This document shows, one piece after another, positions 1-64,000 of a stretch of 64,000 nucleotides of DNA (positions within the stretch are counted from its first letter, which is position 1; the number at the start of each line of letters is the position of its first letter). The stretch covers positions 1 through 64,000 of the IMG/VR virus record IMGVR_UViG_3300018080_000098, one strand, 5' to 3'. Position numbers and translations under genes: made by a program. Source of the DNA: a virus. The notes beneath the pieces were generated by a model. It worked only from the letters and a program-made list of their open reading frames with translations, did no database searches and had not been told where the DNA came from.

Positions 1-121
1 CCCGAGCATCCCCGTACACCCGAGCATCCCCGTACACCCGAGCATCCCCGTACACCCGAGCATCCCCGTACACCCGAGCATCCCCGGACACCCGAGCATC
101 CCCGGACACCCAAGCATCCCC
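1..121. repeat. 18-bp tandem repeat inside the beta-helix gene
   Basis: Six copies of the unit CCCGAGCATCCCCGTACA (last two with GGACA) run from 1 to 108, followed by a degenerate partial copy to 121. The unit is a multiple of three and encodes one six-residue beta-helix rung on the minus strand, so this is coding repetition rather than a CRISPR or an origin. Confidence 0.9.
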
Positions 122-274
122 AGCCTGCTCCAGATTCCCCTCCTTCTCCACCCAACCTCCCAGATCTCCAGCCTTCACACCAAACTTAGGAATATCCCGA
201 AGCGCCCGGATCTGTCGCAATTCCACACTACCCACCCTCTGCGTCACTCCACTAAATTCATACTTCGCTCCCAT
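1..274 (-). CDS. Hexapeptide-repeat (beta-helix) phage protein, C-terminus off the left edge
   Basis: The reading frame opens with ATG at 274 after a good AAGGAG ribosome site and stays open to base 1, so the 3' end is missing. The N-terminal ~45 residues include the phrase AGDLGGWVEKEGNL, followed by hexads of the type GDARVY or GDARVS repeated about six times. The KxGDLGGW segment followed by GDAxV hexads is a known phage protein type predicted to fold as a left-handed beta-helix. No enzymatic role is evident. The hexads are nearly identical at DNA level, so repeat number may vary between isolates. Confidence 0.85.
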   Translation of the reverse strand, partial: MGAKYEFSGVTQRVGSVELRQIRALRDIPKFGVKAGDLGGWVEKEGNLEQAGDAWVSGDARVSGDARVYGDARVYGDARVYGDARVYGDAR

Positions 275-319
275 CAGTATTCTCCTTGCTCAACTACCCC
301 GGGTAGCTTTTACTCACCC

Positions 320-703
320 TCACACGTACCCCTGCGCCGCCCACGCCGCCTCTTCCGTCTCGTATTCTTTCCCGTCCACCAGGTCACGAAACTTCACGTT
401 GACCACCGGAACCGTCCGGTCGTCCGCAGCTTCCAGCAACTGACCAGCGTTCGAGGGGATGGCGTAGGTTTCCGGCGCAAGCTCCCGCGTGTGACCACAA
501 CACTCACACGTCTCCGTCTGCGCAGGCTCGTGCTCCACCAGTACCGGGGCTACGCCCGAATCGTTCGTCTGGTCCACGCTGCACACCCACGCCATCGCCC
601 CGTCACAGTCCGGGCACTCCTCGTACCCCTCGTAGTCGTGGGCGTCCGCGACGTTCTTGTGCCCGTTGACACACAGATATATTTCGTAGCCTTCGTAGGA
701 CAT
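320..703 (-). CDS. Small zinc-binding hypothetical protein
   Basis: 127 residues. The start at 703 follows a GAAAAGGAA ribosome site. The protein has two cysteine pairs typical of zinc ribbons: CVNGH..CPDC in the first 35 residues and CECC in the middle. The C-terminus contains a KEYETEEAAWAAQG segment. No family recognised. It is the last gene before the left-edge beta-helix gene. Confidence 0.75.
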   Translation of the reverse strand: MSYEGYEIYLCVNGHKNVADAHDYEGYEECPDCDGAMAWVCSVDQTNDSGVAPVLVEHEPAQTETCECCGHTRELAPETYAIPSNAGQLLEAADDRTVPVVNVKFRDLVDGKEYETEEAAWAAQGYV

Positions 704-713
704 TTCCTTTTCC

Positions 714-905
714 TTACGCCGGGTGGTCGTTTCGATACTCCAGCACTTCCCCACACTCCGCACACGTAGCGTGAGGGCTCCGCTTCTGCCACGGAATAGA
801 GTAATCGTAGCTCAGAGCTTTCACGCAGCTACCGCACGCCGGGCACAGCCGAGGCAGCACCTTGGCTTCCATTAACCACTTGGGCGACGTGTAGACTTTC
901 TTCAT
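714..905 (-). CDS. Small zinc-ribbon protein
   Basis: 63 residues beginning MKKVYTSPKW. It has a CPACG..C and CAECG pair spaced as in a zinc ribbon. The start at 905 lies just behind the stop of the upstream gene at 910, suggesting translational coupling. Function unknown. Confidence 0.7.
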   Translation of the reverse strand: MKKVYTSPKWLMEAKVLPRLCPACGSCVKALSYDYSIPWQKRSPHATCAECGEVLEYRNDHPA

Positions 906-909
906 CAGC

Positions 910-1110
910 CTACCCCGCTTCGTGGTCCAGGTAGTCAGGTCCCAGGTCCACCACATCCACACGCACACACCGATACCCGTGGCCCTCGTCCACCGTCACG
1001 ATAATGTGCTCGTCGTCTCCCTGACCTTCCGTCATCACGTCGTTCACCCGGTTGTCCGGGGTACTGCCGAAGATGTCCCGAATCAGGTTTACCGTCTCAC
1101 TGTGCGTCAT
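910..1110 (-). CDS. Small acidic hypothetical protein
   Basis: 66 residues, acidic (many Asp and Glu), predicted soluble. It sits between two tightly spaced minus-strand genes. No family recognised. Confidence 0.65.
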   Translation of the reverse strand: MTHSETVNLIRDIFGSTPDNRVNDVMTEGQGDDEHIIVTVDEGHGYRCVRVDVVDLGPDYLDHEAG

Positions 1111-1122
1111 CGTCTCTCGCTC

Positions 1123-1443
1123 CTACCAATCGAACTGCGGGAATTCCTCGTAGGCATTTCCGTCCCGGTCGAAGTGCAGCCACTGAATATCGTTCTGCGC
1201 GGCGAAGTCTAGCAGCTTCACGAACTCCGGGCTCATGCCCATCTCCCGGTAAGCCTGTTTCTGCTCACTCGTGAACTGCTGGAGTACCTGCACGAGCCAG
1301 CCGTACCCCGTGTCCAGCACACTGTAGTCCTGGTCCGCCGGGTCTTCCAGCGCAAGCTCGGTCAGCTTCTCGTTGTCCTCGAACGTAACGTGCGCCGTGG
1401 ACAGCACCAGCACCCGATAGATTTCCAGCTTGTCCATGTTCAT
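1123..1443 (-). CDS. Hypothetical protein, paralogue of the next upstream gene (DUF5983-like?)
   Basis: 106 residues. It shares the frame LSTAHxT..DN..L, a YGW/F-V block, MS.xFV and the terminal residues QFDW with the neighbour at 1453-1773, so the two are a tandem duplication. The LSTAHI/L opening recalls DUF5983 proteins of plasmids and phages; this is recollection, not a search result. Role unknown. Confidence 0.8.
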   Translation of the reverse strand: MNMDKLEIYRVLVLSTAHVTFEDNEKLTELALEDPADQDYSVLDTGYGWLVQVLQQFTSEQKQAYREMGMSPEFVKLLDFAAQNDIQWLHFDRDGNAYEEFPQFDW

Positions 1444-1452
1444 CGTTCGCTC

Positions 1453-1773
1453 CTACCAGTCGAATTGTTGAAGCTCGGGGACCACGGGAATATCGCAGTC
1501 CAGTCGCATCCACGTACAGCCCTGCTCCGCCGTCAGCCTGTAGATGTTGACGAACGCCTCGCTCATCCCCACCCGCTTGAACCCGTGGACGTGCTGCTCC
1601 ACTTCCTCGGGGTTGCCTTCGGGCACGAAAACCATGAACCCGTAGTCCTCCAGAGGAATTACCCAACCCGCATCCGGGTGCCCGTTCTCCAGCACGTCCA
1701 GCAACAGGGTGTTATCCTGCTCCGTAATGTGCGCCGTGGACAGGTTGAGTGTCTTGTCGATATCGAGTTTCAT
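1453..1773 (-). CDS. Hypothetical protein, paralogue of the gene at 1123 (DUF5983-like?)
   Basis: 106 residues with LSTAHITEQDN near the N-terminus and QQFDW at the end, matching the adjacent downstream gene in length and motif order. It lies 9 bases upstream of that paralogue and is presumably cotranscribed from the promoter near 2280. Confidence 0.8.
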   Translation of the reverse strand: MKLDIDKTLNLSTAHITEQDNTLLLDVLENGHPDAGWVIPLEDYGFMVFVPEGNPEEVEQHVHGFKRVGMSEAFVNIYRLTAEQGCTWMRLDCDIPVVPELQQFDW

Positions 1774-1779
1774 TTTCTA

Positions 1780-1989
1780 CTACTCCTCCTCGACCGGGAC
1801 AGCGACACCCTTCTCCACGTCGAGCACCATCCACGCACAGTCCTCCAGTGTGTGACTGTACTCCAGCGCACCGTCCAGGTAATCCCCATCCCCATCCTTC
1901 ACAAGCTGCGCCGCTTCCTCGGGGCTGCTCGCGTGTACCTCGACCGTCTGGTAGTGGACCTCGGGGACGTTCACATGGTACTTGGGCAT
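1780..1989 (-). CDS. Small hypothetical protein, MPKY family, copy 1
   Basis: 69 residues beginning MPKYHVNVPEV. It shares MPKYxVxV, Y-TVxVxA and a late WMVLDVE/CVVEP-like strand with the adjacent gene at 1999-2229, so the pair looks like a second tandem duplication in this cluster. Acidic tail. Function unknown. Confidence 0.75.
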   Translation of the reverse strand: MPKYHVNVPEVHYQTVEVHASSPEEAAQLVKDGDGDYLDGALEYSHTLEDCAWMVLDVEKGVAVPVEEE

Positions 1990-1998
1990 CGCTTCCTC

Positions 1999-2229
1999 CT
2001 ACAGCCGAATATCCTCTTCGTCGTCGCTGGGCTCCACGACGCACACGCTACTGAACTTCTGGCTCCGGGGACAGTCGTCGTCGTACTCCCACGAGTCCAG
2101 TTGACAGGCCGCGTCGAAAATCTTTTGCTGATTCTCCGGGTCCTCGACCTCCGCGTAGGTTGCAGCGTCCACCACCACAGTCCGATACTGCGGCACCATT
2201 CTCTCGACGTAGACCAGATACTTCGGCAT
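1999..2229 (-). CDS. Small hypothetical protein, MPKY family, copy 2
   Basis: 76 residues beginning MPKYLVYVERM, the first gene behind the promoter at 2270-2298. Its leader carries the box GTCGGACGGAAAA and a GCGAGGAAAAG ribosome site. Paralogue of the gene at 1780-1989. Function unknown. Confidence 0.75.
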   Translation of the reverse strand: MPKYLVYVERMVPQYRTVVVDAATYAEVEDPENQQKIFDAACQLDSWEYDDDCPRSQKFSSVCVVEPSDDEEDIRL

Positions 2230-2269
2230 TTGCTTTTCCTCGCAAGTTGTTTTTCCGTCCGACTGTTCA

Positions 2270-2298
2270 AAAATATCAAACGGAATTTACGTTGTCAA
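2270..2298 (-). promoter_or_regulatory. Sigma-70-like early promoter
   Basis: On the minus strand: -35 TTGACA (2298-2293), 17-bp spacer, -10 TATTTT (2275-2270). It heads the operon 2229 to 320. Confidence 0.8.
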
Positions 2299-2315
2299 GA
2301 AAAAATCGCGAGCGG

Positions 2316-2492
2316 CTACGGGCGCCAGCCACCTATGCGCCAGAATACGTAGGCTGTTACAGCAGTAGCAACGGCTGTCACTACGTAGTTCCCCAACAAC
2401 AGCCCGCCCATCAACACCATCCCGGTCCCAAAGGCAGGGAGCACCACTGCTGGGTGTAGGACGTAATTGATTTTAAACCGTGGCTTTGTCAT
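2316..2492 (-). CDS. Small membrane protein
   Basis: 58 residues beginning MTKPRFKINY. Two hydrophobic stretches, roughly residues 12-33 and 36-52, are long enough to span a membrane as a hairpin. It ends just before the promoter at 2270. Possible roles such as superinfection or lysis accessory are speculation. Confidence 0.65.
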   Translation of the reverse strand: MTKPRFKINYVLHPAVVLPAFGTGMVLMGGLLLGNYVVTAVATAVTAYVFWRIGGWRP

Positions 2493-2497
2493 CGCGG

Positions 2498-3073
2498 TTA
2501 TCCCATGTTGTCGAGCAGCGCGTCCAGCTTCTCCCCCAGCTTTCCAGTCTTGCGGTGAGCTTCCACGAGCCCCTCCGCCCAACGTGCCATCGACCAGGCA
2601 TCCTTGAACACCTGACCGTTCGCATGGATAACCAGGAACCCTCCACCGAAAGCGCCCTCCCGAGGACTGGAGCACGTCGAGGACCACGTGAGAGAAAGGA
2701 TAGCGTCGTCCTCGGTCACCGCTAGCGCAGCTTCCGCACACGCGCCCAGCGTGTCCAGACTGTCACCCTCATCCGAGTGTACCCACACCTCCGTCTTGGA
2801 GTTCCCTTCCGGCTCCGCGCAGAACGTACCGAAGTGATCCACCGCGTCCAGGATAGTGTTCTGCATCCTGCGCGGCACGCGCTGCCAGGCTTCCACCATC
2901 TCCCGCTCTTCCCCTTCGAGCTCGTCGAAGTAACCCTCCCCGGCCAGAGTGTCCTCGTCGAACTCCTGGTCGTGGACCTTCTCACACACCCGCTGAAGCT
3001 TCAGGAACAAGTCTGCGGCTTCTTCCTTCTCGAATGTGAACGTCTCCGACCACTGGATAAAAGTATCTGCCAT
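2498..3073 (-). CDS. Hypothetical phage protein with WS-C-PR-FGGG signature
   Basis: 191 residues. The C-terminal half contains LTWSSTCSSPREGAFGGG followed by a conserved hydrophobic strand. The same signature occurs in the gene at 10802-11287, so they are paralogues. The start at 3073 is set by the shared leader GCGAAACGGAGAAACGCG. The first 75 residues are strongly acidic and helical. Function unknown. Confidence 0.85.
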   Translation of the reverse strand: MADTFIQWSETFTFEKEEAADLFLKLQRVCEKVHDQEFDEDTLAGEGYFDELEGEEREMVEAWQRVPRRMQNTILDAVDHFGTFCAEPEGNSKTEVWVHSDEGDSLDTLGACAEAALAVTEDDAILSLTWSSTCSSPREGAFGGGFLVIHANGQVFKDAWSMARWAEGLVEAHRKTGKLGEKLDALLDNMG

Positions 3074-3139
3074 CGCGTTTCTCCGTTTCGCAAATCGTCG
3101 TACTGCCCCGGGATGGCGCAGTAGATATCCACAGTCATC

Positions 3140-3643
3140 CTACTCTGATCCTTTCAGCACTACACTTGCCAGGACACCCAGGGATTCCACCTCGAACGAA
3201 GTGTGCTTCAGATTCATCTTGAAGTGGAAAGACTCCGTGGAGACAACCATCTGGTCTAGCTCCGACCGGATCTGCGTGCCCCCCTGGTAGCTCCACTTCT
3301 CTTCCGCGCAGCGCTCCAGGATATGCTCCAGCACAGAGTTGCCCTCCACCACCTCCACATACTCTTCCCGCTCCAACACTTCGATGAACTCCTGTACCTC
3401 TTCCCGCTCCTCGTCCAGACTATACAGGTCGAACCACGTTCCCCGGTAGTCGAAGAACGTCAGGTTGTTGAACGACGTACCGTGCGCGTCCTCCATAACC
3501 TGTGCGCTGCGTGCGCGCTTTGCCACGTCTGCGCGCAGACGGTCATCCACCTCCAGCAACAGCGTTGGAGTAGTGAACTCAAAGTCCTGCGAGCAAGGGA
3601 AGCAGCGGACCACAAGGTACTGCTTACGAGTTTTCGTCGTCAT
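3140..3643 (-). CDS. Hypothetical protein
   Basis: 167 residues beginning MTTKTRKQYL. An acidic helical stretch (DEEREEVQEFIEVLEREEY) lies in the middle. The start at 3643 is chosen because the upstream gene stops at 3646 and a GGAGGACTAATC ribosome site precedes it. No family recognised. Confidence 0.75.
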   Translation of the reverse strand: MTTKTRKQYLVVRCFPCSQDFEFTTPTLLLEVDDRLRADVAKRARSAQVMEDAHGTSFNNLTFFDYRGTWFDLYSLDEEREEVQEFIEVLEREEYVEVVEGNSVLEHILERCAEEKWSYQGGTQIRSELDQMVVSTESFHFKMNLKHTSFEVESLGVLASVVLKGSE

Positions 3644-3645
3644 GA

Positions 3646-3840
3646 TTAGTCCTCCACCACGGCTTCCGTTTCGCACTCCAGACAAATCCAGGTGTTGCCT
3701 TTGTCCGGGCCGTGCGTTACTTCCCCGTTTCCACGGTGGTCTATGAAGTTCCCTTCCTCGTCCACTTCCCAATACTCGGTAATGTGGATCACCGTCTCGA
3801 AACGTTTGTGTTCGGGATTCTTCAGGCATCGAGCTTTCAT
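3646..3840 (-). CDS. Small hypothetical protein with Cys pairs
   Basis: 64 residues, MKARCLKNPEHKRF at the start and ICLECETE near the end, giving a possible metal site. It overlaps the upstream gene by 4 bases (ATGA), indicating translational coupling. Confidence 0.75.
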   Translation of the reverse strand: MKARCLKNPEHKRFETVIHITEYWEVDEEGNFIDHRGNGEVTHGPDKGNTWICLECETEAVVED

Positions 3841-4067
3841 GGTAGCACTCCATCTCCATCCTCGGGCGGAACCCAAGCGAAAGTCTTGAGCACCGTCCCA
3901 TCGTGATCCACGTACTCTGTGAGCATCGAGCCGCAGCACAAACAGTCGTACTGCTGGTAGGCTCGTCCGCTGCTCTCCGGTCCCTCGTCGTCCTCGGGAA
4001 TCGGGGCGAGCTTCGACCGCTCACTCAGCGGGTGCGTGCAGGTTTGCCATGGGGTTTTGAATTTCAT
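3837..4067 (-). CDS. Small hypothetical protein with CLCC motif
   Basis: 76 residues beginning MKFKTPWQTC, with CLCCGS in the middle. It overlaps neighbours by 4 bases at both ends, so it is clearly part of the same coupled operon. Function unknown. Confidence 0.75.
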   Translation of the reverse strand: MKFKTPWQTCTHPLSERSKLAPIPEDDEGPESSGRAYQQYDCLCCGSMLTEYVDHDGTVLKTFAWVPPEDGDGVLP

Positions 4068-4408
4068 CGCAGCGTCACCTGCTCCGACTCGCCATCCCAG
4101 CGAGCCGTCTGGCTGTTGAATCCTCGGGGAATGACCACCGACACACCCGTCTGCTGGTGCATCAGAATCATCAGGGCCACGGCGTCTCCCTCGTGACGGA
4201 GCTTCATCTTCTCCATGATGTAGTCCACCGTCACGTAGCTGCCCAGATCGTACAGGAAAGACGTGCCACCGTTGTCGCTGTTGCCCAGCCAGGAGATCAG
4301 CCACTTGGTCATGCTGACCTCTGCGAGCACACAGAAGTATCGTGTGCCGTTGCCCGGCTCGTGCTCGACAGTCAGTACCTGTCCCTGGAACTCTTCGGTC
4401 ATCGTCAT
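4064..4408 (-). CDS. Hypothetical protein, paralogue of the gene at 20300
   Basis: 114 residues. It shares PGNGTRYxC, an ILxxW-N-G block, a YxT-Y-EKM segment, DAxALM and a late PRG/PRC with the 111-residue protein at 20300-20635. It is the first gene behind the promoter at 4449-4477. Confidence 0.8.
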   Translation of the reverse strand: MTMTEEFQGQVLTVEHEPGNGTRYFCVLAEVSMTKWLISWLGNSDNGGTSFLYDLGSYVTVDYIMEKMKLRHEGDAVALMILMHQQTGVSVVIPRGFNSQTARWDGESEQVTLR

Positions 4409-4448
4409 CTGCTTGTCCTCCGATGCGTTTTTCCATCCGACGCAATCG

Positions 4449-4477
4449 AGAATATCAAATCAACTTGACGTTGTCAA
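4449..4477 (-). promoter_or_regulatory. Sigma-70-like early promoter
   Basis: Minus strand: -35 TTGACA (4477-4472), 17-bp spacer, -10 TATTCT (4454-4449). The -35 is embedded in the palindrome CTTGACGTTGTCAAG (4464-4478), a possible operator. It drives 4408 to 2316. Confidence 0.8.
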
Positions 4478-4493
4478 GAAAAAATTTCGACGG

Positions 4494-4709
4494 CTACACT
4501 ACTCCTTCTTTGTCCATTGCCAGCTCTTCCTGGTAATACTCGTGGGCCACCCGGTCCAAGTCTCCCAGGCAAAGCCTGTGCTCGTCACAGTAGTGCCGCA
4601 GGTCTGCCAGCATGTCGCGCACGATGGTAGCTGGATCGTTGTCCGACGACAGGTAGAACTCGTCGGCGCACTCCTGGATCTTCTTGACGCTCTTGTCGTG
4701 GTAGTGCAT
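4494..4709 (-). CDS. Small protein with DLRHYCD motif
   Basis: 71 residues beginning MHYHDKSVKK. The block DMLADLRHYCDEH followed by DLDR.A...Y resembles the C-terminus of the 311-residue protein at 9046-9981 (EMLTDLRHYCDTQGLDF). Related blocks are familiar from plasmid and phage small proteins. Function unknown. Confidence 0.75.
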   Translation of the reverse strand: MHYHDKSVKKIQECADEFYLSSDNDPATIVRDMLADLRHYCDEHRLCLGDLDRVAHEYYQEELAMDKEGVV

Positions 4710-4711
4710 CT

Positions 4712-5065
4712 CTACTCCTCCGGGCACAGGTCCAGGTTCGTCCGGTAGAAACAAGTCTCCCCCTTGTACTGCCGGTAAACCTCGAAAGCCTTGCGGTGCG
4801 CCCGCTTCGACAGGGGTCGAGTCACACCCGTAGCGAACTCCGTCACGCGCCCGCTCAGGTGAATGCCGAAGCACCCTTCCGGCATGTCCACGAACAGACC
4901 ACCACCCACGTAGTAACTCTTGTGCTCCTCGATACGATTCAGTACCTTGAGCCAGTCCGTCTTGTCCAGACGCTTACGCACCTTAGTCTTTTCGTCTGCG
5001 CTGACCTTCTTGGCTTTCTTCTGCGCGTGCTTCGCCTTACGCTTGACGCTCCAATGCTTGAACAT
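4712..5065 (-). CDS. Basic hypothetical protein
   Basis: 117 residues from MFKHWSVKRK. The first 45 residues are very lysine/arginine rich and probably bind nucleic acid; the remainder is a mixed domain ending DLCPEE. The start at 5065 follows GCGAGGAGAATCCCC. Confidence 0.75.
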   Translation of the reverse strand: MFKHWSVKRKAKHAQKKAKKVSADEKTKVRKRLDKTDWLKVLNRIEEHKSYYVGGGLFVDMPEGCFGIHLSGRVTEFATGVTRPLSKRAHRKAFEVYRQYKGETCFYRTNLDLCPEE

Positions 5066-5105
5066 GGGGATTCTCCTCGCAAATTGTTTCCGTCCGACGC
5101 GATCA

Positions 5106-5134
5106 AAAATATCAAACGCGAAAAAATTTGTCAA
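5106..5134 (-). promoter_or_regulatory. Sigma-70-like early promoter
   Basis: Minus strand: -35 TTGACA (5134-5129), 17-bp spacer, -10 TATTTT (5111-5106). The leader contains GTCGGACGGAAACAA. It is divergent from the plus-strand gene at 5201. Confidence 0.8.
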
Positions 5135-5200
5135 CAAAAATCGGCGCGTCGAGTGAGCGAGTATGTTATCTTCTACTGTACCCCAAGGAAAAGGTGAACT

Positions 5201-5863
5201 ATGTCTGACCTCCCAACCTACATCAGAGTTGGCGGAGCTCTCTATAAACTTGGCGGTGAAGCAGAGGTAAAGAGTAACGCTGCCAATGAGCTCAGGGAAC
5301 TCATTGGTGCTCTAGTTGCTCTCCCCAGCGATTCTCAGCTTAAATATGAAGTGGCTGAGCAGGCGCAGACTACCCTGCGTCCTGTTGTAAATAAGCTACT
5401 CGACACACGCTACGATCTGCTAACGAGTTCCCCAGCAGAAGCTGCTTCCACATGGAAGGACGCCCGCGATGCCCTGCCTGGAGTCATCGTAGGGTTGCGC
5501 GAAATAATGGCGCCCGTGCGTGACCCTGCGTACATTCAGGACGCGCTACGCTACGTACAGGAAACAGCATTGAAAGTGGACGGGTTTATGTCTGCCTTGG
5601 AGCAAGTACCCCAACGGTTGCAAGCTGACACGCGCGTTGCGGACGACAGACTAACCCGTGCGCAGATGGCCAGCCTCGCACGTTCACATGTTGTGAAAGC
5701 CCTAAACGCTTTCCGCCGTGGGATACCTGAACTAATGCGCATAGTAGATCGAGACTCTGACCTCGAACATTACCTAGATGTTATGGCAACGGAGTTGGAA
5801 GAAGCCCATGATGTTCTCATGGCAGCCTCCTTGAACCAGGACGCTTTCTTTAAGCAGACGTAG
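5201..5863 (+). CDS. Inverted (plus-strand) helical protein with LPTYIRVGGALYKL N-terminus
   Basis: 220 residues, one of only two plus-strand genes in the window. The N-terminus (LPTYIRVGGALYKL) matches that of the other plus-strand gene at 8510 (LPNYIRVNGSLYRL). The rest is almost entirely helical and shows no catalytic motif. An AAGGAAAAGGTG ribosome site precedes ATG 5201. Codon use looks more AT-rich than the neighbours. Its own promoter, its orientation and the palindrome just after its stop suggest an independently expressed insertion (moron-like). The shared N-terminal motif could be a targeting or packaging tag; that is inference. Confidence 0.85.
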   Translation: MSDLPTYIRVGGALYKLGGEAEVKSNAANELRELIGALVALPSDSQLKYEVAEQAQTTLRPVVNKLLDTRYDLLTSSPAEAASTWKDARDALPGVIVGLREIMAPVRDPAYIQDALRYVQETALKVDGFMSALEQVPQRLQADTRVADDRLTRAQMASLARSHVVKALNAFRRGIPELMRIVDRDSDLEHYLDVMATELEEAHDVLMAASLNQDAFFKQT

Positions 5864-5878
5864 CCCTACCCCTCATCG

Positions 5879-5898
5879 TTCGGTTAAACCGAACGTCC
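5879..5898 (+). promoter_or_regulatory. Dispersed palindrome, copy 1
   Basis: TTCGGTTAAACCGAACGTCC: a 15-bp palindrome with a conserved 5-bp tail, one of five copies (also 8960, 12990, 16911, 20153), all in the same orientation and all in gaps. It sits 16 bases after the stop of the plus-strand gene. It is followed by a second small palindrome GACGCGCCGCGTC. Candidate protein-binding site. Confidence 0.7.
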
Positions 5899-6000
5899 TG
5901 CCTCGACGCGCCGCGTCGGCCCGACGTCTCCTCGACCTTTTAGGCTATCCAGACCCTCGCAAAATATTTTCGACGGTGCTCGACTGGTAGACTATCCAGA

Positions 6001-6015
6001 ATTTTGTATAGAGAG
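6001..6015 (-). promoter_or_regulatory. Conserved 15-mer CTCTCTATACAAAAT, copy 1
   Basis: Perfect 15-base match shared with four other sites (20283, 21550, 31628, 32318), all on the minus strand. This copy lies 3 bases after the stop of the gene at 6019. No -35 hexamer is visible. Candidate phage-specific promoter or processing site. Confidence 0.6.
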
Positions 6016-6018
6016 AAC

Positions 6019-6687
6019 CTACTCCTCGTCCTCTTCCTTCGGCGGGAAAGGCTGCAACGACTCCCGCACTTCCTCCTCCGTCCCCAGCGCCAACTCCTCG
6101 TGGCACAGCCCAACCTCTTCCTCCAGCTTCTTGATCGCTTCCTCGTAGTAGAAGCGTTGCGAGTTGTAGATTTGCCGGATAGCTGCCACCGCACGGATCG
6201 CTCGCTGGATTACACTCCACGCTTCGTCCACCTGCCTCGTGGCATTGTTGATAGCAATGTGACCATCTTTCTCGTACCGCTGAAGACTGGTGCGCAGTAA
6301 CCGGATCTCCGACATCCGACGCTTACGCCCCTCCGGACTCACCCGAAGCTCTTCCCGCTCCGCTGCCCGTGCCGCTTCCTCTTCTGCCTTCACGCGGTCC
6401 CGACGCTCCACAGCTTCCTGCGCCGCAGCTTTACCCAGCGGAGAAAAATCGAAGACGTACACGTTGTAGTGTGTGCCCCACTCTTTGAATACACCATGCT
6501 TGACTAGTACCTTCACCGATGCCATGTGTGCGTATTCACGGTGTAGCGTCATCCTCCCCACTAGATCAGGAGGTTCATACTTCGATGCAACCTCACCGTT
6601 CTCATGAAACGCAATAAGCGCGTGAGTCTGCTTGTCGTTCAAAGACCCGAGCAGCGTGTCAACTTCTTTTTTCTTAGGCTTCGCCAT
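6019..6687 (-). CDS. Hypothetical protein with coiled-coil region
   Basis: 222 residues from MAKPKKKEVD. Residues ~20-95 form a mixed domain (NDKQTHALIAFHENGEV, then YAHMASVKVLVKHG) that could be a winged-helix-like fold. Residues ~100-205 are a long charged helix rich in Arg and Glu. Acidic C-terminus PKEEDEE. The start follows GAAACGGAGAGCACA. No known family. Confidence 0.8.
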   Translation of the reverse strand: MAKPKKKEVDTLLGSLNDKQTHALIAFHENGEVASKYEPPDLVGRMTLHREYAHMASVKVLVKHGVFKEWGTHYNVYVFDFSPLGKAAAQEAVERRDRVKAEEEAARAAEREELRVSPEGRKRRMSEIRLLRTSLQRYEKDGHIAINNATRQVDEAWSVIQRAIRAVAAIRQIYNSQRFYYEEAIKKLEEEVGLCHEELALGTEEEVRESLQPFPPKEEDEE

Positions 6688-6704
6688 TGTGCTCTCCGTT
6701 TCGT

Positions 6705-7364
6705 CTAGTCCTCGCTCTTGCTCGACATCGCTCCGAGGATCGCACCCATGACGCCTTCCGGGTCTTCCTTCCACTCCGCGGCATCCCAGTAGGCTACTTC
6801 ACCCACCATCGGATCCACGATGCGCACGTACCCACAAGGCTCCGGGTACGCAGGACTGCGAAGCTCACAGCCCGTCTCCAGCTTGACCACAGTCTCCTTC
6901 GGATACCCATCCCCCGAAACAGACTCGCCCTTGGCTTCCCGCACCAGAGAATCCAGCAGCTCCCCCAGCTCGAAAGCCTCCGCACCACCATCCGACGAAA
7001 TATCCAGCACCCCCGGCGCCAACCTCCGAATCGCCGCCAGCATCAGCACTACCGCCCCATCGTAAGGCTTGTAGGCCGTCTTGCAAAAATCGAAAGCCCC
7101 CTCCCGCTTGAACCGCCCCGCGTCCTCGTAGTCGTACTTCTTCCGCTTCGCCACCCGAATCAGGAAAGTCTCGTGACTGTCCTCGTCCTTCCCGTTGAAC
7201 CGAATCATCTTCTTGGAAATCTCCGGTCCCTTGTCAGGCTTGTCGTACTCGTAACAAAGCACGCCCTCGAACCGCTTCGCCACCAGACGAGCAGCCGCAC
7301 AAACCAGCTTCCACTCCTCGTCCGTGAAGCTCCGGTGTTGATTCCAATAATGCGTGTATCCCAT
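6705..7364 (-). CDS. MGYTHYW-type phage protein
   Basis: 219 residues starting MGYTHYWNQH, an N-terminus recurrent in phage and plasmid hypothetical proteins. A strand-rich region carries FNGxxxDSHETFLI and a following FCKTAYKPYDGAV block, also typical of this group. Function unknown. It is the first gene behind the promoter at 7392, with the GCGAAACGGAG leader. Confidence 0.85.
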   Translation of the reverse strand: MGYTHYWNQHRSFTDEEWKLVCAAARLVAKRFEGVLCYEYDKPDKGPEISKKMIRFNGKDEDSHETFLIRVAKRKKYDYEDAGRFKREGAFDFCKTAYKPYDGAVVLMLAAIRRLAPGVLDISSDGGAEAFELGELLDSLVREAKGESVSGDGYPKETVVKLETGCELRSPAYPEPCGYVRIVDPMVGEVAYWDAAEWKEDPEGVMGAILGAMSSKSED

Positions 7365-7391
7365 TTTTCTTTTCTCCGTTTCGCTGCGTTC

Positions 7392-7420
7392 AAAATATCA
7401 AAACAACTTTACGTTGTCAA
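7392..7420 (-). promoter_or_regulatory. Sigma-70-like early promoter
   Basis: Minus strand: TTGACA (7420-7415), 17-bp spacer, TATTTT (7397-7392). It serves 7364 and 6687. Confidence 0.8.
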
Positions 7421-7437
7421 GAAAAAAATTCGCCGCC

Positions 7438-7983
7438 TTACTCCGGTAGGATGATAGACGAGAACCGAGCCGCGACATCCGCTTGGACAGGCGCGTCACT
7501 CTTGACTTCCTTAATCGGCTGGGGGATCTCGCGGGGAATATTTTCGAGGGCGTGCTTCAACTGCTTACGTAGCTTCGGGTTGTAACGGATGTCCCCGTTA
7601 TCCAGCGCACGCTCCAGCTGCTCCCTACTGGTGATGTTGTAGTCTGCCCACAGCTTCCGAGCGGTAGCTGGTCCCACGCCAGGCAAGCTCAGGATGTCCG
7701 CCATCGACGGAAGCCCTTTCGCTCGGATAGACTTGAGGCGTCCACAGGTTCCAGTCTGCGTAATTTCCTTGACAGCTTTGGCTGTGCTCTTGCCGATCAT
7801 GGGAATCTTCTGGAGCGCAGTCAATGTCTTCGAGGACACGTCCTCGTCTTCACACCACTCCATGAGTCCGGTAGCAGCATTCTCGAAAGCCATCGCGCGC
7901 CTCTTGTCTCCCAAGATAGCGTAGCCCTGCGACACTTCCATCAGGACTTCGGCCACTTCTTTTCCTGTGGTGGGTTTACTCAT
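7438..7983 (-). CDS. Pol X-type helix-hairpin-helix DNA-binding protein without polymerase domain
   Basis: 181 residues. The N-terminal ~65 residues resemble the 8-kDa domain of family X polymerases. Two helix-hairpin-helix motifs follow: IPMIGKSTAKAVKEI, then LPGVGPATARKLW after a GLPSMADIL linker, as in bacterial Pol X and TdT-like proteins. The catalytic palm domain is absent. It is likely a structure-specific DNA-binding protein in repair or replication. ATG 7983 is preferred over 7986 because it gives a 6-base gap to GGAG. It overlaps the upstream gene by 8 bases. Confidence 0.8.
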   Translation of the reverse strand: MSKPTTGKEVAEVLMEVSQGYAILGDKRRAMAFENAATGLMEWCEDEDVSSKTLTALQKIPMIGKSTAKAVKEITQTGTCGRLKSIRAKGLPSMADILSLPGVGPATARKLWADYNITSREQLERALDNGDIRYNPKLRKQLKHALENIPREIPQPIKEVKSDAPVQADVAARFSSIILPE

Positions 7984-8374
7984 CATCTTCTCCGAGAAGC
8001 TGTGCAACCTTCTTAGGGTCCATCCCGTACTCTTCTGGGAAGTCTACCGAGCTTGAGCAGCTGACGCTTTCTACTCGGGCTTGACGTAGGAACGTCCGCA
8101 CTTCCTCGGGATCGTCCGTGGTCAGGTCGGGCTCCCGGTTTGGCACGAAGGGACAAGTCACCTGGAACTTACCATCCACGATAGTAAGGAAAGCACGTTT
8201 GCCCGGGATGGCCTGCGCTTCATGCACCAGCGCACCACAGTCGGGACACTCCCCGTAGGGCACGGGCTCCCCAGGTGAGAGGCGTTCCAACAGATTGGGG
8301 ATGTTGGGAAACCTTACCTTGAAGTCCTTATCCTCGATCTCTCTTTTACAGTCACTACACTCGAACAACCACAT
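7976..8374 (-). CDS. Zinc-ribbon hypothetical protein
   Basis: 132 residues beginning MWLFECSDCK. CSDC and CPDCG form a probable zinc ribbon across residues 6-50, joined by a PGEPVPYGECPDCGALV segment like one in the protein at 15319. A strand-rich middle follows. Leader GCGAAACGGAGAAACAA. Function unknown. Confidence 0.8.
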   Translation of the reverse strand: MWLFECSDCKREIEDKDFKVRFPNIPNLLERLSPGEPVPYGECPDCGALVHEAQAIPGKRAFLTIVDGKFQVTCPFVPNREPDLTTDDPEEVRTFLRQARVESVSCSSSVDFPEEYGMDPKKVAQLLGEDDE

Positions 8375-8402
8375 TTGTTTCTCCGTTTCGCATTGCACGG
8401 AA

Positions 8403-8431
8403 AATATAACAACCGCGCGCCGCCGCGTCAA
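8403..8431 (-). promoter_or_regulatory. Sigma-70-like early promoter
   Basis: Minus strand: TTGACG (8431-8426), 17-bp spacer, TATATT (8408-8403). It is divergent from the plus-strand gene at 8510. Confidence 0.75.
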
Positions 8432-8509
8432 CAAAATTCGGAATTTTTCAGCAGCCTTTTCTTACTTATTCTCTAGCAGACATTCCTATCCACACAGGAG
8501 ATTTCTATC

Positions 8510-8947
8510 ATGGCTAAAGAACTTCCCAACTACATCCGTGTCAACGGCTCATTATATAGACTTGCAGAGCCCCGAGGACCTGAAGCTAAAGGGCTTGGGC
8601 CTGGTGGCGTTTGCACCTGTCCCAAATGTGGAACGGAAACGCAGCACAAAACCGGTGTATCTTGCGTAGACGAAACGTGCCCACAGTGTGGATCGAAAAT
8701 GAAACGCATCGGCAAACGAGCACGACAGGGAGCAATGGAAAGGACCGCCCAACTTCAGCACCTACTCCAACAATTCGAGACACTCACCCAAGCTATTACC
8801 AAAGGTTTGACCGACGCTCACAAAGCTGCCATGGGCAAACAGTTCGACCGAGCTAGCTCTATCCTCCAGCAGATTACCTGCGATAAAATTAACGAGCTCG
8901 CGGAGCTCAGCAATACTATGGCCGGTGTCGTAGGACTCGAGGGCTAG
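8510..8947 (+). CDS. Inverted (plus-strand) zinc-ribbon protein with LPNYIRVNGSLYRL N-terminus
   Basis: 145 residues. The N-terminal motif matches the other plus-strand gene at 5201. A zinc ribbon follows (CPKCG at ~35 and CPQCG about 20 residues on), then a helical C-terminal half with no catalytic motif. The ribosome site is CAGGAG 11 bases before ATG 8510. A possible promoter is TTTTCA-16-TATTCT at about 8446-8473. As at 5201, a dispersed palindrome follows the stop. Inferred moron-like unit. Confidence 0.85.
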   Translation: MAKELPNYIRVNGSLYRLAEPRGPEAKGLGPGGVCTCPKCGTETQHKTGVSCVDETCPQCGSKMKRIGKRARQGAMERTAQLQHLLQQFETLTQAITKGLTDAHKAAMGKQFDRASSILQQITCDKINELAELSNTMAGVVGLEG

Positions 8948-8959
8948 ACTTCCGCGCTC

Positions 8960-8979
8960 CCCGGTTTAACCAAACGTCC
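8960..8979 (+). promoter_or_regulatory. Dispersed palindrome, copy 2
   Basis: CCCGGTTTAACCAAACGTCC, 13 bases after the stop of the plus-strand gene at 8947. Same orientation and tail as the other copies. Confidence 0.65.
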
Positions 8980-9045
8980 AGGAGCGCCCAGCCTTCCCGG
9001 CGCCCCCTTCCGCACTTCCAACACTGTATGATATTTTCGACGGGA

Positions 9046-9981
9046 CTAAGCCGTCTCGTACTCCGCGTCCCGCTCCGCCTGCGCTTTGTAGCGCCTGCTA
9101 GACGCCCGGCTCAGCTTCGCGAAGTCCAGACCCTGAGTATCGCAGTAGTGCCGAAGGTCCGTCAACATCTCCGTGACGTTCAAGTCCGCTACCATCGAAG
9201 GGTCGTAGGGACACTCCCCGTTCAACAGGTCCACGATCCGCTTACGCGCAGCACCCCGATGGATGCTCATGTCCTTGCACTCGCGTCCCATCGCCAGCAA
9301 AGCCGTCTCCCGCGGGTCTTTCCCCGTCATCTCCGGAGTATCCTTCGGCCCATCGAACTCAGCAGGATAATTCATACGGTAGAGCATCGACTCCAACCGC
9401 TCCATGATTTCCCCAACCTTGCTCACAGGTGGCAGATCGTCCAGGTCGAAAACAGCTACCAGAGGCACCGCACTACCCTTACCACCCAGCCTGTGCATCG
9501 CCCCCTTGTAGTCAACCGGACTCTCCCCGTAGTAAACCTCCAGATTCCTGTTGTCCAGGTTTACTAGGTAAATCCCCTCGCACAAGAATCCACCCTCTCC
9601 ACCAAACCCGAACTCGATCTCCCCCTGTAGCTCCGTAGCCCCATTCAGCACACACTCCAACACCTTCGCTCCACAGTCACGGTGAAGGTGCGGAAACTTC
9701 TCACTGAACCTGTTGGAGTCAGCGCACGATACGAAACCCCCATTTTCGTTCAGGTTCACTCCCAACGACTTCCACAGAAGCTCGTACTCGTTCCTGTCAA
9801 TGTACCGAGTCGCAGCCACCGCAGCCCGGAACTTCTCTCTACCCTCCGGCGTACTCAGGTGCTTACAGCAGAACTTCAGCGCCGTTACACCCTGGCCCGC
9901 CGGATAGTGATCCCACTGCCCGTACTGCGCCACCCGATGCTCACCGTTCAGCACCACCACTGTCAATCCTCGCGTTCCCAT
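9046..9981 (-). CDS. Hypothetical phage protein, GQYGQWDHYP type
   Basis: 311 residues beginning MGTRGLTVVVLNGEHR. The segment QYGQWDHYPAGQG near residue 20 is a recurrent phage motif. The C-terminus has EMLTDLRHYCDTQGLDF, shared with the small protein at 4494, so this looks like two modules joined. No catalytic motif recognised. The start at 9981 follows a GGAGATAAGGG ribosome site. Confidence 0.85.
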   Translation of the reverse strand: MGTRGLTVVVLNGEHRVAQYGQWDHYPAGQGVTALKFCCKHLSTPEGREKFRAAVAATRYIDRNEYELLWKSLGVNLNENGGFVSCADSNRFSEKFPHLHRDCGAKVLECVLNGATELQGEIEFGFGGEGGFLCEGIYLVNLDNRNLEVYYGESPVDYKGAMHRLGGKGSAVPLVAVFDLDDLPPVSKVGEIMERLESMLYRMNYPAEFDGPKDTPEMTGKDPRETALLAMGRECKDMSIHRGAARKRIVDLLNGECPYDPSMVADLNVTEMLTDLRHYCDTQGLDFAKLSRASSRRYKAQAERDAEYETA

Positions 9982-10001
9982 TTCCCTTATCTCCTTTTCT
10001 C

Positions 10002-10017
10002 GTGTGAATATTCACAC
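10002..10017. promoter_or_regulatory. 16-bp perfect palindrome
   Basis: GTGTGAATATTCACAC lies between the stop at 10021 and the ribosome site of the gene starting at 9981. Candidate operator; too AT-rich in its centre for a convincing terminator. Confidence 0.5.
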
Positions 10018-10020
10018 AAC

Positions 10021-10209
10021 TCAGTTGACAAACGATAGCTCGTGCGCGAAGACCTCCACGCTACTCTCCTGATCGTCTACCAGGTGGACAACGTCGCCTT
10101 TGATCTCGACGTACTTGATAGTGATCAGCCTACTGCATGCGTCCGCATCAGGATCAGCCCAGTACACTTCGTCCCCGGCTTTCAGTTCTTCCGCTTCTGC
10201 TAGTGTCAT
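10021..10209 (-). CDS. Small hypothetical protein, SH3/KOW-like
   Basis: 62 residues, MTLAEAEELKAGDEVYWADP at the start. The pattern LKAGDEVYW..D......ITIKYVEIKGDVVHLVDD is typical of a small beta-barrel. Function unknown. Confidence 0.7.
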   Translation of the reverse strand: MTLAEAEELKAGDEVYWADPDADACSRLITIKYVEIKGDVVHLVDDQESSVEVFAHELSFVN

Positions 10210-10224
10210 GGCCTACTCCTCCCG

Positions 10225-10458
10225 CTAGTTGTTCGCGATACCCTGCAATGCACTCTCCACACCTTCCACGTAGGAGTCTTCCTCGACGTTGATCCCCGCG
10301 CAAGCGTGTGCCAGTATCAACGCTTCGATACCGTCGAGCATCGCGTCGTACTCATCGTCCTCGCGGTCCCGGGGAATCTCCGAGTGCATACGGCCAGACC
10401 CCTCGTTGACCGTAATGCGAATCTCACCTGCACAGGTTTCCAGCTTGTACTTCGTCAT
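10225..10458 (-). CDS. Small hypothetical protein
   Basis: 77 residues, acidic, with a TKYKLETCAGEIRITVNEG strand pair then a helical half ending GIANN. It overlaps the upstream gene by 4 bases. No family recognised. Confidence 0.7.
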   Translation of the reverse strand: MTKYKLETCAGEIRITVNEGSGRMHSEIPRDREDDEYDAMLDGIEALILAHACAGINVEEDSYVEGVESALQGIANN

Positions 10459-10787
10459 TCGCCTGCCCCTCTCTTGCGCCGCTTGACACCATAGGTTTTC
10501 TCGACCTCACGCTTGGACATCTCGTAGGGAGCGTTGCGCGGGGTGTTCTGCGGCCAGTCGGAGTAGGTGCAGGTGTCGTCCATACACCAGCCCCTGTCGT
10601 CCAGGTCACAGCCACACCAGCAGCACTCGTCCGCAGACTCGAACTCTTCGTCAGCCTTCCCCTTCAAGAAATCCTCGAAGGCTGCGTCGTCGAGTTGGTT
10701 GATAATGTACTCGCAGAGCAAATCGATCTGCGTATCCAGATTCCACCCGCACTGCTCCGCGTACTTACTCAGGGTATCGTAGCTCAT
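10455..10787 (-). CDS. Cysteine-rich hypothetical protein
   Basis: 110 residues. A helical N-terminal half is followed by CCWCGCDLDDRGWCMDDTC, a dense cluster likely to bind metal, and a basic tail KRRKRG. Leader GAAACGGAGGGCAGA. Function unknown. Confidence 0.75.
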   Translation of the reverse strand: MSYDTLSKYAEQCGWNLDTQIDLLCEYIINQLDDAAFEDFLKGKADEEFESADECCWCGCDLDDRGWCMDDTCTYSDWPQNTPRNAPYEMSKREVEKTYGVKRRKRGAGE

Positions 10788-10801
10788 TCTGCCCTCCGTT
10801 T

Positions 10802-11287
10802 CTATCGAATAGGCTCCTCAGCCTTGCGCATCTTTTCGACCAGCTCCTCAGCCACATCCCAAGTGTGTTTCATCTCCACACCCGTCATGCTGATAGCCGC
10901 AGCCCCACCACCAAACTCCCCACTACGCGGTCTGGTACACCCAGCGCTCCAGGTCATCGTCCAGATAGTGTGGTCGTCTGTCGTCTCCAGAACGTCCGAC
11001 AGAAAATAAAGCACCGTCTCCACGGCAACACCCTCGTCCGACATCACAGTCAGATAGGTCTTCCCATCATCCTCCTGGATCTTCAGATAGAAACCCACCC
11101 CGTAGTCGTGGATAGATTCCTGTAGGTCTTCCGAGAGATCCCTGTAGACAGCGTCAACCTCCTCCGGCAATTCCTTGTCCGGATTGTCAGCAACGAAATT
11201 GATCGCCGCGAAAATACCCTGAGCCACCTTCGCCTGCTCCGGCGTTACCAGATAGCTCTCCGCAAACTCACTGTAGTAATCTGCCAT
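10802..11287 (-). CDS. Hypothetical phage protein with WS-C-PR-FGGG signature, copy 2
   Basis: 161 residues. The segment MTWSAGCTRPRSGEFGGG matches the protein at 2498-3073, and the whole C-terminal half aligns. Start set by GCGAAACGGAGAAACAAG. Function unknown. Confidence 0.85.
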   Translation of the reverse strand: MADYYSEFAESYLVTPEQAKVAQGIFAAINFVADNPDKELPEEVDAVYRDLSEDLQESIHDYGVGFYLKIQEDDGKTYLTVMSDEGVAVETVLYFLSDVLETTDDHTIWTMTWSAGCTRPRSGEFGGGAAAISMTGVEMKHTWDVAEELVEKMRKAEEPIR

Positions 11288-11318
11288 CTTGTTTCTCCGT
11301 TTCGCAAATCACCCACCG

Positions 11319-11348
11319 AAAATATCACACCGCACTTGACAACGTCAA
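11319..11348 (-). promoter_or_regulatory. Sigma-70-like early promoter with operator palindrome
   Basis: Minus strand: TTGACG (11348-11343), 18-bp spacer, TATTTT (11324-11319). The -35 lies within the palindrome CTTGACAACGTCAAG (11335-11349). It drives 11287 and the genes below it. Confidence 0.7.
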
Positions 11349-11587
11349 GTAGAAAATTCAAACGGCCACAAATCCCGCATTACCTTCTCTACTCCCACCA
11401 AGTTAGGCTCCCACCATTCACCCTCCCCCAACACCCACAGTACCCAACCTTTTCCCTCGCGCTCCAGCATTGCCTGGTTGCGCAAAGCGATCTCCTGCAA
11501 CCGGATACGGAGCGTGCGATATTTCGGGACAACTGGAGAGCCGTCTCCGAAAGTATTGGCTAGGAGTTGGTAGTCTGCTTTGGCCAT
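11345..11587 (-). CDS. Small hypothetical protein
   Basis: 80 residues from MAKADYQLLA, with KGWVLWVLGEGEWWEP near the end. ATG 11587 overlaps the upstream stop, and the C-terminus runs into the promoter at 11319-11348. No family recognised. Confidence 0.7.
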   Translation of the reverse strand: MAKADYQLLANTFGDGSPVVPKYRTLRIRLQEIALRNQAMLEREGKGWVLWVLGEGEWWEPNLVGVEKVMRDLWPFEFST

Positions 11588-11772
11588 CAGGGATCCATCC
11601 AGTAGGCTGTACCGTGCGACGACGGTCTGCCCAGTCCGATCTCCTCCGGTGTATACCTGGCTTCGCACATAGTACAATACCAGAACTCACCGTCGCTATC
11701 CTTGCGCGGGACAACGCAGTCGTCCCGTTCGCACCTTTCGCATGAGGGCCACTTGTGGTCGTCGTCTGTCAT
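11587..11772 (-). CDS. Small zinc-binding protein
   Basis: 61 residues with CERCERDDC and CTMCEARY, probably one zinc site. It overlaps both neighbours by 1-4 bases, so it is translationally coupled. Confidence 0.7.
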   Translation of the reverse strand: MTDDDHKWPSCERCERDDCVVPRKDSDGEFWYCTMCEARYTPEEIGLGRPSSHGTAYWMDP

Positions 11773-12434
11773 GTGGTCACTCTTTTCTCGAAATGCTCAC
11801 TCCAGATGCTTCCATCCTTGGTGAATTCGTACTCGTTGTTGATGAGTATCTCCTCGACGTGATCGTCCTCGTGGAAGTCGTCGATCAGATCGTAGCCCTC
11901 GTCCGCCAACTTGCGGGAAAGTGCTCTCACGTCTTCCTGGATTGCACCTGCCAGAGCATTGGCCATGCGTTCCATCTCTTCCTCGTGCTCGTCGGGACAG
12001 TCTACCAACTCGACCTCCACGCTCATGGTGTTGTAGTGAGCGTAGTGACTCCCGAAGCTGTTGGGCGAGATATGCAGGGCAAAGGAAAGTTCCTCTTTCT
12101 CCAGCAGTGCGCGGGCCTTCTTTGTGATGCTCCTACGCTGGTCAGCCTCCGCGAATTGCTCCCGCACTACTCGGTCGAAGAGTGCGAGCCCCACATCACA
12201 GCTACCGTAAAACGCCATCCCGTCACCCTGACAATAGGACAGACGCCAACGAATATCCCTCGTAGGATACCCAGCTTCCCCTACGTGGTGCTGAAAATGG
12301 TCCTCCACCCAGAAGCACGCACCCTCGTCCCCGTTCTGCCTTTCCGTATCGGACCACTCCTCCCGCGCAGCCTTCTGCGCTTCGGGGGACAAATCCGAAT
12401 ATTCGTACACTTCGATTTGAATCGTTCGTGACAT
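11769..12434 (-). CDS. Phage protein of the YTFDELS/YSDLSPEAQ type
   Basis: 221 residues beginning MSRTIQIEVYEYSDL. The opening YEYSDLSPEAQKAAREEW and the following FxVEDHFQHH block are recurrent in phage and plasmid proteins of unknown function. The rest is helical and acidic. The leader has GTCGGATGGAAACAA and a short AGGAG site. Confidence 0.85.
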   Translation of the reverse strand: MSRTIQIEVYEYSDLSPEAQKAAREEWSDTERQNGDEGACFWVEDHFQHHVGEAGYPTRDIRWRLSYCQGDGMAFYGSCDVGLALFDRVVREQFAEADQRRSITKKARALLEKEELSFALHISPNSFGSHYAHYNTMSVEVELVDCPDEHEEEMERMANALAGAIQEDVRALSRKLADEGYDLIDDFHEDDHVEEILINNEYEFTKDGSIWSEHFEKRVTT

Positions 12435-12471
12435 TTCAGCAGCTCCTAGTTGTTTCCATCCGACGCGATCA

Positions 12472-12500
12472 AAAATATCAAAACCGCCGCGCGCCGTCAA
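12472..12500 (-). promoter_or_regulatory. Sigma-70-like early promoter
   Basis: Minus strand: TTGACG (12500-12495), 17-bp spacer, TATTTT (12477-12472). Confidence 0.75.
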
Positions 12501-12521
12501 GAAAATTCGACAAAATATTTT

Positions 12522-12746
12522 TCAGCGGAGCGCTGGATGGACTGGCCTACTCTCGTCACAAACCGGACAACCCTCGTCAAAATAATACCAGCACTTGTGC
12601 TCGCGGCACCATTCCTGCTCCCTACCCTTTTCCGCACCGTACAATGCCGCACACTTTACCGTGCAGAACATAGGCCGCTCCTTTGGCCACTCTACCGGCC
12701 GCTCTCCACAATACATGCAACGTGGTTTCACTGGTCCTCTTGGCAT
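12522..12746 (-). CDS. Small zinc-finger protein (possibly leaderless)
   Basis: 74 residues from MPRGPVKPRCMYCGE. CMYCG, CTVKC and a C-x-EH..C...C..C tail suggest a compact zinc protein like a treble-clef or FYVE-like finger. The best promoter (12754-12782) predicts a transcript start at about 12747, next to ATG 12746, so the message would be nearly leaderless. An upstream in-frame ATG at 12782 overlaps the promoter and is less likely. Confidence 0.65.
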   Translation of the reverse strand: MPRGPVKPRCMYCGERPVEWPKERPMFCTVKCAALYGAEKGREQEWCREHKCWYYFDEGCPVCDESRPVHPALR

Positions 12747-12753
12747 CTCACCA

Positions 12754-12782
12754 CAATAACCAATCGAACAATACGTTGTCAA
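12754..12782 (-). promoter_or_regulatory. Sigma-70-like promoter
   Basis: Minus strand: TTGACA (12782-12777), 17-bp spacer, TTATTG (12759-12754). Confidence 0.6.
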
Positions 12783-12789
12783 GTTAAAT

Positions 12790-12975
12790 ATCGTTTTATT
12801 GGTTCGAGTTGATTTATTTAATGGTTTCCGATGGTTTCGCCGCCACTAGCAACAGGATAATAGCTGTGAAGGTTGGGTAACTGCGCGTTAAACTCGAACC
12901 AAAAAATTCTATCCTTACTCAATTTTGCGCTTTCCGCCACACGCGGTCTAGTGATTACGCGGAGTTACGCGGGCC
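12790..12975. other. Noncoding structured element A
   Basis: The gap 12783-13077 has no convincing gene. It holds a 12-bp perfect inverted repeat, TTGGTTCGAGTT near 12797 and AACTCGAACCAA near 12890, separated by ~80 bases. This is followed by the boxes CTCAATTTTGC and GTGATTACG. The same arrangement recurs at 23790-23936 (element B), and both lie just upstream of a minus-strand TTGACA promoter. Strand and function are unknown: a structured RNA or a protein-binding region. The remainder of the gap holds a dispersed palindrome (12990) and a TTTTCT..AGAAAA palindrome at 13060-13075 just after the next gene. Confidence 0.5.
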
Positions 12976-12989
12976 ACCCCTCCGCGTTT

Positions 12990-13009
12990 CCGGGTTAAAC
13001 CGAACGTCC
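12990..13009 (+). promoter_or_regulatory. Dispersed palindrome, copy 3
   Basis: CCGGGTTAAACCGAACGTCC, in the noncoding gap between 12783 and 13077, same orientation as the other copies. Confidence 0.65.
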
Positions 13010-13077
13010 GGGGAGCCCTCGGGCTCCACCTATCCCCTGTCAACTACTTTTTGTGGTATTTTTCTGACCAGAAAAGG

Positions 13078-13590
13078 CTACGCTGCCTGCTTGTCTTTCT
13101 TTTCCTTCCACTTGCGCGGACACTTCCCCTCCAAGATACGCTTCGCCTGGCGATCCGTGTTCAGTCGCTTCCACGTCGAACGATCCGCAGCCTCGCCTAC
13201 CTCGTAGACTTCCACGCCCGTCTTCTTGATCACGTAGGCGTACTCGATATCCCAGTGGACTTCAGTACACACACCGTAGCCCAGAAAATCGTTGCCATCG
13301 TTGTCGAGAATCCGCTGCATGAATAGGGAGGGCTTCTCGTCATCCTTCACGTAACAACGTTCCATGACTTCCAGCATATGCGCCGAAGCCTTCGCAATCA
13401 TGAAGTGCATCAGCTGCGCCGCGATGTACTCCGGATCCCAGCCACGGTACGCCATGAACTTCCCCAGAAACTCCGCCAGGTCCGGGACCACCCCGGGAAA
13501 CTCCGGGTAACCGTCACTGTGACGATACAGGATAACCCTGAAATCCCCGAACTCCGGGTCCTCAATGAAAATGTGACACCGTGTACTCAT
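13078..13590 (-). CDS. Hypothetical phage protein, RHSDGYPE type
   Basis: 170 residues from MSTRCHIFIE. The segment ILYRHSDGYPEF near residue 20, followed by a helical region and a CTEVHWDIEYAYVI block, is recurrent in phage hypothetical proteins. Lysine-rich C-terminus. Start set by GAAACGGAGAAAAGGGA. Confidence 0.85.
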   Translation of the reverse strand: MSTRCHIFIEDPEFGDFRVILYRHSDGYPEFPGVVPDLAEFLGKFMAYRGWDPEYIAAQLMHFMIAKASAHMLEVMERCYVKDDEKPSLFMQRILDNDGNDFLGYGVCTEVHWDIEYAYVIKKTGVEVYEVGEAADRSTWKRLNTDRQAKRILEGKCPRKWKEKKDKQAA

Positions 13591-13622
13591 TCCCTTTTCT
13601 CCGTTTCTTCTGTTGCCTACCA

Positions 13623-14363
13623 CTACACGCGGTAGTCCTCTTTGTCGAACTTGATCCCCTGCCGTTCGTAAGCCTTGATGCAGGCATCGCAGGCTTTGAT
13701 GAAATACTTGACAGCATCCGCCTCGATAGCACTCACTGCCCTGGGCAGGTTTCCACTGCTATCCGCAGAATACGTATGCTCCAGCATAGCCTCTGCGTAT
13801 ACCCTGCGCCGGTTGACCACCGCATTCGGAAGCTTGTCAGCAGGAGCACACAGCAAATCTTTGCAGAGCCTCCCAAGCATGTCGTGCATCACGGCATCGT
13901 ATGCCCACCTGATAGTGTGTGACAAATTCTCCTCAGCTTCTAGCAGAAACTTACGCTTGAGCTTCTCATTGGCATCCACTTCCCACTGGAGAATCGCTAC
14001 GACCTCCGGGTGAGCAGCTGCAATCTTCTCCGCCATCGGACGATCCTCTACCTCACGACGCTTCCGCTCCGCAGTCTTGTGACAACCTTCCGGAACTCGC
14101 TTGCCACCCCGCTCAGACGAAATGGAGTCCCGATCGGGAAGGACCATACGCACGTAGGAAAGACGCTCCCCGGTAAACCAGATCCCCCTTCCCTCGTGCT
14201 CCGCGTAGTACCCCTCTTTGCCGTTCAGATTCAGATTGGAAACGTTTCCTGCTTTCCAGATCTTCCACCCGCGCCAGGTGTAGTCAGCTACTTCCTTACC
14301 AGGAGACAGCTTAGCACGAACGTCACCACCGTCAACAATTGCCACGTCGTCTGAATGTTTCAT
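13623..14363 (-). CDS. Hypothetical protein
   Basis: 246 residues. The first ~75 are strand-rich (DYTWRGWKIWKAGN..YYAEHEGRGIWF) and the rest is helical. No motif recognised. It is the first gene behind the promoter at 14394, leader GAAACGGAGAAAACG. Confidence 0.8.
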   Translation of the reverse strand: MKHSDDVAIVDGGDVRAKLSPGKEVADYTWRGWKIWKAGNVSNLNLNGKEGYYAEHEGRGIWFTGERLSYVRMVLPDRDSISSERGGKRVPEGCHKTAERKRREVEDRPMAEKIAAAHPEVVAILQWEVDANEKLKRKFLLEAEENLSHTIRWAYDAVMHDMLGRLCKDLLCAPADKLPNAVVNRRRVYAEAMLEHTYSADSSGNLPRAVSAIEADAVKYFIKACDACIKAYERQGIKFDKEDYRV

Positions 14364-14393
14364 CGTTTTCTCCGTTTCTCAATTCGTGCGACA

Positions 14394-14423
14394 AAAATAT
14401 CACACCGAACTTTACGTTGTCAA
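14394..14423 (-). promoter_or_regulatory. Sigma-70-like early promoter
   Basis: Minus strand: TTGACA (14423-14418), 18-bp spacer, TATTTT (14399-14394). Confidence 0.75.
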
Positions 14424-14439
14424 GAAAAATATTCGACGA

Positions 14440-14940
14440 CTAGCTGCTCGCCCAGCCGAAAAAGAGAAAGACCTTACCCTGCTTCCCCTTGTACCCTTCC
14501 CGCTTGCGGAATTCCTGCGCGTCCTTACCCGTGATTTCCACGCATCCCGCAGGCCCCCACTTGTTGTCCACTGCCTGGTGAGCTTTCCTGATCCACGGCA
14601 CCAGCTTTTCCGGGAGCTTCTTACGCTCCGCTACCTGAGTGTACCACTCGCCGTCCCGGTTCATGCAGCTTGTAGTCCGGTCGAAGTCTTTCGCGTCCTC
14701 GTGCTCTTTGAGCCTACGCCAGACCCAGTAGTGCTCCTCGTTGTTGATAGAGCAGCCTGCCAGGTCACGGATAGACAGGCGCGTGTCGGGCTTCGGAAGC
14801 ATCACAAAGTCATGCTTCTCCGCAATAGTTCCCGTGTAGCCGCCATGCCCGTGCTCCCACTGAGCTTGGTGTACCGCATCCCGAAAGGCGTCTTTGGCCG
14901 TCTTGCCGAAAGCATACGTGTAGAAAATGTTAGCACCCAT
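14440..14940 (-). CDS. Hypothetical protein
   Basis: 166 residues beginning MGANIFYTYAFGKTAKDAF. The N-terminus (IFYTYAFGKTAKDAFRDAV..A) resembles phage proteins of unknown function. The middle has a YWVWRRLKEHEDA segment and the C-terminus KVFLFFGWASS. Start 1 base after the stop of the upstream gene. Confidence 0.75.
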   Translation of the reverse strand: MGANIFYTYAFGKTAKDAFRDAVHQAQWEHGHGGYTGTIAEKHDFVMLPKPDTRLSIRDLAGCSINNEEHYWVWRRLKEHEDAKDFDRTTSCMNRDGEWYTQVAERKKLPEKLVPWIRKAHQAVDNKWGPAGCVEITGKDAQEFRKREGYKGKQGKVFLFFGWASS

Positions 14941-14941
14941 G

Positions 14942-15331
14942 TTAGCACCTCACCCTTTCGTAAGCTTCCTCCAGGTGACGTTCCCACGCATCCATCGCGT
15001 CGAAGCGACTACCACCCGTAGCCTCGTACAGCTTGTCGTGGAAATCCCCTACAACCTCACGGACTGCGGTATCTCCCGCTTCGCCGTAGCTCTTGGTGCG
15101 TTGCATACGCAGCCACTTGACAATGTAGGTGACGAGTACCTGCCGACGCTTCTGCGTCGAGACGCGCCCTTCTTTCTCCTTCGCCTTTTCGAGTTTGTCT
15201 ATCGCATCCTGAGCGATAGCCTTGAGCCGCTTGTTCCCCTTACTGGTGAACATACCCCACCGCTCGTAAGGCTTGAGCTCCCTCTCCACCGTTTCTCGAT
15301 GGACCCTCTCGATCCTGATCATGGGTGCCAT
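14942..15331 (-). CDS. Hypothetical helical protein
   Basis: 129 residues from MAPMIRIERV, basic and helical, possibly nucleic-acid binding. ATG 15331 follows GAAACGGAGGTAGTAGG and overlaps the upstream gene by 13 bases. No family recognised. Confidence 0.75.
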   Translation of the reverse strand: MAPMIRIERVHRETVERELKPYERWGMFTSKGNKRLKAIAQDAIDKLEKAKEKEGRVSTQKRRQVLVTYIVKWLRMQRTKSYGEAGDTAVREVVGDFHDKLYEATGGSRFDAMDAWERHLEEAYERVRC

Positions 15332-15882
15332 CCTACTACCTCCGTTTCGTTCTGATACACCAGAGAATTGCAGTTGGGACAAATCCCCTGCGGGACCGTG
15401 TCCCCAGGAGAAACCCGATCTACCACCAGCGGGTCGGGCCAACGATACTTCAGCTTGCCTACCGGCCACCGGTTTCTTCCGCACGCAGGATTGCTGCACG
15501 TAAGCACAGGCTCCTCTGCGATAGCCTTCGCCAGATCGTCCAAGCTTACCTCGTCTACCTCACCGCCCCGGTAAACATAAGAGAAAAGAAACCCCTCGCA
15601 GTAGAAGGTCTGGTAGGACCCATCTTCCACAAAAGGCGCAATCTCCTCGTAGAACTTTTCCTCGTAGTTCGACGACCAATTTAAGCTATTCGGATAGGCG
15701 TCCACAATATCTCCATCCTTCGTCATGCTCAACTCGATGCCGAAGTTTGCACAGACGTCATGGACGTCCTCACCTTTCGCAAACTCCTCCCCCAGCGAAC
15801 GCAGGTGCTCCACCATCGCTCCCACGTTTTCCTTTTTGATTTCGATGTTACCACCCTGACCAACGTATGCTGTCATACTCAT
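15319..15882 (-). CDS. Hypothetical protein with C-terminal zinc ribbon
   Basis: 187 residues. The C-terminal third has CSNPACGRN and CPNCNSLV around VSPGDTVPQGICPNC, echoing the zinc segment of the protein at 7976. The N-terminal part is acidic and mixed. Leader GCGAAACGGAGAAACATC. Function unknown. Confidence 0.8.
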   Translation of the reverse strand: MSMTAYVGQGGNIEIKKENVGAMVEHLRSLGEEFAKGEDVHDVCANFGIELSMTKDGDIVDAYPNSLNWSSNYEEKFYEEIAPFVEDGSYQTFYCEGFLFSYVYRGGEVDEVSLDDLAKAIAEEPVLTCSNPACGRNRWPVGKLKYRWPDPLVVDRVSPGDTVPQGICPNCNSLVYQNETEVVGWHP

Positions 15883-15921
15883 GATGTTTCTCCGTTTCGC
15901 TCGTTTCCATCCGACGTGTCA

Positions 15922-15950
15922 AATATAACAACGCGCCACCGCACGGTCAA
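15922..15950 (-). promoter_or_regulatory. Sigma-70-like early promoter
   Basis: Minus strand: TTGACC (15950-15945), 17-bp spacer, TATATT (15927-15922). The leader carries both boxes, GTCGGATGGAAAC and GCGAAACGGAG. Confidence 0.75.
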
Positions 15951-15997
15951 GAAAAATCGAATTAAAAAATTTTTTGAACGGGAAAGAAAAGGCGGGG

Positions 15998-16573
15998 CTA
16001 CTTCTTGGTCTTGCGCACCTTCGCAGTCTTCTTGCGCCGCTTGTGCTGCACGTAGAACGCACAGATTTCGTGGAGCAGCTCACCCTGGATAACGTCGTAT
16101 CCCAGCTTCTGCTTCGCCAACGTCATCGCCTCGCGGTACTCCCTACGATGCTCCGCGTGCAGCCAAACAGCTACAGTTTTCGGGGCGTTCGCATCGTGTA
16201 CCCCCTTGGCCATCGCACGGAGTTTGCTCACCGGCTCGTCCAGAGCATACTCCAACCACTCGCCCACGTTGTCTTTCCGCGCGAGCTTCGTCAACGCCGC
16301 TACCTTGCAACGCCCCAACGTAGCCAGACGCTCCCGCTGAGACTTCGTGATACCGTAACGACTCGTCCACCGAGCAATTACCAGCAGCTCGTAAGACGCA
16401 CCCACCGGAACTCCTACCTCGCTCTCCACGTAGTCCTTCCAAGTCTTCCAGCCCCAGTTCTGGTGGAAGCTGTTGCGGTGAACTACCCAGAGAATATCCG
16501 CCAGGCGGAACAACGCATCATTCACTTCCCGGCCCAGCTTGCGCGCCAACGCGCGTACTTGTGCTTTCGTCAT
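15998..16573 (-). CDS. Hypothetical helical DNA-binding-like protein
   Basis: 191 residues beginning MTKAQVRALARKLG. It has helical segments, a central RERLATLGRCKVAALTKLA that could be a helix-turn-helix, and a very basic tail ending KTAKVRKTKK. The overall layout (WGWKTWKDYVESEVGVPVGASYEL) recalls phage proteins that recognise DNA, but no family is assigned. Confidence 0.75.
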   Translation of the reverse strand: MTKAQVRALARKLGREVNDALFRLADILWVVHRNSFHQNWGWKTWKDYVESEVGVPVGASYELLVIARWTSRYGITKSQRERLATLGRCKVAALTKLARKDNVGEWLEYALDEPVSKLRAMAKGVHDANAPKTVAVWLHAEHRREYREAMTLAKQKLGYDVIQGELLHEICAFYVQHKRRKKTAKVRKTKK

Positions 16574-16585
16574 TCCCTTTACTCC

Positions 16586-16813
16586 TTACACGCTCAGCGC
16601 GCGTCCAATGGATACCCCAGGGCACTCCGTACAATGGTACTCCCCGTGCGTCCGCACCAGAGGAGCTCCACAGTCAGGACACATGCCCTTGCGTACCATC
16701 CTGCGACCCCTACGACGCCTGCCCCGAATACTCGCGCGAGGCTTGCGCTCCTCTTCGTCATCGTACCGTCTACGCTTCCGGCGCCGCTCGAAATTCCTGT
16801 TGCTACCCTGCAT
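16586..16813 (-). CDS. Arginine-rich zinc-ribbon protein
   Basis: 75 residues. Residues 5-45 are dominated by Arg with an acidic DDEEE patch; residues 50-68 form CPDCG..CTECPG, a zinc ribbon. Probably binds RNA or DNA. Leader GAAACGGAGAAAAAAG. Confidence 0.75.
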   Translation of the reverse strand: MQGSNRNFERRRKRRRYDDEEERKPRASIRGRRRRGRRMVRKGMCPDCGAPLVRTHGEYHCTECPGVSIGRALSV

Positions 16814-16849
16814 CTTTTTTCTCCGTTTCCAATTCACCAATCGAAAACG

Positions 16850-16878
16850 AATTTAACAAATGCGAAAAAATCCGTCAA
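16850..16878 (-). promoter_or_regulatory. Sigma-70-like early promoter
   Basis: Minus strand: TTGACG (16878-16873), 17-bp spacer, TAAATT (16855-16850). Confidence 0.7.
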
Positions 16879-16910
16879 GAAAAAAATCGCACCGACCGCT
16901 CCCTCCAATA

Positions 16911-16930
16911 TTCGGTTAAACCGAACGTCC
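16911..16930 (+). promoter_or_regulatory. Dispersed palindrome, copy 4
   Basis: TTCGGTTAAACCGAACGTCC, identical to copy 1, in the gap between the genes ending at 17032 and starting at 16813. Confidence 0.7.
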
Positions 16931-17004
16931 CAACCCACCTTCCCCCTTGTCAAGTTTTTATTCTGTTGTGTGAGAAATATTCGACAGGAAAGGTGGGAAG
17001 GGGT

Positions 17005-17023
17005 GGGGGCTCGAACGGCCCCC
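17005..17023 (-). terminator. GC-rich hairpin after the gene at 17032
   Basis: GGGGGC, 7-base loop, GCCCCC, 8 bases past the stop codon. There is no U-tract, so it may be a weak terminator or an mRNA-end hairpin. Confidence 0.4.
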
Positions 17024-17031
17024 GGAAACTC

Positions 17032-17826
17032 TTACGCCTGGCCGTTCCCCTTCATCGGGAACGGAATGATGCCAGCAGCGCGCTCCTCACTCTGCGCTTC
17101 CATCAGCTTCTGCACCAGAGGACTCTCCACATCCTCCAGCTCCTCGCCAGGCTGCATCACAGCGAAACGAGCAAAGTCCACCGTGGAAGCGTTCATCTCC
17201 CGCTGCACATCCTCCAGCTGCATCCCGCGCTCCTCCAGAGACTTCCGCGCCAGCCCAGCCTGCTTCTTGGCGTCCGCCACCGCACGCTGAAGATAGTCCG
17301 CTGCATCCTCCGGCAGCACAGCATCGAAGCCCTTCAACTGCTTCGCCACGTCCCGGATACCCTTGACGTCCGCAGCTTTCACCGCGTCCCTCAGTGCGTC
17401 CAGAAGCTCCCGAAGCTCCGACAGCATATCTCCCAGAGCCACTTCGTTCTCGCCAGAAATGGCAAACTTCAGCGCACGAAACCGAAGGTTCGTGTAAGTC
17501 GACGTAGCATTGAATTCCCGCACGTCTCGCTTACACTTCTCGATCATCTCCTCCAGCTCAGCCTCGCGGTCCACAGGAACAATCGTCCCCAGCTCGTTCG
17601 CCCGCCCCAGACGCTCCACCGCACGCTTCACTCGACCGGCCAGACTCACACCCTTGTTGCGCTCCTCTTTGTCGTTGACCGTCTTCTGTGTCTTCCACTC
17701 CGAGTCCTCGCGCTTACCCTGGCGCTCCGTCTTCCCGTCCGAATGCCGGTAGCTCAGCCCACCATGCACTCCGCACTTGAACACTACCAGAAAACAATTC
17801 TTCAGATCCTCAATCTTCGTCGGCAT
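17032..17826 (-). CDS. Helical protein paired with the AAA+ ATPase gene
   Basis: 264 residues, mostly helical with a long charged coiled-coil stretch over residues ~80-230 and a C-terminus IIPFPMKGNGQA. It follows the AAA+ gene by 52 bases with its own GAAACGGAGAAAGT leader, which suggests it is an adaptor or substrate of that ATPase; this is inferred from position only. Confidence 0.8.
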   Translation of the reverse strand: MPTKIEDLKNCFLVVFKCGVHGGLSYRHSDGKTERQGKREDSEWKTQKTVNDKEERNKGVSLAGRVKRAVERLGRANELGTIVPVDREAELEEMIEKCKRDVREFNATSTYTNLRFRALKFAISGENEVALGDMLSELRELLDALRDAVKAADVKGIRDVAKQLKGFDAVLPEDAADYLQRAVADAKKQAGLARKSLEERGMQLEDVQREMNASTVDFARFAVMQPGEELEDVESPLVQKLMEAQSEERAAGIIPFPMKGNGQA

Positions 17827-17878
17827 ACTCTTTCTCCGTTTCTCTCTTTCGAGTTTATCCTACGCCTTCCAATAAGGC

Positions 17879-19609
17879 TTAGTTGCTTCCAGACTTACCG
17901 CCGATCCCACCCATCATCACCGGGCGGAACATTTCCTCACCAGACGGCTGATCCTTCTCCTCACTCTTCGACGCCTGCCGCGCTCCCTTACCCCACTCAC
18001 GCTGACGCGCCAGCTTGCCCTCACTCCAACCTTCCACCACCGGACGAATCTGCTTCGCCTCACTCACGATGTCCGCAGTCTCGATCGCGCGCTCCTCGTA
18101 ATTACTACGCTTGATCGCGTTGATCACTGCCTGCTCCAGCTCTGCACCCGTGAAGTTCTTCGTCGCCTCCGCTACAGCCTTCCAGTCGATGTCCATGTCC
18201 GACACGAACTCGTCAGCTGCCAGACTCTTGAACTTCCGGGCCACCACCTTCAGAACCTTCACCCGGTCTGCCGTGTTGGGCACGTCCACCCAGAACTGGT
18301 CATCGAAACGACCAGCCCGCAGAAACTCCGCGTCCAGAGCCATCGGGTCGTTGCACGTCGCCACGATAAACACCGGCTTGTCGCAGTCCTGCAACCAACC
18401 CAGAATATCCTGGCCAATCCGCCGAGACGTTCCACCATCCGTATCGCCACCACCAGAGAATCCGGCGAACCCTTTTTCGATCTCGTCGATCCACAGAATG
18501 CACGGAGAAATAGCCTCCACCACATCCCGCGCCTTGTACCACCCCTGCTCCGACTCGCCCACGTACTTCCCCATCAGCGCACCCATCGAAAGCTGCACCA
18601 CCGGAAGCTCCCAAGCCGTGCCCACGCACTTCGCCGTCAGAGACTTTCCACCACCCGGAATACCCGCGATCACGATCCCCTGCGGGCGAGGAGTGTACTC
18701 GAAACGCTGCGCGTCCAGGAACGTCTTGTAGGTGATCATCAGATATTCCTTCAGATTATCCAGACCACCAATGGCGCCCAGCCCCTGCGGAATAGTCTCG
18801 ATCCACTTCACCGCCGGGCTCGAGATCAAAGCCTTTTTCGACTGAATGAGAACCGCAGGCTCGAAACGGCCAGTCTCCGCTAGAGACACCGCACAAGCCT
18901 GCTGGGCCTGCTGATCCTCCAGCCCCAGCAGAGCATCCAGTACCTTGTTGTAAACCTCGGAGTTCGCCGCTCGGTCCGGATCGATCTTCCCCTCGTCCAT
19001 GTCCGCGTCCACCGCAGCCTTGTCCTCGTCCGTCTCCGCTCCTAGCAGATGGTAAACGATCTCCATCGAGCTAGCCGCCAGAGACTTCGCCATCCCTTTC
19101 ACCACCAACCCCAACTCCTCACGAGTAGGAAGGTCCAGCTCCACAGGTAGGAAACCGTCCACCGGCTTGTTTCGATCCACTACCACAACCTGCACCCACT
19201 GATTCCCCTTCGATGACTGGGACCGCCGATTCAGGTCCTTCAGCAGCCGCATCGCAGGCACACGTAGAGGAGAGTTCTCCCCCAGGTGATCTGCCATGTC
19301 TTCCATGATCACCAGAGCAGGACCATCATCGTAGTTCCCCAGATACTCCAGCACCCCATCAGGCTGCCCAGCCGGGGGCATGAAGGGAGACTTGCACAGC
19401 ACCGCCAGGTCGTCTCGGTTCTCCCCTTTGTCCGACTCGTTGACCAGCCCCGTGGAACAGCGCCAACGCAGAACCTTCTTGAACCCGATATCCTGAGCCG
19501 CACCCTTGAGCAAAACCTCCGCCCGAGCCTCTTCGTTGGTCCGCGCCCAAAGCAAACCAGACCGCGCTCGAATCAGCTTGCTAAGAGTTTTCATGAATTT
19601 CTGAGACAT
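17879..19609 (-). CDS. AAA+ ATPase, Ycf46/FtsH-like ATPase core
   Basis: 576 residues. The N-terminal ~270 residues are a degenerate ATPase-like domain (LVIMEDMADHLG..) as in Ycf46-type proteins. The C-terminal AAA+ core has Walker A GIPGGGKSLTAK, pore-loop region GKYVGESEQG, Walker B ILWIDEIEKG, and the second region of homology with arginine finger FLRAGRFDDQFWVDVP. C-terminal lid, then a Ser/Gly/Met-rich tail. Probably a ring ATPase that remodels proteins or nucleic-acid complexes early in infection. No protease domain is present. Confidence 0.9.
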   Translation of the reverse strand: MSQKFMKTLSKLIRARSGLLWARTNEEARAEVLLKGAAQDIGFKKVLRWRCSTGLVNESDKGENRDDLAVLCKSPFMPPAGQPDGVLEYLGNYDDGPALVIMEDMADHLGENSPLRVPAMRLLKDLNRRSQSSKGNQWVQVVVVDRNKPVDGFLPVELDLPTREELGLVVKGMAKSLAASSMEIVYHLLGAETDEDKAAVDADMDEGKIDPDRAANSEVYNKVLDALLGLEDQQAQQACAVSLAETGRFEPAVLIQSKKALISSPAVKWIETIPQGLGAIGGLDNLKEYLMITYKTFLDAQRFEYTPRPQGIVIAGIPGGGKSLTAKCVGTAWELPVVQLSMGALMGKYVGESEQGWYKARDVVEAISPCILWIDEIEKGFAGFSGGGDTDGGTSRRIGQDILGWLQDCDKPVFIVATCNDPMALDAEFLRAGRFDDQFWVDVPNTADRVKVLKVVARKFKSLAADEFVSDMDIDWKAVAEATKNFTGAELEQAVINAIKRSNYEERAIETADIVSEAKQIRPVVEGWSEGKLARQREWGKGARQASKSEEKDQPSGEEMFRPVMMGGIGGKSGSN

Positions 19610-19633
19610 TTCTTTTCTCCGTTTCTTTCCCTA

Positions 19634-19648
19634 CTTGACAACGTCAAG
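19634..19648. promoter_or_regulatory. Operator-like palindrome
   Basis: CTTGACAACGTCAAG in the 40-bp gap before the AAA+ gene. The same palindrome overlaps the -35 of promoters at 4464, 11335 and 23083, but here no -10 hexamer follows at the right distance, which favours a protein-binding role for the palindrome itself. Confidence 0.45.
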
Positions 19649-19649
19649 C

Positions 19650-19982
19650 CTAGTGCCCATGCCCATGATGCCCACCACCACCACCCATCAGATGGGCCAT
19701 GTTGTGCTGGTGTACGAAGTTGGCCTGCGTCTGCGCCTGACCCATCGCCTGGCGGAACGCAGCACTGTTACGCTCCTGGAGCTTCGCCAACACACACAGG
19801 TCATACATCCCCTGCGGAAGTTGCGCCCCCACCACGCGGAACGTACCGTCGGGCTGCTTCACGATACGAGCCTGCCCCCGGGCCAAAGCATCCTCGATCT
19901 CCCGGAGCGCTCGCTTACGCTCCTCTTCCAGCCTCTGCCTCTCAGCCTCTGCCATCTTTCTTGCAATCACGTCACACGGCAT
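19650..19982 (-). CDS. Small helical protein with histidine-rich tail
   Basis: 110 residues from MPCDVIARKM. A charged helix (residues 5-40), then FRVVGAQLPQGMYDLCVLAKL, then a Gln/Ala/Asn helix and the tail GGGGGHHGHGH, which may bind metal. It lies directly upstream of the AAA+ gene. Role unknown. Confidence 0.75.
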   Translation of the reverse strand: MPCDVIARKMAEAERQRLEEERKRALREIEDALARGQARIVKQPDGTFRVVGAQLPQGMYDLCVLAKLQERNSAAFRQAMGQAQTQANFVHQHNMAHLMGGGGGHHGHGH

Positions 19983-20028
19983 TTTCTTTCTCCTGTGGTC
20001 TCTGTTTCCGTTTCTCAATCACGCATCA

Positions 20029-20057
20029 AATATAATGCCGCCGCGTTTTTTCGTCAA
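20029..20057 (-). promoter_or_regulatory. Sigma-70-like early promoter
   Basis: Minus strand: TTGACG (20057-20052), 17-bp spacer, TATATT (20034-20029). It drives the His-tail gene and probably the AAA+ pair. The 317-bp gap 19983-20299 also holds a dispersed palindrome, a 49-bp repeat and a 15-mer. Confidence 0.75.
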
Positions 20058-20152
20058 TCAAATATTTTCGATCACGAATTTTTTTGCCCCTTACTCCCCC
20101 TACTAAACTATCACACCCGCAACCTTCCACCTACTACCCCTCCCCTTCGACG

Positions 20153-20172
20153 TTCGGTTTAACCAAATATCC
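20153..20172 (+). promoter_or_regulatory. Dispersed palindrome, copy 5 (diverged tail)
   Basis: TTCGGTTTAACCAAATATCC, same orientation as the others; the last of the five in this window. Confidence 0.6.
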
Positions 20173-20184
20173 ATTTCCGAATTC

Positions 20185-20233
20185 GGACAAATCGGGTCCG
20201 ATTATTTCGGTGTAAAATATCACACGCTTTACG
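20185..20233. repeat. 49-bp duplicated regulatory-like element, copy 1
   Basis: It differs from copy 2 (21452-21500) at only 3 of 49 positions. The core is AATCGGGTCCGATT, two 6-bp arms around GT. It lies in the noncoding gap ~130 bases upstream of the promoter at 20029. Candidate operator. Confidence 0.7.
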
Positions 20234-20282
20234 AAGCCTCAGAGGAAACCTGAGCTCGCTCTAGGTTAGTAGACCACCCCTT

Positions 20283-20297
20283 ATTTTGTATAGAGAG
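20283..20297 (-). promoter_or_regulatory. Conserved 15-mer CTCTCTATACAAAAT, copy 2
   Basis: It begins 2 bases after the stop of the gene at 20300, just as copies 1 and 3 sit immediately after stop codons. Confidence 0.6.
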
Positions 20298-20299
20298 AG

Positions 20300-20635
20300 T
20301 TACTCAGCGCAGAGGACCAGACCCTCGTCAGAATATTTCGAGTCGTAACAGCCACACTTATTGTAGCAGCGGGGGAGCACACACATGCGTTTGGTTTCCT
20401 TGGCCACGAGTGCCATGAGTGCAGCAGCATCCTCGTCGTTACCGATGCCCATCTTCTCTTTGAAGTAGGAGGCAGTCAAGTAACCTTCGGGTTGCATAAC
20501 CATGGACTTTCCACCACGACTTCCTCTGTTAGTCCAACAGAATAAAATCATCGGCCAGCCATCGCCGCGCTCCACTTCTCCGATGTAGCACTCGTACCTG
20601 CTACCGTTGCCGGGCATCCACTCGATAAATTTCAC
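20300..20635 (-). CDS. Hypothetical protein, paralogue of the gene at 4064
   Basis: 111 residues. PGNGSRYEC, a YLTASYFKEKM segment, DAAALMAL and LPRC align with the 114-residue protein at 4064-4408. The Cys-rich C-terminus (CGCYDS) is an addition. It overlaps the upstream gene by 4 bases. Confidence 0.8.
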   Translation of the reverse strand: MKFIEWMPGNGSRYECYIGEVERGDGWPMILFCWTNRGSRGGKSMVMQPEGYLTASYFKEKMGIGNDEDAAALMALVAKETKRMCVLPRCYNKCGCYDSKYSDEGLVLCAE

Positions 20636-21378
20636 AGGCTTTCTCCTTTCACGATCTTGTCCGCTTTCTTCGCCAGGCTACCGTGCGCCGGGAAGCCGAT
20701 GATTGCTTTGCGGTTGCCCTTGCCACAGACCTTGCAGTCGATACACTGAATGTTCTCGTCGAGGATCGCAGGGCACGTAATGACGTGTCGACCTTTCGGA
20801 GTCTTCAGGCGGCGAGGGGAATCCATCGGAAGGACGGTAACCACGGGGCCGATGTCCAGGTCTGCCAGAGCGTCTGCGTGCTCGAGGTTATCCCCCGACA
20901 GATTCACCACGAAGCCCAGGGCATTCATATCCCGGATCACTTCCAGGTTATGCTGGGCCACCGCAGGGGCGACCATCCCCTTGACGGGGAGGGGGGAGTA
21001 ATGCGTGTACGTGTAGCCGCCACGGTTACGCCCACCCGAACAGTTGGCCCTGGCCAGCTGCAGGCATCGCCCACGATGCAGTCTGTTATTGTACCCCGTC
21101 AGGTCACCAGACTGATTGTGCCGCCACGTAGTTACGTCATCACCCAAGGCTTTTACGCGCTCGCAGAACTCCGTGAAGCTCGTGCCGTTTACGAGCCAGC
21201 CTTTCCCCAACTTGTGCCACACGAGCCCAAGCCGTCCCACCCTGGCGTAGCACGCTTCGCGCATGCGGCAAGAGGAAGGACACGTACCCTTGTGTGACAT
21301 GGATACGGGAAGTTTTCCAGTCTTGCTGTTGCCAGATTTCGGGGTGAGAATAAATAGTTCTTTGTCGGGATGCTCCAT
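20632..21378 (-). CDS. Cysteine-rich phage protein, possibly GP88-like
   Basis: 248 residues from MEHPDKELFI. The segment NSKTGKLPVSMSHKGTCPSSC with CYARVG resembles phage proteins annotated as gene product 88-like, which have a TCP..C..CYA pattern. The C-terminus carries CIDCKVCGKG. The Cys pattern suggests a metal cluster or zinc sites; the biochemical function is unknown. Leader GAAACGGAGAAACAAAA. Confidence 0.8.
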   Translation of the reverse strand: MEHPDKELFILTPKSGNSKTGKLPVSMSHKGTCPSSCRMREACYARVGRLGLVWHKLGKGWLVNGTSFTEFCERVKALGDDVTTWRHNQSGDLTGYNNRLHRGRCLQLARANCSGGRNRGGYTYTHYSPLPVKGMVAPAVAQHNLEVIRDMNALGFVVNLSGDNLEHADALADLDIGPVVTVLPMDSPRRLKTPKGRHVITCPAILDENIQCIDCKVCGKGNRKAIIGFPAHGSLAKKADKIVKGESL

Positions 21379-21410
21379 TTTTGTTTCTCCGTTTCGTTGC
21401 TCCACCAATC

Positions 21411-21439
21411 AATTTAATTCGGTGGAACCAGCTTGTCAA
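21411..21439 (-). promoter_or_regulatory. Sigma-70-like early promoter
   Basis: Minus strand: TTGACA (21439-21434), 17-bp spacer, TAAATT (21416-21411). The 49-bp element lies 13 bases upstream of the -35. Confidence 0.75.
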
Positions 21440-21451
21440 GAAATTCAAATT

Positions 21452-21500
21452 GGACGAATCGGGTCCGATTATTTCGGTGCAAAATATCACACGCTTCACG
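21452..21500. repeat. 49-bp duplicated regulatory-like element, copy 2
   Basis: 46 of 49 positions identical to copy 1 at 20185, including the palindrome AATCGGGTCCGATT. It lies directly upstream of the promoter at 21411, where an activator or repressor would bind. Confidence 0.7.
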
Positions 21501-21549
21501 GATACTCCAGGGTATTTTCCATTGCGCACGATAAGCTATTGCCCTCCCT

Positions 21550-21564
21550 ATTTTGTATAGAGAG
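21550..21564 (-). promoter_or_regulatory. Conserved 15-mer CTCTCTATACAAAAT, copy 3
   Basis: It lies after the gene ending at 21574 and about 50 bases before the 49-bp element, the same order as at 20283. Confidence 0.6.
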
Positions 21565-21573
21565 AGCTACCCT

Positions 21574-22122
21574 TTAATTGACGAGAGAAAGGGAAGGGGC
21601 TTTGCGGGAGCCGTCTTCCACGTCGTCGTCTTTGATAGCTACAGCGATGGCTACAGCGTCTCGGAAAGAACGTTCAGTGACGTAGCTTTCAGGCGCGGCA
21701 GCGTCCTCTGCACAGGCTTCTTGGTACGACATTTTGCACGGGCCTGTGTCCGACACTACGCGGCCTGTACGGTTATCTGCCATAGCTGTCCGCGTCAGGA
21801 TGTAGAGCTCGCCATCCTTGCTACCTGTATCGCACGAGGTCATGGTGAGGGCGAAGAGGTGGCTCTCTTCGAGCAGCCTTTGGAACCTTTCCAGGTTGCC
21901 GTTCCTGTTGTCGATAGAGGCAGCTCGAAGTCCGTTGATGTGTAGCTGGAGTTCTCCTGTGGATTCGTCTGGTAGGATGATCATGTTTTGGGGATCGAGT
22001 GAGAGGATCTCCAGGGTAGACCACAGGTGCTCCGGTAGTGTCACCATGACCACCGGGTAGACAGTCCCGGAAAACTGCTGCGCTTGTAAGTCGATGATGA
22101 CCTGTAGGATGTCGTCACTCAT
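21574..22122 (-). CDS. Hypothetical protein
   Basis: 182 residues. A strand-rich N-terminal half and a C-terminal part with CKMSYQEACAEDAAAPESYV and an acidic tail. It overlaps the upstream gene by 4 bases. No family recognised. Confidence 0.75.
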   Translation of the reverse strand: MSDDILQVIIDLQAQQFSGTVYPVVMVTLPEHLWSTLEILSLDPQNMIILPDESTGELQLHINGLRAASIDNRNGNLERFQRLLEESHLFALTMTSCDTGSKDGELYILTRTAMADNRTGRVVSDTGPCKMSYQEACAEDAAAPESYVTERSFRDAVAIAVAIKDDDVEDGSRKAPSLSLVN

Positions 22123-22673
22123 TGTGCGCCCGCTTCCGCAGCCCGACGTTCTTTCCCTCGGGCTACCATCTCTGCGGCTCGCTCTTCTCCATAACGAGCC
22201 TTCAGATCCTCATGCTCGGGAGTACCCGGAGTCTCGACCGCCTCGGCATAGCGTTGCATTTCCTTGAGCATCGCCACGTCCCGCTCGACCGTAGCCAGTG
22301 CCACAGTCTTTGCGAACCACACCGGGAACAGCTTGTACGACACGTAGCCGCTACCACTCTCGTAGTACGGGACCGGCTCGGGCCAAGTGATGTCCGGGTC
22401 CTCTTTGTCAAGGTAACCCGGGATGCGCTTCTCGAACGCCTTGACGTACACCTTTCGGTAGAAGTCCTCGAACTCCCTCCCGTCCAGCGCTTTGATCTCG
22501 GGAGCGCCCTCATCCTCCATGACCTCGGCAATCTCCCAGTACGCCTTCAGCAGCGCCCTGACGAGTGCCGACGTGTCGTAGCTGTCGAGGTCCGAGATTA
22601 CCGCGCGAAGCACGAGCTCCTTGATCTCCTCGAGTTCTACCGCCTCACGATAAAAGAAAAGTTCCAGTGCCAT
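22119..22673 (-). CDS. Hypothetical helical protein
   Basis: 184 residues, MALELFFYREAVELEEIKEL at the start, mostly helical with an aromatic middle (PYYESGSGYVSYKLFPVWF) and an Arg/Glu-rich end. Leader GAAACGGAGAAACGGC. Function unknown. Confidence 0.75.
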   Translation of the reverse strand: MALELFFYREAVELEEIKELVLRAVISDLDSYDTSALVRALLKAYWEIAEVMEDEGAPEIKALDGREFEDFYRKVYVKAFEKRIPGYLDKEDPDITWPEPVPYYESGSGYVSYKLFPVWFAKTVALATVERDVAMLKEMQRYAEAVETPGTPEHEDLKARYGEERAAEMVARGKERRAAEAGAQ

Positions 22674-22694
22674 GCCGTTTCTCCGTTTCCCCGG

Positions 22695-23036
22695 CTACTG
22701 CCGGTCCTTGTACGCTTTGGCCAGGAATGCCCGGTAGCCCTTCCAATCATGCACTATGCACGGGGCCTCGTCCAGCCAGAGAGGGCTCTCACGCTTACGC
22801 CACTCGCGAGCTTTCTCCATCTCCTCTTCATCGGCGTAGCCTTTTTCACAGGTACACACAACAGGCTCCTTGCGGACTGTCCTGCACCCACTGGCGAAAA
22901 GTGCCTTCACGAGTATGTCGTACTCATTCTCGAACGCCACCATGATCGCCGCCTTGCCCAAGTTGTCACCTGTCCCGATGACAACAATCGCCTTGCGGTC
23001 CAAGCACAGAAGTTCGTAGAGAGTCGGGTCATTCAT
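22695..23036 (-). CDS. Hypothetical protein
   Basis: 113 residues from MNDPTLYELL. A hydrophobic strand KAIVVIGTGDNLGKAAIMVAF gives a possible nucleotide-binding look, followed by CTCEKGY. No firm assignment. First gene behind the promoter at 23068. Confidence 0.7.
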   Translation of the reverse strand: MNDPTLYELLCLDRKAIVVIGTGDNLGKAAIMVAFENEYDILVKALFASGCRTVRKEPVVCTCEKGYADEEEMEKAREWRKRESPLWLDEAPCIVHDWKGYRAFLAKAYKDRQ

Positions 23037-23067
23037 CTCGTTTCTCCGTTTCAAAAATCGTGATCAC

Positions 23068-23096
23068 AAAATATCAAATCGACTTGACGTCGTCAA
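23068..23096 (-). promoter_or_regulatory. Sigma-70-like early promoter with operator palindrome
   Basis: Minus strand: TTGACG (23096-23091), 17-bp spacer, TATTTT (23073-23068). The -35 lies in the palindrome CTTGACGTCGTCAAG (23083-23097). Confidence 0.8.
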
Positions 23097-23103
23097 GTAT
23101 TTT

Positions 23104-23715
23104 TCACGGCCGCTTCCAAATTACTTCGCCGTCGCGCTCCACACGTAAAAGGTAGTTGTACATCTGAGGACGCGGTAGCTTGCTGCGCCCAAGACAATCA
23201 TCTTCCACTAACGCACTTTTGCCGTTGTTGTACACTCCCAGTAACGTGAGGACTTCTTCGTTGCCCATCCCGCCAAAGCACGAGAGCACGAGCTTGTCCC
23301 CCTTCTCCAAATCTTCCGCCAACGGTACTGAACCAGCTTTGGCAGCAGCTTCTTGAAACTCCTTGTCAAAGTAGATAGAATGCCAACGCCGGACGACTGC
23401 TTCAGCCTTGGTGTTGTCTACAGGACGGCCGTCTCTACGCTGGCCAAGCTTCGGGTGCTCCAGGAAAACAATGCTGCACGCACGATTCTTTTCGTACCAC
23501 AGCTTCCCTCCCCAGAACTTTCCCAGGTACATCGCGTGCCGCGTAAGATTGCCTTCGGCCCAGGAAAGTGAAACGCTCAACCCACCATGTTCCGCGGTCC
23601 CATACCACGTTACCCCGCGCTCCAATTGTTGGGAATATTGCGCACGACCCCAGGGAGTAGAAGTTCCTTTGCCTTCCTCGAATCCTTTAATGTCCGCTAC
23701 TTCCACTGTGCTCAT
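23104..23715 (-). CDS. Hypothetical protein
   Basis: 203 residues from MSTVEVADIK. The C-terminal half has KLVLSCFGGMGNEEVLTLLGV, a strand-turn pattern of a small barrel. Start set by GGAGGTTGTG. Leader box GTTGTCGGACGGCGAAC. No family recognised. Confidence 0.75.
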   Translation of the reverse strand: MSTVEVADIKGFEEGKGTSTPWGRAQYSQQLERGVTWYGTAEHGGLSVSLSWAEGNLTRHAMYLGKFWGGKLWYEKNRACSIVFLEHPKLGQRRDGRPVDNTKAEAVVRRWHSIYFDKEFQEAAAKAGSVPLAEDLEKGDKLVLSCFGGMGNEEVLTLLGVYNNGKSALVEDDCLGRSKLPRPQMYNYLLRVERDGEVIWKRP

Positions 23716-23748
23716 CACAACCTCCAGCAGTTCGCCGTCCGACAACAC

Positions 23749-23778
23749 ATATTATGCACAGCAACTTTACGTTGTCAA
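23749..23778 (-). promoter_or_regulatory. Sigma-70-like promoter
   Basis: Minus strand: TTGACA (23778-23773), 18-bp spacer, TAATAT (23754-23749). Confidence 0.65.
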
Positions 23779-23789
23779 GTGAAATCGAA

Positions 23790-23936
23790 TTTTATTAGTT
23801 CGAGTGCGAAATATCACGCAAATAGCAGCTACATACCCGTAGCTGGTACTACAACAGGGCTTGGTTATCCGAACCAATAAAATCGGTCATTGCTCAATTT
23901 TGCCCTGCTCGGCCAGCTGGCTCACGTGATTACAGG
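23790..23936. other. Noncoding structured element B
   Basis: Homologous arrangement to element A at 12790. TTTTATTAGTTCG near 23793 is inverted as CGAACCAATAAAA near 23868, with the hairpin CAGCTAC-6-GTAGCTG between them. The boxes CTCAATTTTGC and GTGATTACA follow. It lies upstream of the promoter at 23749. Confidence 0.5.
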
Positions 23937-23939
23937 TAC

Positions 23940-24323
23940 TTAGTGGGTCCCGTTGAGTTCGCGGTTCACTTGTCTGACTACCATTTTCGCTTCTAGGTGA
24001 CCCAGGTCCCCCAACGCTACCAGCAAAACAGACCAAATCACGAAATGTGTGTGAGTAGCCATCAGCCGTTTGGCTGCGCGGCGTCCAGCTATTAGCTCGT
24101 CTCTATCTATCTGGACGGAAACCGTCTTGCGCTCACGCTCATCCGTTACCCATTCTGGGAGTAGCTTCAGACTCTTCTCGTGCTCAAGGATTCCGTGTGC
24201 CGCTGCGTTAGCTGCCGAGACGTAATATTCACCAATCCTTTTACCTGTCTTCTCAGCAGCTTGCTTCACCATTCGTCTGGTCAACAAAGGAATACGCATG
24301 GATATGGCTTGATTATTCTGCAC
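23940..24323 (-). CDS. Hypothetical helical protein
   Basis: 127 residues, GTG start at 24323 behind GAGGAGTCGATTAC. Residues ~5-45 (ISMRIPLLTRRMVKQAAEKTG..) read like a ribbon-helix-helix or mobilisation-type DNA-binding segment. The C-terminal half is helical. Role unknown. Confidence 0.7.
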   Translation of the reverse strand: MQNNQAISMRIPLLTRRMVKQAAEKTGKRIGEYYVSAANAAAHGILEHEKSLKLLPEWVTDERERKTVSVQIDRDELIAGRRAAKRLMATHTHFVIWSVLLVALGDLGHLEAKMVVRQVNRELNGTH

Positions 24324-24383
24324 GTAATCGACTCCTCGTAATATTGCCTAGCTCCCTCCATGATAATAAAGGACATTACATTG

Positions 24384-24647
24384 TCAAGTAGTTTCCTGAG
24401 CAATATACTCAGACAGCACCCTCCCATCCTTTTTCACGCGGAGCTCCGCCATATCGTACTTCACCAGATGGAATACTACTTCCACGTCGTTCCAGTAGAA
24501 ATGACAATCTGTGTACAAGGAGGCTTCCACGCGACGTACAGCTCGCTGTAGCGTCCGCGATAAAACAATATCCCCCTCGTCTGTCGTTAGATGGGTATGC
24601 TTGAACAGCTGTCGATTGACAACTTCTATACGGCGATTCTTGGGCAA
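24384..24647 (-). CDS. Small hypothetical protein, TTG start
   Basis: 87 residues in the frame immediately after ParB. TTG 24647 is chosen because the upstream ParB stop is at 24650 and GGCGAGTAGGC precedes it. Content: NRRIEVVNRQLFKHTHLTTDE then a strand-rich half. Coupled to ParB by position. A TTGACA (24387-24382) downstream of its stop has no well-placed -10. Confidence 0.55.
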   Translation of the reverse strand: MPKNRRIEVVNRQLFKHTHLTTDEGDIVLSRTLQRAVRRVEASLYTDCHFYWNDVEVVFHLVKYDMAELRVKKDGRVLSEYIAQETT

Positions 24648-24649
24648 GC

Positions 24650-25519
24650 CTACTCGCCGTCCGCAACCTCGGTCAGCTTCAGCTTCAGCTTCCGAGTACA
24701 CGCCTTCAGCAGCGCCTCCCCGTCAGCCTCACCCGCGGCGAACGTGAGCGCCATGATCACCAGCTTCCGAGCATCCCCCGTGGGCACCGTGTCACCCTTC
24801 ATCTCGGACTGGTTCAGCCCCCGCATGATCTTCACGATGTCACGCTTCCCAGGACGACGGGCCATCCCCGTCACCTGCGCGGCAGCCTTGGCCGTCTTGC
24901 GCCGCTTGCCACCCGAAACCACGAGCACCTTGTCCAGCATCCTCTTCTGGTCCGCAGCCTTCACCTTCCGAGCGATGATCAGCCCAGCCTCGAGAGTCAC
25001 CTTCCCCGTGTCCACCGCGTCCTTCAGAGCCTTGCACGCTCCGGCCATCGTCGTCATCTGGTCCACCCAGCCGACACTCTTGTTGACCTTCACGCTGATC
25101 TCCTTCCCCGAAAACCCGCGCTTCTTGTACTCGCGCACCAGCGCCACCTTGTCCGTCAAGGTGAAGTCCTCTCGGTTCAGATTCTCCTTCACCGCCAGGT
25201 CGAGCGCCTCGTCCTCGTCCACGTCATGCACGATGACAGGAATGCGCATCTCCATCTCCGGGTCCTCGGAGAAAATCTTGCGTAGAGCACGAATGCGCCG
25301 CTCACCCGCAATCAGGATGAAAGGCTGCTCCGGGTTCGCCCGGTCACGCCGCACCCACAGCGGGTCCAGTACCCCGTTCTCCTTGATGTCCTCCGCCAGA
25401 TCCTCGATCCCCTCGAACACCGTTCGCGGGTTGAAACCATCGACCACCTGAATGCGCTCGGGGCTGTCCACCGAGTACGCATTCGACCGAAACACACCAT
25501 CCAACTTTCTCATCGACAT
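24650..25519 (-). CDS. ParB-like DNA-binding protein
   Basis: 289 residues. Residues ~25-110 form a ParB/Srx-type N-terminal domain, with PRTVFEGIEDLAEDIKENG, then the conserved GERRIRALR, then VKENLNREDFTLTDKV. A helix-turn-helix follows (KKRGFSGKEISVKVNKSVGWVD). The C-terminal third is basic and helical. In ParB proteins the GERRxRA loop binds CTP and the helix-turn-helix binds parS. No ParA is next to it, so it may serve as a transcription regulator or genome organiser. The dispersed palindromes are candidate targets (inference). Confidence 0.9.
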   Translation of the reverse strand: MSMRKLDGVFRSNAYSVDSPERIQVVDGFNPRTVFEGIEDLAEDIKENGVLDPLWVRRDRANPEQPFILIAGERRIRALRKIFSEDPEMEMRIPVIVHDVDEDEALDLAVKENLNREDFTLTDKVALVREYKKRGFSGKEISVKVNKSVGWVDQMTTMAGACKALKDAVDTGKVTLEAGLIIARKVKAADQKRMLDKVLVVSGGKRRKTAKAAAQVTGMARRPGKRDIVKIMRGLNQSEMKGDTVPTGDARKLVIMALTFAAGEADGEALLKACTRKLKLKLTEVADGE

Positions 25520-25563
25520 TTAATCACCTCCGGTAATTTGTTTTCCGTCCGTTCACGCAATCA

Positions 25564-25592
25564 AATATAATTGCCGAACAATACAACGTCAA
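25564..25592 (-). promoter_or_regulatory. Sigma-70-like early promoter
   Basis: Minus strand: TTGACG (25592-25587), 17-bp spacer, TATATT (25569-25564). It drives the ParB-like gene; the leader carries GGACGGAAAACAA and CCGGAGG. Confidence 0.75.
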
Positions 25593-25618
25593 GTAAAAAA
25601 TCGAATTTTCTGTGCAGA

Positions 25619-25918
25619 TTATTTGGCGGCGAGAATACGCCGAGAAGGAAGGTCCGCGTAGACAGTGAAGCTTTTTGTTTGGCTTACAGGACGATAACCA
25701 CGATGTTTCATCGTGCGTGTGTTGACCAGGCGCTGGAACTTTTCCTTGCCAGTCTGGAACCCGAAGTCGCACATATCGTTCAGGTCATCACGCATAAAGC
25801 GTGGAGGCCATAGAAAGGAGCCCGGTGTGGGAGTAAACGTAAGCCCGAGATGTTGCTGGTAGTACCAGTCCACAATCCATTGGTTCTGCGTTTCACCAGT
25901 GAGGGCGTTGCGCAGCAT
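25619..25918 (-). CDS. Small hypothetical protein
   Basis: 99 residues with TQNQWIVDWYYQQHLGL and FLWPPRFMRDDLNDMCDFGF. It lies 5 bases after the methyltransferase gene and probably acts with it; together they could represent one split function. No family recognised. Confidence 0.65.
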   Translation of the reverse strand: MLRNALTGETQNQWIVDWYYQQHLGLTFTPTPGSFLWPPRFMRDDLNDMCDFGFQTGKEKFQRLVNTRTMKHRGYRPVSQTKSFTVYADLPSRRILAAK

Positions 25919-25923
25919 CTTTA

Positions 25924-26331
25924 CTAGGTCATCTTGCTCCGCACGATGTGGATTATTTTGTCAGCTCGAGCCTTGAGCTTCCGAATGATCAGACGTTCAT
26001 CTTTCAGGCGCACGACGTTCAGGACGAACGAACTGAAGGCGATATCAAATTTTTCACCCAGCTTCGGTTCCTGTGTAGTGACGCTACCCTGCTGCCACCC
26101 GTTGCCATGAGTACGATGGTTGGGATCGTAAGCGTAGACCTTACAGCCCAATGCACGCAGGTAGTCTGCGTTGCGCCCGGATTTACCTGCGCCCCAGTCG
26201 AGCACGCGCGTACCTTTTTTGAAGAAGCCTTTCTTCGCGAGCCAGCGGATGGCTGGGGATGCTTTGCCACTGATAGACGTGGCACCCTTTTCTACGGCTG
26301 CGCCTTTATAGGCGCGTTTCTTTTTCGACAT
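25924..26331 (-). CDS. Small class I SAM-dependent methyltransferase
   Basis: 135 residues. Motif I is TRVLDWGAGKSGRNADYL, followed by CKVYAYDPN, whose acidic residue would bind the SAM ribose, and FDIAFSSFVLNVV (motif IV/V region). It is shorter than most class I enzymes (200 or more) and lacks an obvious substrate domain, which might be supplied by the next gene. Substrate unknown. Confidence 0.85.
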   Translation of the reverse strand: MSKKKRAYKGAAVEKGATSISGKASPAIRWLAKKGFFKKGTRVLDWGAGKSGRNADYLRALGCKVYAYDPNHRTHGNGWQQGSVTTQEPKLGEKFDIAFSSFVLNVVRLKDERLIIRKLKARADKIIHIVRSKMT

Positions 26332-26356
26332 GTGCGACCTCCGTTTCGCTACATCG

Positions 26357-26385
26357 AACGTAGCAAATCCGCATTACGACGTCAA
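26357..26385 (-). promoter_or_regulatory. Weak sigma-70-like promoter
   Basis: Minus strand: TTGACG (26385-26380), 17-bp spacer, TACGTT (26362-26357), upstream of the methyltransferase with leader GCGAAACGGAGG. Confidence 0.55.
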
Positions 26386-26400
26386 GTGGAAACGGAATTT

Positions 26401-26598
26401 TTAGAGGCCGAAGAAGAGGGAAAGGTGGGAGTCGCTTCGACGTTGGAGCTCCTCTTTCGCAACATGGATAGCCAGGAGCTTTCCGTCGAAGTGGTCTGTC
26501 AGTGGTCGTAGAAGGTTTCCTGCTTCAAGCACCTTGACGATTTCCTCGTCGGTGTACTCGGTGAAAGAATCCCTTAGATGCTTTTCATACGCTGTCAT
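26401..26598 (-). CDS. Small hypothetical protein
   Basis: 65 residues from MTAYEKHLRD, helical. It starts 37 bases after the end of the tRNA-like RNA, behind GAAACGGAGGCAACCA. The RNA upstream could therefore also act as its leader. Confidence 0.65.
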   Translation of the reverse strand: MTAYEKHLRDSFTEYTDEEIVKVLEAGNLLRPLTDHFDGKLLAIHVAKEELQRRSDSHLSLFFGL

Positions 26599-26634
26599 TG
26601 GTTGCCTCCGTTTCATTGGTGTTGGGTTGGTAGT

Positions 26635-26759
26635 GGAGCGCCAGGGATCGAACCTGGATCGGGTACGGAGCTTGCGAAACGGAGATGAAAGGCAAGCAGC
26701 CTAGGCGGGATCAGTTGTCGGACGGAAACCGCTACCCGATAGCCAAATCCTTCGCTCCT
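26635..26759 (-). ncRNA. tRNA/tmRNA-like small RNA with antisense segments to the phage leader boxes
   Basis: Minus strand. Acceptor-like stem GGAGCG (26758-26753) pairs with CGCTCC (26640-26635). A T-arm CCAGG-TTCGATC-CCTGG (26657-26641) is stacked directly on it. Between them an 8-bp stem ATCGGGTA (26740-26733) / TACCCGAT (26665-26658) abuts the T-arm, as helix P2 does in tmRNA. There is no anticodon arm. The 67-nt insert folds into two hairpins: GCGG/CCGC, and GCTTGC/GCAAGC with a 16-nt loop. The loop and stem 26687-26674 are complementary to GCGAAACGGAGATG. The segment 26730-26714 is complementary to GTTGTCGGACGGAAACC. Both match leader boxes of many phage genes. There is no G3:U70 pair for alanine charging, and no encoded CCA end or tag frame was recognised. 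Confidence 0.7.
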
Positions 26760-26766
26760 ATGTTCA

Positions 26767-26794
26767 AGTATAACTACTCGTTATTGGATGTCAA
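26767..26794 (-). promoter_or_regulatory. Promoter of the tRNA-like RNA
   Basis: Minus strand: TTGACA (26794-26789), 16-bp spacer, TATACT (26772-26767). It predicts a start at 26759-26760, exactly at the first base of the acceptor-like stem. It overlaps the 3' end of the gene at 26774. Confidence 0.75.
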
Positions 26795-27124
26795 GTCTTT
26801 CCTCGGATTATTTTTCTTCTTTCTTTTCGTACGCTTAAACGACTTGTCGTAGGGTGCTCGGCAAGGCATCTCTGCGTAGAGCTCTTTGGCTTCTGCGCGG
26901 GAGATTTGGCACGCCAGGATGTGCCCCTTGATGATGCTGATGACTATGAAATATTTATCATCTTTCATGCGTCGTCGCACCCACACCAGGGCTGACGTGC
27001 TAGAGGAGTCCACGGCTATGTCTCGCCACTTGTCTCCTTCGGCGCCCTTCCAGTCTTCTCCTGTAAGGGAGGTCTGGTAGTTCAGGGGAGCCATCTCCAG
27101 CAGCTTATTTTTAGCGTTACTCAT
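26774..27124 (-). CDS. Hypothetical protein with basic tail
   Basis: 116 residues from MSNAKNKLLE. A strand-rich centre (KYFIVISIIKGHILACQISRA) and a lysine-rich C-terminus FKRTKRKKKNNPRK, probably nucleic-acid binding. Its last codons contain the promoter of the downstream RNA. Confidence 0.75.
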   Translation of the reverse strand: MSNAKNKLLEMAPLNYQTSLTGEDWKGAEGDKWRDIAVDSSSTSALVWVRRRMKDDKYFIVISIIKGHILACQISRAEAKELYAEMPCRAPYDKSFKRTKRKKKNNPRKDLTSNNE

Positions 27125-27149
27125 ACAGCTACTTCTATTAAGTATGTTG

Positions 27150-28256
27150 CTACGCCGCCTCCGCTTCACGCTCGCTCAGGATACGCTTAGCTTCCTCTTC
27201 GGCCAGCTTCACTTTTTGCTTCCAGGCGCGCACCTTCAGCGTAAGGCCGAGGGTCATCTCCCTGCGGGCCCAGTAGTTCTTGTGCCGCTTGCTAGGCTTG
27301 TAGGCCGTCTCCCACGGCTTACCCCAGAAAGCCCAAACAGGAACTTCCACTCCAGTATCCTCGTCACCGTTACACCAGGCTACCGGGTCCATACCCTTCA
27401 GCCCGTGCTTGATGAACGCAGCCTCGCTCACCCGGATAGGGAAGTTCAGACGCTTGATGAGAGCCCGAAGCTTCGACAGATGCTCCTCAGCAGCTTCCAT
27501 CCCAGCTCGAGTCTCCGCCACTTCCAGGTAGTCCCCTTCCAGCTCGAAACCTTCCAGCTCCGCCTCGAAGGCCATGACCTCGACTTCCAGCTTCGCTCCC
27601 GTTTCCTTGGAAAAGTAAGACCCCTTTTCTACGGGGAACTTCTTCCGAAGCTTCCGCACCACAGCCCCGTAGTGCTGACTCTCGTCCTGCAGACGAAGCA
27701 CAGCAGCCTTGGCCACGAGATACGGACGACCGTAAATACTCGACCAACGCCCAGGGTTCACAGTGTAGGTCAGCTTGATTTCGTCGGCCAGCTCTCCGCT
27801 GTCTCCGAAGATCTCGATGGTCTGCCACGCATCCTCGTCCCGGAACTCCCCGTCCGCTCCACAGAAGTTGAAAGCGCGAAACGCTCCCACCCCTCCGTCC
27901 TTGATGACCTGAGCATCCTTGATCAGCAGCCCCAGGTTCGGAAGATGCTTATGGCACGACGGTGCCAGCACTTCCCCATGACGGTTGTCCCGCGACAGAA
28001 CGATTTCGTTGCTGCGCTCCACCCGAGGACCAGCTGCCCGGTAGGTCGGGATGTTGATGACGGTATTACCCTTCACCAGCTCCATGATGAGGGCAGGCAG
28101 GTCCAGCTCCATCGTGGTAGTCCCATCCTCACCCTCGAACTGCCGAGGCTTACGTCCCTTCAGGTCGCAGCCCCACCCCTCAAGGTAATCCCCCACCTCA
28201 GCCACTACGTCGCGGCTGCGGTCACTCAGTTGATCGAGAAATTTCTGAAAATCCAT
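27150..28256 (-). CDS. Hypothetical protein
   Basis: 368 residues from MDFQKFLDQL. The layout is a strand-rich domain over ~30-200 (TTTMELDLPALIMELV.., WQTIEIFGD..) and a helical C-terminal third. No catalytic motif recognised. It has the GAAACGGAGAAGCAAA leader and a strong promoter at 28285. Confidence 0.8.
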   Translation of the reverse strand: MDFQKFLDQLSDRSRDVVAEVGDYLEGWGCDLKGRKPRQFEGEDGTTTMELDLPALIMELVKGNTVINIPTYRAAGPRVERSNEIVLSRDNRHGEVLAPSCHKHLPNLGLLIKDAQVIKDGGVGAFRAFNFCGADGEFRDEDAWQTIEIFGDSGELADEIKLTYTVNPGRWSSIYGRPYLVAKAAVLRLQDESQHYGAVVRKLRKKFPVEKGSYFSKETGAKLEVEVMAFEAELEGFELEGDYLEVAETRAGMEAAEEHLSKLRALIKRLNFPIRVSEAAFIKHGLKGMDPVAWCNGDEDTGVEVPVWAFWGKPWETAYKPSKRHKNYWARREMTLGLTLKVRAWKQKVKLAEEEAKRILSEREAEAA

Positions 28257-28284
28257 TTTGCTTCTCCGTTTCAATTGCTCTCAC

Positions 28285-28313
28285 ATAATAACGACGCATC
28301 AATACGTCGTCAA
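28285..28313 (-). promoter_or_regulatory. Sigma-70-like early promoter
   Basis: Minus strand: TTGACG (28313-28308), 17-bp spacer, TATTAT (28290-28285). Confidence 0.8.
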
Positions 28314-28343
28314 GAAAAAAATGCGAAAACAACTAACGGAGAG

Positions 28344-28793
28344 CTACTGCGGAAGGCCCAATTCTTTGGTTCCCTTGTACCATTCGGTAAAGGGTTTCCA
28401 CGCTCCACCCTTCGGACCACTCATCCGAAAGTCTCCCACCTCTACCTCTAAATATTTATTCGAGTTAGCGTCCCGCATCTTGAGCACCACACTCTTTCCC
28501 TTGTCTACCTCTGCCCTGCGCAGAACGTCTTCCACCCGCATGACATCCTTCATGGTTGGCTTCCGGATGACAATAGAACCCATTTCTGTGATTCGCTTGT
28601 TCACCTTGTCCGTCCTCCCCAGGTGCTCAGCTGTCACCCTACCCCTCGCGTCGTCCAACGCTACTACCATCTTTTTCTTCATACGCTTCGTAGCACGCTC
28701 AGCGATAGGACGAAACGCTAGCTTATCCACACCCTTTGGGAATTCCTTTACGCGGATGATGAAATCTATCACGACGAACTTTTCCTGTTCCAC
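28344..28793 (-). CDS. Hypothetical basic protein
   Basis: 149 residues. KRMKKKMVVALDDARGRVTAE in the middle and SNKYLEVEVGDFRM near the end. Mixed fold, no family recognised. Confidence 0.75.
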   Translation of the reverse strand: MEQEKFVVIDFIIRVKEFPKGVDKLAFRPIAERATKRMKKKMVVALDDARGRVTAEHLGRTDKVNKRITEMGSIVIRKPTMKDVMRVEDVLRRAEVDKGKSVVLKMRDANSNKYLEVEVGDFRMSGPKGGAWKPFTEWYKGTKELGLPQ

Positions 28794-28851
28794 AGCAAAC
28801 CTCCGTGTACGTAAGTCTCCCCTCGCATTTTACAAGATAGCCTGGAGATTC

Positions 28852-29148
28852 TTAGCCAGCAGATTTGCGGTCTTTTTCGATACGGTCCAGCGCTTCTTGC
28901 ATCTTGCGTTGCCACTTCTTCGTAGAACGAGGCTTCTCCTGATACGCTTTCTTTCCCGGGGCCTTACGCCGCTTCCCCCACACAATCTCCGTCGCACCCA
29001 TGTACAACTGGCAAGCTTGCGCCAGGTCGATACCGTCACGCCTACCAGCTCTGTCTACGACGAAATACTTGTCCTGTGCAGGAGTCGTGCACAGCGTGTG
29101 CCCGTCTTCCAGTTTCGCCAAGGGCTGTATCTCTGTGCTATGGCTCAT
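28852..29148 (-). CDS. Small hypothetical protein
   Basis: 98 residues, N-terminal strands then a basic helical tail KKWQRKMQEALDRIEKDRK. It overlaps the upstream gene by 11 bases. Confidence 0.7.
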   Translation of the reverse strand: MSHSTEIQPLAKLEDGHTLCTTPAQDKYFVVDRAGRRDGIDLAQACQLYMGATEIVWGKRRKAPGKKAYQEKPRSTKKWQRKMQEALDRIEKDRKSAG

Positions 29149-29476
29149 TGGAAATCTCCCTCCGCACGCGCCGCTTGGTCCGCTCTTCCAGCACTCCCTT
29201 CGGCGCCCGTGTCAAGTCCCGTGGCAGAACGTACTTGAAGTCGTAGTAGTCGAAGTAGCGTGTCCACTCTTCGTCGTCTTCCAGCACAGCTTTTACCGAA
29301 ACCTCAGCGCGCAGCTTTCCATCCTTTCGCTTGAAGTCGATGACCTTCCCGAACGCTTGTACACCCTCCCACTCAAACTCCACCATGTTCCCAATGGAAA
29401 AGCCATCCATCTCATCTTTGCTGGCACGCTTTCCACGAGGGCCTTTGTAGTTTTTAAGATGTTCTCCTCTAGGCAT
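29138..29476 (-). CDS. Small hypothetical protein, SH3-like
   Basis: 112 residues. SIGNMVEFEWEGVQAFGKVID followed by LRAEVSV reads as a small beta-barrel; both termini are basic. Start set by GAGGAGGGAATA. Possible nucleic-acid-binding accessory to the BrxL-like protein encoded just upstream. Confidence 0.7.
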   Translation of the reverse strand: MPRGEHLKNYKGPRGKRASKDEMDGFSIGNMVEFEWEGVQAFGKVIDFKRKDGKLRAEVSVKAVLEDDEEWTRYFDYYDFKYVLPRDLTRAPKGVLEERTKRRVRREISNEP

Positions 29477-29491
29477 TATTCCCTCCTCCCA

Positions 29492-30910
29492 TTAAGGTAC
29501 CAGAGCTAGCTTCCGCCGACCCACCGAGAAGTCTTTCGTAGTAAACTCTCCCGGCGCCATCTTCGCCAACTCATTATTCACTCGCTGCCGAAGCTCCGCA
29601 GCAAAGTTTACCAGCTGCTCCAGCTCCGCATCCGTGTACTGGTCGTGAGGATACACGAGCTTCACCAGCCCAGACACCAGCTTCTCCACCGCCACCACGT
29701 CACGCCGTGTCATATTTGACGCCAACGAAACCTGATGTGCCACGTCACGCCGGTCCCGCGTCCGCAACGTTCCCAGCACCTGGCCCAGATAGTCCACCAC
29801 CAGGCCGTATCCCTGGCTAATCGAGGTCGGACTCAGTTTCGGAATTTCCCATCCTGGTAGATACCCGTGCACCCTGTCCAGAAAAGCGGTGTCCTGCAGC
29901 ATCGCGGGCAACGGCTCGAACAGATGTCCGTACCTACCATCCGGTTCCTTCCCCACCACATCCAGGTTCCCTGCTAGAACCATAGAGGAATCTGAAGAGT
30001 ACGTCTTGCCCCCTCGAGCAAACTGCCCCGACTCCATGAAATCCTTCAGCATGGAAATAGTCGAGATGTTGTCGAACCTCGTGCTTGCAATCTCGTCCAG
30101 CTGCACAATCTTGTACGACCCCAGGATGCCCATCGTTCCCGTAGTTACGTTGGCAAACAGGCTCGCCGCCGACACGTTCGCTCCCGAGGCAGTGTACACA
30201 GACGGGGATACGTTACGCAGCAGAAACGTTTTACCAGTCTGCCGAGGACCCAGCTCCATCACGTTCAGGTTGGGCTCCACAGCGGGCGCCAGCCGCACCA
30301 GGTACAGCAGCTTCTCCCGCTCGCTCAGCCTATCCGTCTCGTACCCAACCGACGTCAGCAGAACGTCGATCCACTCCTCCGTCGTAAACTTCCCCCGCCG
30401 CTGGGCAAAGTCTTCCGCGCTGGGGCAGTCTGCTTGGAAGGGCATCACGCCGACCACCACTACTCTGTTCGGGCTCCGCGGGCCAGCGGGTGGAAGATAC
30501 TTCAGGCGGTACGCGCCCCACAGTCCTCCCGTTAGCAGCCGGGGATAGTCATCCACGATCTGCTCCAGGATTTCTGCACGGTTCTCCCCGAGGAAAGTGA
30601 GCGCGCACACGAGCGCACCTGTTTTGAGGTTGACGGTTACCATCGCTTTGTCGATGATGACAACCTCGTGTTCCTTGACGAGCTTGGCCTTAACGACTTC
30701 GCGGGTATCGGCTTCGGGGAAGATCTTGGCCACGTGTTCGCGCATGCGTTTCATATCAGCTTGCGCTTGAGATTCTTTGACGTGGTTGGCGATCAAATAT
30801 TCGACAACGTACTGGGGGATGCGGGGGAGCCCGGCATCGCGTACGAGTGCCTTGCGGACCACTACTCCGTCGAAGATGCGTCTGAGCTTATGTACTGTTT
30901 GAGACTTCAT
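29492..30910 (-). CDS. brxL: BrxL-like AAA+ ATPase (BREX protein homologue)
   Basis: 472 residues; ATG 30910 is chosen behind GCGAAACGGAGGTG. BrxL hallmarks appear in order: ELGPRQTGKTFLLRNVSP (Walker A), VSAASLFANV.., IVQLDEIAS (Walker B), MLKDFMESGQFARGG, then DTAFLDRVHGYLPGWEIPK and YGLVVDYLGQVL. BrxL is the AAA+ DNA-binding factor of type I BREX defence and is usually ~680 residues with a C-terminal Lon-like domain; that domain is absent here. No other BREX gene (BrxA, B, C, Z or PglX) is in the window, so this is a solitary homologue, either recruited for DNA replication or packaging or able to interfere with host BREX (inference). Confidence 0.88.
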   Translation of the reverse strand: MKSQTVHKLRRIFDGVVVRKALVRDAGLPRIPQYVVEYLIANHVKESQAQADMKRMREHVAKIFPEADTREVVKAKLVKEHEVVIIDKAMVTVNLKTGALVCALTFLGENRAEILEQIVDDYPRLLTGGLWGAYRLKYLPPAGPRSPNRVVVVGVMPFQADCPSAEDFAQRRGKFTTEEWIDVLLTSVGYETDRLSEREKLLYLVRLAPAVEPNLNVMELGPRQTGKTFLLRNVSPSVYTASGANVSAASLFANVTTGTMGILGSYKIVQLDEIASTRFDNISTISMLKDFMESGQFARGGKTYSSDSSMVLAGNLDVVGKEPDGRYGHLFEPLPAMLQDTAFLDRVHGYLPGWEIPKLSPTSISQGYGLVVDYLGQVLGTLRTRDRRDVAHQVSLASNMTRRDVVAVEKLVSGLVKLVYPHDQYTDAELEQLVNFAAELRQRVNNELAKMAPGEFTTKDFSVGRRKLALVP

Positions 30911-30944
30911 CCGTTGTAACACCTCCGTTTCGCATCGCACATCA

Positions 30945-30973
30945 AACATAGCAATTCCGCTTGCCGTTGTCAA
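30945..30973 (-). promoter_or_regulatory. Sigma-70-like promoter of the BrxL-like gene
   Basis: Minus strand: TTGACA (30973-30968), 17-bp spacer, TATGTT (30950-30945). Confidence 0.7.
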
Positions 30974-31016
30974 GCGGCAATCGGGAATTGCAGCGAAATT
31001 TCAAACGGTTGGGAAT

Positions 31017-31682
31017 TTACGGATGCTGCTGAATCAGTTGCAAAAATTGACGCAACTTCCGCGGGTTGGAGTGGAGCAGCACTATGGAATACTTTTTACC
31101 ACGAAGGACGCGGCGGCGCAAGGCACGCCACATTTTCTTGGCAGACCACCGGTAGTCCTGCACGTGCGCGGGGACGTGTGTCAATTTTAATCTGCGTGCT
31201 GCGCGCCAGGTTTTCTTGCAGCGAGATAGGAAGGGAGCTCGCCAGAGTGTAGGGTTAGCTTTGCTGTAGCGGTAGACTAGCTTCTGTGTTCGTTTGAGCT
31301 CTCGGTAGACCTTCTTGGCTGATAGCTTGCACAGGTTCTTGTGGGTTAATGAATGGTTCCCTACAGCATGCTTGTCTTTCAGGATGGCCAGGAATGCTCC
31401 GTACAGTCTTTTGAATCCGGGGTCTTTGGGGTACCTACTGTAGTAGTACAGGGGCCATCCTACCACAAAGAAGGTTGCTCGTATCTTGTGCTTGCGCAGT
31501 ATCTTGAGGATGGCAAGGGTATAATTATTAGGATGGTCGTCGACGGTCCAGCACACCTTGTGGGGGTGTTTCAGAACAGAAATTTTTTGGCAGAGTAATC
31601 CGGAAGGGGGTGTGGCGAGAACTGCTGATTTTGTATAGAGAGATGCTACCAGTAGAACTCCCACAGCAATAGTGTATCGCAT
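31017..31682 (-). CDS. Secreted polysaccharide deacetylase (NodB domain)
   Basis: 221 residues from MRYTIAVGVLLVASLY, a signal peptide of ~24 residues. NodB motifs: VCWTVDDHP (motif 1, two Asp), GNHSLTHKN (motif 2, HxxxH zinc ligands), LWRAPFL (motif 3, RxPF), and a late IVLLHSNP (motif 5). Enzymes of this fold deacetylate chitin, peptidoglycan or other N- or O-acetylated glycans outside the membrane. The tail is very basic. The context, just before the HNH and tail genes, suggests a role in envelope modification. The conserved 15-mer (31628-31642) is read through within its signal-peptide codons. Confidence 0.9.
   Translation of the reverse strand: MRYTIAVGVLLVASLYTKSAVLATPPSGLLCQKISVLKHPHKVCWTVDDHPNNYTLAILKILRKHKIRATFFVVGWPLYYYSRYPKDPGFKRLYGAFLAILKDKHAVGNHSLTHKNLCKLSAKKVYRELKRTQKLVYRYSKANPTLWRAPFLSRCKKTWRAARRLKLTHVPAHVQDYRWSAKKMWRALRRRVLRGKKYSIVLLHSNPRKLRQFLQLIQQHP
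31628..31642 (-). promoter_or_regulatory. Conserved 15-mer CTCTCTATACAAAAT, copy 4 (inside a coding region)
   Basis: Perfect match, within codons 14-19 of the deacetylase; identity is maintained despite the coding constraint. Confidence 0.5.
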
Positions 31683-31684
31683 AG

Positions 31685-32296
31685 CTACTCGAAGGGAATG
31701 AGGTCGCCCATGTCTTTCGCAAGCGTAGGAGTCTCTGTGCAATCTATGTCGACCCCGAAATATTTCTCGGGGTCTTTGGCGTGCATGCGTGAGGACGTGG
31801 CTAGTTTCACGTGGTTCGTGATCAGTATCTGCAGATACTTGTACATTCCTAGCTGGCGCTTGCTGCCCGGGTTTTTGTGCTGCGCTGCCAGGTGCTTCAG
31901 CATCTTGTGCACCGAGCGAGGAAGAGGGACTTGGACTAGCACCGTGTCCTCCTCCACGAGCTCTTCCATATCCTCCGGGATGAAGGAGTCTATCGTGGTG
32001 GCCACGAGGTTGGCGAGCTCGAGGAGTCTCTGCTTGCCAGCGGGGGACAGGTTCTGGGATGCCTGGTACTGCTGCGCCAGGTCCGATACCAAACCCTTCT
32101 TCCTACCTCGCATGAAGTGAGCTAGGCGGTGCACCAGGTCGTGGCACGATCCACACAGCCACACCAGGTTCTCCGGATCGTCCTTCTCGCCACCGTAGCC
32201 TTGGGGCCGCTTGTGGTGCTCGTGCAGTAGCCGTGTGTCGACAGGCATTCCCTGGTGCACGTAACAGCGAGCGGTTTGGTATTTTTCAGCAGGCAT
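31685..32296 (-). CDS. HNH endonuclease
   Basis: 203 residues. The HNH core lies at residues ~20-60: LLHEHHKRPQGYGG, then DPENLVWLCGSCHDLVH, giving the His-Asn-His triad and one CxxC zinc pair. The C-terminal 130 residues are helical with a VQVPLPRSVHKMLKHLA segment like a ribbon-helix-helix DNA-binding part. Either a homing endonuclease or a terminase/packaging-associated nicking enzyme; position next to the tail module does not decide. Confidence 0.88.
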   Translation of the reverse strand: MPAEKYQTARCYVHQGMPVDTRLLHEHHKRPQGYGGEKDDPENLVWLCGSCHDLVHRLAHFMRGRKKGLVSDLAQQYQASQNLSPAGKQRLLELANLVATTIDSFIPEDMEELVEEDTVLVQVPLPRSVHKMLKHLAAQHKNPGSKRQLGMYKYLQILITNHVKLATSSRMHAKDPEKYFGVDIDCTETPTLAKDMGDLIPFE

Positions 32297-32317
32297 CGCT
32301 ATCTCTTACCAACCAAC

Positions 32318-32332
32318 ATTTTGTATAGAGAG
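32318..32332 (-). promoter_or_regulatory. Conserved 15-mer CTCTCTATACAAAAT, copy 5
   Basis: It lies between the stop of the gene at 32335 and the ATG of the HNH gene, about 22 bases upstream of that ATG. Confidence 0.6.
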
Positions 32333-32334
32333 GG

Positions 32335-32565
32335 CTACTGCACACGCAGGATGCCTTTGTGTAGCAATCCAAACAGATTGCTGGACCGATTGATCAACCC
32401 CGGTTCCGTATACTTCGGGGCGAGCTCTACCGTGCTCAACCCGGGGATCAGCACCGTTCGTACGCCGCCTTCTGCCAACGGGATCTTGACCATTGCCTGG
32501 CCGGGATGAGGGTTGTACACTACGACCTTTCCTTCGACGATCGCTCTCGCTAGTTTCTTGCTCAT
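32335..32565 (-). CDS. Small hypothetical tail-region protein
   Basis: 76 residues, MSKKLARAIVEGKVVVYNPH at the start, strand-rich, with LIPGLSTVELAPKY. It follows the tape measure gene by 6 bases, so it may be a small virion or tail protein. No family recognised. Confidence 0.75.
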   Translation of the reverse strand: MSKKLARAIVEGKVVVYNPHPGQAMVKIPLAEGGVRTVLIPGLSTVELAPKYTEPGLINRSSNLFGLLHKGILRVQ

Positions 32566-32571
32566 CGTTTT

Positions 32572-35361
32572 TTATCCTGTCTTCGACGTGTTGGTTATCG
32601 GTGGGTTGTCCGCCCTGGTCTGGTCGATGCCTTTCACCAGGTTGGCTATGCTGAACACGAGTTTTTGCGCAGGGAGGTTGTACTCCATCGTTCCGCTGAC
32701 TGAGTTGAGCTTGCCTTCCTGGGCCAACCCTTCGCCCCCTTCTCCAGTTCCTTCTATCTTGAGATTGAGCGCTGTTGCTGCTGCTTCTTGTGCCCTCTGC
32801 GTTTCCTTGCCTTGGGCGAGCTCCCCTATGAGTTGTACTGCTAGCGGTGTTCCTCTTGCTTGCTGCATCAGCTCTTTGTAAGCTTGTACGTCTGTAAGGC
32901 GCCCCTCTGCTCTCCTCGCGCTTAGCTCATCTAGTCGCTTCGAAAGAGCTCCCTGCGTTCCCGTTACCTGCTCCCGCGCTTGCTTCGCTATGTCCCCTAG
33001 CGTTCCAGCTCCCATTGCAGCCATCACTTGTTTCTGCTTTTCTTCCGCTTCCTTCTTCGCTCCCTCTTTAACAATGACCGCTTCATCCGCTTTTTTCTGG
33101 GCCCGTTCTAACCGCTGTTGTAATGGGCTTTTAGAAGTCTTCTTTTCCGGAGCCGTTTTTTCAGGTGGCCCCTTTTTTGTTTTTTCTTCTGTGTTCTTTT
33201 TCCTTTGCGCAGCGCGTAGCTTTGCGATTTGGCTGCTTAGCTCAACGTCAGATTTACTTTTGCGTCTGACCACGAAATCTTCCCACCAACTTTTTTCTGA
33301 TGCCGGACCGGCGCGGTAGGCGAGCTGTTCCTTCTTCGAGACCAGTGCATCATTTATAGCTCCCAATCCTTTGTATATCCCGGCTGCAACCATAGCGTAG
33401 ACGTTACCAGACAGCAACGCCAAATTGGCTGTCATATCATCTCTTCCTTGCTGCCCCATCAACCCCATCATTCCTGCCGCACCCATTGCCATTCCCCCTC
33501 CTCGTACAGCCATACCTCCGTACCTGCCAAATCGTCCTCCCCCCGGTGTAGCGGCAGCTCCTGCGGGAGTTAAAGGCATTCCCGATCTGGCAGCTGAAGC
33601 TGCTGTAGCAGCTCTTCTTGATGCGTAGGTACCTCTCCGAGCTCCCCTTCCAGCTCCTCCTGGTAATCCTCCTCCCCGTCCACCTATTCCACCACTAGAA
33701 TAAATAGCTCTTTCTATACGGATGAGCGCACTGTACTCTTTCCACCGAGCACGTGCGAGCGCTATCAAACTAGCACCAGCAGCCGCCAATGTTATATAGA
33801 TATTTTCTTTCAACCAATTAATTATCTGGTCGGTCCACTTAGCAATCTTCGCCGTGAACAAGAAAGTCTTCTCTGTAGGCGTTAACGCCTTTTTCGCTAA
33901 CTCCGCTTGCTCTTCTCTATACTTGTTCGCTGCCTCGTTTGCTGCTTTATCATCACCAGCAAACTCCTCCATCTTGTTCATAAATCCGCTACCCGGTCCC
34001 AGCTGCTCCGCTAGAATACGCGCCGCTATTGGATTCTTCTGAAGCTCCGCGTTACCCTGGATAATCTCATTGCGCAACTGAGTCGGCAGATCGGAAAACC
34101 GTTTTAGCACCATCGCCATCAAACGCGGGTCCCCCTTAGCTGCCTGGAGAACTTCCCGCATCGCTTGGATCTCGTTCAGAGTACCTTTTTTGATCCCTTC
34201 ACTAACAAACTTCAAACGTCGCTTAACACGCTCATCTCCAGCTGCAGCAAACTCATCTATTCGATTCATGATATCGTGTGCAGATTGTACACCGAAAATA
34301 TTTTTAAGCTGCGTACTCTGCAAGGTGGTCAGAAGTTTCACCACCCCAGAGTTCATACTTTTGATTTCCTCTACGTTCAGTCCCGCCTCCCTGCCTATCT
34401 TCTGCAACGGTACCAGCGCAGCCGCAAACGCCCCCGTGTTCAAAGCACCAAACTTCATCGCCTCACTGGCTTCCTGCATGGTAGCCATCCAGTCCTGTGC
34501 TTTGAGGTTTGCCTTCTCTAACTCACCTGGCGTCTTGCGGAGCTCCTTCAAATACGTATCATACGCCTTTGCCACCAACATCGTTTCATTCTGTGCTTCT
34601 TTGAGCGTCCTGTTGGTACGTCGCATACGTTCGTCGGTGTATGCCATGAACTTAGGTAAATCCATCCCCAACCGACGCGTCAGCAGCAGTGCATCCCGCG
34701 ACAGGTCCTTCAGCACTCCCCGACTATCTTTGTATGCTTGGATCTGTGTGATAAATTGTTTCCTGGCTGCCTCCTGAATCTTCATCCCCTCATCAGAGGA
34801 AATGTAGAATTCGTCCATAAGTTCGTTGGTAATTTTATATTGCTGCCAAACTAGATTAACACTCTTCTGTAAACCCTTGCTTGCTTTCTCCTGCATCCCC
34901 GTGTGGTACAACAAAGATCTCGTGTAGAGTTCTTGCCCTTCACGGAGAACTTTCAAATGGCGATTGTACTGTGCAGTTACATTGGTAAGCTTTTTGAACT
35001 CGACTACTGCTCCTGTAGCCGCTTGCTTCATTGTATTGGTAGCGTGCGTGGCACCAAAGGTTTCGTCCGTGTACTTCTTTAGCTGCTGCCAACTTTCCTT
35101 CAACTTGTCGTTGAGTGTCTGTGCTTCTTCCGCAGCTCGCTTCGCACGACGGCCAAAGTTCTGTGTCTTGTCTGCAGCAGGAACAATAGTCTGGCTGTAG
35201 CGCTGTATGTTAGCTGCACTTTCGCTCAGCGCCCTCCCCATTTCCTTAGACGCTTTGGTAGCCTCGTCCAGAGATGCAGACATCCCTTCGCTGGTTTTTG
35301 TAACCGCCTCGGTTTTTTTACTGAGGTCGTCTACTCCAAAGAGATCATCGTTGTCAGCCAT
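32572..35361 (-). CDS. Tail tape measure protein
   Basis: 929 residues. Long coiled-coil N-terminal half (residues ~10-480), a hydrophobic stretch around 500-530 (IYITLAAAGASLIALA), and a Gly/Ala/Met-rich low-complexity region with MAVRGGGMAMGAAGMMGLMG. A Lys/Glu/Pro-rich C-terminal coiled coil follows. Size, composition and the frameshifted chaperone pair directly upstream identify it. At the usual ~1.5 Angstrom per residue it predicts a tail near 140 nm. Confidence 0.9.
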   Translation of the reverse strand: MADNDDLFGVDDLSKKTEAVTKTSEGMSASLDEATKASKEMGRALSESAANIQRYSQTIVPAADKTQNFGRRAKRAAEEAQTLNDKLKESWQQLKKYTDETFGATHATNTMKQAATGAVVEFKKLTNVTAQYNRHLKVLREGQELYTRSLLYHTGMQEKASKGLQKSVNLVWQQYKITNELMDEFYISSDEGMKIQEAARKQFITQIQAYKDSRGVLKDLSRDALLLTRRLGMDLPKFMAYTDERMRRTNRTLKEAQNETMLVAKAYDTYLKELRKTPGELEKANLKAQDWMATMQEASEAMKFGALNTGAFAAALVPLQKIGREAGLNVEEIKSMNSGVVKLLTTLQSTQLKNIFGVQSAHDIMNRIDEFAAAGDERVKRRLKFVSEGIKKGTLNEIQAMREVLQAAKGDPRLMAMVLKRFSDLPTQLRNEIIQGNAELQKNPIAARILAEQLGPGSGFMNKMEEFAGDDKAANEAANKYREEQAELAKKALTPTEKTFLFTAKIAKWTDQIINWLKENIYITLAAAGASLIALARARWKEYSALIRIERAIYSSGGIGGRGGGLPGGAGRGARRGTYASRRAATAASAARSGMPLTPAGAAATPGGGRFGRYGGMAVRGGGMAMGAAGMMGLMGQQGRDDMTANLALLSGNVYAMVAAGIYKGLGAINDALVSKKEQLAYRAGPASEKSWWEDFVVRRKSKSDVELSSQIAKLRAAQRKKNTEEKTKKGPPEKTAPEKKTSKSPLQQRLERAQKKADEAVIVKEGAKKEAEEKQKQVMAAMGAGTLGDIAKQAREQVTGTQGALSKRLDELSARRAEGRLTDVQAYKELMQQARGTPLAVQLIGELAQGKETQRAQEAAATALNLKIEGTGEGGEGLAQEGKLNSVSGTMEYNLPAQKLVFSIANLVKGIDQTRADNPPITNTSKTG

Positions 35362-35396
35362 AACAAGTTCCTACAATTGTTCCAATAAGAATATCG

Positions 35397-35882
35397 CTAC
35401 TTTCCTACTACTTTTGGTCGGATGAAGGTTCCTACGAAATCCAGGAACTGGTCCCGATCTGTAGATTCATACAGGTCCACGATGTCACTACTCTTAACCC
35501 ACTTCGGCGCGTTGATGCCGACCTTGCTACCGAACGACTTCCGAACGTGGTCCAGCAAATTGGGTTCCATGATTGCCGCCAACGGAATGAACAGTTCGTC
35601 AGGAGCCATTCTACGCTTGCCGCCACCACGGTCCCGCATTGCTTCTATGTCATCTCTCTCCCATAGTACCCCCAAAGCCTTCTTGAGATCTCTAAACCTC
35701 TCCTCCTCTACCAGCGTCTGCCAGTAGTCCATGAACAACAAGGCGGTCTTGTTCTTCCACAAATCCTTCGCTTTGGACTCCGTCGGAAGAACGCCTGCTC
35801 GCGCTATGACTCGTCCCCAGACTGCGAGTTCGTCGTCGTCTCTACTTCTTGGGATGGCATGGCTAAAGGGTAGAGAGTCGCC
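35397..35882 (-). CDS. Minus-one frame extension of the tail assembly chaperone (GT-type)
   Basis: This open frame begins just after a TAA at 35885-35883 and runs to 35397, but has no ATG or GTG before its first ~45 codons; the first usable start would be TTG 35762. It reads LPFSHAIPRSRDDDELAVWG and on to ALLFMDYWQTLVEEERF. It is entered from the gene at 35804-37069 by a -1 slip on CCCTTTA (35870-35864). The fusion would have 402 residues of the upstream protein plus about 155 from this frame, ~557 in all. This is the classic G/GT arrangement before a tape measure gene. Confidence 0.82.
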   Translation of the reverse strand, partial: GDSLPFSHAIPRSRDDDELAVWGRVIARAGVLPTESKAKDLWKNKTALLFMDYWQTLVEEERFRDLKKALGVLWERDDIEAMRDRGGGKRRMAPDELFIPLAAIMEPNLLDHVRKSFGSKVGINAPKWVKSSDIVDLYESTDRDQFLDFVGTFIRPKVVGK

Positions 35883-37069
35883 TTATCCATCTGGCGGTCC
35901 TTCATCACCTCCCGTTTCTTATCAAACAACAAAGGCAGCTCTTCGTACGGGCCGAACTCTTCCTCCAGGAATTCGCTAAACCTCTCCGCACAAAGTAACC
36001 GGAGGTCTGTGGGCATATCAAATGGATCCAGTTGCGCGCCACAAGAAAAACATTCTTTCTCATCTACACTAACCTGCACACCACACGTACAGAACTTGCG
36101 GAAGATGTTTACGGAGATTGTCTTTGCGTCTACCACTTCCCCCTTTTCAGCAGCACGACTGATCGTGTGCTCTTCCACCAAGGGAATACTCAAAAATTCG
36201 TAGATGGGTACACCGTCCACTCCCACCAATCCCGCTGACACCATCAACGCCGCAGCATTGATTCCCTCGTCTCGCAGGTTCAACGCAACCCAGTTGTCCA
36301 ACCGCCCGTTCGTTGGCGCGAAATGCCACTTCACCCCAGCCCATTCCACAGCCGCTGGTTTGATCTGAGCCAACCCCAGATTGGCCTTCAACTTCGCCAG
36401 CGCTGGGTGCTCCTTCTTTTTCGGGACCACACGCTCCAACGTGTACCCCTCTGCGATGTTCTCCGCTACCTGCCGCGCCTCCGCTGCACCTCCGTAGTCA
36501 CCTCGATTGCGCAGCTCCACCTCCTGGTCCAGAAGCTGCCGAAGCATCTCGGCACTGTTCTCAAACAGCGCCTGCTGCGCCGCTGATGCAGCAGCAGTAG
36601 GTTGCGCAGCAGCAGGAGCTTGCTGTGGCGCTCCCTCCTGCACCTGCTGGTACGCCTGGGCTTCACCAGGAGGAGGCCCCGCAGGTGACTGCCGCAAGTA
36701 ATCCGGCATCATCTCCTCAGCTTTGCTTTGAGCTGCCGGATTCGCCGCCGGTCCCCTTTGCTGAGCTCCCCTCTGCATCTCGGGCTTCTTCCCATCCTTG
36801 TCCGTCATACTAGGCTCGAACATCGGCACACCCTCACCAGCCTGCATCCGATGCGCCCGTTCGAGATCTTCGTTCGATACGGGGCGCACCCGACGCCCCA
36901 TCATCTGCTGGACGGGAGCGTTCGCCACAAACCCCGAAGGGTCATCCACGATGTTCCCCGAGTCTTCCGTAAGCCCCAGATCCTCCTCCACCGCTCCCGT
37001 TTCTCCCGAAGGAGTATCCGGACCTTCAGGTGGTCCACCGCTGTTGATGCCTGTTTTCTGCGTTCCCAT
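35804..37069 (-). CDS. Tail assembly chaperone, G-type (zero frame)
   Basis: 421 residues. The N-terminal ~200 are low-complexity, rich in Pro, Gly, Gln and Ala. The middle has EWAGVKWHFAPTNGRLDNW and NLRDEGINAAALMVSAGLVG. A zinc ribbon (CTCG..CFSCG) lies near residue 330. A helical C-terminal region follows. The zero frame ends 19 codons after the slippery site. It is larger than the usual G protein. Assignment rests on position before the tape measure and on the frameshift. Confidence 0.75.
   Translation of the reverse strand: MGTQKTGINSGGPPEGPDTPSGETGAVEEDLGLTEDSGNIVDDPSGFVANAPVQQMMGRRVRPVSNEDLERAHRMQAGEGVPMFEPSMTDKDGKKPEMQRGAQQRGPAANPAAQSKAEEMMPDYLRQSPAGPPPGEAQAYQQVQEGAPQQAPAAAQPTAAASAAQQALFENSAEMLRQLLDQEVELRNRGDYGGAAEARQVAENIAEGYTLERVVPKKKEHPALAKLKANLGLAQIKPAAVEWAGVKWHFAPTNGRLDNWVALNLRDEGINAAALMVSAGLVGVDGVPIYEFLSIPLVEEHTISRAAEKGEVVDAKTISVNIFRKFCTCGVQVSVDEKECFSCGAQLDPFDMPTDLRLLCAERFSEFLEEEFGPYEELPLLFDKKREVMKDRQMDKATLYPLAMPSQEVETTTNSQSGDES
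35864..35870 (-). other. Programmed -1 frameshift heptamer
   Basis: C CCT TTA on the minus strand, codons 401-402 of the upstream gene, exactly in X XXY YYZ phase. It lies 4 codons inside the open -1 frame. Confidence 0.8.
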
Positions 37070-37083
37070 CTGTTAGCCTTTCT

Positions 37084-38235
37084 TTACGCTGCCAGGAAAT
37101 CCCATCTGCCAATGCCCCGGCCCCACTTGCGCGTGATCGCGTGTGGCACCAAAGGACAGTAGTAGTGAGACCCCTCTCGTTTAGCTGGTTGGACAGGGTG
37201 TGTTTGATTCAAAATATCAGCCCACTCAGATTGTTCCGATTTCACGTACGGGTGGAGCTCCACAAATTTGTCTACGTCCAAACATGGTTTATTGTTTTCC
37301 CCTTGAACGCGCATGATCGATTCGTGGATACCCAGCAGGCACATGTTGTCGATTACTGTGTACGCTCCGAATATCAAGTAGAAGGCGTAACCCAGCGCTG
37401 GGTGTAAACACTCCCTGATTACAGACTCCGGAAGCCTACGCCCGCTATGAGAAATTACGGGAAACTTGGCTACCCCTACTACAACATCTTCCCCCAACAA
37501 ACCCTCGCGAGGCTTCTGCAACCGAGTCAGTAAATCGAAGCTCTCCTCCAAATCACTATCCACCGCCTTCTCCGTCGCCTCCGCAAGCTGCTTCTCCGTT
37601 ACACGCCACCCCCGCTTCTGTGCTTTCTCAAGGAAAGGCGCAAGCGCTGTGTCCTCCTCTGTGTGGAAGAGCGCACGCGGAGAGGCAGCAATGATGTTGG
37701 GGTTGGTAGGAAGGGTGACAGCGGCAGCAATCTTCGTGTAGGGAATGAGCTTGAAGCGCGCTGCTTCTGTATCAGTAACGACACGCTGCAGCCGGTTCTG
37801 TATGAGAGCTACCCGGCTGGTGATGCTGCCACGGGCAAAGACTGCCAGAGAATCCACCACCTGCAAAATTTCGTCCGCTGTACGCGCCAGGTCTTGCAGC
37901 ATTCCAGCTGCTTCGTGGTCACTCGTCTCTTTCTTCGCTCCCTGCTGAAAACAAATGGAGGCACTCTCGAGCTTTGATTGCAAAACGTGCGCCCGGCGAG
38001 TGATGGTTTGTGGAAGGTGCTTGCCAGCTTGGATGTGCTTCCGCGTTCTCTCAAACGATAAGAAATTTAATAACTCTTCCGCAGTATTTGCAGCGTCCAA
38101 TACAAGCTGGAGCACACCCTCCACCACTTGAGCTGTGCGCACGCGTCGCAGAGAGCTCCTAGTTGGTTGAGTAGTTTTGTGGTAGTCCTTGAATTTATAA
38201 GAGGTTGTGGGTGTTCGAGATCTCGTTGTTCGCAT
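37084..38235 (-). CDS. Hypothetical tail-region protein
   Basis: 383 residues. The first 30 are Arg/Thr/Ser-rich. Residues ~35-165 form helices with a repeated pattern (AQVVEGVLQLVLDAANTAEELLNF..; RTADEILQVVDSLAVF). The C-terminal half is mixed. It lies between the tube gene and the chaperone, so it may be a virion or tail-assembly protein. No family recognised. Confidence 0.75.
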   Translation of the reverse strand: MRTTRSRTPTTSYKFKDYHKTTQPTRSSLRRVRTAQVVEGVLQLVLDAANTAEELLNFLSFERTRKHIQAGKHLPQTITRRAHVLQSKLESASICFQQGAKKETSDHEAAGMLQDLARTADEILQVVDSLAVFARGSITSRVALIQNRLQRVVTDTEAARFKLIPYTKIAAAVTLPTNPNIIAASPRALFHTEEDTALAPFLEKAQKRGWRVTEKQLAEATEKAVDSDLEESFDLLTRLQKPREGLLGEDVVVGVAKFPVISHSGRRLPESVIRECLHPALGYAFYLIFGAYTVIDNMCLLGIHESIMRVQGENNKPCLDVDKFVELHPYVKSEQSEWADILNQTHPVQPAKREGSHYYCPLVPHAITRKWGRGIGRWDFLAA

Positions 38236-38334
38236 TAGCCGCCCGCTTCCTTGATAAACTTGACAGCGTCATGTTTATTTTACAATGGATCTACTGATTT
38301 TGAGTGATAGCTTCAGAGAACCAGTGAAAGTTTA

Positions 38335-38356
38335 GCAGATCTGCCCCCAGATCCGC
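38335..38356 (-). other. Hairpin in the tube-distal gap
   Basis: GCGGATCTG-GGGG-CAGATCTGC (minus strand), 9 bp with one wobble and a GGGG loop. It is in the 215-bp gap 38236-38450 between the tube gene and the gene at 37084. A second small hairpin, CCTGTA-4-TACAGG, is at 38418-38433. No U-tract follows either; they may be processing or attenuation sites. Confidence 0.4.
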
Positions 38357-38450
38357 AACCCAAACAACACAATATTTTTGACGAAAGGTAGACCAGACTA
38401 CAAGGATATGCAGTCCACCTGTAGAATTACAGGAAAGAGGAGGAGCTCAG

Positions 38451-38993
38451 CTAGGCGATGATCTGCCGCGCGACGTAGTTGAATTGGAAGTTCGCGATGA
38501 CCCTCGCGTTCCCTCCAGCCTCGTAAGCTGTTTCGTTACGGTCGGTTAGCCAGCAGCCACGGTACACCCAGATGCGGTACTCGCTAACACCGCGCCACCA
38601 GAACTCGTGCGCGGTGAAGGGATGCGTCTGCTCGATGAGGTCGTTCAGCTGACCCTGGCCCTTCAGACCCAGCTGAATATCGATCTCCTTGTCCCACATC
38701 TCGGCCACAGTCGCCGCGATGGTCAAGCCCTCCCACCGACCAGGCACGTAATCCACCGGCTTGCCCCACGTGAGGTCACTGAGCTCGTAGACGTGCTCAC
38801 CACCACGTGCCCAGGCACCCGACGTGTCCCAGCTTTGGATACGCCCAATCACGTTCCCGTCCACAGCAATCGAAATACCGTGGTACGTTTTGCTCGTTGG
38901 AGCATGCTCATGACTGTAGTCGAGCGGTGCAGACTCTTGACCGTACGGGTTCCCAGCATAAGGTTCGTAGTTTAGTTCCGCCGGTGCTGGCAT
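38451..38993 (-). CDS. Tail tube protein
   Basis: 180 residues. The pattern SIAVDGNVIGRIQSWDTSG, then LTWGKPVDYVPGRWEGLTI, and a late VIANFQFNYVARQI matches the compact beta-sandwich tube proteins of contractile-tailed phages in length and motif order. It is placed between sheath and tape measure genes. Confidence 0.8.
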   Translation of the reverse strand: MPAPAELNYEPYAGNPYGQESAPLDYSHEHAPTSKTYHGISIAVDGNVIGRIQSWDTSGAWARGGEHVYELSDLTWGKPVDYVPGRWEGLTIAATVAEMWDKEIDIQLGLKGQGQLNDLIEQTHPFTAHEFWWRGVSEYRIWVYRGCWLTDRNETAYEAGGNARVIANFQFNYVARQIIA

Positions 38994-39013
38994 GAATCAC
39001 ATCCTTCCAAGGA

Positions 39014-39364
39014 TTACTGCAACGCTTCGAGGACCTTCGCCAGGTCAGGCAATGCAGCTTTGGCGTTTCCCAATTTCTTAGTAGTGGCCGCGCTCTCACT
39101 CCAAGCGGCAATCCGCAACACACTACGTAGCTTGAGCTCCTTGCTCGAGTCCTGCTCCGTCCCCGCGAGCGCCAGGGCAATCTCCCGTACCAGAGTACCG
39201 TTCGGACCCTCCGGTAGCTCCTTCACACCAAGGTACGTGCACGCCAACCTGACACCGTGTTCAGACAGCTCTTCACCCAACTTGATGGCATCCTCGTGAT
39301 GACCAGCCAAAGCAAGCTTGCGCTGGATGGCCTTCAACTCTCTGTAGGCAACAGCTTTCTGCAT
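39014..39364 (-). CDS. Small helical tail-region protein
   Basis: 116 residues, all helical, MQKAVAYRELKAIQRKLALA at the start. Unknown virion or assembly protein, part of the sheath-tube operon. Confidence 0.7.
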   Translation of the reverse strand: MQKAVAYRELKAIQRKLALAGHHEDAIKLGEELSEHGVRLACTYLGVKELPEGPNGTLVREIALALAGTEQDSSKELKLRSVLRIAAWSESAATTKKLGNAKAALPDLAKVLEALQ

Positions 39365-39375
39365 AGCAAATCTCG

Positions 39376-39813
39376 TTAGACTGTCGTCGCTTTGATGATT
39401 TCCTGGCCAGCGGGCAGTTGCACACTTACCTCAGTTTGTCCGAACAATATAAATCTAACTATTTTTTCTTCCACCAAATCCAGGTTCTCCACAGAAACGA
39501 CATGCCTCGTCGCCGCTGTAGTATCCAAATCGATCTGCGGTGTGAAATCATAGTCCCGCAAAGCAGGAGAAGGAACGTCCTCGTCTACCACAGTGTACTG
39601 GTACGTACCGCTGTAAAGAGGATTGTCTCCGAAGCCCAGGTCGAGAACGTGAACGATCGTTAGATGCACACTCGACCCACTCGAATTGTACAAACGAATC
39701 AACGGGTCGAAAATGAACTTCGCCGTTTGCATTTCATCTTCGACGGTAAACGAGATGGTCTCGCCAGGGTCGAGCCGGTACGGCCACAAAAATTTAACGG
39801 GAACCAAGCTCAT
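39376..39813 (-). CDS. Beta-rich tail-region protein
   Basis: 145 residues, strand-rich, with VSVQLPAGQEIIKATTV at the end. Probably structural. No family recognised. Confidence 0.7.
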   Translation of the reverse strand: MSLVPVKFLWPYRLDPGETISFTVEDEMQTAKFIFDPLIRLYNSSGSSVHLTIVHVLDLGFGDNPLYSGTYQYTVVDEDVPSPALRDYDFTPQIDLDTTAATRHVVSVENLDLVEEKIVRFILFGQTEVSVQLPAGQEIIKATTV

Positions 39814-39823
39814 AGTTTCGCCT

Positions 39824-40237
39824 CTAGTCAGGGTGCCTTTCGCGCCCTTCCTCGTCCCAGGTGTTCGCGTGGTCCTTCACAGGCTTCCCAGACAACATCG
39901 GATTCGTCGCAATGTCGTGGTAGGGAAGCTCGTCACTCACCGATACCTCGTTCTCCGTGTATCCCGTACGACCGTCCTGGAGCTCCACCTCAAAACGAAC
40001 TCGTAGATGGTTCTGCAAAGGAGGATGGATGAAAAATATCCAGTACCCCTCTTCACCCTCGTTGTAGTCCCGCTCCTCGAGCTCCTTCGTCAAAATGGCT
40101 TCGCCACCCTTAGTCAAAGAAACCAGACCAGACTCCAACATCCGATGAAGAGAGGTACCGTCCTCCTCCTGAAGCACAGCCGCCACCTGCACCATGTCCT
40201 GCGTGCCGTGGTACGTCGCTATCGCCTCAATTACCAA
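39824..40237 (-). CDS. Tail-region protein
   Basis: 137 residues with YWIFFIHPPLQNHLRVRFEV, strand-rich, acidic C-terminus. It directly follows the sheath gene (3-base gap); probably structural. Confidence 0.7.
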   Translation of the reverse strand: MVIEAIATYHGTQDMVQVAAVLQEEDGTSLHRMLESGLVSLTKGGEAILTKELEERDYNEGEEGYWIFFIHPPLQNHLRVRFEVELQDGRTGYTENEVSVSDELPYHDIATNPMLSGKPVKDHANTWDEEGRERHPD

Positions 40238-40240
40238 CTA

Positions 40241-43200
40241 CTACGCCTCGTCCTGACGCGCGTCCCAGAACTTCGTGTCCACCGAGAACAGACCGTACAG
40301 CCGCTTGATCGGATACCGGATGTTGTACCAGTACCCGAAGTGGTACAGCGTTCGGTCCTGCTCATCCACAAACACGTAAATGTCCGTCGCAGGATTGATC
40401 GGCCGCGGAGCTGGCGGGTCCAGCTCGTCCCCGTAACGCGAAATAACCTTCGAAGAAACTATCTGCGAAAGGTCGTCCGCCAGGAAAGACCGCACAATCG
40501 CTACACCCGCTGCAGCACTCGGAGGTACAATGGCTACCAGAGCTTCGTCCATGTCGCGCGCAATCTTGCGCGTTACATAGATCTTCTGGTTCATCGCACT
40601 GATTTCCTTCAAGTCCTGCGGCGACGGCGTCACCGTCGTAGACTGCTCGAATCGGAACAGCCCACCACCCACAGACGAGCAGTACAGAATCAACGAGCTC
40701 CCCAGGATAATCTCCTCCTGCTCGTTCCACGTCTGCATGTCGTCGAACGCCGGTACATCCTTCCGCAACAACGTAGTCGAGGGAGCCCGGAACGCCGCGT
40801 TGTACGCCGCAGCGTACGCCGCCAAGAACGACCCGTCCAACGTCACCGTCGTCACCGTACCATCGTCCAGAATCACCGTCCGGTCCACCGAAGTGTTCCC
40901 CAGCAGAACGATGTGACCCCGACCAGGGTTGTCCCCGCTGAACTGCAGCGTCTTCGTCGCCAGATAAACTAGCGTGTCCGGAGTGTCCGAATCACCCAAC
41001 GGAGTTCCAATCGGCACACCCTGCCACAGCATTCGTTCCGCGTTCTCAAACGGGTCCGCCATCCGCTCGATAGATGCCTTCGCCTCCGCCAGCGCCGGAT
41101 AGAAGTTCACCACTACCAGATCGGTGATGTCCTTCACCGTCTCCGTAGCCTGGATGGCCCGACGGAAGTCCGCCGTCGTGAACACCCGGTTGCCCGCAGC
41201 ATCCCGCACCTGACAGAAGTACGCGCCGAAGAAACTCGTGTCGAACGCGATGTCCCCAGCTATCCAGATGAAGTTGTCCGTCGCCTTCGGACCCAACCCA
41301 CGCTCCATGTCCTCACGTGTGAGGTAACGCGTGGGAGTCTCGTACTCGCTCGTCAACCGAAGCCGCTGAGCGCTCACGTAGTAAATGTTCCCCGGGTCCG
41401 GTTCCCTACCTCGATGCTCGTACTTCACCTCTACATCTACACCCGGATCACCAGACAGCATCAGGTACGAAGTGTTCTCCCCAGCATCCTGAACGATGGT
41501 GTAGGACAACAACGTCCCATCTGTAGCCTTCTTGACCCAGATCACCGATTCCGGAGTATCACTGAGAATAACGTACCAACTCGTGGGCACCCCGGTAACT
41601 TGACCCATCGGGTCCTGGTACACCTCATCCGCCGGAATAGTTTCCGTTGCCCGCGTTCTCAGCGACCAGTCTACCAAGTCCTCATTCACCGTAGTGAAAT
41701 TGAACTTGTCGTTGGTGGCAAATTGGTTTGTCGTGTCCGTCGTCGGGAAATTTCGCACGGACAAATCAATGTTGTCCGACATGCTCACGTACGGGTCCGC
41801 AGCCGCCACCGTGAAACTACCGAAGCTCCCCTCGTACGTATTCGTGTACCACGCTACCACCATCGAGGTAGCTGGGCCCGGCGTCGGCGTAAGTGCCCCC
41901 ACCGTCAACGAGTACAGCCGGTCGTCCTTCGCTGTGTAGTCCTTCCGAGCCGCCCGCGCCACGAACGTCCAGGTGTCGCCCTCAACGAAGTTGAATGCCT
42001 GGCGATGCCGTGCGTACTTCGCCGCGAAGTCGTTCAGGAAGTTAATCGCACTGGTGAGGTCCGTGATAGTGATGTCGTCCAGCACGAAAACATCGTCAAT
42101 CGGAATGTGCATCACTGCGTCACTGATGTGAGCCGTGTACAACGTTTGGAGCTCTACGCAAGCTGCCAGAAGCTCCGTCAAGTTGGTCGGAGCAGCTACT
42201 GTAGTCTGGTGCTGGCTCGTTGCCGGTACACCGCCAGAGTGGAATACAGGAGGTCCGGGGTTACTGTCGTTGTCGTGTGCATCGTACTGCGTCTGCGCAT
42301 CCGCACACAACGCCAGTGCGGTAGCCAGGTCCGCTGCAGTACCAGCTGTGATAACATTCACAGCATCCACTGCAACGTGGCCCGCACCCAGATTGAAATC
42401 AACGTAAATTCCATCCTCGAGATGAATGCCCGTCAACGGGTACTGCGCTACGTTGTTCTCCCGAATCTGAATGAGCCCCTCGGTGTACGGGTCCTCATCC
42501 CACGCCGACCACACTACGTTGAACTCGCGGTTACCCGAAGGACCATCACCCTGCGGACCGGGACCAGACGGGTAGTACACCTGCAGCTTGTAGTGACGAT
42601 CGTATTCGCCTGTGTAATTCGTGGAATCGTTGAGCGTGATCTCTCCCGACCCACTAGCTGCAGCCGCCGTCAGATGGTTGAGCCCCTCAGCAGGCTCCGA
42701 CACCTCCGAGAACTGATTGTCGTTGTCGTGCGCACTCGAGAGCTCGATGAGCCCGGGACCGAAGCTGTCCCAAGTGAACACGTCGTCCGTGTTGTAGTCG
42801 CCTGGTGTGAAATCGAAAACCAGCACTATGTCGTCGCTGAACCCGTAGTTCACTGCTGTAGACAGCGTGATAGTGTCGGTGAATGGTGCAACACCGGGCC
42901 GGGTAGCCGTGAATTGGTAAGAACGGCCTGCAGGCAGGGCGGCGGTGCCAACAAACGAAGAGTGCTCTGGCACCTTGTTGACTTGGCTATTTCCACCCGA
43001 AAGTGGAGTGACCACGAGCTCAAAGGTAGCGTCCACCCCTGCATTGAATGCACGGCAGTACAGCGTGTACTGCATCGAGTAATCACGCGAGTACGCGGAG
43101 GTGCTGTCGTGTGACACGAGCCCCACACCAGTACCAGCACTCTTTGCGACGATGGTGTTGCGTCCCGTCAGCTGCGAGTTGTTCGGGTCCGAGATCAGGG

Positions 43201-43771
43201 CGTCGGGGTCCCCGCCAATCACGTCACCCAAAATCTCCGTGACGACACGATAGTCCGTGAACTCTTTATAGAGATCCTGACCTTCCGTGTCCCCCACCAG
43301 CATCATCTGGCGAAGCTGGTCGAAGTTCAACGGGTCCTTGATGTCGTCGCGCTCTACGCTCTGATAATCGATCAGATACGTCGCGTGCTTGTCGAACTTC
43401 GTCAGCTGAATCTCCACCCGGTCCCACACACCAGAACCCGGTACCGACTCCCGGAATGCCCACTTGTCCGTTGGCACTACCTCTTTGTTCTGCTTGTACA
43501 GCGTGGTCACGATTTCCTGATCGTTCAACGCCGCGTACGGCAGCACAGCTTGATAGGGAGGAGTCAGAGAAAAAGACAGCTGCTGGTTCTCTACGTACGA
43601 CCGACGATGCGGTACGTTCACCTCGAGCTTCAACCGGCTACCCACACCCACGTAACAAGGATACCGCGGGTTGCCAGGGTCGGTAGAGGGCCGCGGAATC
43701 GCTACGTAGCCAATGTACGCGCCCGGTCGTACCCACCGACTATTTGTTAGACGGAAGTCGCCAATCGCCAT
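40241..43771 (-). CDS. Tail sheath protein, unusually large
   Basis: 1176 residues. The N-terminus SRWVRPGAYIGYVAIPRP is the RPGxYI opening of contractile sheath proteins. The C-terminus (SMNQKIYVTRKIARDMDEAL.. to IRYPIKRLYGLFSVD) is the helical-plus-strand domain expected to interlock with the neighbouring subunit. Between ~220 and 800 lies a long beta-rich insertion with repeated themes (FTWDSFGPG, TYEGSFGS, runs of Thr/Asp). Typical sheaths have 400-700 residues, so the insertion probably forms a decorated outer domain. Strong AAGGAG ribosome site. Confidence 0.85.
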   Translation of the reverse strand: MAIGDFRLTNSRWVRPGAYIGYVAIPRPSTDPGNPRYPCYVGVGSRLKLEVNVPHRRSYVENQQLSFSLTPPYQAVLPYAALNDQEIVTTLYKQNKEVVPTDKWAFRESVPGSGVWDRVEIQLTKFDKHATYLIDYQSVERDDIKDPLNFDQLRQMMLVGDTEGQDLYKEFTDYRVVTEILGDVIGGDPDALISDPNNSQLTGRNTIVAKSAGTGVGLVSHDSTSAYSRDYSMQYTLYCRAFNAGVDATFELVVTPLSGGNSQVNKVPEHSSFVGTAALPAGRSYQFTATRPGVAPFTDTITLSTAVNYGFSDDIVLVFDFTPGDYNTDDVFTWDSFGPGLIELSSAHDNDNQFSEVSEPAEGLNHLTAAAASGSGEITLNDSTNYTGEYDRHYKLQVYYPSGPGPQGDGPSGNREFNVVWSAWDEDPYTEGLIQIRENNVAQYPLTGIHLEDGIYVDFNLGAGHVAVDAVNVITAGTAADLATALALCADAQTQYDAHDNDSNPGPPVFHSGGVPATSQHQTTVAAPTNLTELLAACVELQTLYTAHISDAVMHIPIDDVFVLDDITITDLTSAINFLNDFAAKYARHRQAFNFVEGDTWTFVARAARKDYTAKDDRLYSLTVGALTPTPGPATSMVVAWYTNTYEGSFGSFTVAAADPYVSMSDNIDLSVRNFPTTDTTNQFATNDKFNFTTVNEDLVDWSLRTRATETIPADEVYQDPMGQVTGVPTSWYVILSDTPESVIWVKKATDGTLLSYTIVQDAGENTSYLMLSGDPGVDVEVKYEHRGREPDPGNIYYVSAQRLRLTSEYETPTRYLTREDMERGLGPKATDNFIWIAGDIAFDTSFFGAYFCQVRDAAGNRVFTTADFRRAIQATETVKDITDLVVVNFYPALAEAKASIERMADPFENAERMLWQGVPIGTPLGDSDTPDTLVYLATKTLQFSGDNPGRGHIVLLGNTSVDRTVILDDGTVTTVTLDGSFLAAYAAAYNAAFRAPSTTLLRKDVPAFDDMQTWNEQEEIILGSSLILYCSSVGGGLFRFEQSTTVTPSPQDLKEISAMNQKIYVTRKIARDMDEALVAIVPPSAAAGVAIVRSFLADDLSQIVSSKVISRYGDELDPPAPRPINPATDIYVFVDEQDRTLYHFGYWYNIRYPIKRLYGLFSVDTKFWDARQDEA

Positions 43772-43791
43772 GATCGATCTCCTTCAGATTT

Positions 43792-43902
43792 TTACTTCTT
43801 CTGACGCAAAGCTGTTTCAGGTCTGCGTGGCTGGAAGTTGTAGAAGTACAACTTGGACCGCTTGTCCAACATAGAATAACTAGTTTGCACCATCAGAAAC
43901 AC
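43792..43902 (-). CDS. Small ORF between sheath and neck-type genes
   Basis: 36 residues from GTG 43902 (33 from ATG 43893). Sequence MFLMVQTSYSMLDKRSKL then YFYNFQPRRPETALRQKK: an ordered, basic peptide. It fills an otherwise unexplained 147-bp gap. A TCTAGG stretch lies 9 bases before the GTG. Confidence 0.5.
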   Translation of the reverse strand: MFLMVQTSYSMLDKRSKLYFYNFQPRRPETALRQKK

Positions 43903-43918
43903 CGCATTACCTAGATAT

Positions 43919-44932
43919 TCAACGGGCCACTACCGTCACTTCCTTTTCAGCCACTATCGTTCCTACATGACGCGGCTTCGTAGGCTCAGGCTTCACTTCC
44001 GTTTGCCCCTTCGCCACCATGATCTTGAACGTCCCCAACCTCTTCGGCCAAATTACCCAATGCGTCTTGTCCTGATATATCAACGCTACCTTCGAATCGT
44101 TGCTGTACACCCGAACCGGGTAAGGCATCTGCTGTATCCCAAACCGCGACTTCTTGTTCAATCGTACCTTGTCTGGAGCGTTCAGTTGAATAGACCCCTG
44201 CTGCGGAAGATACTTCGGGTGAGCACTGTATTGAATATACGTGCTGTTCTCGAACTCCACCGTCATACTGCAGGACGCCTGCCACAGCTGCCGCCGAGGA
44301 TCTCCATCTAACGATGAATGAGATTTTGCACTCATCGAGTGAGTCAACGGAACTCGCACCTCCCAATAAATCCCGTGCCGCGTGTCCGGAGGCCGCAGAA
44401 TATAATTACACGTGAACCGCTGAAACTGCCCGAACGCCGCACTCACAAAAGCTTCCAGGTCTTCTATCTGCTGCTCATCCGTTGCTGCGCAAACAATCTC
44501 TATCGGAATCGGTATCACATCCATCACACGAACTATCTGCGTGTGGTTCCTGTCCCGAGCGTTTATCCCCGACGTCAAGCTTCCTAACGATGCAGGCTTG
44601 TATTCGTACCCGCCGTCCTGAATGAATATCTGCGGCGGAGCTCTCCGCATCCCAGAGAAGTACCGAGCAATCTGTAGATGCCGCTTGTCAGAATCCCGGT
44701 CCAGCACCTCGTTGACCACGAACTCATCCATGAAAGTCGCAAAGTGTTTGAAGAACTTTCTGAACTGCCCCTTCTCGTGCACACACGCTTCCAGGTACTT
44801 CTGGAGGGTGAGCTTCGTGATTTTGAGATACTGGGAGATATCCCCGTGGTACAGCCCACCGATAGCCGACCTGTCTAGGTCGTCCACCTGAATAAAGTGT
44901 GGCAGCTTTCGTTGAAGGTCCGTAGTCGACAT
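43919..44932 (-). CDS. Tail or neck structural protein
   Basis: 337 residues. Mixed fold with SLGSLTSGINARDRNHTQIVRV, QQIEDLEAFVSAAFGQFQRF and a C-terminal Ig-like region (YPVRVYSNDSKVALIYQDK..GTFKIMVAKGQTEV). It precedes the sheath gene, a position often held by a tail terminator or neck protein. Exact role unknown. Confidence 0.75.
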   Translation of the reverse strand: MSTTDLQRKLPHFIQVDDLDRSAIGGLYHGDISQYLKITKLTLQKYLEACVHEKGQFRKFFKHFATFMDEFVVNEVLDRDSDKRHLQIARYFSGMRRAPPQIFIQDGGYEYKPASLGSLTSGINARDRNHTQIVRVMDVIPIPIEIVCAATDEQQIEDLEAFVSAAFGQFQRFTCNYILRPPDTRHGIYWEVRVPLTHSMSAKSHSSLDGDPRRQLWQASCSMTVEFENSTYIQYSAHPKYLPQQGSIQLNAPDKVRLNKKSRFGIQQMPYPVRVYSNDSKVALIYQDKTHWVIWPKRLGTFKIMVAKGQTEVKPEPTKPRHVGTIVAEKEVTVVAR

Positions 44933-45652
44933 CTAGTTCGCAGGCTCGGTGGAGGGGGCGCTCTTCACTAGCGAGAGCTCTTTCATTGTTCGGTAGGCGG
45001 CAGAGTAGTACTTCCCGTAACCACGCTTCGTAAAGAGAGCTCCACTTTTCGCGTCACCCAAACTCTGTTTCAGTCTCTTCTTCACATACTTCGGGAAAGG
45101 GCACATCCAAAAGTAGAAGCTCTTGGTGAACTCCTTCGAGCGCCGTTCGATGTACTCGTCATCAATAGCCACTCCGTTCCAATGGCGAACCGCTATGGAC
45201 AGACCGTACATCTGAAATTCCCAGTGAGCTCGGAAGAACCCAAAGGGTGGGAAAGACACCAGAGCACACCCCAGCACGAAAATCAGCCCAGCCCACCAAG
45301 GAAGCCACACGAAGAACATCCAACCAAAGAGCAGCGCTGGAACCAAATAGACCGGAGTACCCAGCAGGTACAGAGCACCAAAGAGGAACCGTGTGAGCTT
45401 CTTGGCCTGCAGCCCATGGCCAGCCTCGTGCCACAACGTGCGCCAGCCAGCCCTATCCTTCCCCGGACATCCCACTGTGAACCCGAGAGTTGTGTAGTAG
45501 CGCTCCATGTAGTCTGGATTGCCAAATACTTTCAGGAGTTTCCCGATGGTTCGATGTAGCCACGAGTCTTCCTTCGAGATAATTTTGAGCTTCGGGACGA
45601 ACTCCTTGCACGTCGCCACCGTAGCATCGTAAATTTCCAGGTCTGTAGGCAT
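44933..45652 (-). CDS. Membrane-anchored zincin-like metallopeptidase
   Basis: 239 residues. LWHEAGHGLQAKK near residue 75 is an HExxH zinc-peptidase signature. Two or three membrane spans follow (residues ~85-140, LFGALYLLGTPVYLVPALLF then WAGLIFVLGCALVSF). The third zinc ligand is not certain; HWEFQ and the DDEYIERR segment are candidates. A phage membrane protease could act on envelope or virion proteins. It is preceded by the structured RNA region and its terminator. Confidence 0.75.
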   Translation of the reverse strand: MPTDLEIYDATVATCKEFVPKLKIISKEDSWLHRTIGKLLKVFGNPDYMERYYTTLGFTVGCPGKDRAGWRTLWHEAGHGLQAKKLTRFLFGALYLLGTPVYLVPALLFGWMFFVWLPWWAGLIFVLGCALVSFPPFGFFRAHWEFQMYGLSIAVRHWNGVAIDDEYIERRSKEFTKSFYFWMCPFPKYVKKRLKQSLGDAKSGALFTKRGYGKYYSAAYRTMKELSLVKSAPSTEPAN

Positions 45653-45700
45653 ACCAAGTCCTCGGTTTCGTTGGCCTAACAGAAGCTAACTAGACCGCCT

Positions 45701-45745
45701 ACAAAAAATTGGCCCCCTGGCCGATGGAAGGGAAGCCAGGGGGCC
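45701..45745 (-). terminator. Rho-independent terminator of the structured RNA
   Basis: GGCCCCCTGGC (45745-45735), 13-nt loop, GCCAGGGGGCC (45721-45711), then AATTTTTTG on the minus strand. Confidence 0.85.
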
Positions 45746-45980
45746 TGTCCAAGGAAAGCAGAATGGGTCGCCACGTAATAATCACCACCAGTTGGAGCGG
45801 TGTAACCCACCCAGTGGTGAGGTAGCAATGGAGTCCAGATGGACCTGTGTTGCTACCAGAACCTAACCTGATTTTTCGTATTATTTCTTGGAGAGAAAAA
45901 GGTGCGCGGAGGTAGGAAGACCTTGGGGGGACTGGGGAGGGGGAAAGGCTGGGCCACCAACCTCCGCGCTATCCGGATTT
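45702..45980 (-). ncRNA. Structured noncoding RNA, about 280 nt
   Basis: The 373-bp gap 45653-46025 has no gene: no ATG occurs on the minus strand between ~45980 and 45700. Minus-strand order: promoter; stem GCGCGGAGGT (45969-45960) with ACCTCCGCGC (45913-45904) around a pyrimidine-rich 46-nt loop; hairpin GGTAGCAA (45857-45850) / TTGCTACC (45828-45821) with an inner GGTCC-ATCT-GGACT; hairpin CACCAC/GTGGTG (45819-45783); and a perfect 11-bp terminator. Function unknown; could be a regulatory RNA, a packaging-type RNA or a long leader of the peptidase gene. Confidence 0.65.
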
Positions 45981-45986
45981 TTGTAG

Positions 45987-46015
45987 TTTCTAACAGATGC
46001 CCAAACGGAAGTCAA
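45987..46015 (-). promoter_or_regulatory. Promoter of the structured RNA
   Basis: Minus strand: TTGACT (46015-46010), 17-bp spacer, TAGAAA (45992-45987); predicted start near 45980, 11 bases before the first stem. Confidence 0.6.
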
Positions 46016-46025
46016 GTAGAAAATG

Positions 46026-47468
46026 CTAGATAGCGTAATCCTCCGCCAACTTCAGCTTGGCACCGTTCACCACTCCACTAGGGTGTGCAGCAGAAGTTCC
46101 CGCTGCGTCCGTGATGCGCCGACTAGCAACTGCTTGGTACCAGTACTTGTCCCAGCTACTACGGCTGCGGAACTGAGCTACCACCAGCAGCTGCGCTTCC
46201 GGGTCCGCAGCACAGTGCTGAGTCACAATCTCCTGGGCCGCAGATTGGTTAGCCGCTTTGCACGCGCCCTTATCCAAATCACTTCGGTCTTTCCCACCAT
46301 GCTTCTCGTAGTGCTTCCACCAAAGCGCCTTCATCCCACTCTCCCCATCCTCCCCATAATCGATGTACTTCCCCAACGTCTCGTTCCACCACGTACCATA
46401 ATAGAGCTCGGGCCACTTGTACCCCTTCGGGTCGCTCTTCTCCCAATCCTCAATCCCCTTCCAGAAAGGCTTCCGACTCCCGCTCCACATAGTACCGTTC
46501 TGCACCACCGAATCACAGAACAGTAGCACTGCACGCTCCCAGTACTTCTTCATCGATGGATCGTCTTCCCAAGCGTCGAACGCACCAAACGCCCGCAACT
46601 CCTTCATCGCCAACTTCAGTAGCTTCTCCTCAAAATATCGCATCTGGGTCTTGATGCCCTCAGTCGAGCCAAACCAATCCTGGATCGTAGGATTCACCAC
46701 CTTCTTGTCCGCACCGTTGTACACGTTCACCAAATCACTACGCCCGGCCAACTTCAACATCGAAACAACAGACCCGTAGCTGTTGCACTGGAAAATGCCG
46801 TAGTTCGCTCCGGCTCCATCACCAATGTCGTTCTCGGCCATCCCGAAAGCATCCCGTCGATTCGACACCTCGTAGAAAGCGATGACACTCATGATACGCG
46901 TGTTCAGGTCCGGCACGAAACCCGCCGCGTGCGCTTGAGGTAGTAACACAGAAGCTGTGCCCTTCCCGATAACTCCGTCTACCGGTTCGAGGTTGTTCTT
47001 CTCCTGGAACGCTTTGACAGCTTCCGCAGACCCATTCCCAAACCACCCGTCGACCTCCCCATCGTAAGCGCCTACAGCTTTCAGAGCTCCCTGGTAGAGA
47101 AACACCTCGGGCCTCTTGGTCGTAGCTTTGATCGTTGCCTTGCTGTACCTCTGATACTCCATCGGTTCCTCTCCTGTTGGTGGTTTCGGTTGTTCTGGTT
47201 GCTCGGGCTCTTCAGGTTCCTCCTCGAGAGGGCGCAGGAGCTCGATTGCCTCCTCGTCGATCAAAGAGATGTGCCAGGTCGTGGTAATCGTGGCGTCGAA
47301 CCTGCCACCCACCTTCATCTCAACCACGAGGTTGTCCCCAGCTACTTCAGTTACTGCGAAAGTCTGGCCCTCCCCAATCGTAATTTTCACGTTCAGGTCG
47401 GTACCCATTGCGTCGAAGTCGAACGCACGCTTGATGCGTATGACGTCCCCTACTTGCCAATCGATCAT
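46026..47468 (-). CDS. Peptidoglycan-binding lysin (endolysin or tail lysozyme)
   Basis: 480 residues. Residues 1-80: small barrel (WQVGDVIRIKRAFDFDA). Linker rich in Glu, Pro and Gln (residues 82-103). Residues ~115-180: peptidoglycan-binding domain (ALKAVGAYDGEVDGWFGNGS, FQEKNNLEPVDGVIGKGT). Residues ~190 onward: glycoside-hydrolase-like domain with IAFYEVSNRRDAFGMAENDIG and GANYGIFQCN, where the Glu of FYE is the likely catalytic acid. The layout resembles phage cell-wall hydrolases; GH46/lysozyme-like fold is a guess. No signal peptide, so export would need a holin or virion location. Confidence 0.8.
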   Translation of the reverse strand: MIDWQVGDVIRIKRAFDFDAMGTDLNVKITIGEGQTFAVTEVAGDNLVVEMKVGGRFDATITTTWHISLIDEEAIELLRPLEEEPEEPEQPEQPKPPTGEEPMEYQRYSKATIKATTKRPEVFLYQGALKAVGAYDGEVDGWFGNGSAEAVKAFQEKNNLEPVDGVIGKGTASVLLPQAHAAGFVPDLNTRIMSVIAFYEVSNRRDAFGMAENDIGDGAGANYGIFQCNSYGSVVSMLKLAGRSDLVNVYNGADKKVVNPTIQDWFGSTEGIKTQMRYFEEKLLKLAMKELRAFGAFDAWEDDPSMKKYWERAVLLFCDSVVQNGTMWSGSRKPFWKGIEDWEKSDPKGYKWPELYYGTWWNETLGKYIDYGEDGESGMKALWWKHYEKHGGKDRSDLDKGACKAANQSAAQEIVTQHCAADPEAQLLVVAQFRSRSSWDKYWYQAVASRRITDAAGTSAAHPSGVVNGAKLKLAEDYAI

Positions 47469-47478
47469 CTTGTCTCCT

Positions 47479-47727
47479 TCACGGAACTCGTTTCAGACAT
47501 TTCTTCTGCACCCAACGACGCACCTCTACGTCGTCCGATGCAGCGAAGCACAGGTACGCTTCTTCCCCGTTCAGTTTTTCTATGGTTGCCTGAGCTCCCG
47601 CAGGAAGCGAGAGCTCCAAAGGTTGCTTGTGGTAGGATGCTACAGGGTGCTCGACTGACAACGTAGCCGTAATGCTAAGGTCGTAATCAAGCTCCACCAC
47701 ATCCCCACAACGGAAATGCTTGGGCAT
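47479..47727 (-). CDS. Small barrel protein with hairpin-occluded ribosome site
   Basis: 82 residues, MPKHFRCGDVVELDYDLSIT at the start; the CGDVVELD opening parallels the first domain of the downstream lysin (VGDVIRIKR), so both may be related KOW/SH3-like barrels. Its GGAGG ribosome site lies in the stem of the hairpin at 47732-47757. Function unknown. Confidence 0.75.
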   Translation of the reverse strand: MPKHFRCGDVVELDYDLSITATLSVEHPVASYHKQPLELSLPAGAQATIEKLNGEEAYLCFAASDDVEVRRWVQKKCLKRVP

Positions 47728-47731
47728 TGGT

Positions 47732-47757
47732 GTTAATCCTCCAAGTAGAGGATTAAC
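47732..47757 (-). promoter_or_regulatory. Ribosome-site-sequestering hairpin
   Basis: GTTAATCCTC-6-GAGGATTAAC, a perfect 10-bp stem on the minus strand. The 3' arm contains the GGAGG that should serve ATG 47727, 4 bases further on. Predicted to repress translation unless opened. Confidence 0.7.
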
Positions 47758-47804
47758 TATTTACTTTGGAAATTAGAGAAAGGGATGGATAGCTGAAGGA
47801 GGAA

Positions 47805-49502
47805 TTACTTGCCCGGCTTCATGCTCATCTTGTAGAGCTTGTTCCCACGGTAGAAGTGCAGCTGCCCCTTCACGCGGGCCAGCATCATGTCACCACCCAG
47901 CACCGGGTCTTCCAGATAGCTCAGCTTCCGAGAACGATGGTCCGCTTTGAACATCTCGAGCTTCTCATCCTCGTTCAGACAAACAGCCACACCCGAATCG
48001 AGCACCACGAAGTTCAGTCCAGCTGGTGTAATATTTTCGACCACGCGTACGTCGTACTCCGCGTCCTCGAAACGGAACACCAACCGGTCGTACTGCCCCT
48101 GCTTCTCACCCACCACCATCAAAACACCGCGGTCGTACCTGGCGTCCACAATCCGGTAGCCCTTGAGCTCATCAGGTAGCAACTGTACTGTGATACCACT
48201 CCTCGGAAACACCGACACCACCATCGTATCCAGCATATCCTGGATCACTACCCCCGGAAACATCTGCGTAGAATTCTCCATCACAGTACACGCCAACCGC
48301 GTCGTCGCTACCAAATCCGCGCCCATGTCGGCCAACACCAACTCATACACACTGTCCCGTACCCGCATGTACACACGTCCATCGTAGGCCATCAGGTCCG
48401 ACGCCTCCAAAGAAAACGCCACGCCCCGACGGTCCGTGAGGTTGTACAGCTTCACACCCCGACTCGTCTTCTCCACCGATACCGCTTTGTTACGTGCAGG
48501 ACTGTACGCTACCGCGTCCACCGACATCCCAGCTTCCGGAATCGAGTGGCCGTTCAGCCACACCAGGTCGTCCGTCACCACCGTCACATGCTGCCCGAAA
48601 CCCCACACACTCCGCACTACGCACTTCTCACCCCCGTACGACCCCACCTCCACAATGTCCAGCAAGTCCGTGCCCACAATCTCCCGCAGGTCCGGAACCA
48701 GCACCATCACCATGCCCGGAGCAACCGGAGGAGCCGCCCGCTTCCCATCCTCGAATACCGCCCGATACCAATCACGATACTCACTCGGAATCACCGTCAC
48801 AGGGTACGCCGCCTTCGGCACACGCACACTCGAGCTAAACACTGACACGTTCGCCTTCATGCGCGCGTCCAGTCCCTTCAGCTGCTTGTGCTTCCCCTTG
48901 AACGGATGAATACCACAGAACATCTGGAAGCTCACCACCCCAAACGCGAACCAGTCCGTCAGCTCCGTGAACGCCAACGGCCCCTTCATGTGCCTGTCGC
49001 GCACACTCTCCATCAACGCCGTTGCTGGGAACGATTTCGTTTGGTAGGAGTCCACATCAATAAAACGAATTTCCTCGAAGCTCTTACTCACCAGGAAATT
49101 CATTTCGTTCAGGTCGACGATCAAAATTTTCGCCTGGTGAACGTGCCCCACACCTTCCTGCAGCTCCCGAACCAGGTGGGTAATCTGAGCCAGGTCCAGC
49201 CCCTCCCGCTCCCTAAACGCTCGAGGGAACAGCTGGCACAAGGCGTACCCACCTCGCACCAACGCCATCGTGTAGCCCACTGGGGTTCCCTTCGCGTTCG
49301 TGATCACTTCTAGCGGCTTCACCACCCGCTTGTCCGTCAACGCGCTCAGCTCCTGGATTTTCGCCACCGGTATCATCTTCTTCCGGTCCGCGTAAATCTT
49401 GTATGCTGTGCTCCCTCGCGCGTACACCGCACCCTCTCCACCCTGGCCGAGGTAGTGCCGCTTGTCGAGGCGTACCGCTTGTCCGTTGACGTAGATTTGC
49501 AT
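47805..49502 (-). CDS. Ser/Thr protein kinase with C-terminal propeller-like region (TerY-P triad kinase)
   Basis: 565 residues. Kinase domain residues ~15-270: glycine loop YLGQGGEGAVYA, catalytic Lys in AYKIYA, catalytic loop ILIVDLNEMNFLV (VDLNxxN in place of HRDxxxxN), metal-binding FIDVDSYQT (in place of DFG). The C-terminal ~280 residues are strand-rich with repeated V-D-D/W blocks, probably a beta-propeller sensor. With the PP2C at 49961 and vWA at 51110 it makes the TerY-P triad known from stress and conflict systems. The atypical HRD and DFG residues are compatible with activity but should be noted. Confidence 0.85.
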   Translation of the reverse strand: MQIYVNGQAVRLDKRHYLGQGGEGAVYARGSTAYKIYADRKKMIPVAKIQELSALTDKRVVKPLEVITNAKGTPVGYTMALVRGGYALCQLFPRAFREREGLDLAQITHLVRELQEGVGHVHQAKILIVDLNEMNFLVSKSFEEIRFIDVDSYQTKSFPATALMESVRDRHMKGPLAFTELTDWFAFGVVSFQMFCGIHPFKGKHKQLKGLDARMKANVSVFSSSVRVPKAAYPVTVIPSEYRDWYRAVFEDGKRAAPPVAPGMVMVLVPDLREIVGTDLLDIVEVGSYGGEKCVVRSVWGFGQHVTVVTDDLVWLNGHSIPEAGMSVDAVAYSPARNKAVSVEKTSRGVKLYNLTDRRGVAFSLEASDLMAYDGRVYMRVRDSVYELVLADMGADLVATTRLACTVMENSTQMFPGVVIQDMLDTMVVSVFPRSGITVQLLPDELKGYRIVDARYDRGVLMVVGEKQGQYDRLVFRFEDAEYDVRVVENITPAGLNFVVLDSGVAVCLNEDEKLEMFKADHRSRKLSYLEDPVLGGDMMLARVKGQLHFYRGNKLYKMSMKPGK

Positions 49503-49751
49503 CTACTCTTTCCAATATTTGGAAAACGCTGGTGCTGTTCCAGTTAACCGGTCCTCTGCAGCCATCTGTCGATAAGGAGCGCCCTCCCTGCTCATGGTGC
49601 CGCAGCCTTCCGGAAGTTTGTCCACGTACGTGTGTACCGTGAAGCCGGGAACTGCTTCGTGCTCCCCTACCACTAGCCACCTTCCTCGAGGCTTGTTCAC
49701 CCGGAAAATCTCCAGCTTGAAACCCTCATGGTTATACACGTAAGCTGCCAT
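49503..49751 (-). CDS. Small protein between phosphatase and kinase
   Basis: 82 residues from MAAYVYNHEG, strand-rich (FKLEIFRVNKPRGRWLVVGE). ATG 49751 is chosen behind GGAGAAAAAGA. Its stop abuts the kinase start, so it is part of the signalling operon; an adaptor or substrate is possible. Confidence 0.7.
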   Translation of the reverse strand: MAAYVYNHEGFKLEIFRVNKPRGRWLVVGEHEAVPGFTVHTYVDKLPEGCGTMSREGAPYRQMAAEDRLTGTAPAFSKYWKE

Positions 49752-49762
49752 TCTTTTTCTCC

Positions 49763-49960
49763 TTAGTCGTACACCTCGAAAGAGACGCGCATCCCACATT
49801 TGCTACACGTCCACTCTACCCACGAGCCTCCCCACTCATCGTGCTCCTTCTGAGACTCCGGTGGGTAATCATGGTCACATTCCTCGTCTCCTCCACGTGT
49901 TTTGCAAGTATGAGGACAGCAGTATACAGGCAATTTAATTTTTCGGTTTTCAGTTGGCAT
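49763..49960 (-). CDS. Small zinc-ribbon protein in the signalling operon
   Basis: 65 residues, CCPHTCKTRGGDEECDHDY and WTCSKCGMRV give one or two zinc sites. It starts 1 base after the PP2C stop. Confidence 0.7.
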   Translation of the reverse strand: MPTENRKIKLPVYCCPHTCKTRGGDEECDHDYPPESQKEHDEWGGSWVEWTCSKCGMRVSFEVYD

Positions 49961-50815
49961 TCATTCTCCTACGTACACCGCCCCCATACTAAAATCGTCG
50001 TAATTCGACCACCCGTTCTTCTTGCAGAACTTTCCCAGAAACCGCTTGCACCGTCGGGTGACGAACTCCCCCTTCACCGTCTTGAACTTCAGTAGCTGCT
50101 GCAACACCGCCTGCAAAGGCACCGTCTCCAAAACCCCGTCCTGCTTTCTTTGGAAAGACAGCACACCATCCGACATCACGGTGACCAGGTCGAACGTTCT
50201 CCTGTCGAAACACTTGACCCACCAGAAATCGTCCGGATGCTTGGTCACCTTGTCAGTGAACCTGTGCTCTGGAATCTCCTCCCACTCCGTCAGGTCCGCG
50301 TTAGCCTCGTACCCCCGCTCTGTTCGTAAACCACACTCTCCGAGCTCCGCTCCGCTACTCAACGAACCACTCGTGTACGCTTCCATGCGAAGCTGGTTTA
50401 TCTGGTAGCTTAGGTAAGCTGGAGCGTTATTGTTAAACTCCAGCTCTGTCACAAGAACACTGCCGTCTCTACGCCTCGCCGCAATGACCCCATCCCCACA
50501 AGCGAATACGTAAATCAACTTTGGTGTAGTGTGTACGAAAAGAATGGTGGAGTCCAGGCACTCCACTTGAGGACCCGCGCCCAGAAACCGACAGGCCATC
50601 GGCAAAACGCCGCGGAAGAAAAACCGGTTGTCGGAAGACCGCAAGCACTGCTCCGCGCCGAAGCACAGAAACCGAGCCCCCAAATCTGTGTGCGGAGAGG
50701 ACGAGCATCCATCAGCCACCGCTGCGAAGAAACTCCCATCGACCTCCCCGGCCAACGCGTAGTCCTGGCAAACCTTGTGACTGCTGCCGATGGAAAAATA
50801 GAAATCGGAGTACAC
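49961..50815 (-). CDS. PP2C-type Ser/Thr phosphatase (TerY-P triad)
   Basis: 284 residues. PP2C metal-binding motifs appear in order: FAAVADGCSSS (DG), LDSTILF (DxT), VFACGDGVIA (GDG), VTVMSDGVL (DG), NYDDFSMGAVYV (final DD). This small class lacks extra domains. It would reverse phosphorylation by the kinase at 47805. Confidence 0.88.
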   Translation of the reverse strand: MYSDFYFSIGSSHKVCQDYALAGEVDGSFFAAVADGCSSSPHTDLGARFLCFGAEQCLRSSDNRFFFRGVLPMACRFLGAGPQVECLDSTILFVHTTPKLIYVFACGDGVIAARRRDGSVLVTELEFNNNAPAYLSYQINQLRMEAYTSGSLSSGAELGECGLRTERGYEANADLTEWEEIPEHRFTDKVTKHPDDFWWVKCFDRRTFDLVTVMSDGVLSFQRKQDGVLETVPLQAVLQQLLKFKTVKGEFVTRRCKRFLGKFCKKNGWSNYDDFSMGAVYVGE

Positions 50816-50839
50816 GGGCGCCTCCCAGACTACGCTGCC

Positions 50840-51070
50840 TTACGCTGCTGTGTAGTAGGTTTGAATTGTTTTCGGTCCGCTACTTTTACGCTTACTTTTC
50901 AGATAAGCGACGCACCAAGCTTCTACCGAGTCTACTTTGGCGACAACAGAATGAACCGCGGTGCCGTTTTCATAGACGTCACAATGCTCGCAGTGCCATG
51001 CTAGAGCAGTTGCTGCTGAGAAAAGTGGCAGCAATTCCCTTCCACAACGTGAGCAAACACCTTCCTGCAT
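50840..51070 (-). CDS. Small zinc-ribbon protein in the signalling operon
   Basis: 76 residues, CSRCG..CEHC in the first 35, then a helical, basic tail. Located between vWA and PP2C genes; possibly an adaptor. Confidence 0.7.
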   Translation of the reverse strand: MQEGVCSRCGRELLPLFSAATALAWHCEHCDVYENGTAVHSVVAKVDSVEAWCVAYLKSKRKSSGPKTIQTYYTAA

Positions 51071-51109
51071 AATACCTCCATCTACTAGAGGACGCTTAGC
51101 CCACGAACT

Positions 51110-51859
51110 CTAGAAGGCCAATGATTTACTTGGACCTCCCGTGCCGAGTGCCTGCGACTGCGAGCTGATGCTTTGCGAAATAAAGCCACCCAGCTTCGCC
51201 AGCTGCTTCTCTGTGGCATCCGCAATCTCCACGTACTGCGTGAACCCCGCTTCGTCGGTGAACTCCTTCAGGTAGTTCCCCAGCTGGTCCGCGAGCGTGT
51301 TCACACCAACGAGCACCGAAACGATGGATTCCATCGATTCCGTTTTCACTGCTTCCCGCATGGCGTCCTTCACCATCCCCCGCGTCAGCTTGGACTTGTT
51401 GTCCATTCCGTCGGTCACGCACACCAGAATGGCGTTGACGTCGAAATCGTTTTCAGCGAGATCACGGCTGTACTGCGTCATCGACTGCACACCGTTGTAA
51501 ACGGCATCATAAAGCGCAGTGAGTCCCGCAGGCTGGATGCACCCGTCGTAGTCGTCCTCGTTGCACTCCGACAGCGGCTTGAAGCCGTGGTACTCGTCGA
51601 CGCTCGAGTTGAAGGTAATCACCCGGAGCATCAGGTTGTCCGCCCGAGGACTGCGCCGACAAGCCCTCGCCACCTCCTTCACCACCTTCTCCATGTCGTC
51701 CGCGAAGTCGGTGATGGAAGGGCTGCAATCGATCACCAGCAGCGCCAGCGTATACTCGCTCGCCCCCAGCTCGTCGATGCGCTTCGCAGAAAATTGGAAG
51801 TTGGACGTGCCCACCTGGTGGGTCTCCATCGTCGGATCGTTGTTGTCAAATCGCGGCAT
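51110..51859 (-). CDS. von Willebrand A domain protein, TerY-like
   Basis: 249 residues. A vWA fold with an intact MIDAS: VIDCSPSITD (DxSxS), the Thr in PAGLTALYDAV, and the Asp in VCVTDGMDN. TerY proteins of this type occur in a fixed trio with a PP2C phosphatase and a protein kinase. Start ATG 51859 after GAGGAGGTACATT. Confidence 0.88.
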   Translation of the reverse strand: MPRFDNNDPTMETHQVGTSNFQFSAKRIDELGASEYTLALLVIDCSPSITDFADDMEKVVKEVARACRRSPRADNLMLRVITFNSSVDEYHGFKPLSECNEDDYDGCIQPAGLTALYDAVYNGVQSMTQYSRDLAENDFDVNAILVCVTDGMDNKSKLTRGMVKDAMREAVKTESMESIVSVLVGVNTLADQLGNYLKEFTDEAGFTQYVEIADATEKQLAKLGGFISQSISSQSQALGTGGPSKSLAF

Positions 51860-51884
51860 AATGTACCTCCTCGTAATATTGCAC

Positions 51885-51901
51885 GTTCCAGTAGGGAACG
51901 C
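51885..51901 (-). other. Hairpin before the vWA gene
   Basis: CGTTCC-5-GGAACG immediately after the nicotinamidase stop. No U-tract; possible attenuator between the two genes. Confidence 0.4.
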
Positions 51902-52708
51902 TTACTTCAGAAAATCGACCGTCGTGGTGAGCTTCATGCCCTTGGCGGTAAGCTCCTTGACGAAATCCTCGCCCAGGTTCTCGAACCCCGGCACACTCGA
52001 AGAAGCGTCCGTCAGCAGGTGCACCTTCTCCACGTACTTCGGATCGCTGAACGCATCCGCCGTGTCCCGCATGGTATTGGCCACGCAGTGCGACAGCGCC
52101 TCGCCCGCCAGCAGGATGATGTCTGCATCTTCCAGTGTCTGCACGAAGCGGGCGTTCAGCTGCGTGGTGGGATCCTCGGGGTCGGGAACCTCTGCCTTCA
52201 CCGCGCTGAAGTGCTCGGTGTAAACGTTGCTCCCCTTCGTCACGAAGTCCACCGTGGCGAAGCTTCCTTCCCACACCTGAAGCGCCTCGAACATGGTGGG
52301 GTAGATGCTGTAGCCCCAACTGCCGATGAGGCAGTGCGGGGGCCAGATGCAGTGCGGGTAGCGGTTTCGGGACTCGAGCTCCTCCAGGTACTTGAGGGTG
52401 CGGTCGTACAGGCTGGGAAGCTTGGTGGTCCACTTTCCTGCTTTGACGTCAGCTGCGGTGATGATGGTGAAGGGGTCGGGCTTGGCACCCGAAGAGTCAC
52501 GCCACCAAATGGGGTGAGCGATGTCCACCAAACGGTGGCTGTCGAGCGTAACGTGGATGTCGTCGAGCTTGTCGGGAATCCGCTTGATCATGGCTGCGAG
52601 ACGCTCCATGTCCTTGTCGGCTCCCGGAGTGTAGAGTGACCCGTTGGGATCACAAAAGTCGTTCTGCGGGTCGATGATGACCAAATGAATGGAGACTGGC
52701 TTGCTCAT
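51902..52708 (-). CDS. Nicotinamidase / isochorismatase-family hydrolase
   Basis: 268 residues from MSKPVSIHLV. Catalytic Asp in IIDPQNDFCDPNGSL; metal ligands in TLDSHRLVDIAHPIWW (Asp, His, His), as in PncA; nucleophile Cys in LLAGEALSHCVANT. Closest in motif detail to nicotinamidases, which turn nicotinamide into nicotinate for NAD salvage. Context next to a stress-signalling triad suggests phage control of NAD or countering NAD-depleting defences (inference). Start behind AAGGAAAATCACC. Confidence 0.85.
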   Translation of the reverse strand: MSKPVSIHLVIIDPQNDFCDPNGSLYTPGADKDMERLAAMIKRIPDKLDDIHVTLDSHRLVDIAHPIWWRDSSGAKPDPFTIITAADVKAGKWTTKLPSLYDRTLKYLEELESRNRYPHCIWPPHCLIGSWGYSIYPTMFEALQVWEGSFATVDFVTKGSNVYTEHFSAVKAEVPDPEDPTTQLNARFVQTLEDADIILLAGEALSHCVANTMRDTADAFSDPKYVEKVHLLTDASSSVPGFENLGEDFVKELTAKGMKLTTTVDFLK

Positions 52709-52744
52709 GGTGATTTTCCTTTCGTAATCGGGCCGTAATACTTC

Positions 52745-52764
52745 GCAGCATTTTTCCATGCTGC
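52745..52764 (-). other. Leader hairpin of the nicotinamidase gene
   Basis: GCAGCAT-GGAAAA-ATGCTGC on the minus strand, 7-bp stem, in the 5' leader between the promoter and the ribosome site. Possible stability or regulatory hairpin. Confidence 0.5.
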
Positions 52765-52785
52765 AAGCTTTTTTCACGCAGTTAA

Positions 52786-52814
52786 CTCGTACCTTTTCTG
52801 CGTTACGTTGTCAA
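52786..52814 (-). promoter_or_regulatory. Early-type promoter before the nicotinamidase gene
   Basis: Minus strand: TTGACA (52814-52809), 17-bp spacer, weak -10 TACGAG (52791-52786). The -35 context matches the early promoters of region 1. Confidence 0.5.
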
Positions 52815-52827
52815 GAAAAAATTCTGA

Positions 52828-53547
52828 TTACTGCTGTATCTCCCTGTCAAGATACAGTTTAGGGAGCATCATTTCTGGAGCCCAAGTTGCTTGTAGTTTT
52901 TCTGGGTCGTCCTCTGTCTGATATTTTCCTTGCTTCGTGTACTTCTTTTCGACAGGAGCCGTTCGACTAAACTCGATCTGAGCGATCCTTCTACCTACAA
53001 CCAACGGCAGTGTATAGTAGCGGCTGTTGTTCGTGATCTCCATCGTCCAGCGAGTGCAATAACCAATGTCGCCCATACCGGCACAGCGGCACATCTCAAG
53101 GAAGTTTCGTCCTATACTCGAGCGTGCAAACATCTTCGTGGTAATATTATTGGAGCAGCCACCGATGAACTCGATCGTGTGCCCAAGGATACTTTCACCA
53201 GGAGCTATCAGCACCACTTTATCAGTAGGACTTATCCCGCTCAGTTGCTGTAGCTGCTTAGCGGTAAACGGCGTGCTAGCGAGCACTGCTTCGTCCTTCT
53301 GAAAAAGGTACTCAACATCCCGTGCATCGTAGGGATTGTAGAGGTCGGATACTTCAACGTGATCAGACTGGCTACGTACTATGCGAAGACGGTCTAGTCT
53401 TTTGCTGGGAGCAACTTCACGCCACACATGTGGGCCGAACGTAACGTCGTAGCTGTTCGGTCCCACGTTTTCTTCATCGAAAGGGCTGATTAAAATGTTT
53501 CCCGCTTCGAGCTCAGCCAGTATTTCAGGTCTGCTCAGTAGACTCAT
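52828..53547 (-). CDS. dcd: dCTP deaminase (Dcd family)
   Basis: 239 residues. VGPNSYDVTFG near the N-terminus, ARSSIGR, GMGDIGYCTRWTMEITNNS with the catalytic Glu, and GRRIAQIEF: all Dcd/dUTPase hallmarks. It makes dUMP or dUTP precursors for dTMP, or limits dUTP, consistent with the uracil-glycosylase-like domain on the polymerase. Length ~40 residues above typical. It overlaps the methylase gene by 23 bases. Confidence 0.88.
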   Translation of the reverse strand: MSLLSRPEILAELEAGNILISPFDEENVGPNSYDVTFGPHVWREVAPSKRLDRLRIVRSQSDHVEVSDLYNPYDARDVEYLFQKDEAVLASTPFTAKQLQQLSGISPTDKVVLIAPGESILGHTIEFIGGCSNNITTKMFARSSIGRNFLEMCRCAGMGDIGYCTRWTMEITNNSRYYTLPLVVGRRIAQIEFSRTAPVEKKYTKQGKYQTEDDPEKLQATWAPEMMLPKLYLDREIQQ

Positions 53548-54409
53548 CTGTCGCTTCCTTTTGTGCTTTGGGGTTCAGCCACAAGCATTCAGTGCGTCCT
53601 TGCGTTACCTTGATTACTCCGTCGCCCTGTAGCTGGGTATGCTTTGTTCTCGCTGCTGCGTTGCAGGACCGGTCGAAGCTCACCAGTTGCCACCCGTCCT
53701 TCTTGAGCTCCTTGTACGTATCGTTCGGGTATCCCGACAGCACCACCATCCCCTGCAGCTTCCTAGCCGCCTCCACCATCTCCTCCTGCTCTTCCTTCGT
53801 CATTTCGAAGTAGTACCAGCCATCCCGACGTGTCTCCCGAGGATAAGGAGGGTCCAGATAGAACAATGTGTCCTCACCGTCGTACGCAGAGAACATCTCC
53901 TTGTAGTCGACGTTGTGAATCAACACCCTCTTCATCCTCTCCGCCACCCGCGGCAACATCTTGATCGCCCCGACGTACGCATTAATAGGCTGAGCCATCC
54001 CACGCACGCTCGTGTTCGTTACCAGCCCCCACGAGGACCTATCGATCATCCCACCCAACGACTGCCGACAATCCACGAAGAACATCCGAGCTCGCTCCAC
54101 ATCATCCTTCGCATCGTGCCAGTGGTCTTTACTGTGCAACCGCTCCTCACGGCTGTACGGCGTCAGCATCAGCTGCTCTATGAGCAACTCCCGCTGAGCG
54201 TCGTCCACTATCACCTCGAACAGTGTTGTAATGCGAGGGTCGATGTCGTTGAACACCTCGACCTCACTGTGCTCCTTCACCAGCAGCACGCTGCCACCGC
54301 CTCCGAAAGGTTCCACGTACACGCGGTGCTTGGGGAAGTAGGGGAGGATCCGCTTTCGCAGGACACCCTTTCCGCCGATGATTTTAATAGGGGACCGAAG
54401 AACTGCCAT
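53525..54409 (-). CDS. Adenine-N6 DNA methyltransferase, Dam (D12 class)
   Basis: 294 residues. KIIGGKGVLRKRILPYFP and YVEPFGGGGSVLL (SAM-binding FxGxG), catalytic DPPY in LFYLDPPYPRETR. Dam-type enzymes methylate adenine, often in GATC, protecting against restriction or timing replication. Target sequence not deducible. Its ATG overlaps the topoisomerase A stop. Confidence 0.9.
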   Translation of the reverse strand: MAVLRSPIKIIGGKGVLRKRILPYFPKHRVYVEPFGGGGSVLLVKEHSEVEVFNDIDPRITTLFEVIVDDAQRELLIEQLMLTPYSREERLHSKDHWHDAKDDVERARMFFVDCRQSLGGMIDRSSWGLVTNTSVRGMAQPINAYVGAIKMLPRVAERMKRVLIHNVDYKEMFSAYDGEDTLFYLDPPYPRETRRDGWYYFEMTKEEQEEMVEAARKLQGMVVLSGYPNDTYKELKKDGWQLVSFDRSCNAAARTKHTQLQGDGVIKVTQGRTECLWLNPKAQKEATDESTEQT

Positions 54410-56580
54410 CAGTCTTCATCCGTGAGCGGAATGATTGCCAGCGGAGTGTTCTCTTGGTTACGTAGCTGCTGCACCACTTCTTCATAGGAGGCTACCCACC
54501 TCTTGGCTCCCGCTTCCGGCACGACGAGGTTACGTTCACCCACCGCCCACACCGGCCACTCTGCTTGGGTAATGTCTGCGTCACCTATCTCGACTGCACC
54601 ATTATCCATTAGAGTAGTACCTGCTGGAATGACAACTGCTCCTTCGATGCCTCTTGCTTTCCGTCTTTTCGAAAACAGCTTTGGCTTCACGTTAGGACGC
54701 GTGACCTTGAAGTCGCTTACCGTGCAATCTTGCTGCGTCTCGTCCTCGAACATCACCAGAAGTCTATCCTCCTCGTGCAGTCCCCCAACGAAAACTATCT
54801 CGTCGTCCTCCAGCTGCTTGAACACTGGGAACTGCGTACGACGCTGGTCGGGCGGGAACGCCACATACTTGCCGCTCCGCGATAGCACCACAACGCATTC
54901 GTGGTCTTCCGACGCCACACCGATCACCTTCCCCACACTCTTGTCGAACTTCTCCATGAAAGAAATCGACACCGACTGCCCCACGTTGTCCTCCGACACT
55001 ACCGCAAACTTCCCCGGCGTAGTCACCAGGTCCACGTATCCCCACGCTGCCCGACTCTTCAACGGTAGCTCTGTAAAACTGTCCACCTTGCCGTCCTCCG
55101 TTACCCCCACGTAGTACGTCGCCTCCGCTACCGTCAAATCCAAGTCGTCCTTCCCACCCCGCAACCGCGTCCCCCGCTTGTCCGCGTACTCCAGCATCTC
55201 CCGCAATCGACGTCCCACTACACGGTCCAGGTTCCCTAAGTCGTCCTTCACCTCGTCAATTCGATCACTGTACTCCTGAATCCGCTGCTCCAACTTCTCC
55301 TTGTTGATACTCATCAACCCCCGCACCGGAGTCTCCGCTATCACCTTCGCCTGGTCGTTCCCCACAAAACCAAACTCCTCCTGCAGCCTGTTAATCAAAT
55401 CCTCCTCCGACTCCGCCTCCATCAAAATCTTCGTCACCAACGGCAAAGCCCGCACCGCTACCAACCGAGCCGCCTCCATCCCCCGCTTCCGCTCCAACTG
55501 CCGCTGCTCCTCCTCCAATACCAACTGCTCCACCTTCCGACGAAAACGTAAAAATATTTGCAGCAGCTCCTTTAAGCTGTACAGCACCGGACGCTTCTTG
55601 TTGTCCAGCGCGTAAAATTGGTACGTCATCGAAGACCGCAACAACGGCAACACCCGGTCGTTCACTATCTTCGGGTCCGTGAACTCCACTACCACCCGCG
55701 TCCCGATCTTCTTCGAGCTTTCATCGTTCGCCGCCGACTCCAACAGCTTCGCTTCCTTCAACTCCTCCGTTACCCGTACCAACTTCTTCGCATCAAATCC
55801 CGGACCGAAACTTGTGACCACCAACTTCTGCTTGCCCCCCTTCCCATCCTCGAAGTGGTAGTTACACGAGTACATCAACCGACCGCGCCCCGTTCCGTAC
55901 ACCGTCCGCAAATCATCCTTCCGAGACAACAAAATCCCCCCACCGTAATCCGGCCCCTTCACATGCTTCAACAAATCATCCGTCGTACACTCCGGATTCT
56001 CCAACACCTCCAACGCCGCGTTCACCATCTCCCCTAAATTGTGCGGAGGAATATTTGTGGCTATCGCCAGCGCTACCCCCTTGCAGCCGTTCACCAGCAA
56101 CATCGGTACACGCACCGGCAACAGGAAAGGCTCCTCGTACTCCTCGGTGAACGACTTCACCAACGGCATGATCTTGATGTCGTCAAACACCCGGTCCGCA
56201 AACTTCGACAACCGCGTCTCCGTGTACCGGTACGCAGCCGGAGGAGCATCCATCAACGACTCCCGAATGCCGAAGTTACCGTGCTTCTGCACCAACGGAT
56301 GCCGCAACCAACCCATGTTCACCAACGCACCGTAGCACGCCTCGTCACCGTGCGGATGGTACCGACCCAGCGTGTGCCCCACCGCTGTCACCGACTTCAC
56401 CGGTATGTCCTTGCTGTGCCGCTTCAACTCGTGCAACGACCACAGCAGCCGACGCTGTACCGGCTTCAATCCGTCCCGCGCATCCGGTATCGCCCGGTCC
56501 TCGATCACGTACCTTCCGTACTCGAGTATGTACCCCTCGCGTACAATATCCGACGCTTTCTTCTGTTTCAACTTCGCCAT
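54409..56580 (-). CDS. Type IIA DNA topoisomerase, subunit A (GyrA/ParC-like)
   Basis: 723 residues from MAKLKQKKAS. Winged-helix region IPDARDGLKPVQRRLLW.., catalytic Tyr in AAYRYTETRLSKFAD, tower and coiled coil, then a C-terminal region of beta-pinwheel blades (residues ~480-700). No QRRGGKG gyrase box was found, so topoisomerase IV-like decatenation or relaxation is more likely than supercoiling. The B subunit is at 58222, two genes upstream in transcription order. Confidence 0.9.
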   Translation of the reverse strand: MAKLKQKKASDIVREGYILEYGRYVIEDRAIPDARDGLKPVQRRLLWSLHELKRHSKDIPVKSVTAVGHTLGRYHPHGDEACYGALVNMGWLRHPLVQKHGNFGIRESLMDAPPAAYRYTETRLSKFADRVFDDIKIMPLVKSFTEEYEEPFLLPVRVPMLLVNGCKGVALAIATNIPPHNLGEMVNAALEVLENPECTTDDLLKHVKGPDYGGGILLSRKDDLRTVYGTGRGRLMYSCNYHFEDGKGGKQKLVVTSFGPGFDAKKLVRVTEELKEAKLLESAANDESSKKIGTRVVVEFTDPKIVNDRVLPLLRSSMTYQFYALDNKKRPVLYSLKELLQIFLRFRRKVEQLVLEEEQRQLERKRGMEAARLVAVRALPLVTKILMEAESEEDLINRLQEEFGFVGNDQAKVIAETPVRGLMSINKEKLEQRIQEYSDRIDEVKDDLGNLDRVVGRRLREMLEYADKRGTRLRGGKDDLDLTVAEATYYVGVTEDGKVDSFTELPLKSRAAWGYVDLVTTPGKFAVVSEDNVGQSVSISFMEKFDKSVGKVIGVASEDHECVVVLSRSGKYVAFPPDQRRTQFPVFKQLEDDEIVFVGGLHEEDRLLVMFEDETQQDCTVSDFKVTRPNVKPKLFSKRRKARGIEGAVVIPAGTTLMDNGAVEIGDADITQAEWPVWAVGERNLVVPEAGAKRWVASYEEVVQQLRNQENTPLAIIPLTDED

Positions 56581-57659
56581 CAACTTATCCCCAGATATCC
56601 AGAAACAATCTGAATGCCCAGCTCTTCTATCTTGTTCCGTCGAGGTGCGTGTTGCAAATCCGAAGTCTGGTGCAACTCCTCGAGCTCCGCACTAATCTCG
56701 CCCTCCCACCGCATCAGCTTCTCGTAGCTCCACTCGCCCCGCTTGATCGGCAACAACACACTCTCAGCCTCCACGCACTCCACGTGGATCGTCTTCTCGG
56801 TCAAAATTTCCCTACAGTTAATTAGAAGCCTGGCCAGATGCGTGGCGTGCTTCGAATCATAACCGTACTTCTCTTCTGACTCCTTACGCCGCGGATTACG
56901 CTCCTTCTTCCAGTGCAACCATGACTTGTACTCCTTGCGCGCCTTTTGATAGAGCTTCTCCTGCCGCAGCACCTCAAGAAAGTTGTCGTCGAATCCCAAC
57001 GCCTTCCCAGCTGCTACCCAACTTTTCTCCTCCACTTCCTGCATCGTCAACGACAACGTGTGCTCCAAGAAGTTACGTAGCATATGCCGCACACCCATCG
57101 CTGCATCCTTGGCAATTCCCGACAACTCCTCCTCGATAGGATACTTGTTCAAGTGCCGACGGATCAGCTCCTGCGCCGCGTTGACCGTCTCCGTAGGAAG
57201 CTCCCTCCTATCCCGCAGCCCGAAGTCCTCCCGCTTAGGCTCCTTCAGCTCCCCCTTCATCAACCATTCCCGGTGACTCCGCATTCTACGCATCTGGCTG
57301 TGGGAGTAACCTCTGTACGAATGGAAACACTTCTTCGAGAGGAACCAGTCCCGGTGTTCCACCAAACGTTCCCAGTATCCACTGCTATCCGTCCAGTACT
57401 TCTCCGGTATCCACATCAACTCGATGATGTTCGGATTGTTCTGCGCTGCCAAGTGTAAAAACTTCGACAGCCCGTAGATAACCTCGTCCACTTCCTTCGG
57501 TGCGTACTGCTCGAACCGACTGGCGTAACCCAACCAGTACCGATGCGGCGGAATGCACACACCGCGGTAGTCGTAATCGGAATCCTTGTTGTGTGTTCCG
57601 TACACCCGAGAACCCGTGAGCGTTCTAAAAATAGTATGGTCTTTAACATCGAAATTCAT
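56580..57659 (-). CDS. Nucleotidyltransferase, RlaP-like (COG3541 type)
   Basis: 359 residues from MNFDVKDHTI. LTGSRVYGTHNKDSDYDYRG is the GSxxxGT..SDxDxRG signature of polymerase-beta-fold nucleotidyltransferases of the RlaP type. Helical C-terminal two-thirds. Some relatives have been linked to RNA repair; the substrate here is unknown. Start by GGAGGGTGAG directly before ATG 57659; it overlaps the upstream gene by 4 bases. Confidence 0.82.
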   Translation of the reverse strand: MNFDVKDHTIFRTLTGSRVYGTHNKDSDYDYRGVCIPPHRYWLGYASRFEQYAPKEVDEVIYGLSKFLHLAAQNNPNIIELMWIPEKYWTDSSGYWERLVEHRDWFLSKKCFHSYRGYSHSQMRRMRSHREWLMKGELKEPKREDFGLRDRRELPTETVNAAQELIRRHLNKYPIEEELSGIAKDAAMGVRHMLRNFLEHTLSLTMQEVEEKSWVAAGKALGFDDNFLEVLRQEKLYQKARKEYKSWLHWKKERNPRRKESEEKYGYDSKHATHLARLLINCREILTEKTIHVECVEAESVLLPIKRGEWSYEKLMRWEGEISAELEELHQTSDLQHAPRRNKIEELGIQIVSGYLGIS

Positions 57660-58222
57660 CTCACCCTCCAGAACCATGTAAACGGTGGCAACGGATTCAA
57701 ATCCCTCGCCGGAATAGTAAACGCACCGCTGAATACCCCACTGTCGTTCGGCCGCTTCGGCAACATAGCATCCGTCGCCCAACCAATCAAATGAGCTACC
57801 ACCGGCTTCGGAGGCTTCATCTCCGTCACCAACACCAACACGTACACCCAATCCTCGTGACGCTCCTTCGGCCGCACAGCCAACCGGTACGCCAACAAAT
57901 CCCTATCCGGGTTCCGAGCCAAGCTCGCTTTGAAATCAATGTTCGACCCGATGAAATCACTTCCACCATCTCCCACTGTAGGATTCTGGTTCGCCACCCA
58001 CCGCGAGCGCAAGTACGGATCTGGACTCCCAAACAACCACAAGCTCCCCACGTACTGCCCCACCTGACCTACCAGTTGATCGTTCTTCAACGTCGCTTGC
58101 CGATCCCCACCCCGAATGTTTGACCTCCCACCAACACACGCCAGCTTCGCGTGCGCCGCTACCACGTTCATCTCCCCAGGAGAAATCTCCACCCGGATAA
58201 TGTCGCTCCTCGTAATTGTCAT
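57656..58222 (-). CDS. Putative PD-(D/E)XK nuclease-like protein
   Basis: 188 residues from MTITRSDIIR. GDGGSDFIGSNIDFKAS has the spacing of a PD-(D/E)XK active site (Asp, then DxK), with flanking strands ...YRLAVRPKERHEDWVYVLVLV. The assignment is by motif only. It lies between the two topoisomerase subunit genes and overlaps topoisomerase B (TAATG). Confidence 0.6.
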   Translation of the reverse strand: MTITRSDIIRVEISPGEMNVVAAHAKLACVGGRSNIRGGDRQATLKNDQLVGQVGQYVGSLWLFGSPDPYLRSRWVANQNPTVGDGGSDFIGSNIDFKASLARNPDRDLLAYRLAVRPKERHEDWVYVLVLVTEMKPPKPVVAHLIGWATDAMLPKRPNDSGVFSGAFTIPARDLNPLPPFTWFWRVR

Positions 58223-60090
58223 TATTCCACGACGCCCAGGATCTTCTTCCGGTGCACGGGGTCCTTCCCCATGTACGCCAACACCAATTCCTGGTCCTTC
58301 TTGCCACCCCATAATACCTGGAACACCTTCCGCGTCTTCGGGCTCATCGCGTAAATCTGCAAGTCCCCCGCTTCCGACTCTCCCAAACCCTTGAACCGCG
58401 TGATCCGCGTCTTCACGTTCCCCTTTATCTGCTCCCGTACCTCCTCCACCGTATCCCCGTACACCCGCTGCTTCGCCGTCACCCCCATGAACAATGGACT
58501 CTCCACTACAAACAACCGACCATCCTCAATCAGCTGCGGCATGTGCGCCGCAAAGAAAGTTAATAGCAGCGCCTGAATATGCTTCCCATCCGAGTCCGCA
58601 TCCATCAACAAGTAGATTCCCTTGTAGCGACACTTCGCCAGGTTGAACGCCGGACCAATCCCAGTACCCACCGCCTGCGTAACACTCGTAAGCTCCGCGT
58701 TCGCTAGAATCTTGTCGATGCCTACCTCCGCAGCGTTCTTCACCTTCCCACGTAAAGGCAAAATCTCCTGGAAATGCACGTTCTCTTTCAACGTCACCCG
58801 GGCATCCCGAGCACTCCCGAACGCCGAAGTACCCTCGACGATAAACAGTTCCCGCTCATCCGGAGAGCAATCAGAAGCTTCACACAGTTTGCCAGGTAGA
58901 ATACTCTTGGCACCCTGCTTGACTTTCATCTCGCGGATCGCTTTTTGCTGCTCCCGCAACTTCTTCTTCGCGTCCCGCAGCAACACCGCCCGCTCGAGCA
59001 GCTGCTTCGTCACGTCCGGATTCGCAGCTACGAATTTTCGCAGCGCGCTCTCCACAATCTCCTGTACCTGCTCCTCCACCTCTCGATTCTGCAAACTGCG
59101 CTTCGTCTGCCCCCGAAACTCTGGCTCCAAAACGTGCGCGTGCACAATCCCCACTACACCTTCACGCAGATAGTCACCCTTCAGTTTACCGTACTTGCCG
59201 CTGGCAGCCTGGTCCTGCAGCACCTTTTGAATGGCCTTCTTCACCCCCGATACGTGCTTCCCGTGCTCTGGCGTGCTCGTCACGTTCACGAAAGACGACC
59301 ACCACTCCGTACCAGCATCCGTCCAGACGAGTGCCACCTCCACCAACTCCTCTTCGACCACGATAGGCTCGTGTAGCTGAGCAACATCCGGATGCTCCTC
59401 CATGTACACCGGCAACATGTCCGCCAACCCACCGTCTGCCACAAACCGCTCTGGCGCTTCATTGTCCACCTTGAACTCCACTACCAACCCAGGGCACAAG
59501 TAGGCAATCGATTGTAGCCTTCTCCGAATGCGCCCAACGTCGAACTTCGCTCCTTTGAATATCTTCGGGTCCGGCCGGAACATGATCCGCGTCCCCGCCT
59601 GCATCTTCACCTTCGCCCTATTCACCTTCGTCGTTGGTTCGCCTCGCTCGAACGTCTGGTGATACACCTTCCCGTTCTGCACCGTCCACACAGACAGCTT
59701 CTCAGACAACGCGTTTGTCGCCTTGATACCAATGCCGTGCAGCCCCGCCACCGCGCTCGTGTACGCCCCCTGCCCAAACTTCCCTCCCGAGTGTAGCTTC
59801 GTGAGCACCGCCGTCAACAAAGGCAGCCCGGTCTTCTTGTGCTTCGATACAGGTATCCCGCGCCCGTTATCGATCACCACTGCTATCTGATTAGCCGTGT
59901 CAATTTTTACACCAACCGCAGTAACGTGCCCATCCATGAACTCGTCGATAGCGTTGGACACCACCTCCTCGAGAACATGATGTAATCCATCGGGGCCGGT
60001 GTCCCCGATGTACATGGCAGGTCTCAGGCGGATGGGCTCTAGGTTCTCGAGGATCTTTATTTTATCCCCGGCATAATGCTTCTTGCTCAA
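58222..60090 (-). CDS. Type IIA DNA topoisomerase, subunit B (GyrB/ParE-like)
   Basis: 622 residues, the length of ParE. GHKL ATPase domain: EVVSNAIDEFMDGH, VIDNGRGIPV, GLHGIGIKATNALS. Toprim domain: ELFIVEGTSAFGSARDAR (EGTSA in place of the usual EGDSA) and MDADSDGKHI. C-terminal RITRFKGLGESEAGDL. Pairs with the A subunit at 54409. Confidence 0.92.
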   Translation of the reverse strand: MSKKHYAGDKIKILENLEPIRLRPAMYIGDTGPDGLHHVLEEVVSNAIDEFMDGHVTAVGVKIDTANQIAVVIDNGRGIPVSKHKKTGLPLLTAVLTKLHSGGKFGQGAYTSAVAGLHGIGIKATNALSEKLSVWTVQNGKVYHQTFERGEPTTKVNRAKVKMQAGTRIMFRPDPKIFKGAKFDVGRIRRRLQSIAYLCPGLVVEFKVDNEAPERFVADGGLADMLPVYMEEHPDVAQLHEPIVVEEELVEVALVWTDAGTEWWSSFVNVTSTPEHGKHVSGVKKAIQKVLQDQAASGKYGKLKGDYLREGVVGIVHAHVLEPEFRGQTKRSLQNREVEEQVQEIVESALRKFVAANPDVTKQLLERAVLLRDAKKKLREQQKAIREMKVKQGAKSILPGKLCEASDCSPDERELFIVEGTSAFGSARDARVTLKENVHFQEILPLRGKVKNAAEVGIDKILANAELTSVTQAVGTGIGPAFNLAKCRYKGIYLLMDADSDGKHIQALLLTFFAAHMPQLIEDGRLFVVESPLFMGVTAKQRVYGDTVEEVREQIKGNVKTRITRFKGLGESEAGDLQIYAMSPKTRKVFQVLWGGKKDQELVLAYMGKDPVHRKKILGVVE

Positions 60091-60095
60091 CTTCT

Positions 60096-63086
60096 CTATC
60101 CTACGCTAGCTTGGAGGTTTCGCTTCTGCCACCAATCCCAATAGCTCAACGCCTTCCCCAACGGACCAGACTTCAGCTTCAGCTCGATGTTCTTCGACCC
60201 ACACTCCTCGCACCGCTTGTTCTTGGGGTACGAAGTCTCTTCGCGTTCTTTCCCACATGCACGACACTTTACAACGTACTTCTCCTGGATGTCAATATCC
60301 ACCTGGTCCGCCCACGTAGGCCCAATCGAGAAATCCGCCACGAAGGGAATCGACATCTTCACCCCGAACGGCTTCATCAGCTCCGGGTCCACCATGATTC
60401 GATCCGCCACCTCAATATACTCCTGCACATCCTCCACTGGAATCTCCGCAATAATCGAGTCGTGCACGATATTCAACAGCTTCCAGGGCTTCTTACACAA
60501 ATCAATGTGTTTCTGAATAGCGATGCACGCCATCAGATTCGTGTCGCTAGCTATCGCTTGGATAGGCGCGTTTCGACAAACCCGGTCCTCGTAAGACCGA
60601 TACTTCCCAATATCTGTTATAATGCGTCGTCCGTCTATCTCGAAATACTCGTTGTCGTCGGTAACCACAAATCCCGACACCAAATGCCGACGACGACCAA
60701 TAGGTGACTCGACGTAGCCCCGGTTGAATCCATACTCCTCAATCCACGTGAGCCACTTGCGCGCTCGAGGAAATTGTTGCATGAATTTGTCTTGGAAGTC
60801 AGCTGCCTCCCTCGTAGAAATTCCAAGCGCCTCGGAAATTCCAAACACAGACATACCGTAGATGATCCCGAAGACGATCTGCTTCGAACCACCTCTTTCC
60901 AAATCTGTAATTTCGTGCGGAGGTTTACCAAAAATCTGTGAAGCGGTCTGTCGATGGAAGTCGCCTTCCTGGATCATCCGTCGACGATTCTCTTCCGTAG
61001 GATTCTCCAAGTAAGCTTTCTGAACTCGTGCAACAGCTTCAAAAGCGGCTTTGAGATTGGGATCACCCGTGATCTGCGCTAGCCACCGTACCTCTGCCTG
61101 GCTGTAGTCCGCGCAGACCATCAGGTGCCGTTCCTCCACGGTGTACACTCGTTTCACTGCCAGAGCGTTGACCGTCTTCCCCTTGGGGATGTTCTGCATG
61201 TTGGGCTCGCTCGAGCTTGTCCTCCCCGTGGCTGCGATGTGGAAGTTGAACGACGCGCGAATACGACCGTCGCGCATCTCCGGACTGTTCTGCAACATTC
61301 GATAGGGAGCTTCGATGTACGTTCCCCTCAGCTTGTCGAGCGACTTCCACTCGGATGCCAGGTCGACTTCTTTTACTCCCTTGTTCTCTTTGTAGAATGC
61401 CTTGTCGATTTTTGGGCGCTGTGTCTTTTCTGTTATCTGTGTTGGCAGTCTAAGCACATCGACGAACAAGGCTTTCTGCGAGTCGGGCTTGTTGATGTGG
61501 AAGAGCCACGGCTCTTTCGCTTGGCTTCCCCAGATACCCGCCATGCCACGAGTTCTCTTCACCTTCCGAAGCAGTATCTGATTCGCGTGCGTTACACTTT
61601 CCAAGTTCCGTAACTCGTCTTCGATATGGAACAACCTTCCGACGATAGGAGAATCTTTCCGCAGCAAGTAACGAAGTTGTTCCTTATTGGCTTTGATACC
61701 GTTTCGCTCCATGATAGCAGCGAACATCGATACGGGACCATGCATATGCACGCCCAACCGTTTGAGTTTTTCCTGGTACTCCATCTGCGCTGCCACCAGG
61801 TCCTGCATGTGATGCAGCCGCCAGGTTACGTAGCAGTCCATTCCGTTGTACTCGCACAGTGTGGAGAGGTCGGCTTCTTCCATCGAGCGTTTTTTACTAC
61901 CACGGATTGCCAACGCTTGTACAATATCCTCATCCACGTACCCAGTGAACCCGAGCCACTCGTCGCTCAGCGTTTTCAGCCCGAAGGGGTATTGTGTTAC
62001 GCCTTTTCTGTTCTCGTTCAGCGCGTGCGCTCGCAGCATTGTATCCTCGAGGGGGAGGTTCCACAATGGAATCCCAAACTCGTCCAGTGTAGCTGCGCAC
62101 TCGAACTTGAGGTTGTGCGCTACCAAAGACCGAAAGGATACGTTGCGAGCAGTGAAGAACATGTGTAGTAGTTTCTTCACCTCGCGGAACTCTTTGCCAC
62201 TCCATGGACTGTCGGGGTGTCGGTAAGGGATAACGAATCCCCGGTCGGGGCCGTAGGCAAACCCGACTGTCAATATCTTGTTGCCCACTCGCTGTAAGTT
62301 GGCTGTTTCGTAGTCCAGCACAACCACTCGATCCTTATCCAGGTTGCTCACCATATGCTTGAGCAACTTGTACACCTTATCTACTTCCTGCACTACTACT
62401 GTCGGCTTCCCTCGTTTACTGTAGTCTGGTACTACCCCTCGAGCTTTGTAGAACGCCCGAGAAATATCCTCCTCGAACATCCCTCCCATTCCTGGCGTTC
62501 TGCTGACGAAGGCGAAATGAAAAGTGATGATAGCCGGGTACTCCTCCCCGTCCGGCGTCTTTACCACTACCTCTTTTCCCCGCAGCCCGAATACTTTGGC
62601 AGCCGAGTCAATCTGCTCGCCTGTTTGCTTGTCCACCGCTAGCCCTACTGCTGCTGATTTACCAAGCAGCACAATATAGGCAGGCTTGACCTTCATGATG
62701 TCGCGCAAAATATTGCGTCGACACGTCCGCACCTCAGCCGAAGTAGGCGGTCGGTCCTTGCGAGGGTCTTCCTCGCGCACAGGTCTGCACCGCACCACGT
62801 TCCCGTAGGCCACCCCTTTTTGCGTTCCTCCGTTGACTTTGTGGACTAACTGCCGAAGGATCTGACCCGTTCCACCCACCATCGGTCGACCCACATCATT
62901 CTCTACCCGTCCTGGGGCCTCCGCGATAAACATCACGTCGACACCCATCCCCTTCCTATTCTTTCCTCCTCGGTAAACTTCGGTGGGAACCTGCTTACGA
63001 ACGAAGCGGTTGCCTAACAGGGGGCACTCGTACTGTTTGCAGATGTTATCTGCGAGAGGAGAAAGGATGAACTGGTCGTCGGTCAT
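60096..63086 (-). CDS. DNA polymerase A with N-terminal UDG-like domain and C-terminal zinc ribbon
   Basis: 996 residues. Residues ~1-230: family-4 uracil-DNA-glycosylase-like domain (DVMFIAEAPGRVENDVGRP, NVVRCRP..). Residues ~245-430: 3'-5' exonuclease (VVLDYETANL, VAHNLKFE). Residues ~560-930: family A polymerase (RIRASFNFHIAATGRTSS, MVCADYSQAEVRW, KQIVFGIIYGMS, LLNIVHDSIIAEI). C-terminus: CRACG..CEECG zinc ribbon. SPO1 phage polymerase also has a UDG-like N-terminus. ATG 63086 follows GGGAGCTCACCGA. Confidence 0.92.
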   Translation of the reverse strand: MTDDQFILSPLADNICKQYECPLLGNRFVRKQVPTEVYRGGKNRKGMGVDVMFIAEAPGRVENDVGRPMVGGTGQILRQLVHKVNGGTQKGVAYGNVVRCRPVREEDPRKDRPPTSAEVRTCRRNILRDIMKVKPAYIVLLGKSAAVGLAVDKQTGEQIDSAAKVFGLRGKEVVVKTPDGEEYPAIITFHFAFVSRTPGMGGMFEEDISRAFYKARGVVPDYSKRGKPTVVVQEVDKVYKLLKHMVSNLDKDRVVVLDYETANLQRVGNKILTVGFAYGPDRGFVIPYRHPDSPWSGKEFREVKKLLHMFFTARNVSFRSLVAHNLKFECAATLDEFGIPLWNLPLEDTMLRAHALNENRKGVTQYPFGLKTLSDEWLGFTGYVDEDIVQALAIRGSKKRSMEEADLSTLCEYNGMDCYVTWRLHHMQDLVAAQMEYQEKLKRLGVHMHGPVSMFAAIMERNGIKANKEQLRYLLRKDSPIVGRLFHIEDELRNLESVTHANQILLRKVKRTRGMAGIWGSQAKEPWLFHINKPDSQKALFVDVLRLPTQITEKTQRPKIDKAFYKENKGVKEVDLASEWKSLDKLRGTYIEAPYRMLQNSPEMRDGRIRASFNFHIAATGRTSSSEPNMQNIPKGKTVNALAVKRVYTVEERHLMVCADYSQAEVRWLAQITGDPNLKAAFEAVARVQKAYLENPTEENRRRMIQEGDFHRQTASQIFGKPPHEITDLERGGSKQIVFGIIYGMSVFGISEALGISTREAADFQDKFMQQFPRARKWLTWIEEYGFNRGYVESPIGRRRHLVSGFVVTDDNEYFEIDGRRIITDIGKYRSYEDRVCRNAPIQAIASDTNLMACIAIQKHIDLCKKPWKLLNIVHDSIIAEIPVEDVQEYIEVADRIMVDPELMKPFGVKMSIPFVADFSIGPTWADQVDIDIQEKYVVKCRACGKEREETSYPKNKRCEECGSKNIELKLKSGPLGKALSYWDWWQKRNLQASVG

Positions 63087-63441
63087 TCGGTGAGCTCCCT
63101 GAACGTAGCACCGAATCGGTGATACGTAGTAGTTTTACCAGGGAGACACCCGTCGACGCCTTGTCCCGGAAAGGTCCAGGAGTTCGGTTCATCGCCGTGA
63201 GCACGCGGGAAAGGTTATTGGCGATTGTACGTGCGGTCGGTCCGTTGCATCCGTAGGTAGCAATAAAGTTTGCTACGTTCACGAAGTTTCCAGTCTCACC
63301 TCGGATGAACAAACCGTAGCCGCCTTGCACGTTCATCGCCCAGAATCGCATACCGGCGCCACCCTGCTCTAGTATTTTACAAGGTGGCTGCCCGTTTTGA
63401 TGGGCGTTACTACTTCTCTGCCTACCTCTGCAGCATCCCAT
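63046..63441 (-). CDS. Hypothetical protein overlapping the polymerase start
   Basis: 131 residues from MGCCRGRQRS. Middle NVQGGYGLFIRGETGNFVNVANF, basic and Ser-rich C-terminus overlapping the polymerase start by 41 bases. No family recognised; the overlap is long for this genome but the frame is otherwise clean. Confidence 0.6.
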   Translation of the reverse strand: MGCCRGRQRSSNAHQNGQPPCKILEQGGAGMRFWAMNVQGGYGLFIRGETGNFVNVANFIATYGCNGPTARTIANNLSRVLTAMNRTPGPFRDKASTGVSLVKLLRITDSVLRSGSSPNDRRPVHPFSSRR

Positions 63442-63446
63442 CGTTT

Positions 63447-63962
63447 TTACGCCTGTTCGCCTGCAAGAGACTTCTTTCCAAAAGAAGCCTCCTTCGGCCA
63501 ATCACTAACGCCGTCAAATACTACGATAATACTATTTATTGTGTGATGGTCGCCTTCACGATACTTGTACATCAACTTCCTGCGCATGGTCAAGCTGCAA
63601 ATCCAGTTCGGCCCCAGCTTCTCCGGGTACTCCAGTATCTTCGGATGCAACAGGATAGTATTTCCACACCGCTCAGTAGTGTAGGTGCCAGGAATCATGT
63701 GGATGATATCGGGGTCCCCATTCGCATTCTTCGAAGGGACTTTCTCGATAGGACGCAACACAAACACACCTCGAGGACCACCAGCTCCCTTCTCCGCCAC
63801 AATCTCTACATACCAGAACTCTTCCGGTTGAGGAGCTTGCGACTGGTCCTCAATGTGCTCCCAAGAAAGAACTCCCGTCTTCCCCAACGTCTTGGAAATT
63901 ACCTTGTTGTTGGGAGGGGCGTCTTCCTGCCTGTTTTTCATGAATTTGACTAATGTGATCAA
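63447..63962 (-). CDS. Hypothetical protein
   Basis: 171 residues from a TTG at 63962 with ACGGAG 8 bases before it; ATG 63941 is the alternative. Strand-rich, with EEFWYVEIVAEKGAGGPRGV in the first half. No family recognised. It is the last gene before the right edge. Confidence 0.65.
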   Translation of the reverse strand: MITLVKFMKNRQEDAPPNNKVISKTLGKTGVLSWEHIEDQSQAPQPEEFWYVEIVAEKGAGGPRGVFVLRPIEKVPSKNANGDPDIIHMIPGTYTTERCGNTILLHPKILEYPEKLGPNWICSLTMRRKLMYKYREGDHHTINSIIVVFDGVSDWPKEASFGKKSLAGEQA

Positions 63963-64000
63963 CGTAATGACTCCGTGAGTTAGAGGTACTTCCAGAAATG

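Follow-up and report, generated by a model that had tools for sequence, protein, structure and literature searches.

A tRNA-like RNA locus in a jumbo phage

The window analyzed in this study, a stretch of 64,000 nucleotides, is the beginning (1-64000) of the record of a jumbo phage (hereafter G000), which is 349,793 bases long. On its minus strand lies a candidate tRNA-like antisense RNA of ~124 nt (26635..26758), preceded by the promoter TTGACA-16-TATACT (26767..26794, minus strand; TTGACA at 26794-26789, TATACT at 26772-26767), which matches 11 of the 12 consensus bases with a spacer of 16 and puts +1 at 26759/26758. Between the end of the -10 hexamer and the first base of the stem lie 8 nt, and transcription should thus begin at the acceptor-like stem. 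This 6-bp stem (P1) joins a GGAGCG 5' strand (26753..26758) to a CGCTCC 3' strand (26635..26640), followed by A, with no encoded CCA. The T-arm CCAGG-TTCGATC-CCTGG (26641..26657) has a canonical UUCGANY loop and is abutted by an 8-bp helix, P2, formed by ATCGGGTA (26733..26740) and TACCCGAT (26658..26665); the D-like segment has no stem, and P2 encloses two hairpins, all on the minus strand. Hairpin A (26705..26732) has a loop at 26728-26709 with GTTTCCGTCCGACAAC, complementary to a box of the early leaders termed box A (GTTGTCGGACGGAAAC), and hairpin B (26670..26697; stem GCTTGC/GCAAGC) has a 16-nt loop (26691-26676), CTTTCATCTCCGTTTC, complementary to leader box B (GAAACGGAGA). The second complementary segment of the RNA, GGTTTCCGTCCGACAAC, spans 26730-26714. 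A previous reading made from the sequence only had described this stem, T-arm and P2-like helix without an anticodon arm, as well as the promoter and its start at the first base of the acceptor stem, and we confirmed each of these in the sequence.

The minimum free energy (MFE) of the RNA is -47.2 kcal/mol versus -39.0 for shuffled sequences (z=-2.2). In the predicted fold, loop B is mostly unpaired (mean 0.89), and loop A is partly paired in the free fold (0.58 unpaired). As to its class, ARAGORN called 0 tRNA or tmRNA genes at the locus, also with introns of 0-3000 allowed, and a tRNA, intron-containing ones included, was rejected as the sequence has neither a D-stem nor an anticodon stem. 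The Infernal comparison to tmRNA and tRNA models, proposed with the earlier reading and run here through Rfam, called no known family: over the window, no family reached its gathering score at the RNA locus, and the best tmRNA model, tmRNA_permuted, scored 10.4 bits where 47 are needed (E=5.1). The comparison to tmRNA drawn by the sequence-only reading thus holds for the tRNA-like cap (P1, stemless D-loop, P2 and T-arm) and does not extend to a tag, for which no reading frame was called.

No intrinsic terminator was found after the RNA on the minus strand. Directly downstream lies an ORF of 65 aa (26401..26598, minus strand) with its own box B leader; a 68-aa homologue sharing the C-terminus HLSxFFGx occupies the same place in the related phage G005 described below. 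This small protein has no family match, and its single-sequence structure model is of low confidence (pLDDT 63); it is helical-looking and kept directly 3' of the RNA in both phages, and may be a partner of the RNA. Further along (25924-26331, minus strand), a 135-aa protein of PHROG 14016 gives weak methyltransferase-like matches, and its phage relatives, up to 50% identical, are all KVP40-like Vibrio phages, an odd distribution. A BrxL-like ATPase, a BREX component in a phage, is encoded among the early genes (29492-30973, minus strand; Pfam BrxL_ATPase, 5e-102; 61% identity in G005). Elsewhere in the genome, ARAGORN gave 8-nt (taag) and 6-nt (tc) anticodon loops to two tRNA genes, L013:11604-11680(-) and L013:15640-15718(-) (~215.6 and 219.6 kb), which may be frameshifting or otherwise odd tRNAs.

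Complementarity between the RNA and the early leaders

A whole-phage scan for a sigma-70-like promoter followed by a start codon revealed two leader classes in a minus-strand gene cluster that spans both contig ends (329-349.8 kb and 1-31 kb), and that we call early on account of this clustering and of the sigma-70-like promoters. Among the 42 clustered early genes with box A and/or box B, each box occurs in 22, and both are present in 2/42. Box A, GUCGGACGGAAAC, starts 6-7 nt after the -10 hexamer, i.e., at the predicted 5' end of the message, and lies just upstream of the ribosome binding sites. Box B, (GC)GAAACGGAG, is the only one to overlap the Shine-Dalgarno (SD) sequence, which it contains, and is found also before genes that lack a promoter of their own. 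A common 5' tag, GTCGGACGGAAAC, forms the first 13 transcribed bases at ~22 early promoters (e.g., window 2298, 5134 and 12500, minus strand). The leaders are short (median 32 nt), no more structured than shuffled sequences, and their SD is mostly open.

In 38/42 of these leaders, an uninterrupted run of at least 9 and up to 14 bases is the Watson-Crick complement of a part of the RNA; the remaining 4/42 are box A variants, 3 of which have a C-to-U change (GGAUGG) that keeps the pairing as G-U. The 14-nt match that the sequence-only reading had reported for gene 3073-2498 is correct (box B leader at 3074..3096, minus strand; TTGCGAAACGGAGA), and 14 contiguous complements also occur in the box B leader of gene 11287-10802, which has its own promoter (11288..11310, minus strand). 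The box B leader of the BrxL-like gene (30911..30936, minus strand) has 12 complements, and the box A leader of gene 5065-4712 (5066..5098, minus strand) has 13 contiguous complements to loop A. The complementarity of two loop segments to two leader boxes, as first read from the sequence, is therefore real, with two amendments: box A does not overlap the SD, and the two boxes are rarely on one leader.

This complementarity exceeds what chance would give. When all 10-mers of both strands of the 350-kb genome were ranked for pairing with the early leaders, leaving out the antisense strand of these leaders, the best two nonleader sites were 26731(-) and 26690(-), that is, loops A and B. At ≥10 nt, loop A matched 12/68 early leaders versus 2/493 other genes of G000, and loop B matched 12/68 versus 0/493, these leader counts being approximate since a simple rule served to call the gene starts, and leaders within one phage being nonindependent samples. 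For neither loop did shuffling reach the observed leader count at 10 nt (0/2000 per loop, with the CTCC core of loop B kept fixed); when loop B was cut to its 16 nt, matches of 11 nt were not unusual (112/2000 shuffles). The predicted pairing between loop B and leader is stronger than that between leader and 16S anti-SD (-16.6 versus -9.6 and -22.8 versus -12.8 kcal/mol).

A homologous RNA in a related phage

Relatives of G000 were sought through its DNA polymerase. G001-G003 are fragments that stop short of the RNA region. Another record, G005 (IMGVR_UViG_3300017963_000190, 260 kb), is broadly syntenic with G000, its DNA polymerase being 60% and its BrxL 61% identical, and it carries a homologue of the RNA in the syntenic place (61389-61267, minus strand). 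A covariance model for which the window RNA was the only input sequence picks up this homologue at E=1.1e-7 in a search of 852 kb. As the MAFFT alignment of the two RNAs misplaced P2, they were compared by means of this single-sequence model and constrained folds. The promoter of the G005 RNA, TTGACG-16-TTATCC, again ends 8 nt upstream of GGAGCG, and its acceptor stem is the same as in the window. Its T-arm is CTGGG-TTCGACT-CCCGG and its P2 is ATCGGAA/TTCTGAT, the latter with two two-sided base-pair changes relative to the window RNA; P2 and T-arm together have three such changes, read directly off the two sequences. The G005 RNA adopts the same branched fold, 1 kcal/mol above its MFE, if P2 is imposed, and its free MFE fold is without P2.

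Loop B of the G005 RNA reads ...UUUACCUCCGUUCAU, and the early leaders of that phage read GAACGGAGGUAA. At ≥10 nt, this loop matched 13/105 of its own early leaders versus 1/315 others, and 2/2000 shuffles with a fixed CCTCC core reached the observed count at 10 nt; loop B swapped between the phages matched 0/105 and 0/68 early leaders at the same threshold. Likewise, the leaders of three orthologous genes differ between the phages, the better pairing in each case being with the RNA of the same phage: 12 (G000) and 11 (G005) complements for BrxL versus 9 and 7 after swapping, 10 and 11 versus 7 and 7 for an AAA ATPase, and 10 and 13 versus 7 and 7 for gene 17032. The sequence-only reading had staked its case on the complementary loops being kept in relatives when the leaders change, and loop B of G005 has indeed changed together with its leaders. 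Two independent RNA sequences were found; hence, this evolutionary test amounts to one comparison. A partner of the G005 loop A was sought among the leaders of that phage and none was found, so that the box A half of the system is known only from the window's phage. On the minus strand of G005 at 20-41 kb, we also observed a second leader class, in which a short hairpin at the 5' end (ACGGCGGGAGAAACC...CCCCGC) precedes AACCGGAGGTAA; this class matches loop B up to 9-10 nt only.

Searches for further homologues covered DNA similarity to phage records, which gave no match for the element or for a 24-kb stretch, and scans of IMG/VR and GTDB contigs for sequences fitting the P1/P2/T-arm pattern, in which the homologues were a duplicate contig of the window and G005 only. 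The remaining matches to the pattern fell in coding sequence or in tRNAs unrelated to the element, and one was a tRNA-like RNA, likewise unrelated. The distant huge phages LR745208, LR756511 and Rctr197k gave weak covariance matches, mostly of tRNA length, and were rejected, and a match at L019:1155-1277 was judged to be due to chance. In an unrelated 37-kb phage (IMGVR_UViG_3300028597_000046), an RNA at L064:510-641(-) combines GGAGCG/CGCTCC and a T-arm with a long insert and gave no tRNA call; it is another candidate tRNA-like RNA, and L079:2438-2547 may be a further one.

A model of early message control by a capped antisense RNA

Altogether, these findings point to a tRNA-capped RNA whose loops are antisense to phage messages of an entire class, a reading that we regard as well supported at the sequence level, its loop A half in the window's phage only. 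This was the central claim of the sequence-only reading; it gains from the genome-wide specificity of the complementarity for the early cluster and from the fold and the loop B cochange in G005, and is narrowed by loop A having support in G000 alone. Moreover, a defined set of leaders is matched beyond the SD core and covaries between relatives, the pattern of an antisense small RNA regulon. The locus probably encodes a trans-acting antisense repressor of early messages.

We propose a model in which the RNA would be transcribed from a host-type promoter of its own, with a start exactly at the acceptor-like stem, and would be protected by its tRNA/tmRNA-like cap (acceptor stem, T-arm and P2). 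This cap presumably makes the RNA stable and, by way of host tRNA-processing enzymes, gives it a defined 3' end. Loop B would pair with the GAAACGGAG box carrying the SD of early messages and block 30S binding, a direct block of initiation being the simplest reading of this predicted pairing. Loop A would target a second group of early messages, pairing with the GUCGGACGGAAAC box at their 5' ends, upstream of the ribosome binding site; as box A lies off the SD, the route to repression is less clear here. By analogy with the C4 RNA of phages P1 and P7, box A pairing may serve to anchor the RNA, with loop B in contact with the CGGAG of that leader; alternatively, it may act on decay. As it accumulates, the RNA would turn down some 40 early genes together, presumably at the time of early shut-off.

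Other explanations have to be weighed against this repressor. In a positive role, pairing would shield early messages from 5'-end-dependent decay or deliver them to ribosomes, with the cap binding the translation machinery. Box A would suit such a role, as it corresponds to the predicted first 13 nt of the transcript, where pairing could block this decay and leave the SD uncovered; box B pairing, in turn, covers the SD with more energy than 16S pairing, and the leaders have no strong SD-masking structure to open, which makes a positive regulator unlikely. Since these leaders are no more structured than shuffled sequences and their SD is mostly open, there is little for an activator to unmask, and repression fits better. 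One could also suppose that the RNA acts in cis, as the leader of the 65-aa gene that follows it, with loop B pairing with the SD of that gene and the tRNA-like fold switching or being processed: in both phages, ~15-35 nt separate the RNA from the SD or start of the homologous small ORF that follows, and in the window no terminator was found in between and the small ORF has a box B with 9 complements. Against it, the downstream leader of G005 matches its own RNA by only 7 nt, compared with 11-13 for the trans targets, and loop complementarity reaches dozens of other genes in both phages, so that we hold control in cis to be quite improbable.

The two-loop architecture resembles that of C4, in which loop b' occludes the ribosome binding site and specificity comes from loop a', which binds upstream of it (PMC5320573), and a ParB-like gene lies 1.1 kb from the RNA; an immunity RNA made in a dormant state, silencing the early genes of a resident or superinfecting phage, could accordingly be envisaged. 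We consider it very unlikely: a search for markers of lysogeny found neither an integrase nor a ParA-type ATPase in G000 or G005, and the promoter and position of the RNA resemble those of an early lytic gene. A lytic early shut-off is thus preferred over lysogenic immunity. The probability is lower still that the leader match merely follows from SD content, in a generic anti-SD or ribosome-mimicking RNA: loop B does contain the anti-SD core CUCC/CCUCC, but core-fixed shuffles almost never match as many early leaders at 10 nt (0/2000 and 2/2000), other genes with ordinary SDs are unmatched (0/493 and 1/315), and loop A has no relation to the SD. A degenerate tRNA gene or a functionless inverted leader fragment might be expected in a phage with many tRNA genes, some of them odd, and the T-arm of the RNA is tRNA-like; the conservation of structure, promoter spacing and synteny in a phage whose polymerase is 60% identical, together with a loop that tracks the leaders, leaves this explanation with a similarly slight chance.

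As a trans-acting repressor, the RNA would work most like C4 of P1 and P7, but at the scale of a regulon. Both are phage-encoded antisense RNAs with stem-loops, and the C4 variants of P1 and P7 also change loop and target together. The C4-type trait of two leader-complementary loops, one on the ribosome binding site and one upstream, is present in G000 and reduced to loop B in G005; boxes A and B of G000 are mostly on different messages. Searched with the C4 model (RF01695), the window had no match reaching the gathering score, and 26500-26850 had none at E≤10. C4 is ~77 nt long, cut by RNase P from a longer transcript and serves lysogenic immunity, whereas the RNA of G000 has ~124 nt, its own promoter and ~40 proposed messages; its +1 at the stem may make 5' processing by RNase P unneeded. 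No T-arm or acceptor cap such as that of G000 is described in the C4 literature that we found. The cap itself is akin to the tRNA-like domain of tmRNA in its acceptor-like stem, UUCGANY T-arm, stemless D-loop and P2 stacked under the T-arm, and differs by a 6-bp acceptor, the absence of an encoded CCA and of a G3-U70-type pair, and the lack of a called tag frame.

In scope, the proposed RNA recalls T4 RegA, a protein competing with ribosomes at the initiation regions of ~30 messages (PMC3014915), in that one phage factor acts on the initiation regions of many messages; RegA recognizes loose A+U-rich sites, whereas the RNA of G000 would read two exact leader boxes. According to a recent review of phage small RNAs (PMC12197685), which describes single-target antisense RNAs and host-directed small RNAs, phage antisense RNAs such as lambda OOP and P22 sar pair with phage mRNA and lower its expression. 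These act on one target, in contrast to the scattered targets sharing a dedicated leader tag proposed here. Neither the section of the review covered here nor a keyword literature search yielded a tRNA-capped or leader-tag-wide phage RNA. The phage antisense RNAs in the literature so covered have one or few targets; that of G000 matches a leader tag on dozens of early genes.

More broadly, we lean toward the view that ~40 early messages of a lytic giant phage each bear one of two short leader barcodes, that one tRNA-capped two-loop antisense RNA controls them all, and that barcode and loop coevolve, giving each lineage a private, orthogonal posttranscriptional switch. The loop-versus-box code appears readable and differs between the two phages, which makes the claim testable by loop and leader swaps, and similar regulators may be found by looking in phage genomes for structured RNAs that are complementary to leaders shared by many genes. 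If true, this system would do by means of an RNA what a global translational repressor like T4 RegA does as a protein, and it would account for the exact leader sequences common to so many early genes.

Follow-up and report, generated by a model that had tools for sequence, protein, structure and literature searches.

The gap upstream of the tail module in this jumbo phage raises the question of whether it encodes a discrete structured RNA, where such an RNA would start and end, and how it might act. An earlier note had proposed a self-contained noncoding RNA of ~280 nt. The comparison of homologous gaps described below points to a shorter product, for which a separate small RNA gene is quite probable. 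The fuller reading, an independent phage gene for a late-expressed, probably trans-acting structured small RNA, is favoured with somewhat less assurance, and regulation in trans as such is advanced tentatively, at slightly under an even chance.

Genomic setting of the locus

The window, i.e., the whole 64,000-nt stretch of DNA that was analysed, covers the opening 64 kb of a virus record of 349,793 bases. It belongs to a jumbo phage whose genome encodes gyrase-like subunits and a DNA polymerase A of its own. Gyrase A and B lie at 54409–56583 and 58222–60090 of the window, and the polymerase (60096–63086, minus strand) carries an N-terminal uracil-DNA-glycosylase superfamily domain in a single frame. 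In addition, a topoisomerase IB-like protein is encoded at 220491–221996 (plus strand) of the phage genome. Adjacent kinase-like, PP2C-like and, by eye, vWA-like genes, together resembling a TerY-P triad, occupy 47805–51859 (minus strand) of the window and occur also in L002.

All genes around the RNA gap lie on the minus strand, in the order endolysin, gap, metalloprotease, 337-aa protein and 1176-aa putative tail sheath. The upstream gene encodes an endolysin with a peptidoglycan-binding domain (46026–47468), and the gap starts immediately after its stop codon. The downstream gene (44933–45652, start codon at 45652) encodes a putative HEAGH-type metalloprotease without matches in Pfam or PHROG. 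The 1176-aa protein is assigned as a putative tail sheath because of its size, its position and its resemblance to another phage protein; family models gave no match to it, and searches of named phages returned a single distant match, KX853510. In nucleotide and protein searches, named phages yielded homologues of neither the RNA nor the metalloprotease nor the 337-aa protein. No tRNA was found within the 64-kb window.

Extent and architecture of the RNA

Much of the structure reported earlier is reproduced on the minus strand, including hairpins at 45857–45821 and 45820–45782, a perfect 11-bp hairpin followed by AATTTTTTG (45745–45702), and the absence of ATG on the transcribed strand from 46015 to 45702. 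Compared with dinucleotide shuffles, the 314-nt interval gave a z-score of −3.9, with 0 shuffles as good, and the 156-nt core folds better than its shuffles at a z-score of −4.6. Since an enriched promoter motif lies inside the interval, a discrete RNA of ~156 nt is indicated. The discrete structured noncoding RNA of the earlier note is therefore retained, backed by homologues, covariation, a promoter motif and a terminator-like hairpin, whereas its proposed extent of ~280 nt is not.

The candidate RNA spans 45702–45857 (minus strand), with its predicted +1 at 45857. Hairpin P2 (45821–45857) would begin at this position and comprises 8 bp in the window and in the homologue L050, and 6 bp in the homologue L004. 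It is followed by hairpin P3 (45782–45820), whose stem shows compensatory changes and whose loop contains an invariant CACCGC, and by a single-stranded linker (45746–45781) in which comparison of the homologues reveals conserved TTACG and CCCAYT. The terminator stem P4 (45711–45745) has outer GGCCC/GGGCC pairs that are invariant in all three sequences and inner pairs that covary, and it is followed by the tail (45702–45710). In L004 and L050, P4 is followed by a poorer run of T, and some transcription may continue past the hairpin there. A DNA search and the covariance model both found the RNA to be single-copy in the phage genome. Every reading frame has stops in at least one of the three homologues, and the spacings between conserved blocks differ (18, 17 and 16 nt), which argues against a shared ORF. 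A long-range closing stem, CTACAAAAAT/ATTTTTTGTAG, was rejected, as it is not conserved in the homologues.

Promoter motif and predicted start site

When the three gaps were aligned, two copies of the motif GTTANNYTMTR were noticed by eye, one preceding P2 and one following P4; the enrichment test leaves this gap out. The RNA's own copy reads GTTAGGTTCTG in the window (45857–45867, minus strand), and the motif occupies the equivalent position in L004/L006 and L050; the second copy in the window, GTTAGCTTCTG (45680–45690, minus strand), would serve the metalloprotease gene. Over 224 kb with the RNA gap masked, 10 of 11 perfect copies fall in same-strand intergenic gaps upstream of genes, against 0.23 expected by length, and at 224–324 kb of the phage genome 3 of 5 matches are intergenic. 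Related contigs likewise carry the motif between genes, including upstream of sheath genes. Over whole distant records, the enrichment relative to the reversed pattern is weak, so that the motif is informative by position and not by count.

Within the window, sites are at 45867, 45690 and 43880 (minus strand) and at 5165 (plus strand), and both the tail-sheath gene and the metalloprotease gene are preceded by the motif. Elsewhere in the phage genome it lies upstream of genes starting at 90963, 117294, 150712, 157122, 191702, 201946, 213522 and 219131. At all these sites taken together, the motif typically stands 29–57 bases ahead of the start codon. Because the tail-sheath gene has the same motif, co-expression of the RNA with virion genes is probable, and it is the kind of co-promoted genes that suggests late timing.

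Another upstream motif, CTTGTAAAATA, probably marks a further promoter class. At 71–223 kb of the phage genome, 7 of its 11 copies lie on the same strand upstream of genes versus 0.23 expected, for instance upstream of 105781 (minus), 131945 (minus), 203077 (plus) and 222059 (plus). The phage genome gave no match to Rpb1/Rpb2 (RNA polymerase beta/beta') domains; it does encode a protein with sigma-70 region 2 (157233–158678, plus strand) that might recognize one of the upstream motifs.

The predicted +1 is the purine that ends the motif (the last G, 45857). P2 begins at this purine in both the window and L004, and in L004 the covariance model match begins, unprompted, exactly at the base that follows GTTACGCTAT, which is the predicted +1. 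Furthermore, at the gene at 213522 the motif and the ribosome-binding site are separated by just a few bases, too few for transcription to begin any later. Initiation further downstream, in the manner of a sigma-70 promoter, was rejected, since the transcript would then lose part of P2 and part of that ribosome-binding site. Late promoters of the jumbo phages AR9 (AACA-6N-TA/G) and phiKZ (TATG) initiate at the last purine of their motif (PMC5312081). Written as GTTA-5N-T(A/G), the present motif shares their layout of a four-base block and a TR at the start, whereas the sequence differs.

Homologues and covariation

With the window RNA as its sole input, a covariance model matched L004 at 4789–4932 and L050 at 7823–7935 (E ~1.5e-5; 1.5e-6 with filters off), the sole additional matches in the 237 kb searched. 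A combined model recovered the same members and no others in 822 kb. The RNA measures 130–147 nt in these relatives, and the L050 match begins inside P2 because P2 is built differently there (GCAGAGGA/TCCTTTGC). Three distinct RNA sequences are available in total; the gap of contig 3300017991_000132 is identical to that of the window and provides no independent evidence. Three-block pattern scans of IMG/VR and GTDB yielded many chance matches, the real ones on inspection being the window phage with a near-identical contig, L006 and the L050 contig. A model search of whole records found no further member, a weak negative since the known L050 member was also missed. L052 and L053 share the tail module and promoter and lack the RNA, and the model finds none in the related contigs L024, L025 and L026, the last of which ends within the endolysin gene, before the site. 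At 5920–6340, L052 contains tRNA-like ends seemingly split by extra sequence, where ARAGORN calls no tRNA.

The surroundings of the RNA differ among the phages. L004/L006 is a 10-kb contig with a 62% identical metalloprotease, in which the gap lies between this gene and a dCTP deaminase-like gene. On the 260-kb contig L050/L028, the gap precedes the 337-aa gene, and no metalloprotease gene intervenes. The upstream gene accordingly varies from endolysin to dCTP deaminase-like to a small ORF, and the immediate downstream gene is the metalloprotease or the 337-aa gene. These differing neighbours, together with the promoter motif between the RNA and the next gene, fit a separate gene.

Covariation was assessed in an alignment of the three sequences that was fitted to the structure, in which 16 of 35 pairs are altered on both sides and 96.7% of cells are paired. 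None of 500 shuffles scored as high, and slid-pairing controls gave 0–2, a slide of one column being enough to destroy the signal. Base pairs survive two-sided changes in P2, P3 and P4; in P3, 7 of 8 pairs are altered on both sides yet remain paired. A test that is independent of the structure-fitted alignment used shuffled flanks around CACCGC, and the joint chance of such stems in the three sequences was ~7e-6 for P3 and ~8e-4 for P2; considered on its own, P2 is weak in L004 (p 0.34). The earlier note had named a lack of covariation in relatives as one refuting result, and the outcome favours an RNA.

Mode of action and alternative explanations

As a separate gene, the RNA would be transcribed from the end of GTTANNYTMTR and released as a discrete molecule at the P4 terminator. 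Its 5' end would fold at once into P2, then P3 with the CACCGC loop, followed by the single-stranded stretch and the GC-rich terminator hairpin. Trans action is the default reading for a separate structured RNA whose unpaired CACCGC and linker are conserved, and an RNA or protein partner would be bound via the P3 loop and/or the linker. In a search of 412 start regions for mRNA targets, the best duplexes were no better than those of shuffled queries; the best P3-loop duplex scored −23.4 against a shuffled mean of −23.1, and the gene start of its target (220389) is probably miscalled.

The upstream boundary bears on two other explanations. The 10-bp stem noted earlier, P1 (45904–45969, pairing 45904–45913 with 45960–45969), is indeed present on the minus strand and lies 37 bases before the RNA promoter. 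A single ~280-nt RNA including P1 and starting from TTGACT-TAGAAA would account for the good folding of the long strand and for a similar stem with a C-rich loop and TTTCTCTC in L004. It is nevertheless improbable, as P1 is absent from L050 and an internal promoter divides it from the RNA, which leaves its membership unsupported. The T-rich tract after P1, ACCTTTTTCTCTCC (45903–45890), is terminator-like, and P1 probably terminates the upstream transcript. The promoter that the earlier note had proposed, TTGACT-17-TAGAAA, did not hold up: it matches 9 of 12 sigma-70 positions, lacks the final T, was unreported by a scan and is not conserved in a related phage. On the opposite strand, the C-rich loop (45914–45959) presents four G-runs fitting a G-quadruplex pattern, and L004 has a similar loop. 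An RNA cut from the 3' end of the upstream mRNA, with no promoter of its own, would suit a gap that begins right at the upstream stop codon; the 5' promoter motif in all three phages and a different upstream gene in each make this origin even harder to credit.

Control in cis deserves more weight, although it too is unlikely. Here, the hairpins and P4 would act as a leader or attenuator in a 5' UTR, controlling read-through into the metalloprotease or tail module. In every case the RNA immediately precedes one module, that of the metalloprotease, 337-aa protein and sheath, and the weak P4 tails in L004 and L050 would permit read-through. However, P4 is separated from the next gene by a second promoter copy in the window and in L004, and by a near copy deviating by one base in L050, so the downstream gene need not depend on a leader; the regulated gene would, moreover, vary among phages. 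Very little probability is given to a simple insulator separating operons, in which P2 and P3 would be incidental. The locus does have the promoters and terminator-like hairpins for such a role, but an insulator requires neither the compensatory changes that preserve P2 and P3 nor the conservation of CACCGC and TTACG. Hardly more is allowed for a structural or assembly component, either built into the head or tail in the manner of a pRNA or packaged in the virion. The packaging RNA (pRNA) of phi29 has a comparable size range and a virion-gene setting; in contrast, the present RNA gave no covariance-model match to it and no evidence of packaging or loop-loop pairing. If true, this reading would make the RNA a virion-assembly RNA of a jumbo phage lineage and not a base-pairing regulator.

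Relation to known phage RNAs and implications

The RNA agrees with no Rfam family, as had been suspected earlier: Rfam 15 gave no match in the window at gathering or relaxed thresholds, and the three homologues showed only chance-level weak matches. Structured noncoding RNAs of phages and prophages with unknown function include GOLLD and ROOL, which are elaborate and often near tRNA islands, many GOLLD RNAs exceeding 800 nt (PMC12286853). The present RNA differs in its ~156 nt and three hairpins, in a window without tRNA, and gave no covariance-model match to either. Small regulatory RNAs of phages are also known, e.g., VpdS of VP882 and OOP of lambda (PMC12197685). Like these, the locus is a short noncoding transcription unit in a phage genome; unlike them, it has no opposite antisense gene, shows no sequence or structure match, and sits beside tail genes in a jumbo phage. 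The features of a phage small RNA gene can be read from sequence alone, namely a promoter motif, a terminator stem (with a weak T-run in the homologues) and no conserved ORF. The family thus appears undescribed in the sources searched, while its kind, the phage small RNA, is already known.

Altogether, the locus adds an RNA family of uncultured giant phages whose boundaries are predicted to the base, whose fold is conserved and whose promoter motif is shared with a tail gene. The defined boundaries and the invariant CACCGC loop make its function testable, and the GTTANNYTMTR consensus offers a route to mapping co-regulated genes across this phage group.
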